From NCBI GenBank assembly GCA_007130695.1, contig SLRZ01000260.1:1-32951 (forward strand): 32,951 nucleotides of DNA. The letters are read 5' to 3'. A model generated the notes under the pieces. That model made no database searches and was not told the origin of the DNA. It was given only the letters and a program-made list of their open reading frames with translations. This document shows positions 1 through 32,951 of the stretch, piece by piece. How positions within the stretch are numbered: position 1 is the first letter of the stretch; each line of letters opens with the position of its first letter. This DNA is from Nitriliruptoraceae bacterium (lineage in GTDB: Bacteria; Actinomycetota; Nitriliruptoria; Nitriliruptorales; Nitriliruptoraceae). The translations under genes and the position numbers were made by a program.

Positions 1-771
1 GCCGGTGACCAGCTCTTCTGCCTCCACCAGCCGGAGATCGACCTGACCACCGGGGGGATCTTCGGGTTCGAATCACTCGTGCGATGGCGGCATCCCGATC
101 GGGGGCTGCTGTCCCCCGACCGCTTCGTCCCGCTCGCCGAGGCCTCCGGGCTGACGGGCCAACTGTTCTCCCACGTGCTCGAGAACACCCTGGCCGCCCT
201 TCGTCACTGGGCGACGGTCCTCGGCAGCCGCCCCGCCGTCAGCGTCAACCTCTCCGCACGCGACCTGGACGACAACTCGCTTCCCGCTCGGGTCGCCATG
301 GCGCTGACCCGGACGGAGACCCCGGCGGATCTCCTCTGGCTCGAGGTCACCGAGACCGCCGTCGCCAACGCCGGTTCCTTCGGCCCCCTCCAGGAGCTCC
401 ACGACCTCGGTGTCCACCTGGCGATCGACGACTTCGGCACCGGGTGGTCGTCGTTGCACCGCCTCGCCGACTTCCCCTTCGACATGCTCAAGATCGACCG
501 CAGCTTCACCGCCAAGCTCACCCCGGGCAGCAAGACCCACCACATGGTGCGCGCCACGATCGTGATGGCCCACGCGCTGGGCATGCTCACCGTCGCCGAG
601 GGCATCGAGACCCCACAACAGCTCGAACTGCTCACCGAGATGGGTTGCGACATCGGCCAGGGCTACCACTTCGCCCGACCGCTGCCGGCGCGCGACGCGA
701 TCGCGCGAGTGGGGTCGGGCGGCATCTGGCATCCGGAGCCGGTGGCGGCCGCGGCGCCCCGGCCCAAGTGA
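1..771 (+). CDS. EAL-domain c-di-GMP phosphodiesterase, C-terminal part (5' end outside window)
   Basis: This is an EAL domain, which hydrolyses cyclic di-GMP to pGpG. The reading frame is open from base 1, so the start and any N-terminal sensor, PAS or GGDEF domain lie upstream; the Met at 79 in the ORF track is internal. Visible family motifs in order are FESLVRW (the EAL signature with Ala replaced by Ser, catalytic Glu kept), SVNLSARDL (metal-binding Asn), LEVTET, the IDDFGTG loop, LKIDRSF (catalytic Lys), AEGIE and GQGYHFARPLP. All metal and catalytic residues I can check are present, so activity is likely. It ends in a short Ala/Pro tail. A strong hairpin follows the stop. A role in c-di-GMP control of the pilus locus further right is possible but is only inference. 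Confidence 0.93.
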   Translation, partial: AGDQLFCLHQPEIDLTTGGIFGFESLVRWRHPDRGLLSPDRFVPLAEASGLTGQLFSHVLENTLAALRHWATVLGSRPAVSVNLSARDLDDNSLPARVAMALTRTETPADLLWLEVTETAVANAGSFGPLQELHDLGVHLAIDDFGTGWSSLHRLADFPFDMLKIDRSFTAKLTPGSKTHHMVRATIVMAHALGMLTVAEGIETPQQLELLTEMGCDIGQGYHFARPLPARDAIARVGSGGIWHPEPVAAAAPRPK

Positions 772-795
772 CGGGCGGGGGCGTCCCCCGCCCGT
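771..795 (+). terminator. hairpin terminator after the EAL gene
   Basis: An 11-bp perfect stem (ACGGGCGGGGG / CCCCCGCCCGT) with a 3-base loop begins at the last base of the EAL stop codon and lies between two convergent genes. There is no T-run after it, as is common in high-GC actinobacteria. It probably ends transcription of the EAL gene and could also serve the minus-strand gene that ends at 866. Confidence 0.7.
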
Positions 796-865
796 GACTT
801 CCCGACCGAGGTGGCTGCGGTGGGCTGGAGCGAGGACGTGCCCGGCCGAGCAGGTCTGAGGGTCG

Positions 866-1381
866 TCAGCCACCGGGGGCCGCACGGGGCCCGCCCGCCG
901 ACGCCCCGCGGCCCATCTCGGGAAGGAGCGGCGCGGACTCCTGCGGCACCATCCGTCCCGAGAAGTCCCAGCTGGTGACCCGAAGGTCCTCGATGCGTAG
1001 CGCCACCTCATCGTCTGCGCGCCGGCGCAGCCAGTCGGCCAGCCCCGCGTTGGGCGCGTCGAGGTAGCGAGCGAGGAGATCGTCGAGCACCGCCGGTCCG
1101 GCCTCGGGTACCACCACGGCCCGACCGGTTCCCCGCACGCCCCGGTAGGGCGGGATGTCGGGGCCGATCTCGAAGCCCACCCGGTCGTCACGGCCCAGAT
1201 GCGCCACCACGTCGGCGTCGGCGCTGGTGGCACACCACAGTGCCCCGTGCTGATACCGGTACCACAACGACACCACCAACGGCCCGTTCGCGCCGAGCAC
1301 GCCCAGGCGCACGGGGATGCGCGCACCGGTCAGCCACCGTTCGACCCGGCCCTCGTCCCAGGGACCACCGGCGATCTGCAT
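866..1381 (-). CDS. pyridoxamine 5'-phosphate oxidase-like (FMN/F420 split-barrel) protein
   Basis: A 171-aa protein resembling the flavin-reductase/PPOX split-barrel superfamily. It has an N-terminal strand pattern (RIPVRLGVLG, PLVVSLWYRY, ALWCATSADADVVAHL), then the VGFEIGPDIPPYRGVRGTGRAVVV segment typical of these small F420- or FMN-binding proteins, and a helical C-terminus. Members are often redox enzymes or cofactor-binding proteins of unknown substrate. I place the start at ATG 1381 (MQIAGGPWDEG) because GAGGAG sits 6 bases upstream; the ORF track's GTG at 1423 lacks such a site. It is divergent from the WS/DGAT gene, with about 207 bp between them in which I see no clear promoter. Family call good; cofactor and substrate unknown. 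Confidence 0.8.
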   Translation of the reverse strand: MQIAGGPWDEGRVERWLTGARIPVRLGVLGANGPLVVSLWYRYQHGALWCATSADADVVAHLGRDDRVGFEIGPDIPPYRGVRGTGRAVVVPEAGPAVLDDLLARYLDAPNAGLADWLRRRADDEVALRIEDLRVTSWDFSGRMVPQESAPLLPEMGRGASAGGPRAAPGG

Positions 1382-1588
1382 CCAAGGCTCCTCGTTCCCC
1401 TGCCGCGGGCGCGTCCGCGGCACTCATGGGGCGTTCGTCGTCGTCGACGTGGCAGATGGGTGGGTCACGAACCTGGTCGAACCGGTGCGGGAGCCATGCG
1501 CACCGCACCGCACCGCGCAACGGCCGTTGGACTCTTCCTCCATGGTGACACCCGACGCAAGATCACACGAGGAGCCAGCGAAGGGCGG

Positions 1589-2986
1589 ATGTCGGTGGAC
1601 CGGATGAGCGCCCTGGATGCGTGGTTCCTCCATGTCGAGGACGACGTCAACCACATGCACATCGGCTCGGTGGGGATCTTCGAGGGCCCCCCGCCCGATC
1701 TCGCGCACCTGCAGGGCGCCATCGGAGAAGCCCTCGACGACATCCCCCGCTACCGGCAGCGCTACCGCGACCTCGCCGGTGGGATCGCGCGGCCCGTGTG
1801 GGTCCCCGACGCCCGGTTCCGACTGGACTACCACGTGCGCCACACGGCGCTGCCCCGCCCCGGCGACCAGGCGCAGCTGCACCGTCTCGTGGGTCGGGTC
1901 ATGAGCCAGCCACTGGACCGCCACCGCCCACTTTGGGAGACCTGGTTCGTCGAGGGCCTGGGCGACGACCGGTGGGCGATGATCAGCAAGGTCCACCACT
2001 GCGTCGTCGACGGCATCGCCGGAACCGATCTGCTCGCACGGGTCCTGCGGGCCGACCCCGAGCCGGGACCTGACCGGGACCGCCCGTCGGGCGTCGGCGC
2101 CGGACCGGCCGACACCGCGGAACCGGGCGTGCTGGATACCGCGCGCGCGGTGGCAGACGGCACCCGCGACCGTCTGAGCGCGACCATGGCGACGCTGCGC
2201 CACCCGGTGACCACCGCCTCCCGGACGGCCACCGCCCTGCGCGGCGCCGGCGAGCTGGTGGACGTGTTGCAGCCGATGCCGCCGTCGAGCCTGACCGGGC
2301 CCATCGGCCCCCACCGGCGCTACGGCACCGCACGTGCGGACCTCGCCGACGCCAAGGCGGTGAAGCGGGCCCTCGGCGGCACCGTCAACGACGTCGTGCT
2401 GGCGGCGATCACCGCCGGCTTCCGCGACCTGCTGGAGCACCGCGGCGAGCTGAGCGCCCACAGCGTGGTCCGCACACTGGTGCCGGTCTCCCTGCGCCGC
2501 GAGGACGAGCGCGGGCAGCTGCACAACCTCGTCTCGGCGCTGTTCGTCGCCCTGCCCGTCGCCGCCGACGAGCCCGCCGAGCGCTACCGGGTGGTGCGCG
2601 ACGCGATGGCGGAGGCCAAACACTCCGGCGAGCAGCACGCGACGGCCGGGATCGTCGCCGCCTCGGGGCTGGCCCCCGACATGCTCGTGGGGCTGACGCT
2701 GCGGACCCTGACACGGCTCCTCCAGCGCCACCAGCGATTCATCACGACGGTCACCACCAACGTGCCCGGGCCGCAGCAGCCGCTGTACCTGGCGGGGCGG
2801 CGCATGGTGGAGGCCTACCCCTACGTGCCCATCGCGGAGGGGTTGCGCACCGGCGTGGCGATCTTCTCCTACGACGGGCAGCTGACCTTCGGCGTGACCG
2901 CCGACGCCGACGAGGTCACCGACCTCGGCGTGCTCACCGCGGGCATCGAGAACGGCATGGACGAGCTGGTCGCGCTGTCGCGCTGA
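1589..2986 (+). CDS. wax ester synthase / diacylglycerol acyltransferase (WS/DGAT family), copy 1
   Basis: A 465-aa bifunctional-type acyltransferase that moves an acyl group from acyl-CoA to a long-chain alcohol or diacylglycerol, making storage wax esters or triacylglycerol at the membrane or lipid-body surface. The N-terminus (MSALDAWFLHVEDDVNHMHIGSVGIFEG) is typical. The catalytic HHxxxDG motif is present as HHCVVDG at about residues 136-142, preceded by PLDRHRPLWE. Further on are the NDVVLA motif and TNVPGPQQPLYLAG. Length matches the family (about 450-480 aa). The track ORF starts at 1199, but homology begins at ATG 1589, which has AAGGG just upstream; ATG 1604 is an alternative. A second WS/DGAT starts 22 bases after the stop, so the two are almost certainly one operon. 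Confidence 0.92.
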   Translation: MSVDRMSALDAWFLHVEDDVNHMHIGSVGIFEGPPPDLAHLQGAIGEALDDIPRYRQRYRDLAGGIARPVWVPDARFRLDYHVRHTALPRPGDQAQLHRLVGRVMSQPLDRHRPLWETWFVEGLGDDRWAMISKVHHCVVDGIAGTDLLARVLRADPEPGPDRDRPSGVGAGPADTAEPGVLDTARAVADGTRDRLSATMATLRHPVTTASRTATALRGAGELVDVLQPMPPSSLTGPIGPHRRYGTARADLADAKAVKRALGGTVNDVVLAAITAGFRDLLEHRGELSAHSVVRTLVPVSLRREDERGQLHNLVSALFVALPVAADEPAERYRVVRDAMAEAKHSGEQHATAGIVAASGLAPDMLVGLTLRTLTRLLQRHQRFITTVTTNVPGPQQPLYLAGRRMVEAYPYVPIAEGLRTGVAIFSYDGQLTFGVTADADEVTDLGVLTAGIENGMDELVALSR

Positions 2987-3008
2987 CCACGGAGACGAGG
3001 AGTCGACC

Positions 3009-4352
3009 ATGAGCCGCCGGATGTCCCCGGGCGACGCCGTGTGGATCCGGGGCGACACGCCCCAGAACCAGGTCCTCATCTCCGCGGTGCTGTGGTTCGA
3101 CGAGCCACTGGGCCCCTCGGCGCTCGAACGCATCCTCGTGGAGCGGCTGCTCGAGCGGCACCCGGTGTTCTCGCAGCGGATCATCAGCCTGCCCGTGCCG
3201 GGGCTCATGCCCCGGTGGGTCGATGACGAGGACTTCGACCTCGCCGACCACCTCCACACCGTGGATCTGCCACCTCCGGGCGACCACGAGCTGTTGCAGC
3301 AGCTGTGCAGCGAGGAACGCAGCACCCCGCTGGACCCCACCAAGCCACTGTGGTCGGTGACGCTGTACCGCGGCTACCGGGGTGACGGCAGTGCGCTGCA
3401 CGTACGGATCCACCACAGCTTCGGGGACGGCTTGGCACTGATGCAGCTGCTGTTGTCCCTGGTCGACGAGTTCGACCCGGCGACGGTCCCGGTGATCGAC
3501 CCCCTGCCCGCCGCCGCGCACGCCCGCATGCTCACCCAGCGGACGCTGCGTGGGGTCACGGGGCTGGCGCGTGCCCCCAGCCACGGCGTCGACCTCGCGC
3601 GCGAACTGGCCGACGTCGCCGGATGGAGCGCGCGGCTGCTGCGGCCCGTACCGGCACCTCCCTCGCTCCTGCAGGGTCTCCCTTCGGGACACAAGCGCAT
3701 GGTCTGGTCACCCGACGGGCTGCCCGTGAGTGCGCTCCTCGACGCCGCCCACGAACACGGGGTCAAGGCGAACGACCTCCTGCTCACGGTGATGACGGGC
3801 GGGCTGCGCCGGTACCTCGACGAGCGCGACGCCGTGGTCGAGGACGTCCTGGTGATGGTGCCGATCAACCTGCGGCCGCCCGGCCTGGCGCTGCCTCGGC
3901 ATCTGGGCAACCTCATCGGCCTCATGCCGGTCCTGCTCCCCGTCGGGCGCGACGACCCCGAGGAGCGCCTCGTCCGTATCCGCGAGCAGACCGCGCAGCT
4001 GAAGTCCTCGCGGGCACCCGCCGTCTCCCGCGGGCTGCTGATCGCCACGACCCTGCTGACACCCGGGATCGAGCGGGCGATCCACCGGCTCAACCAGCGG
4101 TTCTCGACCGGGGTGGTCACCAACGTCATCGGGCCGGACCTGCGCCTGCACCTCGCCGGTGCCCGGATGGTCGGTGCGATCGGCTGGGGTGGGGCCACCG
4201 GGAACCTCAACCTGAGCGCCGGGTTCATCAGCGTCGGCGGACGCGTCTTCGGTGGGCTGGTGACCGATGCGGCCATCACGCCCGACCCGGAGCGCGTGCT
4301 CTCCCACGTCGAGGCCGAGTGGGCGGACCTGATCGGCACCGCGGCCGGATGA
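3009..4352 (+). CDS. wax ester synthase / diacylglycerol acyltransferase (WS/DGAT family), copy 2
   Basis: A 447-aa second WS/DGAT. It carries the active-site motif as HHSFGDG (about residues 135-141), TPLDPTKPLW before it, NDLLLTVMTGGLRRYL in the C-terminal half and TNVIGPDLRLHLAGARM near the end. GAGGAG lies 6 bases before the ATG. Identity to the first copy is clearly low, so this is an old paralogue rather than a recent duplication, and it may prefer a different acceptor or acyl chain. Actinobacteria often have many such enzymes for neutral-lipid storage, and tandem co-transcribed pairs occur. Which of wax ester or triacylglycerol is made cannot be read from the sequence. Confidence 0.9.
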   Translation: MSRRMSPGDAVWIRGDTPQNQVLISAVLWFDEPLGPSALERILVERLLERHPVFSQRIISLPVPGLMPRWVDDEDFDLADHLHTVDLPPPGDHELLQQLCSEERSTPLDPTKPLWSVTLYRGYRGDGSALHVRIHHSFGDGLALMQLLLSLVDEFDPATVPVIDPLPAAAHARMLTQRTLRGVTGLARAPSHGVDLARELADVAGWSARLLRPVPAPPSLLQGLPSGHKRMVWSPDGLPVSALLDAAHEHGVKANDLLLTVMTGGLRRYLDERDAVVEDVLVMVPINLRPPGLALPRHLGNLIGLMPVLLPVGRDDPEERLVRIREQTAQLKSSRAPAVSRGLLIATTLLTPGIERAIHRLNQRFSTGVVTNVIGPDLRLHLAGARMVGAIGWGGATGNLNLSAGFISVGGRVFGGLVTDAAITPDPERVLSHVEAEWADLIGTAAG

Positions 4353-4388
4353 GCCACGCGGGCAGCGCCGGCGGCGGTCCCGGTGGCT
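4352..4388. terminator. bidirectional hairpin between convergent genes
   Basis: AGCCAC at 4352-4357 pairs with GTGGCT at 4383-4388, and the stem continues as CGGG/CCCG after one bulged G. It sits exactly between the stop codons of the second WS/DGAT gene and the aquaporin gene, which converge here. A shared terminator is the simplest reading; there is no T-run. Confidence 0.45.
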
Positions 4389-5183
4389 TCAGGTGCGGAT
4401 CGTCGGCGGCGGTCGTACCTCGGCCTCGCCGTCAGCCCCCTCGAGGTCGATGACCCCCACCTCGGGTTCCCGCTCGGGCTCGTCCAGGAACATCCACGCG
4501 AGCGCGCCCAAGGCGGCCCCCACCAGCGGGAAGACGACGAACGCCCAGAGTTGGACCAGCGCATCGCCTCCGGCGAAGACCGCCACCCCGAGCGACCGCA
4601 CGGGGTTCACCGAGGTGTTGCTGATCGGGATGCTGATCAGGTGGATCAGCGTGAGGGTCAGCCCCACCGCCAGACCGCCGGCCACCGGCACGAACCGACG
4701 GTGCGTCGTGCTCAGCACCACGAAGACGAGCAGGGCGGTGAGCAGGATCTCGGTGATGGCGACGGATGCCAGGCTGAAGCCGCCGGGTGAGAGTTCACCC
4801 CAACCGTTGACGGCGAAGTTGGCGGGACCAGGGTCGAACCCGCCGGCGGCGCCGGCGGCGATCGCCCAGATCGCGAGTCCGCCGGCGATCCCGCCGACCA
4901 CCTGCCCGGCGAGGTAGGTCGGCAGCTCCCGGGGGGAGAGCTTGCGAGCCAGCACGAGGCCGACGGTGACCGCCGGGTTGATGTGACAGCCGGAGATGTT
5001 GCCGATCGCGTAGGCCATTACCAGCAGCGAGAGACCGAACGCCAGGGCGACGCCCAGCACTCCGACCGACCCCTCACCGAAGAAGCCTCCGGTGGCCAGC
5101 ACGGCGGTCCCGGCGCCACCGAGGACGAGCACGAACGTGCCGATCGCCTCGGCGACGGCGATGCGACTGCGGGACACGGGCAT
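4389..5183 (-). CDS. aqpZ: aquaporin Z-like water channel (MIP family)
   Basis: A 264-aa MIP-family channel with six predicted membrane helices and two pore loops. The first half-helix carries the normal GCHINPAVT; the second reads SNTSVNPVRS, so the second NPA is NPV. The aromatic/arginine filter looks like E. coli AqpZ: Phe in VALAFGL, His in LTLIHLISIP, Thr in NTS and the Arg after NPV, which predicts a water-selective pore rather than a glycerol facilitator. The C-terminal tail is acidic and cytoplasmic. I prefer the ATG at 5183 (MPVSRSRIAVAEA, with AGAGG upstream) over the GTG at 5231. It stands alone, convergent with the WS/DGAT operon. Confidence 0.9.
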   Translation of the reverse strand: MPVSRSRIAVAEAIGTFVLVLGGAGTAVLATGGFFGEGSVGVLGVALAFGLSLLVMAYAIGNISGCHINPAVTVGLVLARKLSPRELPTYLAGQVVGGIAGGLAIWAIAAGAAGGFDPGPANFAVNGWGELSPGGFSLASVAITEILLTALLVFVVLSTTHRRFVPVAGGLAVGLTLTLIHLISIPISNTSVNPVRSLGVAVFAGGDALVQLWAFVVFPLVGAALGALAWMFLDEPEREPEVGVIDLEGADGEAEVRPPPTIRT

Positions 5184-5342
5184 GGCGTCAACCTCTTGGA
5201 CGGGGCCTGGGCGACCCGCATCATTTGCCACCCACCGTGCCCCCGCCTCACCCCGACGGGGTGGTATGCCCCGTGTCGGTCCGCGCGAGCGAGACGCTCC
5301 GACTGCGGTGAGCCGGGGCAGCCCGATCCAGCGACCGTCGGG

Positions 5343-5996
5343 TCAGCGGTCAGCGACCCGTGCGGCGGTCAGGGACCGCATCCGCCGCAACGCTCGTGCG
5401 TAGAACCGCTCCTGGGTGGCCTGCCCGAAGAGCGCGAAGCCGGCGCGCACGATCGGGTTCTGGATCGGCCCGCGCTGCGAGTACGCCGAGATGCGGAACT
5501 CCACCCGTCCGTCCACCCGGTACTTGACCACCTCGTAGTCCATCTGCCCTCGCTCGAGATGGCCCTCCAACGTGCGGTAGTGCCACGCGAAGCGGTGCAC
5601 GGGATCGCCGTCCAGTTCATCAGGGCCGTCGAACACCCCTCCGATGCGTACACCCATCGGAAAGCGCAGCCCGAGGAAGCGACCGACGAGCAGCATGTCG
5701 CGTCCGTCGAACGGTGCCGCCGCGTCGTAGACCGCCCGTACCAGCGCAGGGTCGGCCACCTCATAGCTCCGCAGCAGGTCGCACGCCACCTCGAACGGGC
5801 CACCGGGCTGTGGCGGGCCGGGGGCCTCCGCCGGCAGTTCGGTGTGTCGCCGGTCGGCCCGCCACGTCGGATCGGCAAGGGCATCCTCCCACCCGATCGG
5901 CTCGAAGTTCACGTCTCGACCGTCGAGGTCGTCGTACGCGCGGAGCGCCCACGCAGGAACGGCCGCGGTCCGGACGATCCGCCGTGCGCCACTCAC
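5343..5996 (-). CDS. DUF1990 family protein (downstream member of a pair)
   Basis: A 217-aa soluble protein of the DUF1990 family, function unknown. The family core is visible in the C-terminal half: YRTLEGHLERGQMDYEV, then GRVEFRISAYSQRG, then a terminal helix (FGQATQERFYARALRRM) like the usual Q-rich end. The GTG start overlaps the TGA of the upstream DUF1990 gene (GTGA), so translation is probably coupled. The two neighbours share the same domain but little sequence, so they may form a heteromeric pair. DUF1990 is thought to have a lipid/START-like barrel in some annotations; I cannot confirm that here. Confidence 0.8.
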   Translation of the reverse strand: MSGARRIVRTAAVPAWALRAYDDLDGRDVNFEPIGWEDALADPTWRADRRHTELPAEAPGPPQPGGPFEVACDLLRSYEVADPALVRAVYDAAAPFDGRDMLLVGRFLGLRFPMGVRIGGVFDGPDELDGDPVHRFAWHYRTLEGHLERGQMDYEVVKYRVDGRVEFRISAYSQRGPIQNPIVRAGFALFGQATQERFYARALRRMRSLTAARVADR

Positions 5997-6715
5997 TGGT
6001 CCGGGTCAAGGCGATGAGTGGTCGAGGCCGTGTTGCTCATCCGCACGCCACCACTGACCGCAGCCACGCGCCGACAGAACTGCGCCCACATGTGCTGCTG
6101 CAGTTCGCGTCCGATCACGAACCGCCCGTACAGCAGGTGGAAGAGCGGGTCCCCGCTCCGTGCCCACGACTCGATACGGAACTCGAGGAAACCGCGAGCA
6201 TCCGTGCTGGTTCGGAACTCGATCTCCCCCGCCTCCATGTGTCCCCGCAACGTGGCGAACCGGAACGATGTCGGGGTTCGTTCGATCACGCGTACCGGGC
6301 CGTTCCATGGGCCGGGCAGCCGAACGATCAGCTCGTCGCCGACGTTCAGATCCCGTGCTGGTTCTCCGCTGAGGGTCTCGAAACTCGCCATCTCGGTGGG
6401 TGTGACCTGGTTGGGTTCCTTCAGGATGTAGCTGATCAGCTCTTCGCCGTTCAGCGATTCGTCGGTGACGAAGACCCAGTAGCTGCGGTGGTACAGCGGG
6501 CCGATGCCCTCATTGGGGCGCTGCAACGTGGCCGGATCGCCGGGCAGGTCGCGTTCGAAGTCGGGCGGTTCTGCCGGACCCTGCTGCCGATGGCGGCGGT
6601 AGGTCGGGATCCGTTGCACGGCGTAGCGCAGGACGGTGACCACCATGTCCAGACACCAGAGGACGACACGACGTATTGTGCTGCGGGTCTGGATCGGGCG
6701 GCCGGCCGCAACCAT
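5993..6715 (-). CDS. DUF1990 family protein (upstream member of a pair) with hydrophobic N-terminus
   Basis: A 240-aa DUF1990 protein. The core is clear: GPLYHRSYWVFV, a VGDELIVRLPGPWNGPVRVIE segment, FATLRGHMEAGEIEFR and FLEFRIESWARSGDPLF, ending in a helix and VSGGVRM. The N-terminus has a basic patch followed by VVLWCLDMVVTVLRYAV, possibly a membrane anchor. I chose ATG 6715, with GAGG 6 bases upstream; ATG 6646 is the alternative and would remove the basic patch. The ORF track's start at 6889 runs into the opposite gene and is unlikely. With start 6715 only 31 bases separate it from the divergent gene at 6747, so promoters would have to sit inside the genes, an argument for 6646. It overlaps the next DUF1990 gene by 4 bases. 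Confidence 0.78.
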   Translation of the reverse strand: MVAAGRPIQTRSTIRRVVLWCLDMVVTVLRYAVQRIPTYRRHRQQGPAEPPDFERDLPGDPATLQRPNEGIGPLYHRSYWVFVTDESLNGEELISYILKEPNQVTPTEMASFETLSGEPARDLNVGDELIVRLPGPWNGPVRVIERTPTSFRFATLRGHMEAGEIEFRTSTDARGFLEFRIESWARSGDPLFHLLYGRFVIGRELQQHMWAQFCRRVAAVSGGVRMSNTASTTHRLDPDQ

Positions 6716-6746
6716 GCGATGCCTCGATCGGTGAGAGGATCGAACA

Positions 6747-7280
6747 ATGGTGAACCGTACAACCACGCTGGCCGTGATCCACGACGTCGGGCTGGCCGCA
6801 TGGTTCGGTGGCGCGTGGATGGGTGCCATCGGACTCAACGGCGCCACGATCGAGGTCGACGACCACACACAGCGCACCCGGGTAGCCAACGCCGGATGGT
6901 TCCGCTGGGCGCCGATAGCCGGCGCAGCGCTGGTCGCGCATGTGTCGAGCGCCTACGCGCTCGGTCGGCTCCTCCCCACCCCGGCTGGCCGCGACCAGGG
7001 ATCCTCCGGCGTCCGCCGGTTACGCACGGCCATGACACTCGCGGCGATGCTCTCGACCGTGGAGACCGGCATCTCCGGACAACGTGTCGTGCGGGGCGGT
7101 GACGTCCCCGTCGCGACCGCCATCACCCCGATCGCCGCCACGCCTCCCGACGTGGCGGCCGCCCAACGGCGCCTGCGCGTCGCGCAGTGGTTGGTACCTG
7201 CCTTCACTGGTGCGATCTTCGTGCTGGAGGCGATCCAGCGTCAACAGGGGCCGCGCAGTGCGGTCAGGGACGACGGGTGA
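6747..7280 (+). CDS. small four-helix membrane protein, function unknown
   Basis: A 177-aa protein with about four hydrophobic stretches (near residues 8-30, 51-73, 94-112 and 147-166). There are conserved-looking polar residues in the first helix (HDVGLAAWFGG) and a Pro/Ala-rich loop before the last. GAGAGG is 8 bases upstream of the ATG, which supports the start. It resembles actinobacterial membrane proteins of unknown function; I do not recognise a named family. It is divergent from the DUF1990 pair and ends 111 bp before the convergent DUF2071 gene. Confidence 0.72.
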   Translation: MVNRTTTLAVIHDVGLAAWFGGAWMGAIGLNGATIEVDDHTQRTRVANAGWFRWAPIAGAALVAHVSSAYALGRLLPTPAGRDQGSSGVRRLRTAMTLAAMLSTVETGISGQRVVRGGDVPVATAITPIAATPPDVAAAQRRLRVAQWLVPAFTGAIFVLEAIQRQQGPRSAVRDDG

Positions 7281-7391
7281 GACGAGACCACCGCAACGAC
7301 GCGTCACCGAAGCGGTCGCTGACCACCGTCCCGTCGCGGGTCACCACCGGCTGGCCGAACCACGTCGACCATGACTCGGCGTGATCGGCGC

Positions 7392-8141
7392 TCAATCCAC
7401 CCGGCGCGGAGGGCCCACCCGCACCTCGACGTCCCCGCCGTAGCGCACGTGGGAGGGCTCCGCGAGGGGCGAGGGGTAGCCGGCCGCAGCGACCAGGTCG
7501 TCGGCGAGGTGCACCAGCCGAGCGGCACGCAGCGGCCACGGGTCGTGCTCGACCCGCGCCCGGACGATCGCCCCGCCCGGCAGCGCCTCGTACAGCGACC
7601 ATCGCGCAGAGAGAAAGTCGTCCAGGGCAGTGCGCTCGGTGGCAGCCAGTGGATCACCCACCTCGACGATGACGTGGCTCTGGGCGCGGCTCGGACCCGG
7701 CCACCGTCGCCAGGCACGGTAGGCGACCTGTGCCCCGCGCTGCCCGATGCCCATTCGCGACCAGCAGTAGGGCAATCGGTAGGTGGTCCGGGCCACGAAC
7801 GTCGGTGCCAGACGGGTGACGTCGAGGGAGTGGAAGAACACGCCCCGGCCCCCGTCGGGACCGATCACGTAGGTGCGCACGTTGGTCTCGGGAAAGCGAC
7901 CATGCGGTAACGGCACCCCGGCAGGTCCGACACCGATGCGCGCCATGCGGAACGGGACCAACCCCACGTAGGCACGCCCACCGTGGAGGTCAGGTTCCAA
8001 GCCCAACGGCAGTCGCTCGGCGACCACGTCGGGATCGAGCTCCCAATGCAGGTAGGTGACCGCCTCCCAGCGCATGCGCAGGACCGGCCGCGGCACCGCG
8101 ACGGGACAGGTGGCGGTGCTCGCTTCCGTGCCTGGCATCAC
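7392..8141 (-). CDS. DUF2071 (YqjF-like) family protein
   Basis: A 249-aa member of the DUF2071/YqjF family, which shares the acetoacetate-decarboxylase-like fold; biochemical function is not established. Recognisable segments are RWEAVTYLHWELDPDVVAERLP at the N-terminus, GRAYVGLVPFRM, FPETNVRTYV, GVFFHSLDV, TYRLPYCWSRM and the C-terminal VRYGGDVEVRVGPPRRVD, all typical of this family at its usual length. The GTG at 8141 has GGAG 8 bases upstream; the ATG directly after it is an equally possible start. It is transcribed alone, convergent with the membrane protein to its left. Confidence 0.87.
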   Translation of the reverse strand: MMPGTEASTATCPVAVPRPVLRMRWEAVTYLHWELDPDVVAERLPLGLEPDLHGGRAYVGLVPFRMARIGVGPAGVPLPHGRFPETNVRTYVIGPDGGRGVFFHSLDVTRLAPTFVARTTYRLPYCWSRMGIGQRGAQVAYRAWRRWPGPSRAQSHVIVEVGDPLAATERTALDDFLSARWSLYEALPGGAIVRARVEHDPWPLRAARLVHLADDLVAAAGYPSPLAEPSHVRYGGDVEVRVGPPRRVD

Positions 8142-8170
8142 GCGGGGGGCTCCAGTCAGACGCCGACGCG

Positions 8171-8557
8171 GTGGACAACGACCCCCGCACGGGACGTTCG
8201 GAGCCAGCTTCGGTCGGGATGACTACCGGGGTCCAGCACGAGCCAGGTCGTACCGGTCCCGCGCGCCCAGAGCACCGTGGCCCGGATACATCGTGTGCTG
8301 TACCCGACAGATTGCTCGCCCGCGCGAAGAAACGGCTCGGGCCGACGCTCGGATCGCAGGCCGTGGTCTCCGAGTCCCGACAGACCGAGCTGTGCGCCTG
8401 GCTGTCCGCCGTGGTCCTCATCGGGCTGGGGCTCAACGCCGCGCTCGGCTGGTGGTGGGCCGACCCGGTCGCCGCACTCGTGCTGGCCGGTTTCGCCAGC
8501 TTCGAAGCGGTTCGCACGTGGCGAGCAGACAGCCTCGCCGACACCTGCTGCACCTGA
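8171..8557 (+). pseudogene. C-terminal remnant of a cation-diffusion-facilitator (CDF) transporter
   Basis: From about 8303 to 8557 the frame reads like the last third of a short CDF-type cation transporter: LLARAKKRLGPTLGSQAVVSESRQTELCAWLSA, then a helix ending GWWWADPVAALVLAGFASFEAVRTWR. Full proteins of this type have about 200 residues with helices before this point; here the upstream 130 bases (8171-8302) are low-complexity, Pro/Arg-rich and show no membrane helix in any frame. I therefore call it a 5'-truncated pseudogene. The ORF track's ATG at 8171 has no good ribosome site. The metal specificity of the ancestor cannot be told. The surrounding 8142-8170 and 8558-8754 hold nothing I recognise. 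Confidence 0.6.
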
Positions 8558-8754
8558 ACACGACCCCGTCACCCATCGGAAGATGCCACGACCGGCAGGA
8601 CGGATTAGGTGAACCACCGACACCACCGACGGGAAAGTCCCGCTCCACGGCGCCTGGCCGGATGCTCGAGGAGGAGCCACCGGCGTCAGAGGTCGACGAG
8701 CGCACGGCCTGCTGTCCCATCGGAGAGCGTGCCACCGGGGCGCGACATACCAGA

Positions 8755-9177
8755 TCAGGATTCCCCGGCGTCCTTCCAGAAGCCAAGGACGAATACCGAT
8801 CCACCGAGGGCGACCGCGCCCAGCAGCACCGAGGGCCAGACGGGCTCACCGGGGCTCAGGCCGCCCAGGAGGTCGTAGGCAACCAGTACCGCCGGGACCG
8901 CGAGCAGCCACAGCTTCGAATCGACACCGCGGCGATCGAGAACCCCCGCCGCCACTCTGGTGGCGAGCGCCATCGCCGCGCCGCCCCAAACCGCCACGAT
9001 CCCGTACCGCAAGGCCGGAGCCGTCTCGACGATCTGGTCGATTCCGAGGACGACGACGAACGTGAGCGTCAGGCTCAAAGCGACGTAGACCCCGAGCCAG
9101 CCGAGTAGGGAGAGAGCGCCAGCGAACACCAGGTTGGTGGCCTGATGCTCTGAGCGGCGCGACACGCTGCCACTCAT
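8755..9177 (-). CDS. four-helix integral membrane protein at the end of the pilus-associated operon
   Basis: A 140-aa protein with four predicted membrane helices (about residues 15-45, 53-75, 85-103 and 112-133) and short loops. The start at 9177 (MSGSVSRRSEH) overlaps the stop of the lipoprotein gene upstream as ATGA; the long track ORF that begins at 9465 is an upstream shadow. No motif links it to a named family. As the last gene of the run that begins with the large Flp-headed protein it may assist surface display or export, but that rests on position only. Confidence 0.72.
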   Translation of the reverse strand: MSGSVSRRSEHQATNLVFAGALSLLGWLGVYVALSLTLTFVVVLGIDQIVETAPALRYGIVAVWGGAAMALATRVAAGVLDRRGVDSKLWLLAVPAVLVAYDLLGGLSPGEPVWPSVLLGAVALGGSVFVLGFWKDAGES

Positions 9178-9674
9178 GGCTTCACCGCCACGCGAGCGGT
9201 CAGGTCCGCGTCGTCCTCGGAGCTGGCCACATGGCACAACCCGCCGTATCCGTAGCCGATCCTCAGCACGCCCGAGCGGCCATCGTCGAAGGTGATCTCG
9301 GCCTGCGGCCACGATGTCGAGGTGCCACGACCCGCGCCGACGGAGCCGGCGGTGCGGCCACGGCTCGATGCCTCCGAGACCGTCCATGACACCGGGCGGG
9401 GCAGCGTGGCGGCATGGTGATCGGTGAAGGCCTCGCGATCCGCGGCCAGCACACCCTCGTCGCACACTTGCGTCCAGGCGGCGTCGAGATCTCCGGTGCT
9501 GAGCGCCTCGAGATAGGCCTCCACCATGGCCACCTGGTCCTCGCTGGTCACCGTGTTCTCCGCCCCACTCTCGGGCTCACTCCGTCCGGCCGGCCCGAGG
9601 CAGCCGGCGACCAGGAGTGTGAGCGCCAGTGCGCCCGAACGTCGTCGCAGGCGTCCCGACGGGTCAGCCACCAT
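9174..9674 (-). CDS. lipoprotein with possible NTF2-like/DUF4878-type domain
   Basis: A 166-aa predicted lipoprotein: basic N-terminus (RLRRR), hydrophobic stretch and lipobox LVAGC with Cys25. After an acidic linker comes a segment (QVAMVEAYLEALSTGDLDAAW) that looks like the first helix of a small cone-shaped NTF2-like fold, followed by short strands and a C-terminal region containing GYGYGGLCHVA. Function unknown. It overlaps the upstream lipoprotein gene by 11 bases and the downstream membrane-protein gene by 4, so it is translated as part of one operon. The NTF2-like assignment is tentative. Confidence 0.75.
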   Translation of the reverse strand: MVADPSGRLRRRSGALALTLLVAGCLGPAGRSEPESGAENTVTSEDQVAMVEAYLEALSTGDLDAAWTQVCDEGVLAADREAFTDHHAATLPRPVSWTVSEASSRGRTAGSVGAGRGTSTSWPQAEITFDDGRSGVLRIGYGYGGLCHVASSEDDADLTARVAVKP

Positions 9675-10227
9675 CGACCCGCAACGTCTCCAGGGCCACC
9701 TCGACCATCTGCTCGGTGATGAGATCCTCGGGCCCCACCAGCCGCATCAGCACCGCGTGTTCGTTGTCGTACATGGCACCCGCGTAGGTGAAGAAGACGG
9801 TCTGACCGTCCAGAGCCGGAGCCTCGATGCTCAACTGGATCAGGAAGGCGTCGTCGCTGCCGGCGACCTCGAGGCTGCGCCGTTCGTGTTGCTCGTGCCC
9901 AGGCGCCACCGAGAGCTGACCGGCCATGACGGAGACGGCCTCCTCGGCCGTGGAGACCGGTTCGCTGTAGCGCCACAGCGAAGCCCCCACGTGGAGTTCC
10001 TCCGCATCGGGGTGCTCGGCTACCACCGCGTCGGGATCGGCTTCGAGGAGGGTTTCGTCGTCACCGTCGTCCCAGTCGTCGGGGACGCCCACCGCGGCGA
10101 CCTGATGCTCGAGGAGCCGGTAGTCATCGGGTGGGGCCACGGCCTCCGGGGCGTCGTCGCATCCAGCGGCGGTCAAGAGCAGGACGGCGCCGAGTGCCGC
10201 ACGTTCGCTAAGTCGACGGCGAGGCAT
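9664..10227 (-). CDS. acidic lipoprotein, function unknown
   Basis: A 187-aa predicted lipoprotein: MPRRRLSER, a hydrophobic core and lipobox TAAGC with Cys23, then a strongly acidic body. AGGAG is 5 bases before the ATG. The fold looks alternating alpha/beta, including VGVPDDWDD, a central strand/helix unit and a final TEQMVEVALETLRVDG helix. The VPDDW segment and the closing helix are shared with the unrelated-locus lipoprotein at 32439, suggesting the same broad family (DcrB/LpqN-like, tentative). It starts 27 bases after the large Flp-headed gene and overlaps the next gene, so it is probably part of that operon and outside the membrane. Confidence 0.76.
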   Translation of the reverse strand: MPRRRLSERAALGAVLLLTAAGCDDAPEAVAPPDDYRLLEHQVAAVGVPDDWDDGDDETLLEADPDAVVAEHPDAEELHVGASLWRYSEPVSTAEEAVSVMAGQLSVAPGHEQHERRSLEVAGSDDAFLIQLSIEAPALDGQTVFFTYAGAMYDNEHAVLMRLVGPEDLITEQMVEVALETLRVDGG

Positions 10228-10254
10228 GAGGACTCCTGAGTCAAACGCAGTCGG

Positions 10255-11595
10255 CTAGCCGACGCAGTCGGTGAAGGTCACGAGGTCGCGGTCGCCCGAC
10301 GGGGTGGGAGCTCCGAGATAGTAGGCCTCGACCGCGGTGCTCGTCGACGTGCTGAAGCCTCCGCGTGCACCGAGCTTCGCCCCCAGAGCCGCTTTCGCTC
10401 CAACCGACAGGCCCGATTCCGTGCCTTCGTAGCCCACCAGGCTGACTCGTGCCTCGTCCGCGACGAGTTGGTGGAACGCGTCTGGGTCCGGACTCGTGCC
10501 GCTCAGCCAAAGCCGAGCCTCCTCTCGTGCTGCGGCGTCATCGAGTGGCACCGTGACCTTCTCCACGAGGCTCGCTGTCCCGGCACCGCTCAACAGGGCG
10601 GTGGTCTCGGGAAGGTTCGATCCGATGGCGGCCAGCTGCGTTCCACTGACGCTGTTGACCAGCTCGATCTCGACCAGATTCCCTTGGGCGTCCTGGGTGA
10701 GTCGCGCCACCGAGGTCATGCCCACCTCGCCACCGACTTCGCCAGCGACCCAACTCACGTCACCGCTGGCGGTCATCGACACCTCGAAGTAGTCCGTGTA
10801 GGTCCAGTTCTCGGGGTCCGGATCACCGAGGTTCTGTTCCTGCCCGAGATACATCGTGGACTCGACCCCGGTGGAGGCCCCGGCGACCTGCTGGCCGAGG
10901 TATTCGAGTTCCACACCGGCGGTGAGCTCTGCCTCCACGCCGGCAGCGATGAACACCTTGTCGGGGCCCGCGAGTTCCCCGAAGAGCAGGTCTCCGGCCC
11001 AGCTCGCCAGCGGGTCGCCGACCAACGGCAGCCTTCCGACGGTCTGCTGGAGGCCTTCACCCTTGATCAGGCGGTCCTGGAGCGCGTCCGCATCGCTGCT
11101 ACCCACCACCCAGCTGGCGCCCTCCTCGGCCACGAGTCCCGCGGAGGCGTCCGCGGTGGCACCGAGAGTGCCCGGCCCGTACTCGACCTCCGCGCCGACG
11201 CCTGCGGTCAGTCCCACCCCGCCGTCGTCGACGAGCGTGAACTCCGTGGTGCCGTCACTTCTCTCGGTGCGGGCGAAGGTCATGCCCGCCTGCGCCGTGA
11301 AGAAGGCGACGGAGACGTCGACATCCCCCTGATAGGAGCGCTCCGAGACGTCACAGGCATCGGGGCGGAAGTCCTCGTCGGTGAGGGCGCGCTGATCCCC
11401 GACATCGCAGGCCACGTCGCCGACGAGGCAGAAGGCACTGCGGATCGTCTCGCCGATCGTCTCGGCGACGGTTGTGGGCGCGACGAAGATGATCAGTGCG
11501 ACCGCCAGCGCGCTCACGGCGATGTACTCGCCGGTGCTCGCCCCGCCCTCGTCCCGCCAGTCCACGTTCGTCCCCGAAGTCGCCGTCACGCGCAC
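10255..11595 (-). CDS. large surface protein with a Flp-type prepilin N-terminus
   Basis: A 446-aa protein whose first about 55 residues match the neighbouring Flp pilin pattern: acidic run, then GG/ASTGEYIAV (cleavage after Gly18, Glu at +5, Tyr at +6), a hydrophobic helix and ETIGETIRSAF, as in the 84-aa Flp protein at 14269. Real Flp pilins end there; this one continues for about 390 residues of beta-rich, Gly/Thr/Asp-rich sequence with four Cys (56, 63, 80, 444) and no recognised domain. It looks like a minor or tip pilin/adhesin assembled by the Tad machine. The GTG start at 11595 has only a distant GAGG; a GTG at residue 11 is an alternative. It begins an operon with two lipoproteins and a membrane protein. 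Confidence 0.85.
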   Translation of the reverse strand: MRVTATSGTNVDWRDEGGASTGEYIAVSALAVALIIFVAPTTVAETIGETIRSAFCLVGDVACDVGDQRALTDEDFRPDACDVSERSYQGDVDVSVAFFTAQAGMTFARTERSDGTTEFTLVDDGGVGLTAGVGAEVEYGPGTLGATADASAGLVAEEGASWVVGSSDADALQDRLIKGEGLQQTVGRLPLVGDPLASWAGDLLFGELAGPDKVFIAAGVEAELTAGVELEYLGQQVAGASTGVESTMYLGQEQNLGDPDPENWTYTDYFEVSMTASGDVSWVAGEVGGEVGMTSVARLTQDAQGNLVEIELVNSVSGTQLAAIGSNLPETTALLSGAGTASLVEKVTVPLDDAAAREEARLWLSGTSPDPDAFHQLVADEARVSLVGYEGTESGLSVGAKAALGAKLGARGGFSTSTSTAVEAYYLGAPTPSGDRDLVTFTDCVG

Positions 11596-11673
11596 GGCTG
11601 CGTGTGACCTCGAACCCTACGTTGAGCCACGTGCGAAACCCTGGGCTCCACGGTCCACGACGGCGCGTTCCTT

Positions 11674-11693
11674 GGGCCCATTCACGTGGGCCC
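11674..11693 (-). terminator. GGGCCCA hairpin 79 bp upstream of the large Flp-headed gene
   Basis: GGGCCCA and TGGGCCC form a perfect 7-bp stem with a 6-base loop. The stop codon of the DUF192 gene lies in the loop, and the large Flp-headed gene starts 79 bases downstream. A closely similar hairpin precedes the Flp gene at 14634. It may end the flp-DUF192 transcript or act in the leader of the next one. There is no T-run. Confidence 0.55.
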
Positions 11694-12041
11694 CGGCGAC
11701 GCGCCGGTGTGGGTCGCGGCGACGGTGACCTGCACTCCGGGCGTCACACCCCAGAGGTGGAAGCCTCCCGCTTCCGCCTCCAGAACCGCACGTGCGCGCA
11801 GCAGCGGACGTCCAAGCCGGCCGGGAGGCATCGTCGTGCACCTCAAGACCACACCCCGGCGATCGAGGTGGGCAACGTCGATCGGGAAGCGCATCCCCGC
11901 CGAATGCACCTGCCGGGTGCGTGGAAGCCACAGCGCGCCGTCGAGGCCCTCGCGCCCGAGCAGCCCTCGTCGTCGGGTGCGCCGACTGTCGGCCACCTCG
12001 ACGGCGCAGACGTCGCGACCGTCGACGTGGAGCCGCATCAC
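11682..12041 (-). CDS. DUF192 family protein
   Basis: A 119-aa DUF192 protein. Family signature: RRRGLLGREGLDGALWL, then the hallmark VHSAGMRFPIDVAHLDRRG, then LEAEAGG and a C-terminal beta strand. DUF192 is a small beta-barrel fold of unknown role that is often found beside Tad pilus genes in actinobacteria, so the location fits. The GTG at 12041 overlaps the TGA of the OmpA-domain gene (an ATG follows directly, giving TGATG); GAGG upstream favours the GTG. No signal peptide is evident, so it is probably cytoplasmic. Confidence 0.86.
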   Translation of the reverse strand: MMRLHVDGRDVCAVEVADSRRTRRRGLLGREGLDGALWLPRTRQVHSAGMRFPIDVAHLDRRGVVLRCTTMPPGRLGRPLLRARAVLEAEAGGFHLWGVTPGVQVTVAATHTGASPGPT

Positions 12042-12643
12042 CGTTCGGCCTCGGGGTCCACGTCCCGCAGGAGGATCTCGACCCGTCGGTTCTGCTGGCG
12101 TCCTTCGGACGAGTCGTTGTCGGCGACCGGTTCCACCTCGCCTCGGCCTTCGACGTGCAGGCGCGCCCGCTCGACACCAGCGGTCACCAGGTGGTCGGCC
12201 ACTGCCTCCGCGCGTCGCTCCGAGAGGCCGAGGTTGTAGTCAGCGGCGCCCTGGGCGTCCGTGTGGCCGACGATCTCCACCGGCGCCGTGTCGTAGTGCT
12301 CGAGCACCTCGAGGATCTCGTCCAACGCCGCATGGGCGTCGCGACGGAGTGTGGCTTCGTCGAAGTCGAAGAGCACCTCGGCGGGGACCGTCATCAGCGT
12401 GCCTTCGTCGGTCCGTCGGCCGTCGTAGTCGCTGATGATCTCCCGGATACGGACTTCAGCCTCGGACGTGACGTCGTCGCCACCGGTGGTCGTGGCCGTG
12501 GACGCGACGTCATCCGCAGCCACCTCCTCGTCCGTGGCGCTGGACGTCTCGGTGTCGGTCGTCTGCTCATCGGCGTCCTGGCACGCCCAGAGCAGGCACG
12601 CCAGGGCCGCGAACGAAAGGAGCGTTCGGACCGGACCGGTCAT
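12038..12643 (-). CDS. OmpA-domain lipoprotein (peptidoglycan-binding)
   Basis: A 201-aa protein: hydrophobic leader with a lipobox-like LWAC (Cys21), a Thr/Asp/Glu-rich linker (residues about 22-80), then an OmpA-like peptidoglycan-binding domain (about 88-195). Its motifs are LFDFDEATLR, VEIVGHTDAQGAADYN, LSERRAEAV and the NRRVEI end. The NxxLSxxRAxxV and NRRVE residues that contact diaminopimelate are kept. In a cell without a classical outer membrane it probably anchors the pilus or its surface proteins to the wall. It overlaps the upstream lipoprotein by 4 bases (ATGA) and the DUF192 gene downstream. Trp at -2 of the lipobox is unusual. Confidence 0.88.
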   Translation of the reverse strand: MTGPVRTLLSFAALACLLWACQDADEQTTDTETSSATDEEVAADDVASTATTTGGDDVTSEAEVRIREIISDYDGRRTDEGTLMTVPAEVLFDFDEATLRRDAHAALDEILEVLEHYDTAPVEIVGHTDAQGAADYNLGLSERRAEAVADHLVTAGVERARLHVEGRGEVEPVADNDSSEGRQQNRRVEILLRDVDPEAER

Positions 12644-13260
12644 GATGACGTGTCCCCGGCGACGGGTAGGTCTCGGAACTCGAAGGAGGGGAACCGCGCG
12701 TGCTCACGATCGACGTTGAGCGCCCCTTGGCTACCCCAGTTGAGCAGCAGATCGAGGGTGACGTCGTCGTCCGAGAGCTGCCCGACGAAGCCCAGGGTCG
12801 CGGTCAACTCCCCACCGGAGGGCACCGACAGATCGGGGTTGTCCTCCGGTGGGCGGAAGTCGAAGGTGCGCCCTTGGGGGGCCTCGAGCCGGATGTAGCG
12901 GCCCGACTCCGCAAGGCGGATGTCTTCCTGCGACGGGTTGAACGCTTCCAGGTCGACGTACACGGCGCGGTCGTCGATGGTGAGGCCGGTGACCGTCACC
13001 GTTGCGCCCGAGGGGTGCGTTTCGGTTTCCTCCAGGTCGACCGAGCGAGGCGATGGCGACTCCTCGGTCTCGCTTGCGGAGTCCTCCGCCGACCCTTCTT
13101 CGCCGTCGATGGCCTCCTCGGACGCCTCCGGATCCGCATCGTCCTGCGACTCGACCGCGACCTCGTCCGTGTCATCGGCCTCGTCGTCACCGCGGTCGGT
13201 GCAAGCCGCAAGGAGCGAACAGGCAAGCAGTAGCGCGGTCGCACGGGACCAGGACCTCAT
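12640..13260 (-). CDS. acidic lipoprotein with Ig-like/DUF4352-type domain
   Basis: A 206-aa predicted lipoprotein. The start is ATG 13260, with AGGAG 6 bases upstream (the longer track ORF is a shadow). The signal ends in LLAAC with Cys20, followed by about 65 residues almost entirely Asp, Glu, Ser and Ala, probably a flexible spacer. The C-terminal half (VTVTGLTIDDRAVYVDLEAFNPSQEDIRLA ... LTATLGFVGQLSDDDV) looks like an immunoglobulin-like beta sandwich of the DUF4352 type. It is probably exported and lipid-anchored, working with the OmpA-domain protein that follows by a 4-base overlap. Specific role unknown. Confidence 0.78.
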   Translation of the reverse strand: MRSWSRATALLLACSLLAACTDRGDDEADDTDEVAVESQDDADPEASEEAIDGEEGSAEDSASETEESPSPRSVDLEETETHPSGATVTVTGLTIDDRAVYVDLEAFNPSQEDIRLAESGRYIRLEAPQGRTFDFRPPEDNPDLSVPSGGELTATLGFVGQLSDDDVTLDLLLNWGSQGALNVDREHARFPSFEFRDLPVAGDTSS

Positions 13261-13318
13261 CGTCGACTCCTGGGTCGGTTTCGAAAGCGTAGGCCAACCG
13301 GCCGTCCGGGCATTCAAC

Positions 13319-14263
13319 CTAGTCAAGTCTGGCCGGGTCGATCAGGTACGGGTCGGTGGCCTCGATACCGATGTGGCCGGGAGCAGGCCGCGGACTGAGC
13401 CCCCCGCACTCGTCGTGGTCCGCGTGGGACGCGTACGCCGGCAGAGTGGCCGGGTGGGGGCGACACAGCGGTGGGTCCGCCATGGCCGAGAGAGCACCCT
13501 GCAGAGCAGCGTGGTCGCTGGTCTCGAGCGCGAGGCCCCAGTTGAGAAGCGTCGCGCCAGGCGGGAGCGGGTGCCCGCCCCGCCAGCGATCCAGTTGCTC
13601 TCCGAAGCTGACGAACCCGTGGGTGATGGACAGGTCGGCACCCATTTCGTCCTCGACCCGCAGCACCGCCTCCTGCATCGCGGTGCGAAGATTGCGGGTG
13701 TCGGCGCTGCCACAGCTGACAAGGCCAGAAGAATCGGGTGGGTCGAGGCCCGCGTCCTCAGCGACGGCCTGGGCCTCTGCGAGGGTCAGACAACCCGGTG
13801 ACGGGGCGCCGTGCAAGGTCAACTCCACGACCGCAGCGGCCTCGGCTCGACCACGGGTGTCCGCCATCTCCTCGTCGATCGACGGTTCCCCGATGCCCCC
13901 CGCGGTGCGGGTGGTGACCCTCACGACGACGGTTCGGCGATCGACCGACACCACACTGAACTCATCCAGCTCGCTGTCGTTGGCTTCGGCATACTGCTCC
14001 GCACGCTGCCTGGCGGGCCCGGCGATGTCGCCGGCCACCGCGCCGGATGCGAGGTAGGCGATCCCGCCGGGGCCTTCGAGTGCGTCGGCGAGCGCGTCTG
14101 CGCCCGCCAGTGCGGCCGCGTCGGCGGCCGTGACCGCGGTGGCCCGAAGCTCAGTGAGGCGGCCGCCCTGCGTCAGGGCGACCGCCGTGATCATGAGTCC
14201 GACGATGGCGATGAGTACCAGTGGCAGCGCCTGGCCGGCCTCGTCCTGCCATCGACCAGGCAT
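13319..14263 (-). CDS. TadE/TadG-like protein with degenerate VanY-like (M15) C-terminal domain
   Basis: A 314-aa protein. The N-terminus (DEAGQALPLVLIAIVGLMITAVALTQGG, then LRATAVTAADAAALAGADAL) is the actinobacterial TadE/G-like 'secretion neighbourhood' type, with one membrane helix, but it lacks Glu at +5 after AG, so prepilin cleavage is doubtful. From about residue 175 on (LRTAMQEAVLRVEDEMG, ITHGFVSFGEQLDRW, PPGATLLNWGLALE) it reads like a VanY/M15 D-Ala-D-Ala carboxypeptidase. However, the SxHxxGxAxD zinc motif has become TLLNWGLALE, so His and Asp ligands are lost and it is probably a non-catalytic wall-binding domain. It starts 5 bases after the flp stop. Confidence 0.78.
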   Translation of the reverse strand: MPGRWQDEAGQALPLVLIAIVGLMITAVALTQGGRLTELRATAVTAADAAALAGADALADALEGPGGIAYLASGAVAGDIAGPARQRAEQYAEANDSELDEFSVVSVDRRTVVVRVTTRTAGGIGEPSIDEEMADTRGRAEAAAVVELTLHGAPSPGCLTLAEAQAVAEDAGLDPPDSSGLVSCGSADTRNLRTAMQEAVLRVEDEMGADLSITHGFVSFGEQLDRWRGGHPLPPGATLLNWGLALETSDHAALQGALSAMADPPLCRPHPATLPAYASHADHDECGGLSPRPAPGHIGIEATDPYLIDPARLD

Positions 14264-14268
14264 CTGGG

Positions 14269-14523
14269 TCAGCTCACCACCAACTCGCGCACCTGGTCGA
14301 AGGCGGCAACGACCGCATCCCGGATCGCCCCGCCGATGTCGTCGCCGAAGTTGATCACGATTCCGATGACGGCGGCGATCAGCACGATCACGGCCACGTA
14401 CTCGGCGGTCGCCTGGCCGTCCTCGTCCCGGTCGGCGTCGGCCAGCGTCGTCACCAGACGGTTGCGCAGCGCGACGTAGCTGCGGAGGCTCGCGGTGTCC
14501 AGCTGCTCGGCGAGGTGCTTCAT
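14269..14523 (-). CDS. flp: Flp/Fap-type major pilin prepilin
   Basis: An 84-aa class IVb prepilin, the main subunit of the Tad pilus. The leader is long and basic; the cleavage region is DEDG/QATAEYVAV (Gly36, Glu at +5, Tyr at +6), followed by a single hydrophobic helix (AVIVLIAAVIGIVI) and a short helical tail (GGAIRDAVVAAFDQV). AGGAGAG is 6 bases before the ATG at 14523, so the longer track ORF is not real. It is the first gene after the GGGCCCA hairpin and the start of a group running to the DUF192 gene. A prepilin peptidase is needed but is not in this window. Confidence 0.93.
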   Translation of the reverse strand: MKHLAEQLDTASLRSYVALRNRLVTTLADADRDEDGQATAEYVAVIVLIAAVIGIVINFGDDIGGAIRDAVVAAFDQVRELVVS

Positions 14524-14610
14524 GGGATGCTCTCCTGGGGTGTCCCTGCGGGGGTCGGTCAGCGTCGTCTTCGACGCTACGCGGGTGCACCTGGGTCGCG
14601 GCAGGGCCTG

Positions 14611-14683
14611 CGGCACCAACAGCTTCCCGGTATGGGGCCCATTCTCCTGGGCCCCCGACGGAGGTGAGGCCCCCGGCACCAAC
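14611..14683. repeat. 10-bp direct repeats flanking the flp-leader hairpin
   Basis: CGGCACCAAC occurs at 14611-14620 and again at 14674-14683, 63 bp apart (about six helical turns), with the GGGCCCA hairpin between them. They lie between the response-regulator gene and flp. They are candidates for response-regulator binding sites on one face of the DNA; this is inference from position and spacing. Confidence 0.45.
14634..14655 (-). terminator. GGGCCCA hairpin 110 bp upstream of flp
   Basis: GGGGCCCA (14634-14641) and TGGGCCCC (14648-14655) form a perfect 8-bp stem with a 6-base loop. It lies between the end of the cpaB-to-regulator operon and flp. It could end the first transcript while flp is driven from its own promoter, or be a leader element. 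There is no T-run after it. Its near copy is at 11674-11693. Confidence 0.6.
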
Positions 14684-14709
14684 GGTGGGCCGTCTCCGTT
14701 GCGACGCCG

Positions 14710-15345
14710 TCACGACGGGCCCTCCTCAGCGAGCCCCAACCACACGGCGACGGCCTGCGCCCGCTGGTCGACGGCGAGTTTCGCGTAGATGTGGTTGATG
14801 TGGTTCTTGACGGTCTTGTCCGACACGAAGAGCCGCTCGGCGATCTCGCCATTGGACAGACCCCGGGCAACCAGGTCCATGACTTCGCGCTCGCGCTCGG
14901 TCAGGCCGTGGCGGTCGTCCGCGCGGCTCGGTGCGCTGCGCAGTGCCTCGAAGACCGCGGGCGTCGCCTGCTGCGAGAGCAGCGAGCCCCCGCAATGCAC
15001 GGTGCGGATCGCTTGCCCGAGGTCGATGGGGTCGAAGGTTCCGTGGACGAGATAGCCCGACGCGCCCGCCCGGATCGCGCTGGTGACGATGTCGGGATCG
15101 TCGGAGTAGGTGAGCATGAGGATCCGGGTGTCGGCCGAAAGCCTGCTTGCCGCCGAGACACCGTCCAGCACCGGCATGCGCACATCCAGTAGCACCACGT
15201 CCGGTCGCAGGACTCTTGCGCGATCGATGGCTTCCTGCCCGGTCGCAGCTTCACCCACGACCTCGACGTCGTCGATGGTGAGCAGGAGTGCGCGCAGTCC
15301 GCCTCGAATGACGGGGTTGTCGTCGGCGAGGAGCACACGGATCAC
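14710..15345 (-). CDS. NarL/LuxR-family response regulator
   Basis: A 211-aa two-component regulator. The receiver (1-120) has the acidic pair ADDN, phospho-acceptor Asp54 in LLDVRMP, the switch Thr/Ser in MLTYS and the Lys position replaced in GYLVHGT (His where Lys is usual). The LuxR helix-turn-helix (about 147-205) reads LTEREREVMDLVARGLSNGEIAERLFVSDKTVKNHI. The GTG start overlaps the stop of the histidine-kinase gene (GTGA), so the pair is made together. It is the last gene of the tad assembly operon and lies directly before flp, which is its most likely target. The Lys-to-His change in the receiver may alter phosphorylation signalling. Confidence 0.92.
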   Translation of the reverse strand: MIRVLLADDNPVIRGGLRALLLTIDDVEVVGEAATGQEAIDRARVLRPDVVLLDVRMPVLDGVSAASRLSADTRILMLTYSDDPDIVTSAIRAGASGYLVHGTFDPIDLGQAIRTVHCGGSLLSQQATPAVFEALRSAPSRADDRHGLTEREREVMDLVARGLSNGEIAERLFVSDKTVKNHINHIYAKLAVDQRAQAVAVWLGLAEEGPS

Positions 15346-16529
15346 GCGGGCACCTCCTCGACGTCGTGACCGGGACAGCGCAGTTCCAGGTGTGTGCCCT
15401 GGCCGGGGGCGGAACGCAGCGTCAGTTCACCGCCGAGGAGTTGCGCCCGTTCCCGCAGGCCGACCAGGCCGTGATGGCCTTCCCGTCCGAACACGGTGAG
15501 GTCCGCTGGTAGCTCGAAGCCCTCCCCGTCATCGCGGACGTGCAGCCGGATCCCGCTGCACCCCAGTTCCAGCTCCACCTCGACGCGTTGCGCGCGGGCG
15601 TGGCGCGAGACGTTGCACAGCGCTTCGCGCAGGATCTGCAGCAACTCGTGGCGAGCACGCGGTGCGAGCTCTCCGTCGCCGACGACGTGCAGCGCCGTCT
15701 CCAGGCCCTCGGTCTCGCCGACCAGCGCGAGCTCTTCGCGGACGACCTCGTGCAGTGAGCGTCGCGGGTCGTCGGCCCGCAGATCGCTCAGTAGCGCCCG
15801 GGTTTCGGAAGCAGCGATCTCGGCGGCGTGACGGATCCGGACGGCTTCGTGACGCGCGCGCTCGGGGTCGCTGCGGGTGAGGGCGTCGAGGCTCACCGCC
15901 GAGAGCACGATCCCGTGGAGGGTCTTCGCAACCGAGTCGTGCATCTCGCGAGCGAGACGGGCACGTTCTTCGGCAGTGACCGCTCGAACGAGGCCGCTCC
16001 GTGCGGCGCGTAGCGCGACGTCGCGGTCGATGAGCAGCCGGCGCAGTTCGGCGCCCAGCAGCGCTCCGCCCGGCAGCAGCGCCGGGACGACCAAAGTGGC
16101 CGCCACGGGTGCGCCGGGCAGGTACACGGTGGCCGCCATCCCGTAGCCGGCGAGCAGGAGGATGGCGAGCACGACACCACCGGCGCGTGCGTAGAGGATG
16201 CCGGCGAGCACGGCCGTGGTGACCACGTACAGGGTGAACGGCGTGTCGACGCCGGCCGTGCCGAGGACGATGACGGAGACGGCGAGATCGAGTGCCATCG
16301 CACTGGGGTGGCGAAGCACCCAGTCACCGATGCGTGTCCACAGCAGCAGCGGCAGCACCGAGGTGCCGGCCATGAGCACGACCACGCCGAGTGCATCGAG
16401 CGTGCTCGGCGCGGCGGCCAGCGACACCAGCAGCAGCACGACCACCCGGACGTTGAGCAGCAGCCGTACCAGGGGTGCGAGCACTGTGGCCGCGTGTCGG
16501 TCCGGAGCGGGGAGGGCCAGCCCGGTCAT
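15342..16529 (-). CDS. membrane sensor histidine kinase (HisKA_3, NarL-pair type)
   Basis: A 395-aa kinase: about five membrane helices in residues 20-160 with almost no extracellular loop, then HisKA_3 with REMHDSVAKTLHG (phospho-His197), then an HATPase domain with HELLQILREALCNVSRHARA (N box), DDGEGF (G1), GREGHHGLVGLRERAQLLGG (G2) and SAPGQGT. The lack of an external domain suggests it senses a membrane or intracellular signal. The ATG at 16529 overlaps the tadC stop by 4 bases; the track start at 16670 lies inside tadC and is wrong. It pairs with the response regulator encoded immediately downstream. Confidence 0.92.
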   Translation of the reverse strand: MTGLALPAPDRHAATVLAPLVRLLLNVRVVVLLLVSLAAAPSTLDALGVVVLMAGTSVLPLLLWTRIGDWVLRHPSAMALDLAVSVIVLGTAGVDTPFTLYVVTTAVLAGILYARAGGVVLAILLLAGYGMAATVYLPGAPVAATLVVPALLPGGALLGAELRRLLIDRDVALRAARSGLVRAVTAEERARLAREMHDSVAKTLHGIVLSAVSLDALTRSDPERARHEAVRIRHAAEIAASETRALLSDLRADDPRRSLHEVVREELALVGETEGLETALHVVGDGELAPRARHELLQILREALCNVSRHARAQRVEVELELGCSGIRLHVRDDGEGFELPADLTVFGREGHHGLVGLRERAQLLGGELTLRSAPGQGTHLELRCPGHDVEEVPA

Positions 16530-17401
16530 GGCACGATCTCTGGCTGGCCGGTTGCGGCCAGCATCGCCGCAACGATCATGATGATGGAGGCGGGGACGAG
16601 CGTGAAGGCCACGATCAGGCTCACCCGCGGGACGGCCTGCGCCGCCTTCCGCCGTGCGCGCTGGTTCCACTGCTCTCGTAGATCGTCGGCCATCGACCGG
16701 AGGGTGTCGCTCAGGGGGGCGCCCAACTCCTCGGCCTGGCGCAGCGCGACCACGAAGGAGTCGAGGACCTCCGACTCGTTACGGGTCCGCAGCGCTTCGA
16801 AGGCCTCCCGGCGCGACATGCCGAACGACATCTGCCGCAACGCGGTCTCCACCTCCTCGGCGAGTGGGCCCTCGAAGGCATCAGCGATCCGCCGCAGCGC
16901 GGACTGGAAGCCGAGGCCGGCCTCGACGGTCACCGACAGCACGTCGAGGAAGTCGGGGAGGTCCCGCTCGAGGCGGTCCTGGCGACGACGCACGGCCGCA
17001 CGAAGCCACAGATCCTGCAGGAGCCCACCGGTGACGGCCACCAGCAGACCCGTGACCGTTTGCCCGATCAGCAGGAGCAGGAGCCCGGCGCCGCCCAACG
17101 AGAGCGCGTAGGCCGTGCGGCGGGCAAGGAACGATTCCGCGGTGAGACCCTCCGGGCTTCCGGCCGCCTCGAGCCGTCGCTGATAGCGACGGAAGCTCGC
17201 ATCGGGCACCATCGAACGTGTCAGAGGCAGCAGGGAGACCGCGAACCGGTCCACCAGGGACCGGCGCGGCTTGGGCGCCTCCTCGCGGACCCTGGCCGTC
17301 GGCTCGAAGCGCTCCCAGGCCACGGGAGAGCGAAGCAAGCGCACGCCGGCGCCAGCTGTGGCCAGACAGGCCAGCAGCGCGACGACCAGGACGGGCACCA
17401 C
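16526..17401 (-). CDS. tadC: TadC, Tad pilus inner-membrane platform protein
   Basis: A 291-aa T2SSF/GspF-domain membrane protein. It has an N-terminal membrane helix, a central pair of helices (about 92-128), the GspF core LPDFLDVLSVTVEAGLGFQSALRRIADAFEGPLAEEV and FVVALRQAEELGAPLSDTLRSMADDLR, and a final hydrophobic helix. With TadB it forms the platform that the TadA ATPase drives. The GTG start has AGGAG 6 bases upstream, overlapping the tadB stop codon, with only 9 bases between genes; this is the one junction in the operon without an overlap. Confidence 0.93.
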   Translation of the reverse strand: MVPVLVVALLACLATAGAGVRLLRSPVAWERFEPTARVREEAPKPRRSLVDRFAVSLLPLTRSMVPDASFRRYQRRLEAAGSPEGLTAESFLARRTAYALSLGGAGLLLLLIGQTVTGLLVAVTGGLLQDLWLRAAVRRRQDRLERDLPDFLDVLSVTVEAGLGFQSALRRIADAFEGPLAEEVETALRQMSFGMSRREAFEALRTRNESEVLDSFVVALRQAEELGAPLSDTLRSMADDLREQWNQRARRKAAQAVPRVSLIVAFTLVPASIIMIVAAMLAATGQPEIVP

Positions 17402-17410
17402 GATTCGCTC

Positions 17411-18337
17411 CTAGATGTCGATGGTCTGATGACGACGGATGAGTACGACACCGACTGCGTACAGCCCGACCGCGACGGTCGTCGCCACGATGCCCATTGC
17501 GCTGGACAGGATCGTGTCCAGGGCGCCGGGGGTGATGGCGTTCATGAGCAGGACGGCGCCGACGCCAAGCCCCATGACCACATAGCCGGTGTAGACCGCG
17601 CCAGCCATCAGGGAGCGAAGTTCGCTGCGAAGGTCCTTTCGCTGATCCAGCGTGCGGGCCATTTCACGGAGCGCCTGCACGAGGTCACCGCCGGCACGCT
17701 GCTGGATGAGCAGCGTGGTCACCATCACCTCGACCTCGCGGCTGGGTAGTCGCTGGGAGAGGTTCTGCAGGGCGCGGTCAAGCGACTGCCCGATCCGCAG
17801 CTCTTCGGCGACGGCCGCAAGTTCAGTGCCAGCCGGGTCCTCGAGTTCGCGTGCCGCCAGGCGCATCGCTGAAGGCAGTGACCGGCCTGCGGACGCGGCA
17901 TTGGAGATCGTGCGCGCGAGTTCGGGAAGTTGCGTGACGAACTCGTCCCGGCGGCGCTGTCGCTGACGTTCGAGCTGGAAGCGGACCAGTCTCCAGGCGC
18001 CGTAAGCACCGAGCGGCGCCAACCAGGTGGGCACGAAGCGGTCGAGGACGACGAAGCCGAGCACGACGGCGGAGACCACGATGGTCATGGCGGCCAGCAC
18101 GCTGAGGGGCAGCCCGACAGCTCGCAACTCCGACGCGACCCGCTCACCGAGTCGGGTACGGCGCAGCGCGGCGTCGATCCGGTAGCGAAGCGTCGACGCA
18201 CGAGCCTCGACTCGGGTCAGCGCTGAGCGGCGGATCAGCGCGCGGCGCTCTTCGAAGTCGATCCACACCTGGCGCACGCCAAGACCGGCCACCCCGAGCA
18301 CCAGGAGGCACAACAGCATGATGACGGCCGGACTCAC
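17411..18337 (-). CDS. tadB: TadB, Tad pilus inner-membrane platform protein
   Basis: A 308-aa platform protein: N-terminal helix (residues 4-22), a basic cytoplasmic stretch, two helices (about 78-115), the GspF domain (QLPELARTISNAASAGRSLPSAMRLAARE and LIQQRAGGDLVQALREMARTLDQR), and two C-terminal helices. This is the standard TadB layout and length. It overlaps the tadA stop by 4 bases (GTGA). Confidence 0.93.
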   Translation of the reverse strand: MSPAVIMLLCLLVLGVAGLGVRQVWIDFEERRALIRRSALTRVEARASTLRYRIDAALRRTRLGERVASELRAVGLPLSVLAAMTIVVSAVVLGFVVLDRFVPTWLAPLGAYGAWRLVRFQLERQRQRRRDEFVTQLPELARTISNAASAGRSLPSAMRLAARELEDPAGTELAAVAEELRIGQSLDRALQNLSQRLPSREVEVMVTTLLIQQRAGGDLVQALREMARTLDQRKDLRSELRSLMAGAVYTGYVVMGLGVGAVLLMNAITPGALDTILSSAMGIVATTVAVGLYAVGVVLIRRHQTIDI

Positions 18338-19692
18338 GGGCGCATGTCCTCCACGACGGTGACGTGCTCCTCGGGGTCGAGTGAGACGTCAAAGGCCTCG
18401 GGAAGATCCACACCGGCGCGCGCGAGCCGGTCTCGGACCGGGGCAGGCAGCCCGTAGTGGATGAACCTCCCGGTGACGGTGCGGTCCGGGCGGCCACGGT
18501 CGGGCACGTATTCGGCAATCGTTGCGAGCTTGATCTGCTCCCAGTGCTCGGAGACGGTGGCCGAAATCTCGGCGACCTTCCGGGAACCGTCGGGGAAGCG
18601 TTCGAGATGGACGAGAACCTCGACGGCGCCGTTGATCTGGTCGCGCAGTGCTTCGAAGCTCATGTTCAGATCGGTCATCGACGCGAGCGTCTCGAGCCGC
18701 ATGACGGCATGCCGAACCGAGTTCGCGTGCACGGTCACCAGCGAACCTTCGTGGCCGGTGTTCATCGCCTGGAGCATGTCGACGGTCTCTTCGCCGCGGA
18801 CCTCACCGACGATGATGCGGTCGGGGCGCATGCGCAGGCTGTTGCGTACCAGCTCTCTGATGGTGACCTCGCCCTTGCCCTCCACGTTCTCCGGCCGGGC
18901 TTCGAGCGCCACCACGTGGGGCTGCTGCAGCTGGAGCTCCGCGGCGTCCTCGATGGTGACGATCCGCTCGTCTTCGGGAATCGAGCTCGACAGGGCGTTG
19001 AGGAAGGTGGTCTTCCCGGTGCCGGTTCCCCCGGAGACGACGATGTTGAGCCGCGCGCGCACCAGTGCGTCGAGCAGTTCGACCATCGCCTCGGAAACCG
19101 TCCCGTTGTCGATCAGCTCCGACAGGTCGAATGGACGCGGGAAGCGACGGATGGTGATCGAGGGACCCTTGAGTGCCAGCGGGGGGATGATGACGTTGAC
19201 GCGCTCTCCGGTGGGCAGCCGCGCGTCGACCATGGGGCTGGACTCGTCGACACGCCGGTTGACCCCGGCCACGATCCGCTCGATCGTCTGGTAAAGCTGT
19301 GCCTCCGAGGTGAAGCGCCGATCCTCCACCCGAGTGAGGCGCCCACTTCGCTCGACCCAGATGTCGTCGATCCCATTGACCATGATCTCGGTGACCTCAT
19401 CGTCGGCGAGCAGCGGCTCGAGGACGCCGAGACCGAGCATCTCGTCGACGACGGACCGGATCAGGCTGCTGCGCTCCTCACTGGTGATCACCGGCCCTTC
19501 GCGGGTCAACAGGCTCCCGGCGATCCGCTCGAGGCGGATCCGGAGCTGGTGCGCGTCCAACTGTGAGAGCTGGGCGAGGTCGGCTTCCTCGAGCAGTTGA
19601 CGTCGGAACTGGGCCACCGCGTCGGGCGCCGCCTCGCTCTCCACATCCGAGAGGCGGCTACCCCGCTCCTGTCGACGGGACTTGAGGCTCAC
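18334..19692 (-). CDS. tadA: TadA/CpaF pilus assembly ATPase
   Basis: A 452-aa hexameric secretion ATPase that powers Tad pilus assembly. The N-terminal helical domain (1-90) is followed by the GspE/PulE-type core: ITIRRFPRP, Walker A GGTGTGKTT (about 221-229), Asp box TIEDAAELQL (246-255), Walker B RIIVGEVRGEE (292-302) and His box GHEGSLVTVHANS (313-325). All are intact. The GTG start overlaps the tadE stop by 4 bases. Confidence 0.96.
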   Translation of the reverse strand: MSLKSRRQERGSRLSDVESEAAPDAVAQFRRQLLEEADLAQLSQLDAHQLRIRLERIAGSLLTREGPVITSEERSSLIRSVVDEMLGLGVLEPLLADDEVTEIMVNGIDDIWVERSGRLTRVEDRRFTSEAQLYQTIERIVAGVNRRVDESSPMVDARLPTGERVNVIIPPLALKGPSITIRRFPRPFDLSELIDNGTVSEAMVELLDALVRARLNIVVSGGTGTGKTTFLNALSSSIPEDERIVTIEDAAELQLQQPHVVALEARPENVEGKGEVTIRELVRNSLRMRPDRIIVGEVRGEETVDMLQAMNTGHEGSLVTVHANSVRHAVMRLETLASMTDLNMSFEALRDQINGAVEVLVHLERFPDGSRKVAEISATVSEHWEQIKLATIAEYVPDRGRPDRTVTGRFIHYGLPAPVRDRLARAGVDLPEAFDVSLDPEEHVTVVEDMRP

Positions 19693-20066
19693 GAGGACTC
19701 CTCACTCGATGCGCGCTGGGGAATCGTGGCACTGCGCTCGACGGTCCATTCCGGCAACGAAACGGCTCCGAGGACGCTTGGCACCGTCAGAGTGACGGTG
19801 ACCCGCTCGCTCTCGACCACCACCGGCCCCAAGCGCGCAACCTCCGCCGAGGAGAGGGAATGGGTAGCTGCCGCGTGCGGGTCACCGCCGTCGCGCATCG
19901 CACGGCTGGCGTTGCGTGCGGCGTTCTCCGACGCGACCGCAGTCGAGACGAACAGCTGCATCTGCACCGCAACCAGTGCGGCGATTACCAAGACCGGCAG
20001 GATGGCGACGATCTCGACCAAGGCCGATCCCTCGTCGCGATCCCACCACCTGTGTCGTCCGCTCAT
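19689..20066 (-). CDS. tadE: TadE-like pseudopilin
   Basis: A 125-aa minor pseudopilin. Short basic/aromatic N-terminus, then DEG/SALVEIVAILPVLVIAALVAVQ: Gly13 before the cut site, Glu at +5 and a single hydrophobic helix, then a small periplasm-side or outer-side domain with beta strands (VVVESERVTVTLTVPSV). The pattern NAARNASRAM after the helix is typical of TadE. The ATG overlaps the stop of the upstream CpaE-TadE gene (ATGA). It follows another TadE-like segment fused to CpaE, so the locus encodes two different TadE types. Confidence 0.9.
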   Translation of the reverse strand: MSGRHRWWDRDEGSALVEIVAILPVLVIAALVAVQMQLFVSTAVASENAARNASRAMRDGGDPHAAATHSLSSAEVARLGPVVVESERVTVTLTVPSVLGAVSLPEWTVERSATIPQRASSEESS

Positions 20067-21649
20067 GGCTCCCGAGCCTCCTCGAGCACGGCCCCGGAGC
20101 GCGACTCCATGGTGCCCACGGTGTTGAAGCCAGGCATCAGTACCGGAATCCCGACCTCGACCTGCACCCAGTCGCCGCCCTGACGAATCTCGACCGTCGA
20201 GCGCCAGCCTTCGGGTAGACGGTGGATGACGGCAGTGCCGACGTCGTCATAGACACCGTCGCCGGTGGCGTCGACCTGCTCGGAGACCGCCAGTTGGCGG
20301 GCACCCTCCCGTGCCGCGTTCTGCACCATCACCTGGGTCCAGCCGGCGAGGGCCAACTGCCACATGAGGAGCAGAGCCATCATGAGCAGCGGCAACGCCG
20401 CGATGAAGTCCACAGCCGCTTGACCACGCTCGCCGTCGAGCACCCGGGCCTCGAGCGACGTCGCCTCCGGCGCCGGCGTGGCGCTCGTCTCGGCGTCGCC
20501 GGTCAACCCGAGTTCGTCGATGAGGTCATCCACGGCGCGCAGGACCGGCCCCTGCACGCGCAGGGGCTGGCCGGTATTCGCGCCCACCTCGAGGTCGCGG
20601 AAGCGGGCAGGCACGGTGGTCTGCAGCAGTGGCGCCTTGACGACGCGCCCGCAGAGGTCCGGTTGGATCTCGGTGTCGCGGTCGACACGGTTGACGAGTG
20701 CCCGCACGTTGTCGCGGGGGATGGCGACGCGCTCCCACATGGCGAGGAGCCGGTTGGCCCCGCGCAGCGAGGGCACATCGGTCTGGGTGACGACGATCGG
20801 GGCGTCCGCCATCTCGGCGACTGTTGCCGTGGCTTCGGTCATCACCGAGCCCAGGTCGACCACCACGACGTCGAAACGGGCGCGCAACCGTGCCAGTACC
20901 CGGCGCACCACAAGCCCGTCCACATCCTCGGCCAGCTCCCCCTCGACGGGCGGCAGCAGCACCTGGAACCCATCGGCGTGGGGGAAGAGCGCTTCGTCGA
21001 GATGACGGGTGCTGAGCTCATCGACCACGGCGGTGAGGTCGAGGATCGAGCGACGGTGGCTGATGTCGAGCAGCGAACGCACGTCTCCGGACTGCAGATC
21101 GAGGTCGACCAGGCAGACCGCGCGGTCGGGCCTGGCGGCGGCGAGGCGTTCCGCGAGGAGCACGGACAACGTCGTGGTTCCCACGCCGCCCTTGGCCCCA
21201 GCGAGGCAGACGACCTTGCCGAACCTGCGGCTTCGCCCGGCGCCGTCGTCACCAAGCCGGTCACGGACCGCCGTGGCCCACTCTCCCGCCGAAGCCACGG
21301 CGCCGGTGAGATCCTCGACTCCCAGAGGCAGCGTCACGACCCCGCGGACGCCGGAGAACATGGCCGAGCGCATCAGCTCCGGCGTATTCTCCTCGGCGAT
21401 CAGCACCAACCCGACGTCGGGGTGGCGGCGGTTGAGTTCGGCGCCGAGCTCGAGGACGGGCACGGGGCCGAGGTGCTCGTGGAGGACCACGATGTCGATG
21501 TGGGCCTCTGAGATCGCTGCGGTCACCTCACTGCTGGTGCCTGCGACCTCGACGGCGACGACCCCGTCGGTTCCCTCGAGCACTGCGCGCGCCTGCTCGA
21601 TGACCTCGTGCTCGCTGGGCGGAATGGCAAGCAGGATCCGGTGGCTCAT
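20063..21649 (-). CDS. cpaE: CpaE/TadZ pilus-localising ATPase fused to a TadE-like pseudopilin
   Basis: A 528-aa two-part protein. Residues 1-130 are a receiver-like domain lacking the phospho-Asp (VVLHEHLG). Residues 140-390 are a MinD/ParA-type ATPase with deviant Walker A GAKGGVGTTT (151-160), LVDLDLQSGDV and VVVDLGS: this is CpaE/TadZ, which places the pilus machine in the cell. After a Pro/Ala linker, residues 404-528 are a TadE-like unit: GERG/QAAVDFIAALPLLMMALLLMWQ, then QNAAREGARQLA. Asp414 replaces the usual +5 Glu. The frame is continuous with no stop or shift. A GTG at residue 403 with GAGG 5 bases before it could start the TadE part separately. Cleavage after Gly409 would split the two. 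Confidence 0.9.
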   Translation of the reverse strand: MSHRILLAIPPSEHEVIEQARAVLEGTDGVVAVEVAGTSSEVTAAISEAHIDIVVLHEHLGPVPVLELGAELNRRHPDVGLVLIAEENTPELMRSAMFSGVRGVVTLPLGVEDLTGAVASAGEWATAVRDRLGDDGAGRSRRFGKVVCLAGAKGGVGTTTLSVLLAERLAAARPDRAVCLVDLDLQSGDVRSLLDISHRRSILDLTAVVDELSTRHLDEALFPHADGFQVLLPPVEGELAEDVDGLVVRRVLARLRARFDVVVVDLGSVMTEATATVAEMADAPIVVTQTDVPSLRGANRLLAMWERVAIPRDNVRALVNRVDRDTEIQPDLCGRVVKAPLLQTTVPARFRDLEVGANTGQPLRVQGPVLRAVDDLIDELGLTGDAETSATPAPEATSLEARVLDGERGQAAVDFIAALPLLMMALLLMWQLALAGWTQVMVQNAAREGARQLAVSEQVDATGDGVYDDVGTAVIHRLPEGWRSTVEIRQGGDWVQVEVGIPVLMPGFNTVGTMESRSGAVLEEAREP

Positions 21650-22347
21650 CGCAGGCCCTCCTCGAGCACGTACCGACGGCGGGCATCGGGGATGTCCTCG
21701 GTGTCGGCGGCGGTACGCAGACCGAGTCGGACTTCGCTGGCGAAGCTCTCCGCATAGGCGAGCACCAGCGCATCGTCAGCGTTCAGCGCAAAGGTGACGG
21801 GCACGGCCGTGTTGCTCGCGAACCCGGCGTCCGGATCGGCTTGTTCGACAGCGGGAGCGATGTCCACGATCCGCACTGCCTGCAGGACCAGCTCCGAACG
21901 GGGCGGCTCATCGCCCTGTCCCGCAAATGTCGCGTAGACGTCGACGACATCGCCAGCTTGGATCTTGCCGCCGACCCCGGTCTCTGGGCTGACCAGGATC
22001 GCGAACTCGCGTTCCCGCGGGGCGATCTCTGGCGGCTCGGTCAGTACACCCCGCTGGATGACGGTGCCTGCTGGCAGGTCGCTGGCTGCCACGAGCGTCC
22101 CGAGGTCGTCGGCGGCGCCAAGCGCACCGTCTGGGGCCCACCGCTGGGGGATCTCGACCTCCTCGAGATCCCGGGGCCGGATCGGCTCGTAGCGGTCGAG
22201 GTCACGATCCAGCTGCAGCACGGTCTGCATCGGACCCAGCTGCGACTGGACATCGGAGACGTAGCTGACGACAGCCCCGAGGACGGCGAGCGCCCCGACG
22301 ATGGACGCGGCCAGCAGCAGGGCGCCGCGGCGCTGGCGAGGGTTCAC
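21646..22347 (-). CDS. cpaB: CpaB/RcpC pilus assembly protein (SAF domain)
   Basis: A 233-aa protein: one N-terminal membrane helix (residues 8-30), then an SAF-like domain with the pattern IRPRDLEEVEIPQRWAP and DDLGTLVAASDLPAGTVIQRGVL, then a beta-rich part with FAILVSPETGVGGKIQAGDVVDVYATF. CpaB/RcpC helps organise the outer pilus channel or interacts with peptidoglycan in Tad systems. The real start is the GTG at 22347, with AAGGA upstream, overlapping the stop of the zinc-ribbon gene (GTGA). The track start at 22464 is inside that gene. Confidence 0.9.
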   Translation of the reverse strand: MNPRQRRGALLLAASIVGALAVLGAVVSYVSDVQSQLGPMQTVLQLDRDLDRYEPIRPRDLEEVEIPQRWAPDGALGAADDLGTLVAASDLPAGTVIQRGVLTEPPEIAPREREFAILVSPETGVGGKIQAGDVVDVYATFAGQGDEPPRSELVLQAVRIVDIAPAVEQADPDAGFASNTAVPVTFALNADDALVLAYAESFASEVRLGLRTAADTEDIPDARRRYVLEEGLR

Positions 22348-23285
22348 GAGAAGGTTTCCTTGGGAGAGAGATGGCCACAGAACACACAGGGCTCGGTAGG
22401 GGTCGCACGACTGCACCACCGACAGTTGTGCAGCGTCGGCAACTCCGCGACCAGGGCCCGGCACGCGGCCGCGGAGGGGTACAGCACGACCTCGACGTAC
22501 CGGTCAGTGCCCCACCAGTCGACTGCCGCCGGCGAAGCGGGCACCGTCTGGGGCTTCGGCCACCCTGCGGACGTCAGCGCGCGCTCCACGGTGGCGACAT
22601 CGCCTCGCTCGCCGCGGGCCAGCACGGCTTCCCAATCCCCGTTGTGCGGTGGCAGGGACAGTTGCGGGTCCCGTCGGTCCGCGGCTGCGACCGACGCTTG
22701 CTGGGCGCTGAGCGACACCGCGAACGCGGAGCCAGGCAGCAGCGACCGCGTGTGCAGTCGCATCGGAACCTCGACGTGGGCCAGGCGGGTCACCGTCTCC
22801 AACCAGGCGACGGTGCGTACGCACTCGAGAAGTCGATCGAGGATCACCACCGAGTGCGCAGCACCTTCCTGCGCCACGAGGCGTGCGAGCAGCCCGGCCG
22901 CCGTCATCAATGCGAGCGGGGGAAGGTCAACCGGCAGAATCACCAGGTCGAGGGTCTCCCGGGAGGAGCGAACGACCCGCAGGGCATCCACCACGGCTTG
23001 ATCTCCCCAAGAGGGGTGGAGAGCGAGGACGACCTCCCCCGCGTCGAGGGGCGTTCCGAGCACGTCATGGAGCTCGACCACATCCGCAGTTCCGCGCAGG
23101 AACTCCTCGTTCTGGCTCGGCGGAGTGGCGCCCACCGGGTCCAGCCCAGCCAGCAGCACGTGCGCGGTCCGTCCGGCGGGGTTCGACGCCGACGTGGCTG
23201 CTGGCGTCGAGGGGCGCGGCCCGGTTGGAGGAGGCCCGTGGGCATGCCAAGTCCACGGGAGTGCGGCCCCGTCCCCTGATGACAT
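22344..23285 (-). CDS. unknown tad-operon leader protein with C-terminal zinc ribbon
   Basis: A 313-aa soluble protein, first in the tad operon; I do not recognise its family. A Pro/Ser-rich N-terminus (1-40) is followed by an alpha/beta region that includes DLVILPVDLPPLALMTAAGLLARLV and HSVVILDRLLECVRTV, vaguely like a degenerate P-loop or FlhG/CpaE-like fold without a Walker A. The last 50 residues hold NCRWCSRATPTEPCVFCGH, two CxxC pairs that should bind one zinc. No signal peptide or membrane helix is seen. GGGGGG precedes the ATG, and cpaB follows by a 4-base overlap. Likely a cytosolic partner of pilus assembly; its actual role is unknown. Confidence 0.78.
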   Translation of the reverse strand: MSSGDGAALPWTWHAHGPPPTGPRPSTPAATSASNPAGRTAHVLLAGLDPVGATPPSQNEEFLRGTADVVELHDVLGTPLDAGEVVLALHPSWGDQAVVDALRVVRSSRETLDLVILPVDLPPLALMTAAGLLARLVAQEGAAHSVVILDRLLECVRTVAWLETVTRLAHVEVPMRLHTRSLLPGSAFAVSLSAQQASVAAADRRDPQLSLPPHNGDWEAVLARGERGDVATVERALTSAGWPKPQTVPASPAAVDWWGTDRYVEVVLYPSAAACRALVAELPTLHNCRWCSRATPTEPCVFCGHLSPKETFS

Positions 23286-23387
23286 ACTGCCCCCCGAACC
23301 TGCCTCTACACCGCCCCGCTCCGGCTATCGGTGTTCCACCCTCGGCCCACCGACGTCTCCGAAGACTCGAAGATCGCGGCGAGGGCG

Positions 23388-23417
23388 AATCTATGTGATC
23401 GACTTCTTCTCGCCCAA
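23388..23417 (-). promoter_or_regulatory. candidate promoter for the tad operon
   Basis: On the minus strand TTGGGC (-35-like, 23417-23412) and TAGATT (-10-like, 23393-23388) are 18 bases apart, about 100 bases before the first tad gene. A 5-bp inverted repeat (CTAGT/ACTAG) lies directly upstream, where an activator could bind. Resemblance to the housekeeping consensus is only moderate. Confidence 0.28.
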
Positions 23418-23716
23418 CTAGTTCTGACTAGGACGAGATACGCTGGACGGCCCGGCTGCGCGCACTTCGCTCGCCGACGTCCTCTCGGACGTGATCTCGC
23501 GCTCTGTACGCACAGCACCGCGCAGAGCGACGGTGATCTACCCGCTCCTGGCACTGGCCAGACCGGTGAGGCAGACCTGCACCGGGTCACGCACCGCGAC
23601 CACAGGGCCAACGCCAGCAGCGAGCGGATATCCGACTGGGCCACCAGACGTCCGTCTCTGGCGTCAGCGGCGCCAACGCGGTTCGACGCGGCGGCTGTCG
23701 AACTCACCCCTCGAAC

Positions 23717-23779
23717 GGCTGATCGCAGGCCCTCGCCCGCCAACCTGCGAACAATGGCACGAGAAACCTGCGATCAGCC
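23717..23779. repeat. 13-bp perfect inverted repeat just 3' of tRNA-Thr
   Basis: GGCTGATCGCAGG (23717-23729) and CCTGCGATCAGCC (23767-23779) are perfect inverted copies with 37 bases between them. An extra AACCTGCGA (23742-23750) lies inside. The outer arm ends 5 bases from the tRNA 3' end. It could form a long stem-loop at the end of the tRNA transcript, or be the arms of an integration site or short inserted element; no integrase gene is nearby. Confidence 0.65.
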
Positions 23780-23784
23780 CACGG

Positions 23785-23857
23785 AGCTGGAGAGGGGACT
23801 CGAACCCCTGGCCTGCCGCTTACGAGGCGGCTGCTCTGCCATCTGAGCTACTCCAGC
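23785..23857 (-). tRNA. tRNA-Thr (anticodon CGT)
   Basis: A complete 73-base cloverleaf on the minus strand. Acceptor GCTGGAG/CTCCAGC, D arm GCTC/GAGC, anticodon stem GCCGC/GCGGC with loop CTCGTAA (anticodon CGT, reading ACG), 5-base variable loop, T arm AGGGG/CCCCT with loop TTCGAGT and discriminator T. CCA is not encoded (TCCG follows), so it must be added after transcription. It lies 67 bases downstream of holB on the same strand. Confidence 0.95.
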
Positions 23858-23924
23858 GAGGCCGCGCGAGGATATCCACGTGCGGGGACCCCGCCCAACC
23901 GTGCGCGGGCCGCGGTGCGGAAGG

Positions 23925-25082
23925 TCACGCGGCGCGGTACAGCGGCAGCGCCAGCGTGTAGAGGAGCCGCTCGAGCTGCAGCTCCGGGTTGCCGTTGCGG
24001 TCGAGTGCCTCCCGGCACCGCACGACCGCCTGCAGTCCGACCACCGCGTCGGCCGCCGGTAGCCGATCGGCATCGCGACGCAGGGCGGCCTCGTGGTCGA
24101 GGTTCACCAGCTCAGCGCCCCCGGCCCCCGCCTGGACCGCCAGCAGGTCGCGGAGATAGCTGGCCAGGTCGTCGAGCAGCAGGTCGAGGCAGCGGCGCTG
24201 CTCCTGGCGCTCGAGCCGTTCGAAGCGGCGGGTCAGACGCGCCTTGACGCCGGGCGGCCACCCCTGGCTGCCCTCGACCCCGAAGGCCTCGCCGAGTTGG
24301 CGCAGTTCCTCGGCATTTCGTTCCTTGACGGGGGCCACCCGCGAGCGCGCCCACTGGACCCGCTCCTTCGCTGCGGGGATCACCTCGCCCGGCCCTCCCG
24401 TGGCCAGCCGGTCCAGTAACGAGAGGTGGTCCCAGCGGGCCTTGGCGATGTCGGGGTCGGCGAGGTCGGCCAGCCGCTCCGGCGAGCCGAGCGCGGCGCG
24501 GACCATCGCCGGACGCTGTTCCTCGGGGACCCCCAGCGTCGCCGCGCGGCCGGTCAGTTCCGCGGGGCCCCACGGCACGAAGTCCAGTCGCCGGCAGCGG
24601 CTGACCACGGTCTCCAGCAGCGCACCCTCGTCCTCGACGTCCAGAACCCACACCACCGAGGGTGGCGGCTCCTCCAGGATCTTCAGGAAGGCGTTCTGGG
24701 CGGCCTCGTTCATGCGTTCGGCCGCGCTGATGCGCAGCACCCGGCGGCGCCCCTCGGTCAGCGTCCGGGTCGCCAGCGGCATCCACTCCTCCCGGACATC
24801 GTCGACGAGATAGTTGGCGCCCTTGGGTTCCAGATCGGCGACCGCCGGGTGGGCGCCGCGGGAGATGCGCCGGCAGGTCGAGCAGGTTCCACACCCCTGG
24901 TCCGTGGTGGTCTCCGGACAGTTCAACGCGGCGGCGAACGCCCGGGTCGCCTCCTGCTGCCCCACCCCCCGTGGCCCCACCAGCAGCCAGGCGTGCGCGA
25001 CCTCGTCCGCGACCAGCGCGGTACGAAGGGTCTGCACGGCCGCGGGCTGACCGAGCACCTCGTCCCAGGTGGCAGCCGTCAT
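23925..25082 (-). CDS. holB: DNA polymerase III delta' subunit
   Basis: A 385-aa clamp-loader subunit. The N-terminus WDEVLGQPAAVQTLRTAL is typical; Walker A is degenerate (GPRGVGQQ, Lys replaced by Gln), so it probably does not bind ATP, as in other delta' proteins. A zinc module is formed by C55, C64, C67 and C70 (CGTCSTC). ISAAERMNEAAQNAFLKILEEPP and the SRC arginine-finger motif (VVSRCRRLDF, 161-163) are intact, so it can still trigger ATP hydrolysis in its gamma/tau neighbour. It overlaps the MFS-tmk stop by 4 bases (ATGA), a common actinobacterial tmk-holB order. Confidence 0.95.
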   Translation of the reverse strand: MTAATWDEVLGQPAAVQTLRTALVADEVAHAWLLVGPRGVGQQEATRAFAAALNCPETTTDQGCGTCSTCRRISRGAHPAVADLEPKGANYLVDDVREEWMPLATRTLTEGRRRVLRISAAERMNEAAQNAFLKILEEPPPSVVWVLDVEDEGALLETVVSRCRRLDFVPWGPAELTGRAATLGVPEEQRPAMVRAALGSPERLADLADPDIAKARWDHLSLLDRLATGGPGEVIPAAKERVQWARSRVAPVKERNAEELRQLGEAFGVEGSQGWPPGVKARLTRRFERLERQEQRRCLDLLLDDLASYLRDLLAVQAGAGGAELVNLDHEAALRRDADRLPAADAVVGLQAVVRCREALDRNGNPELQLERLLYTLALPLYRAA

Positions 25083-27391
25083 CGCCGCTCCCGCCCCGGG
25101 TCATTCGCGGGCTCGGAGGCCAGTTCGGTGGTGGGCGCGTCGTCGGTCGTGGAAGCGTGTCGGGTGGTGGGGTCGTCCTGCCCGGGGTCCGGGTTGGCGT
25201 CCCGACCGACCACGTCTCCGCGCAACTCCTCGGTCCGTGGCAGTCTCGGGGCCGGGACGTCGTCCCGGACGGGTGCGCCCACGGGGACCCCGCCGGCCGC
25301 GGCGCTGCCCGCTTCGCCGGGCCCGTCCGACTCCGGCTGTCCGTCCGGGGACAGGCCCAGCAGCGGCAGCACGACCTGGCGGACCTGCTGCTGGATCTCC
25401 TCCACGGGCTCGGTGGCGTCGATGACGAGGTAACGGTCGGGGTCGCGCCCGGCGAGGTGCCGGAATGCGTCGTTGACCTGCTCGTGGAACGCGATCCCCG
25501 CCGCTTCCAGGCGGTCGCCCTGCCCCTCGAGCCGGTCCAGGCCGACACGTGCGTCGACGTCGAGCAGCACCACCAGGTCGGGTCGAAGGTGGCCGGTCGC
25601 CCACCGGTTGAGCTCCGCGACCTGCGCCGCACCGAGCCCGCGCGCCACGCCCTGGTAGACCACCGAGGAGTCCACGTACCGGTCGCAGAGGACCACCCTG
25701 CCCGACTCGAGGGCCGGGGCGATCACCTCCTCGACGTGCTGGGCCCGGTCGGCCGCGTACAGCAATGCCTCGGCACGGTCGCTGAAGACCTCTTCGCGGG
25801 CGGCAAGGAGCACCTCACGAAGGTTCTCCCCGAGCCCGGTCCCGCCCGGCTCCCTCGTGACCAGTACGTCGTGGCCGGCGCGCTCGACCGCGGCCTGCAG
25901 GAGCCGGATCTGGGTCGACTTGCCCGCCCCGTCGCCACCTTCGAAGACGATCAGGCGACCCCGCCGGCGTTCCACGGCACTGGCGGTCACACCGAGGTCC
26001 AGCTCCTCCGAGGCGTCGAGCGACTGTCGCAGCCACCGCCCGGCCAGCACGGCTCCGGTCAGTGCGAGCAGCCCGGCGAACACCAGCGTCAGGCGCACCC
26101 CGCCGAGCTGGTACGGGTAGATACCGACGGTGCCGGCGGGCGGCTCCTCGATGCGCTGCTCGATCCCGAGGATCCCCACCAGCAGCGGTGCGGCGACCGT
26201 GGCCCCGAGGATCGCGACCCGCACCCCACTGTGGAACGCCGCGAAGGTGCGACCGCGCAGGGAGTCGATGGTGCGTTCCTGCAGCACCGTGTAGCCCACG
26301 ATGAACGAGATCCCGGCACCCATCCCCATCACCGCACCGGTGAGGCAGGCGAGGTCGAGTCGTGGCATCAGCGCCGTGGCGACCAGGCCGACCCCGGCCA
26401 GGCCGATCCCCGGCGCGAACAGACGCTCCTTGTCGATCCGTGCGGTGAGCGGCCCGGTCAGCACCAGGCCGACCAGTAGCCCGCCGCCCACCGCCGCCAC
26501 GAGCATCCCGAAGCCGGACGGGCCGGCGTTGAGGATGCGGGCGAACAGTTCGCCGAGCGACATCACCACGCCGGCCGCCACGAACGCGATCATCACCCCG
26601 ACGATCAGCGCCCGGATGATCGGGTGGGAGGCCACGAAGGCCAGCCCCTCCTTGAGCTGGGCCCACGCTCCCGCCGGTTCCGCCGGTTCGAGGGTGGGAC
26701 GCTGCGGGTCGACCGGGATGACCAGGCGCGCCAGCAGCGGTGCGGAGATCAGGAACGACGCGGCGTTGAACCAGATCGGCAGGGCGATCGGCCGGTCGGC
26801 GAAGAAGCTTCCCTCCGGGGCGACCGAGAGCGCGAACCCCACCATCGCCGCGTACAGCACCCCGCCCAATGGCAGCGTCCCGTAGGTGACGATGAGGTTC
26901 ACCTGGTTGGCGGCGACCAACTGGTCACGGCGGACGAGGCGGGGAAACACCGCGTCCTTCGCCGGCGCGAACAACGCCGAGAGCACCTCGATCATCAGCG
27001 TCGCGAGCAGCAGCGTCAGCAGCTCGTTGGTGAACGGGATCAGCGCCATCACGATCCCGCGCCCGATGTCGGCACCGATCAGCACCCGCTTGCGGTTCCA
27101 CCGGTCGACGAACACACCGGCAATGGGCCCGAGCAGCATCGCCGGGATCACGCGCGCCGCCATGACCGCGCCCAGGGCGAAGGGGGCCGCGCGGGTCGGG
27201 CCCATGATCTCGACCGTCAGCGCCAGGATCGCCAGGACGCCGATCCAGTCACCCAGCGCGGACGTCACGGTGGCCAGCGACAGGTTGCGGAAATCCCGGT
27301 TCTTCAGCAGCGCCTTGTAGTCCGCCGCGGAGACCCCGCCGGACACCGTGTCGGCCCCGCGTTCGGGGCTCGGTGGAGAACCGTCACTCAT
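25079..27391 (-). CDS. tmk: bifunctional MFS transporter / thymidylate kinase
   Basis: A 770-aa fusion. Residues 25-455 are an MFS-type transporter with about 10-12 helices and the motifs LGPIAGVFVDRWNRKRVL and SLRGRTFAAFHSG. Residues 477-680 are dTMP kinase, which phosphorylates dTMP to dTDP for DNA synthesis: P-loop EGGDGAGKS (484-492), TREPGGT, CDRYVDSSVVYQG and the RLEGQGDRLE lid. The last 90 residues are acidic and disordered. MFS-tmk fusion is known in actinobacteria, where the enzymes are annotated as one gene; what the transporter carries is unknown. The frame is continuous. The 135-bp gap upstream shows no clear terminator. Confidence 0.95.
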   Translation of the reverse strand: MSDGSPPSPERGADTVSGGVSAADYKALLKNRDFRNLSLATVTSALGDWIGVLAILALTVEIMGPTRAAPFALGAVMAARVIPAMLLGPIAGVFVDRWNRKRVLIGADIGRGIVMALIPFTNELLTLLLATLMIEVLSALFAPAKDAVFPRLVRRDQLVAANQVNLIVTYGTLPLGGVLYAAMVGFALSVAPEGSFFADRPIALPIWFNAASFLISAPLLARLVIPVDPQRPTLEPAEPAGAWAQLKEGLAFVASHPIIRALIVGVMIAFVAAGVVMSLGELFARILNAGPSGFGMLVAAVGGGLLVGLVLTGPLTARIDKERLFAPGIGLAGVGLVATALMPRLDLACLTGAVMGMGAGISFIVGYTVLQERTIDSLRGRTFAAFHSGVRVAILGATVAAPLLVGILGIEQRIEEPPAGTVGIYPYQLGGVRLTLVFAGLLALTGAVLAGRWLRQSLDASEELDLGVTASAVERRRGRLIVFEGGDGAGKSTQIRLLQAAVERAGHDVLVTREPGGTGLGENLREVLLAAREEVFSDRAEALLYAADRAQHVEEVIAPALESGRVVLCDRYVDSSVVYQGVARGLGAAQVAELNRWATGHLRPDLVVLLDVDARVGLDRLEGQGDRLEAAGIAFHEQVNDAFRHLAGRDPDRYLVIDATEPVEEIQQQVRQVVLPLLGLSPDGQPESDGPGEAGSAAAGGVPVGAPVRDDVPAPRLPRTEELRGDVVGRDANPDPGQDDPTTRHASTTDDAPTTELASEPANDPGRERR

Positions 27392-27526
27392 CCAGCGCAG
27401 CCTAACCCCCGTCCGTGCCCGGGTCGTGGGCGCTGCTCTGCATCATGCACCGGTCGGCCGCCGCCTGCGATGGGAGGCCTACCGGGTTCGGCGCCGCGGT
27501 TTCCTGCCTCACCGCATCTGCCGGAG

Positions 27527-29482
27527 CTAGTCGTCGAAGGCGATCGGGGCGGCGAGCAACTCGTCGGGGATACCGAAGGCGTCGACGAGGTCGACCGCGT
27601 GGGGCCGCAACTCGTCGCACAGGCGGTTGACGGTGGAGATCACGGCCTTCGAGCGCTCGCCCGAGAGCCGGCCGTGCTCCTGGAACCAGCCGCGGTCGCG
27701 TTCGACCTCGGCCAGCGCATGCAGTGAGCACAGCCGGTCGAGCACCTCGCGCAGGTCGGGGTCCCCGCAGCGCTGCACCAACCCGTCGAACGCCTCGAGC
27801 AGCAGGCGCTCGATGTGCACCCACGCCGCGGTCAGGACGTGGTCCTGGACGTCGGCGAACACCTCGAACGGGTCCTGGCCCGCGTCGATGCCACGCTTGA
27901 GTCGGCGGGCGACACCGGCGACGACGTGGTCCTCCCGCCACCGGAACAACTCCAGCTGGTATTCACGGTCGAGCAGGCCGGCGTCGTCGTCGCGGGTGGG
28001 GACGGCGTCGACCAGCCGCTCGACCAGCTGCCGGGCCGAGGTCTTCTCGATGACGGTCTCGAAGACCTGGTCGGCGACGAAACGCGCCATGCCGAGCGGG
28101 TCGAGGTCGCCGAACTCGTCGCGGTAGTCGGTGAGCAGGCCCTTGGCCACCAGCTGCAGCAGGACGGTGTTGTCACCCTCGAAGGTGCTGAACACGTCGG
28201 TGTCGGCCTTGAGCGCCGCGAAACGGTTCTCGGCGAGGTAGCCCGCCCCGCCGCAGGCCTCCCGGCAGCCCTGCACCGTGTCGGTGGTGTGCCAGGTCGA
28301 CGAGGCCTTGATGCCGGCCGCGGCGGCCTCGAGCTCCCGCCGGTCCCGGCCGGGGTCCTCCGATTCGGCGAAGTCGCCGAAGGCCTCGTGGAGCCCGTCG
28401 ATGAGCCCCTGCTGCGCGGCGTGCAGCGCGTAGGTCCGGGCGAGGCGGGGCAGCAGGCGACGGCGGTGGGCTCGGAAGTCGAACAGGACCGCCTCGGCGT
28501 CCTCGCCGGGCGGCCCGAACTGCCGACGCCGCTCGCCGTAGCGCACGGCGATGGACAGGGCGAGCTTGCTGGCGCTGATCCCGGCACCGGCGATGCTGAT
28601 CCGGCCCTGGACCAGGGTCCCGAGCATGGTGAAGAAGCGCTTGTCGGGGTTCTCGATGCGGCTGAAATACTCGCCGTCGTCGGTGATCTCGGCGAAACGG
28701 TCCAGCAGGGCCTCACGCGGCACGCGGACCTGGTCGAAGGAGAGGCGGCCGTTGTCGACCCCGTTGAGGCCGGTCTTGGGCCCACAGTCCTCGATGGTGA
28801 CCCCGGGCCTGGACCGCCCCGCCACGTCGCGTATCGGCACCAGCACCGCGTGCACACCCCGCGACTCGCCGCCCACGACCAGCTGGGTGAACACGACCGC
28901 CATGCGACCGTCGCGGGCCGCGTTGCCGATGTAGTCCTTGCGGCCGCTGACGGTCGGCGTGTGAACCACCAGCTGGTCGGCATCGGGGTCGTAGGTGGTG
29001 GTGGTCTCGAGCTGTTGGACGTTGGAACCGTGCCCGGTCTCGGTCATCGCGAAGCAGCCCGGCAGCTCCATCGTGAGGATGTCGGCCAGGTACTTGTCGT
29101 GGTGGTGACGGGTCCCCAGGTGCAGGACCGCGCCGCCGAAGAGACCGAACTGCACCCCGCACTTGACCAGCAGGGACAGGTCGCCGATCCCGAGGGTCTC
29201 GAAGGCCGCGATGGAGCCACCGACGTCGCCGCCACCGCCGTACTCGGTGGGGAAACCCAGCCCGGTCCCGCCGTCGGCCGCGAGCTGCTGCGCCCACGTC
29301 AGGACGAGCTCCCGGTACTCCTCGTGGGGCAGCACCGAGAGCGTCTCGGGCGGCAGGACACCGAGGCGGACGAGACGCTCACGCGTCTCGTCGCGGACCT
29401 CCTCGTAGGGCTCGTCGAGCAGCCGGCGCAGGCCGACGACGTCGATGCGGGCAGCGGCGAGATCGCTCGTGGGTGCGCTCAT
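27527..29482 (-). CDS. acyl-CoA oxidase/dehydrogenase-like flavoprotein (651 aa)
   Basis: A FAD-dependent acyl-CoA oxidase-type enzyme catalysing the first step of fatty-acid beta-oxidation (2,3-desaturation of acyl-CoA). Evidence: CFAMTETGHGSNVQQLET (FAD/substrate binding), FTMLGTLVQGRISIAGAG, AVRYGERRRQFG, QGCREACGGAGYLAENRF and catalytic Glu435 in STFEGDNTVLLQ. The length (651 aa) and extra C-terminal helical domain fit acyl-CoA oxidases rather than 380-aa dehydrogenases. I place the start at ATG 29482 (MSAPTSDLAAAR); the track ORF to 29719 overlaps topA. The ribosome site is weak. With two WS/DGAT genes nearby it suggests active lipid turnover. Confidence 0.92.
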   Translation of the reverse strand: MSAPTSDLAAARIDVVGLRRLLDEPYEEVRDETRERLVRLGVLPPETLSVLPHEEYRELVLTWAQQLAADGGTGLGFPTEYGGGGDVGGSIAAFETLGIGDLSLLVKCGVQFGLFGGAVLHLGTRHHHDKYLADILTMELPGCFAMTETGHGSNVQQLETTTTYDPDADQLVVHTPTVSGRKDYIGNAARDGRMAVVFTQLVVGGESRGVHAVLVPIRDVAGRSRPGVTIEDCGPKTGLNGVDNGRLSFDQVRVPREALLDRFAEITDDGEYFSRIENPDKRFFTMLGTLVQGRISIAGAGISASKLALSIAVRYGERRRQFGPPGEDAEAVLFDFRAHRRRLLPRLARTYALHAAQQGLIDGLHEAFGDFAESEDPGRDRRELEAAAAGIKASSTWHTTDTVQGCREACGGAGYLAENRFAALKADTDVFSTFEGDNTVLLQLVAKGLLTDYRDEFGDLDPLGMARFVADQVFETVIEKTSARQLVERLVDAVPTRDDDAGLLDREYQLELFRWREDHVVAGVARRLKRGIDAGQDPFEVFADVQDHVLTAAWVHIERLLLEAFDGLVQRCGDPDLREVLDRLCSLHALAEVERDRGWFQEHGRLSGERSKAVISTVNRLCDELRPHAVDLVDAFGIPDELLAAPIAFDD

Positions 29483-29552
29483 GGGCGCCACTATGCCACC
29501 TGCGGCGCCGCCGCGCGGGCGACACCCGGCCCGGTCGGACAGCGAACGCGAC

Positions 29553-32204
29553 TCAGTCCGAGCGCTTGGCGGCCTTCTTCGTGGCCTTCTTCGCCGTCGA
29601 CTTCTTGGCCGTCTTCTTCTTCGTCGCCTTCTTGCCGGCCTTCTTGGTCGCGCCCTTCTTGGTCGCCTTCTTCGCGCCCTTCTTGGTGGCCTTCTTCTTC
29701 GGCGGCGGGGCCTGCGCACCCCGGTAGGTCATCGGGACGGGGTCGGGGACCTCCTCGCCCCACAGCGCCTCACCGCCGAGTTCCGGATCGAAGGCCTCGA
29801 CACCCTCGACGACCGCGAGCACGGCGACCTCGGGGACCTCGAATTCGTTGAGGTCGAAGAGGTGGTTGACCTCCGGGTGGGTGCAGATCGCCACCGGTTC
29901 CTTGCGGTTGCGTGGCGGCGGGCGCAGCGGTGCGCCGCACTCCGGGCACGGTGAGGCGATCGGCAGCGACCACACCGCGAAGGCGTCGTCGGGGTAGCCG
30001 GTCGAGCCCACGAACGGCTTGCCGTACCGCGAGATCCGCCGCTCCATGAAGCTGTGCTCGGGGTCGGTCGGCGAACGGAACCAGCGGATCGCCCCGTCGT
30101 CGTCCTTGTAGGCCAGCCGCTGCTGGACGTTGCGGATCCCCTTGCACTTGGGGTAGTCGATGCAGCCGAAGAACGTGCCGAAACGCCCTTCGCGCTTGAG
30201 CATCGCCTTGCCGCACTCCTTGCAGCGCACCCGCTCGTCGGGTTCGGGTTCCGGCTCGGGTTCACCGACGGTGCCGTCGTCGTTGAGCGGCAGCGTGCCC
30301 TGGCAGTCGGGCCAGCGGCTGCACGAGGCGAACCACTGCTTGGACTTGCCGGAGAACACCCGCTCCATGTCGGCGCCGCACTCGGGACAGTCGGCCGGGT
30401 GCAGCAGCGGCAGGCGGGGCCGTTCGGGCTTGCGTTCACGCACCCAGGTGTCGACCTCGTCGAGGAAGCGGGTGACGGTCGAACACCATTCCTCGTCGCC
30501 GGCGGCGATCTCGTCGAGGGTCGACTCCATGCGGGCCGTGAAGCCGACGTCCACGACCTCGGCGAAGTGCAGCTTGAGGAACGAGACGACCACCTCGCCG
30601 AGCGGAGTCGGGAAGAACCGGCGGGACTCCTTGAGCACGTACTGGCGCTGCTCGAGGGTCGAGATGATCGCGGCGTAGGTCGACGGCCGGCCGATGCCCT
30701 CCTCCTCGAGGGCCTCGACGAGCGTGCGTTCGGAGAACCGCGGCGGCGGGGTGGTGGCGTGCTCCTCGCCGAGCAGTTCCGACAGGTGCAGGCGCTGTCC
30801 CTCCTCGAGCTGGGGCAGGCGGTCGGTGACGTCCTCGTCCTCGGTGCGCTCGTCCTCGTCGCGCACGGCCCGGTAGGCGGCGAGGAAGCCGTCGAACTTC
30901 TCGACCTGGCCGGTCACCCGGAAGGTGACCGGGCCCTGCTCGTCTTCGCCCGTGACGTCCGCCGAAACCCGGTCGAAGACCGCCGGGGCCATCTGCGTGG
31001 CCATCGTGCGCTTCCAGATCAGCTCGTAGAGGCGGGCCTGTTCGGGCTTGAGGTGACGGCGGACCGACTCCGGGGTGCGCCGCACCGAGGTCGGGCGCAC
31101 CGCCTCGTGGGCCTCCTGCGCGCCCTTGGTCTTGCCGGTGAAGCGGCGGGGCTTGTCGAGCGTGTACCGCGACCCGTAACGCTCCCCGACCAGCGAGTTG
31201 ATCTCGCCGAGCGCCTGATCGGAGAGGTTGATCGAGTCGGTCCGCATGTAGGTGATCAGCCCGACCTGCTCGCCGCCGAGGTTGATGCCCTCGTAGAGCT
31301 GCTGGGCGACGGCCATGGTCTGGCGGGCGGAGAAGCCGTACTTGGAGGCCTCGCCCTGCAGCGTGGAGGTCTTGAACGGCGGCTTGGGGTTGCGCCGGGC
31401 CTCGGTGCGGCGCACCTCGGTGACCGAGTAGTCCAACACCCGGGCCCGGGAGACCAGTGCGTCGGCGTCCTCCTGCGAGCGCACCACCAGCAGCTGTTCG
31501 CGCTTGGCGTCGCTCTTGCCCTCGAGATCCTTCGGTGTGGCCAGGCGCCGCTCACCGACGGCGTGCAGCGAGGCCTCCACGCTGGGAGCGGCGTCGGGCT
31601 CGGTCGCGAAGTCCGCCCCGAAGGTCCAGTACTCCTCCGGCACGAACGCGCGGATCTCGTCCTCGCGGTCGGCGATCAGCCGCAGCGCCACCGACTGCAC
31701 CCGCCCGGCGGAGATGCCCGAGGCGACCGTGCGCCACAGCACCGGTGAGAGCCGGTAGCCCACGATGCGATCGACGGCGCGACGGGCCTGCTGCGCGTCC
31801 ACCAGGTCGGTGTTGAGTCGGCGTGGCGACTCGAATGCGGCCCGGATGGCGGGTTCGGTGATCTCGTCGAACGTCACCCGGTTGGTCTCGGCGACGTCGA
31901 GGTTCAGCGCCTCGGCCACGTGCCAGGCGATGGCCTCGCCCTCACGGTCGAGGTCGGGGGCGAGCCAGACCGTCTGCGCCTCCTTGGCGGCCTTGCGCAG
32001 GGCGGCGACGTGCTTCTTGGAGTTCTCCGGGATCTCGTAGACCAGGTGGCAGCCCCCGCCGTCCTCGACCTCGATGGCGAAGTCCGAGCGCGGCAGGTCA
32101 CGGATGTGGCCGTAGGAGGCCAGCACCTTGAAGCTGCTCCCCAGGTACCGCTCGATCGTCTTCGCCTTCGCGGGCGACTCGACGATGACGAGGTTGTCCG
32201 CCAC
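29553..32204 (-). CDS. topA: DNA topoisomerase I with lysine-rich C-terminal tail
   Basis: An 883-aa type IA topoisomerase that relaxes negative supercoils. TOPRIM domain: IVESPAKAKTI and DLDREGEA (Asp84, Asp86, Glu88); core with SAGRVQSVALRLI; catalytic Tyr319 in ITYMRTDS. The C-terminus has CxxC zinc-ribbon repeats (CPECGADM, CKECGKAM, CPECGAPL), then a 48-residue Lys/Ala tail of KKATKK units, as known in actinobacterial TopA, where it binds DNA and aids processivity. The GTG at 32204 has AGGAG 6 bases upstream; the track's 963-aa version adds an unrelated leader. Two perfect inverted repeats lie in the leader between it and the divergent lipoprotein gene. Confidence 0.96.
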   Translation of the reverse strand: MADNLVIVESPAKAKTIERYLGSSFKVLASYGHIRDLPRSDFAIEVEDGGGCHLVYEIPENSKKHVAALRKAAKEAQTVWLAPDLDREGEAIAWHVAEALNLDVAETNRVTFDEITEPAIRAAFESPRRLNTDLVDAQQARRAVDRIVGYRLSPVLWRTVASGISAGRVQSVALRLIADREDEIRAFVPEEYWTFGADFATEPDAAPSVEASLHAVGERRLATPKDLEGKSDAKREQLLVVRSQEDADALVSRARVLDYSVTEVRRTEARRNPKPPFKTSTLQGEASKYGFSARQTMAVAQQLYEGINLGGEQVGLITYMRTDSINLSDQALGEINSLVGERYGSRYTLDKPRRFTGKTKGAQEAHEAVRPTSVRRTPESVRRHLKPEQARLYELIWKRTMATQMAPAVFDRVSADVTGEDEQGPVTFRVTGQVEKFDGFLAAYRAVRDEDERTEDEDVTDRLPQLEEGQRLHLSELLGEEHATTPPPRFSERTLVEALEEEGIGRPSTYAAIISTLEQRQYVLKESRRFFPTPLGEVVVSFLKLHFAEVVDVGFTARMESTLDEIAAGDEEWCSTVTRFLDEVDTWVRERKPERPRLPLLHPADCPECGADMERVFSGKSKQWFASCSRWPDCQGTLPLNDDGTVGEPEPEPEPDERVRCKECGKAMLKREGRFGTFFGCIDYPKCKGIRNVQQRLAYKDDDGAIRWFRSPTDPEHSFMERRISRYGKPFVGSTGYPDDAFAVWSLPIASPCPECGAPLRPPPRNRKEPVAICTHPEVNHLFDLNEFEVPEVAVLAVVEGVEAFDPELGGEALWGEEVPDPVPMTYRGAQAPPPKKKATKKGAKKATKKGATKKAGKKATKKKTAKKSTAKKATKKAAKRSD
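29556..29699 (-). repeat. lysine-rich tandem repeat region of topA
   Basis: The last 48 codons of topA form imperfect tandem units reading K-K-A-T-K-K or K-K-G-A (GCCTTCTTGGTCGC-like on the plus strand). Repeat length varies by a few codons, so copy number may differ between strains. Confidence 0.8.
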
Positions 32205-32280
32205 GCTCGACTCCTGCTCATGCTGCGCCAACCCACGGAGGATCCGCAGGTCGGAGCGGGGAAGGTGGGCGGGAAACGTC

Positions 32281-32304
32281 CCGGTGTCAACTACGCGACA
32301 CCGG
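32281..32304. promoter_or_regulatory. 8-bp inverted repeat in the topA leader
   Basis: CCGGTGTC (32281-32288) and GACACCGG (32297-32304) are perfect inverted copies around an 8-base spacer, 77 bases before the topA start. The 24-bp symmetric shape suits a dimeric regulator site or an RNA hairpin in the topA leader. Confidence 0.5.
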
Positions 32305-32325
32305 CTCTCCGCCCCGGGAAGGCCG

Positions 32326-32347
32326 CGGGGTCCCCTACGGGACCCCG
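32326..32347. promoter_or_regulatory. 9-bp hairpin in the topA/lipoprotein intergenic region
   Basis: CGGGGTCCC and GGGACCCCG flank a 4-base loop. It lies in the 234-bp divergent region between topA and the lipoprotein gene, where no terminator is needed, so a leader hairpin or operator is more likely. Confidence 0.5.
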
Positions 32348-32438
32348 GCCACGGACACCCTACCGAGCGAGCTCCGCACGCCGCTGATCGGTCCACAACG
32401 GGAGGTAGCCTCACCGCGGTGCCGGACGAGGAGTGCAC

Positions 32439-32951
32439 GTGCACCGGTATCCGGCACGTCGAGGACCCATCGCAGCGCTACTTCTCTGCGGGCTGGCGCT
32501 GAGCGCCTGCGGCGATACCGACGCGGACGCCGACGAGTCGGTCGTGACGATCGAGGTGCCCGACGACTGGCAGCGCAGCGACCCCGAGGTCACCGCCGAG
32601 GTCCTGGAGTCCCTGCGGTGGACCCCGTCGGGCGACGACGGCTCCTCACTGCAGGTGGTGGTCGGCTGCGGCACCGACACCACGGTCGACGAACTGCTGG
32701 CGGGCGCAGCCTCGGGCGAGCGTCCGATGCCGGTGGTGGGGGCCACCGACGAACCCGAGGAGGTGGAGGTCGACGGCCTCGAGGAGGCCCGCCGGATCAC
32801 CTTCGCGATGGGTTCGTCGCAGGACGACATCCGCGCCTGGCAGGCCGGCCTCTACGGCGTCACCGGCGACGCGCTCGTACTGATCGAACTGTTCCGACCC
32901 CACGCGCAGTTCAGCGAGAGCCAGGCCGCCGAGGTACTCGATTCCGTCAGC
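32439..32951 (+). CDS. lipoprotein, DcrB/LpqN-like (3' end outside window)
   Basis: The frame is open to the window edge and is missing from the ORF track because no stop is reached. GTG 32439 has GAGGAG 5 bases upstream. The product begins MHRYPARRGPIAALLLCGLALSAC, a lipoprotein signal with lipid-carrying Cys24, then an acidic spacer and VTIEVPDDWQRSDPEV, a segment with QVVVGCGTDTTVDELL and RRITFAMGSSQDD, and a helix near the edge (FSESQAAEVLDSV). The VPDDW start and closing helix resemble the lipoprotein at 9664-10227 and the LpqN/DcrB-type small alpha/beta domain. Divergent from topA. Function unknown. Confidence 0.82.
   Translation, partial: MHRYPARRGPIAALLLCGLALSACGDTDADADESVVTIEVPDDWQRSDPEVTAEVLESLRWTPSGDDGSSLQVVVGCGTDTTVDELLAGAASGERPMPVVGATDEPEEVEVDGLEEARRITFAMGSSQDDIRAWQAGLYGVTGDALVLIELFRPHAQFSESQAAEVLDSVS

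What the first reader, a model, noticed from the sequence alone, without database searches (positions are those of the whole stretch)
10255..11595. 446-aa protein headed by a Flp prepilin sequence
The first 55 residues match the Flp pilin of the same locus, including G/ASTGEY and the post-helix segment, but about 390 residues of unknown, Gly/Thr/Asp-rich sequence with four Cys follow. This looks like a minor or tip pilin that uses the Tad machine to display a large domain, possibly an adhesin. It heads an operon with two lipoproteins and a membrane protein.
Basis: partly seen in the sequence, partly recalled or inferred. Interest (0 to 1): 0.8.

Follow-up and report, generated by a model that had tools for sequence, protein, structure and literature searches.

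The report
Pilin-headed barrel protein, likely antibacterial effector
A bacterial gene fuses the head of a tiny pilus subunit to a large barrel-like domain, and its relatives carry the same head on known bacterial toxins with their immunity genes, which suggests that these pili carry weapons against other bacteria and not only glue.

Summary
Window 10255-11595 (-) encodes a 446-aa protein with a genuine Flp (type IVc) prepilin head, G18|ASTGEY plus helix, in the same-strand gene run of a Tad pilus locus. It is followed by two lipoproteins and a small membrane protein. The 371-residue body matches no Pfam, NCBIfam or PDB sequence but defines a family found across Actinomycetota. Each Flp-headed body starts and ends with one cysteine. 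A three-sequence AlphaFold model of a 29%-identical homologue (pLDDT 64) resembles 12-14-strand transmembrane beta-barrels. Three findings argue for a secreted effector over an adhesin. (1) The same kind of Flp head, usually with a C..C pair after the helix, precedes standard polymorphic-toxin domains (PT-HINT, bacterial RNase A, Tox-REase-5, WHH nuclease, RHS, calpain, thermolysin, lipases), two with recognisable SUKH or Imm52-like immunity genes next door. (2) The same body occurs behind T7SS/ESX-type heads, there without any cysteine. (3) The family co-occurs with one TadA type (11 of 13 genomes versus 22 of 383). Shown: the modules, families and co-occurrence. Inferred: Tad-dependent export, barrel insertion, and immunity by the lipoprotein. 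I found no published account of Flp-headed toxins, in a partial library.

The parts
10255..11595 (-). 446-aa Flp-headed beta-body protein (GTG start; alternative GTG at 11565)
   Evidence: single copy in own genome; family across the phylum
11407..11541 (-). mature Flp-like head, residues 19-63 after the predicted cut G18|ASTGEY, ending in the C56..C63 pair
   Evidence: head profile without self E 1.3e-11; alignment of 16 heads
10255..11370 (-). body, residues 76-446, beta-rich, with Cys only at its two ends (C81, C444)
   Evidence: alignment A11 and Cys census; structure of homologue
9664..10227 (-). lipoprotein 1 (187 aa), homologous to the lipoprotein that follows the gene in other genomes; candidate immunity or partner protein
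   Evidence: blastp G016 E 2e-12, G012 E 3e-8; operon conservation
9174..9674 (-). lipoprotein 2 (166 aa), weak Rv0361 C-terminal-like match (NCBIfam E 0.02, below cut-off)
8755..9177 (-). small membrane protein (140 aa, 3-4 TM); a small TM protein also follows the lipoprotein in relatives
11682..12041 (-). DUF192 protein, neighbour (also near the family gene or Tad locus in G048, G016 and G154)
   Evidence: E 3e-13
12038..12643 (-). OmpA-domain lipoprotein, neighbour
   Evidence: E 1.6e-23
12640..13260 (-). lipoprotein, neighbour
13319..14263 (-). Tad/TadG-like protein
   Evidence: (PF13400 E 1.5e-4)
14269..14523 (-). Flp pilin of the locus (84 aa, no Cys after the helix)
14710..16529 (-). 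LuxR-type response regulator and HisKA_3 histidine kinase of the Tad locus
16526..18337 (-). TadC and TadB platform proteins (T2SSF)
18334..19692 (-). TadA ATPase (T2SSE)
   Evidence: E 1.6e-67; co-occurrence
19689..22347 (-). TadE-like, TadZ-TadE fusion, and RcpC/CpaB

Best explanation
The protein is a modular pilin: a Flp-type prepilin head that hands a folded extracellular effector body to the Tad (type IVc) pilus machine. Proposed steps, marked shown or inferred. (1) The head puts the protein in the membrane with the body outside and is cut after G18 by a TadV-type peptidase (motif shown, cut inferred). (2) The body folds outside, closed by a C81-C444 disulfide and a C56-C63 disulfide (cysteine pattern shown, bonds inferred). 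(3) TadA/B/C load it into or onto the Flp pilus, as minor or tip subunit (co-occurrence shown, loading inferred). (4) The body, modelled as a 12-14-strand amphipathic barrel, acts on the envelope of a neighbouring cell, most simply by inserting or perforating (inferred from a medium-confidence model of a homologue). (5) The conserved lipoprotein, and perhaps the small membrane protein, protect the producer at the same site (inferred from how partner type follows body type in sister proteins). It belongs to a wider class of Flp-headed polymorphic proteins in Actinomycetota.
For: Head is real and shared by about 25 other proteins with unrelated bodies. Bodies include PT-HINT+RNAse_A_bac, PT-HINT+WHH, Tox-REase-5 twice, Endonuclea_NS_2, RHS three times, calpain twice, M4 twice, Abhydrolase_8 four times, GDSL, DUF6782. 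Immunity genes beside them: SUKH-1 E 2e-17 after HINT-WHH, a SUKH-like gene after the NS_2 nuclease, and an Imm52-like gene (E 3e-4, below cut-off) after Tox-REase-5. Partner type follows body type: nuclease/HINT/TSP3 bodies have soluble neighbours 8/8, hydrolases mostly lipoproteins (6/8), this family envelope proteins 13/15. The same body sits behind ESX-type heads without any Cys. Barrel-like model of a homologue: CymA Foldseek E 9e-7, BrkA beta-domain Z 16.9 over 214 residues. Amphipathic strands. TadA co-occurrence 11/13 versus 22/383, Fisher 2e-11.
Against: No toxicity, secretion or pilus data. The window protein's own model is too poor to use (pLDDT 40); the usable model is of a 29% homologue from three sequences. 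The window genome holds no second Flp-headed long protein and no detectable prepilin peptidase in a 90%-complete draft. The body is more conserved and more widely kept than typical polymorphic toxin tips. Fisher values ignore shared ancestry, and the family's lipoproteins are homologous to one another, so they are not independent counts. Pfam or NCBIfam do not recognise the lipoprotein as immunity. T7SS heads are below curated cut-offs and rest on locus context.
Confidence: 0.5

Rival explanations
1. Adhesin or receptor-binding minor pilin: the Flp head places the body on the pilus tip, where it binds a surface or cell; the lipoproteins help folding or anchoring.
For: Modular pilins with grafted adhesive domains are known in T4aP (PMC10191384); Tad tips with variable domains recognise prey in Myxococcus (PMC12075869); the body is conserved and single-copy in the window genome.
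Against: No adhesin fold or family. The best structural matches are membrane barrels. Sister proteins with the same head are toxins with immunity genes. The body is also carried by T7SS/ESX-type heads, which are not pili.
Confidence: 0.22
2. Structural or priming component of this Tad subtype: the barrel caps or initiates the pilus, and the operon (lipoprotein, membrane protein) is part of assembly.
For: In the window and G048 the operon sits inside the Tad locus; strong TadA co-occurrence.
Against: At least 17 sampled genomes have this TadA without the family; in several genomes the operon lies far from the Tad locus, e.g. G016 4.23 Mb versus 5.39 Mb; ESX-headed copies exist.
Confidence: 0.13
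3. Anchored surface protein: the Flp-like head is only a signal anchor, and the protein stays in the cell membrane or is shed without entering a pilus.
For: The Cys pair after the helix is absent from most true Flp pilins seen here, so these heads may not polymerise; no prepilin peptidase was found in the window draft genome.
Against: The head keeps G|xxxxEY, which a plain anchor does not need; tight TadA co-occurrence; a TadV-type peptidase is present in 9 of 10 tested family genomes and lies about 4 kb from the family gene in G154.
Confidence: 0.15

Closest known systems
Flp prepilin (type IVc/Tad major pilin)
   Same: G|xxxxEY cut site, hydrophobic helix, Tad locus
   Different: 446 aa instead of about 50-90; Cys pair after the helix; 371-residue body
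Modular pilins of T4aP (adhesive domains grafted onto a pilin, PMC10191384)
   Same: small pilin module plus a bulky foreign domain
   Different: Flp-type head and Tad machine; bodies include toxin domains; no adhesin domain here
Myxococcus Kil Tad-pilus tips (PMC12075869)
   Same: Tad pilus, variable domains, contact killing
   Different: there TadEFG-like minor pilin complexes tied to a needleless T3SS; here a single chain with a Flp-type head and linked immunity-like genes
Polymorphic toxin systems (Zhang et al. 2012, PMC3482391)
   Same: constant export head, swappable C-terminal domain, adjacent immunity gene in sister proteins; same toxin families
   Different: Flp head as trafficking domain; that paper's held text (first 300,000 of 357,715 characters) has no mention of pilin or pili
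12-14-strand outer-membrane barrels (CymA, autotransporter beta-domains)
   Same: best fold matches of the modelled homologue
   Different: no sequence match to any PDB chain; a C-terminal Cys and no terminal aromatic residue; hosts are Actinomycetota

Membership tests
Flp prepilin | G|xxxxE(Y) cut site with E at +5 and Y at +6, then about 20 hydrophobic residues | tested here: met
   G18|ASTGEY; head profile E 1.3e-11 without self
Flp prepilin | small protein, about 50-90 aa, with nothing after the helix | tested here: not met
   446 aa; so it is a Flp-headed fusion and not a Flp pilin
Flp prepilin | encoded in a Tad locus with TadA/B/C | tested here: met
Flp prepilin | processed by TadV | tested here: inconclusive
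   no A24 peptidase in the 90%-complete draft; present in 9 of 10 family genomes
Modular (minor) pilin | pilin module joined to an independent extracellular domain | tested here: met
   the head occurs with unrelated bodies and the body with unrelated heads
Modular (minor) pilin | incorporated into a pilus | not testable with these tools
   needs sheared-pilus proteomics
Polymorphic toxin | constant N-terminal trafficking region with variable C-terminal domains among paralogues | tested here: met
   (class level, other genomes)
Polymorphic toxin | C-terminal domain with a known toxin fold in this protein | tested here: not met
   no family match; so not filed as a proven toxin
Polymorphic toxin | cognate immunity gene immediately downstream | tested here: inconclusive
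   conserved lipoprotein partner of unknown function; sister proteins have SUKH or Imm52-like genes
Transmembrane beta-barrel | closed barrel of amphipathic strands | tested here: inconclusive
   homologue model pLDDT 64, Z 15-17 to BrkA/CymA; own model pLDDT 40
Adhesin | recognisable binding fold (lectin, vWA, Ig-like) | tested here: inconclusive
   none matched by sequence; a missing fold match does not exclude one

The most novel reading that the evidence does not exclude
Tad/Flp pili of Actinomycetota are a general delivery route for polymorphic toxins. A Flp head, usually with a C..C signature, is a trafficking domain that has not been described, and this protein is its most widespread cargo: a pilus-delivered beta-barrel that attacks neighbouring envelopes and is neutralised by a surface lipoprotein.
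Probability: 0.4. Interest if true: 0.92.

Novelty: new variant of a known kind. Interest (0 to 1): 0.76.

Why it matters
Polymorphic toxins are classified by how they leave the cell (T5SS, T6SS, T7SS and others), and I found no paper that lists a pilin head among these routes. If the Flp head is such a route, the widespread actinobacterial Tad pili, usually read as adhesion gear, become candidate weapons. A simple sequence rule (G|xxxxEY, helix, then usually C..C, ORF over 250 aa) would let many unannotated toxins and immunity genes be found. The body family is also a new protein family shared between pilus-type and T7SS-type heads.

Tried and rejected
(1) Cytoplasmic enzyme: rejected, since the head is a pilin head, the cysteines are conserved, and there is no enzyme family match. 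(2) Chance resemblance of the head: rejected. (3) Single odd fusion or misassembly: rejected, with full-length homologues in many genomes and the same downstream gene. (4) Phage or plasmid gene: three viral-contig scans and a plasmid tblastn found nothing. (5) First genome-contig scan with the single protein found nothing; an alignment query found two named MAGs. (6) AlphaFold of the window protein itself was too poor to interpret (pLDDT 40; Foldseek matches weak, again OM barrels, none with E below 0.001). (7) Sequence search of the PDB with the family profile: no hit. (8) DcrB/PsbP identity of the lipoprotein: weak in one homologue only (Pfam E 0.01-0.04), left as a resemblance. (9) The known-trafficking literature searches found no Flp-headed toxin, but most subscription papers and all preprints are missing from that library.

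Full report
Observation. The ORF at 10255-11595 (-) is real: 446 aa, GTG start, with a second GTG at 11565 that would leave the motif intact. Its head reads WRDEGG|ASTGEYIAVSALAVALIIF...ETIRSAFCLVGDVAC. A profile of 15 other heads, built without this protein, finds in the whole window only the locus Flp pilin (E 9e-14), this ORF (1.3e-11) and the TadE-like gene (0.002) among 481 frames. The Tad locus (RcpC, a TadZ-TadE fusion, TadE, TadA, TadB, TadC, kinase, regulator, Flp, Tad/TadG-like) lies upstream on the same strand, and two lipoproteins and a small membrane protein follow. The gene is single in its genome, a 3.3-Mb draft that is about 90% complete. The class is probably Nitriliruptoria, because genome G048 of the same class corresponds to a record titled Nitriliruptorales bacterium.

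The body is a new family. Neither Pfam nor NCBIfam knows the protein or its homologues, and the family profile hits no PDB sequence. Homologues were found in the same family, class and phylum. In a 396-genome phylum sample, 13 genomes carry the body with a Flp head. In 200 genomes of one large family, 18 carry the body. Bodies are 16-38% identical to the window protein. Fixed features are the Flp head, a C..C pair just after the helix, an SDG motif, and one Cys at each end of the body and usually nowhere else. The downstream order of lipoprotein then small TM protein recurs in G016, G012, G010, G048, G052 and G088, and in G419 with one extra small TM protein; a lipoprotein alone follows in G154 and G053. 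The window lipoprotein is homologous to those in G016 (E 2e-12) and G012 (E 3e-8).

The head is a swappable module. A census with a head profile in 34 genomes carrying this TadA type finds many long ORFs behind the same head, up to 14 head matches in G409, 10 in G389 and 9 in G016, true Flp pilins included. Their bodies are RHS (three), Tox-REase-5 (two), PT-HINT plus bacterial RNase A, PT-HINT plus WHH nuclease, PT-HINT alone, DNA/RNA non-specific endonuclease, calpain (two), thermolysin-type M4 (two), DUF6782, Abhydrolase_8 (four), GDSL lipase, and TSP3-repeat proteins. In genome G052 a HINT-RNase A protein and a member of the present family lie less than 3 kb apart. The HINT-WHH protein is followed by a SUKH-1 gene (E 2e-17), the endonuclease by a SUKH-like gene just below cut-off, and a Tox-REase-5 protein by an Imm52-like gene (E 3e-4, below cut-off). 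So Flp-headed polymorphic toxins exist; this is shown at the sequence level. Export by the Tad machine is inferred.

The body is also swappable. A profile of the body alone finds the same domain at the C-terminus of proteins that lack a Flp head: G206, G540 (two copies) and G406. In G206 the gene sits in a T7SS-type locus with an FtsK/SpoIIIE ATPase (E 1e-56) and an EspC-like gene. The heads themselves score below the Pfam cut-offs, so 'ESX-type' rests on context. These bodies contain no cysteine, whereas Flp-headed ones keep the two end cysteines. This fits Sec export and oxidative folding in one case and cytoplasmic folding in the other. It is also what one expects of a cargo domain rather than a pilus part.

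Link to Tad. Of 396 genomes, 33 have a TadA orthologue at E 1e-135 or better. Of the 13 genomes with the Flp-headed body, 11 do; of the other 383, 22 do (Fisher 2e-11; relatedness not corrected). Within the window's family the three complete-enough genomes with the body are exactly those with this TadA (3 of 3 versus 0 of 12). A prepilin peptidase was found in 9 of 10 family genomes tested but not in the window draft. At least 17 genomes have this TadA without a match to the family profile, so the family is not a required pilus part.

Fold. AlphaFold on the window protein with two homologues is unusable (pLDDT 40). On a homologous body (L080, 29% identical, three sequences) it gives pLDDT 64 and pTM 0.60, with long strands and two helical hairpins. 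Foldseek's top matches are CymA (E 9e-7) and FadL, with autotransporter barrels lower in the list. VIA-align gives Z 16.9 to the BrkA beta-domain over 214 residues at 3.3 A and Z 15.8 to CymA. The predicted strands are two-faced: one face 65% hydrophobic, the other 55% G/S/T/N. I read this as a probable 12-14-strand barrel, not as proof of membrane insertion.

Partner logic. Neighbours of nuclease, HINT and TSP3 bodies are soluble in 8 of 8 cases. Neighbours of extracellular hydrolases are lipoproteins in 6 of 8. Neighbours of the present family are lipoproteins or membrane proteins in 13 of 15 (Fisher 0.007 for nuclease-type against hydrolases, 4e-5 with this family and RHS added; hand-assigned classes, own gene caller). 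This is what immunity proteins placed at the toxin's site of action would look like. For the present family it remains an inference.

Known work. Herrou et al. 2025 (PMC12075869) describe Tad tips built from TadEFG-like minor pilins that kill by contact. A 2023 review of type 4 filaments (PMC10191384) describes modular pilins with grafted adhesins. Zhang et al. 2012 (PMC3482391), the broad survey of polymorphic toxin trafficking, does not mention pilins in the text held. I found no account of Flp-headed toxins, within a library that lacks most subscription papers and all preprints.

Verdict. 'Adhesin' should be replaced by 'effector, probably acting on a neighbour's envelope', at about even odds. 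The wider find, Flp-headed polymorphic toxins with immunity genes in Actinomycetota, is the firmer and more important result.

Noticed in passing
window 20063-21649 (-): TadZ/CpaE-type ATPase fused to a C-terminal TadE domain (PF07811 E 2e-9) in one 528-aa frame; a 523-aa gene at the same place in G016 (L061:2063-3634) suggests the fusion is conserved.
   Followed up: partly
window 25079-27391 (-): 770-aa fusion of an MFS transporter with thymidylate kinase.
   Followed up: partly
window 12038-12643 (-): OmpA-domain lipoprotein (E 1.6e-23) inside a Tad locus of an actinobacterium.
   Followed up: no
window 11682-12041 (-); L048:4836-5186; L060:4427-4768; L052:1811-2209: DUF192 or DUF192-like genes recur next to the family gene or in the Tad locus in several genomes (the window copy by Pfam, the others by eye).
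   Followed up: no
L053, L056, L059 (genomes G325, G389, G241): In one other family the gene has no lipoprotein partner and sits beside ImuB-like and DnaE2-like genes (identified by eye) in all three genomes.
   Followed up: no
L070 (G409 C13:115000-133000): The immunity-like gene after a TSP3 Flp-headed protein (14277-14753) has a second relative at 17723-18001, as in arrays of orphan immunity genes.
   Followed up: no
L131:3438-3641 (G012) and L014 (G010): Short Flp-like pilins of two genomes carry two Cys after the helix, unlike the other true Flp pilins seen.
   Followed up: no
L150, L153 (G504): Flp-headed proteins with a divergent version of the body and a longer Cys-containing tail.
   Followed up: no
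window 32433-32951 (+): A further lipoprotein, truncated at the window end, weakly similar to the family's lipoproteins (blastp E about 0.001-0.01).
   Followed up: no
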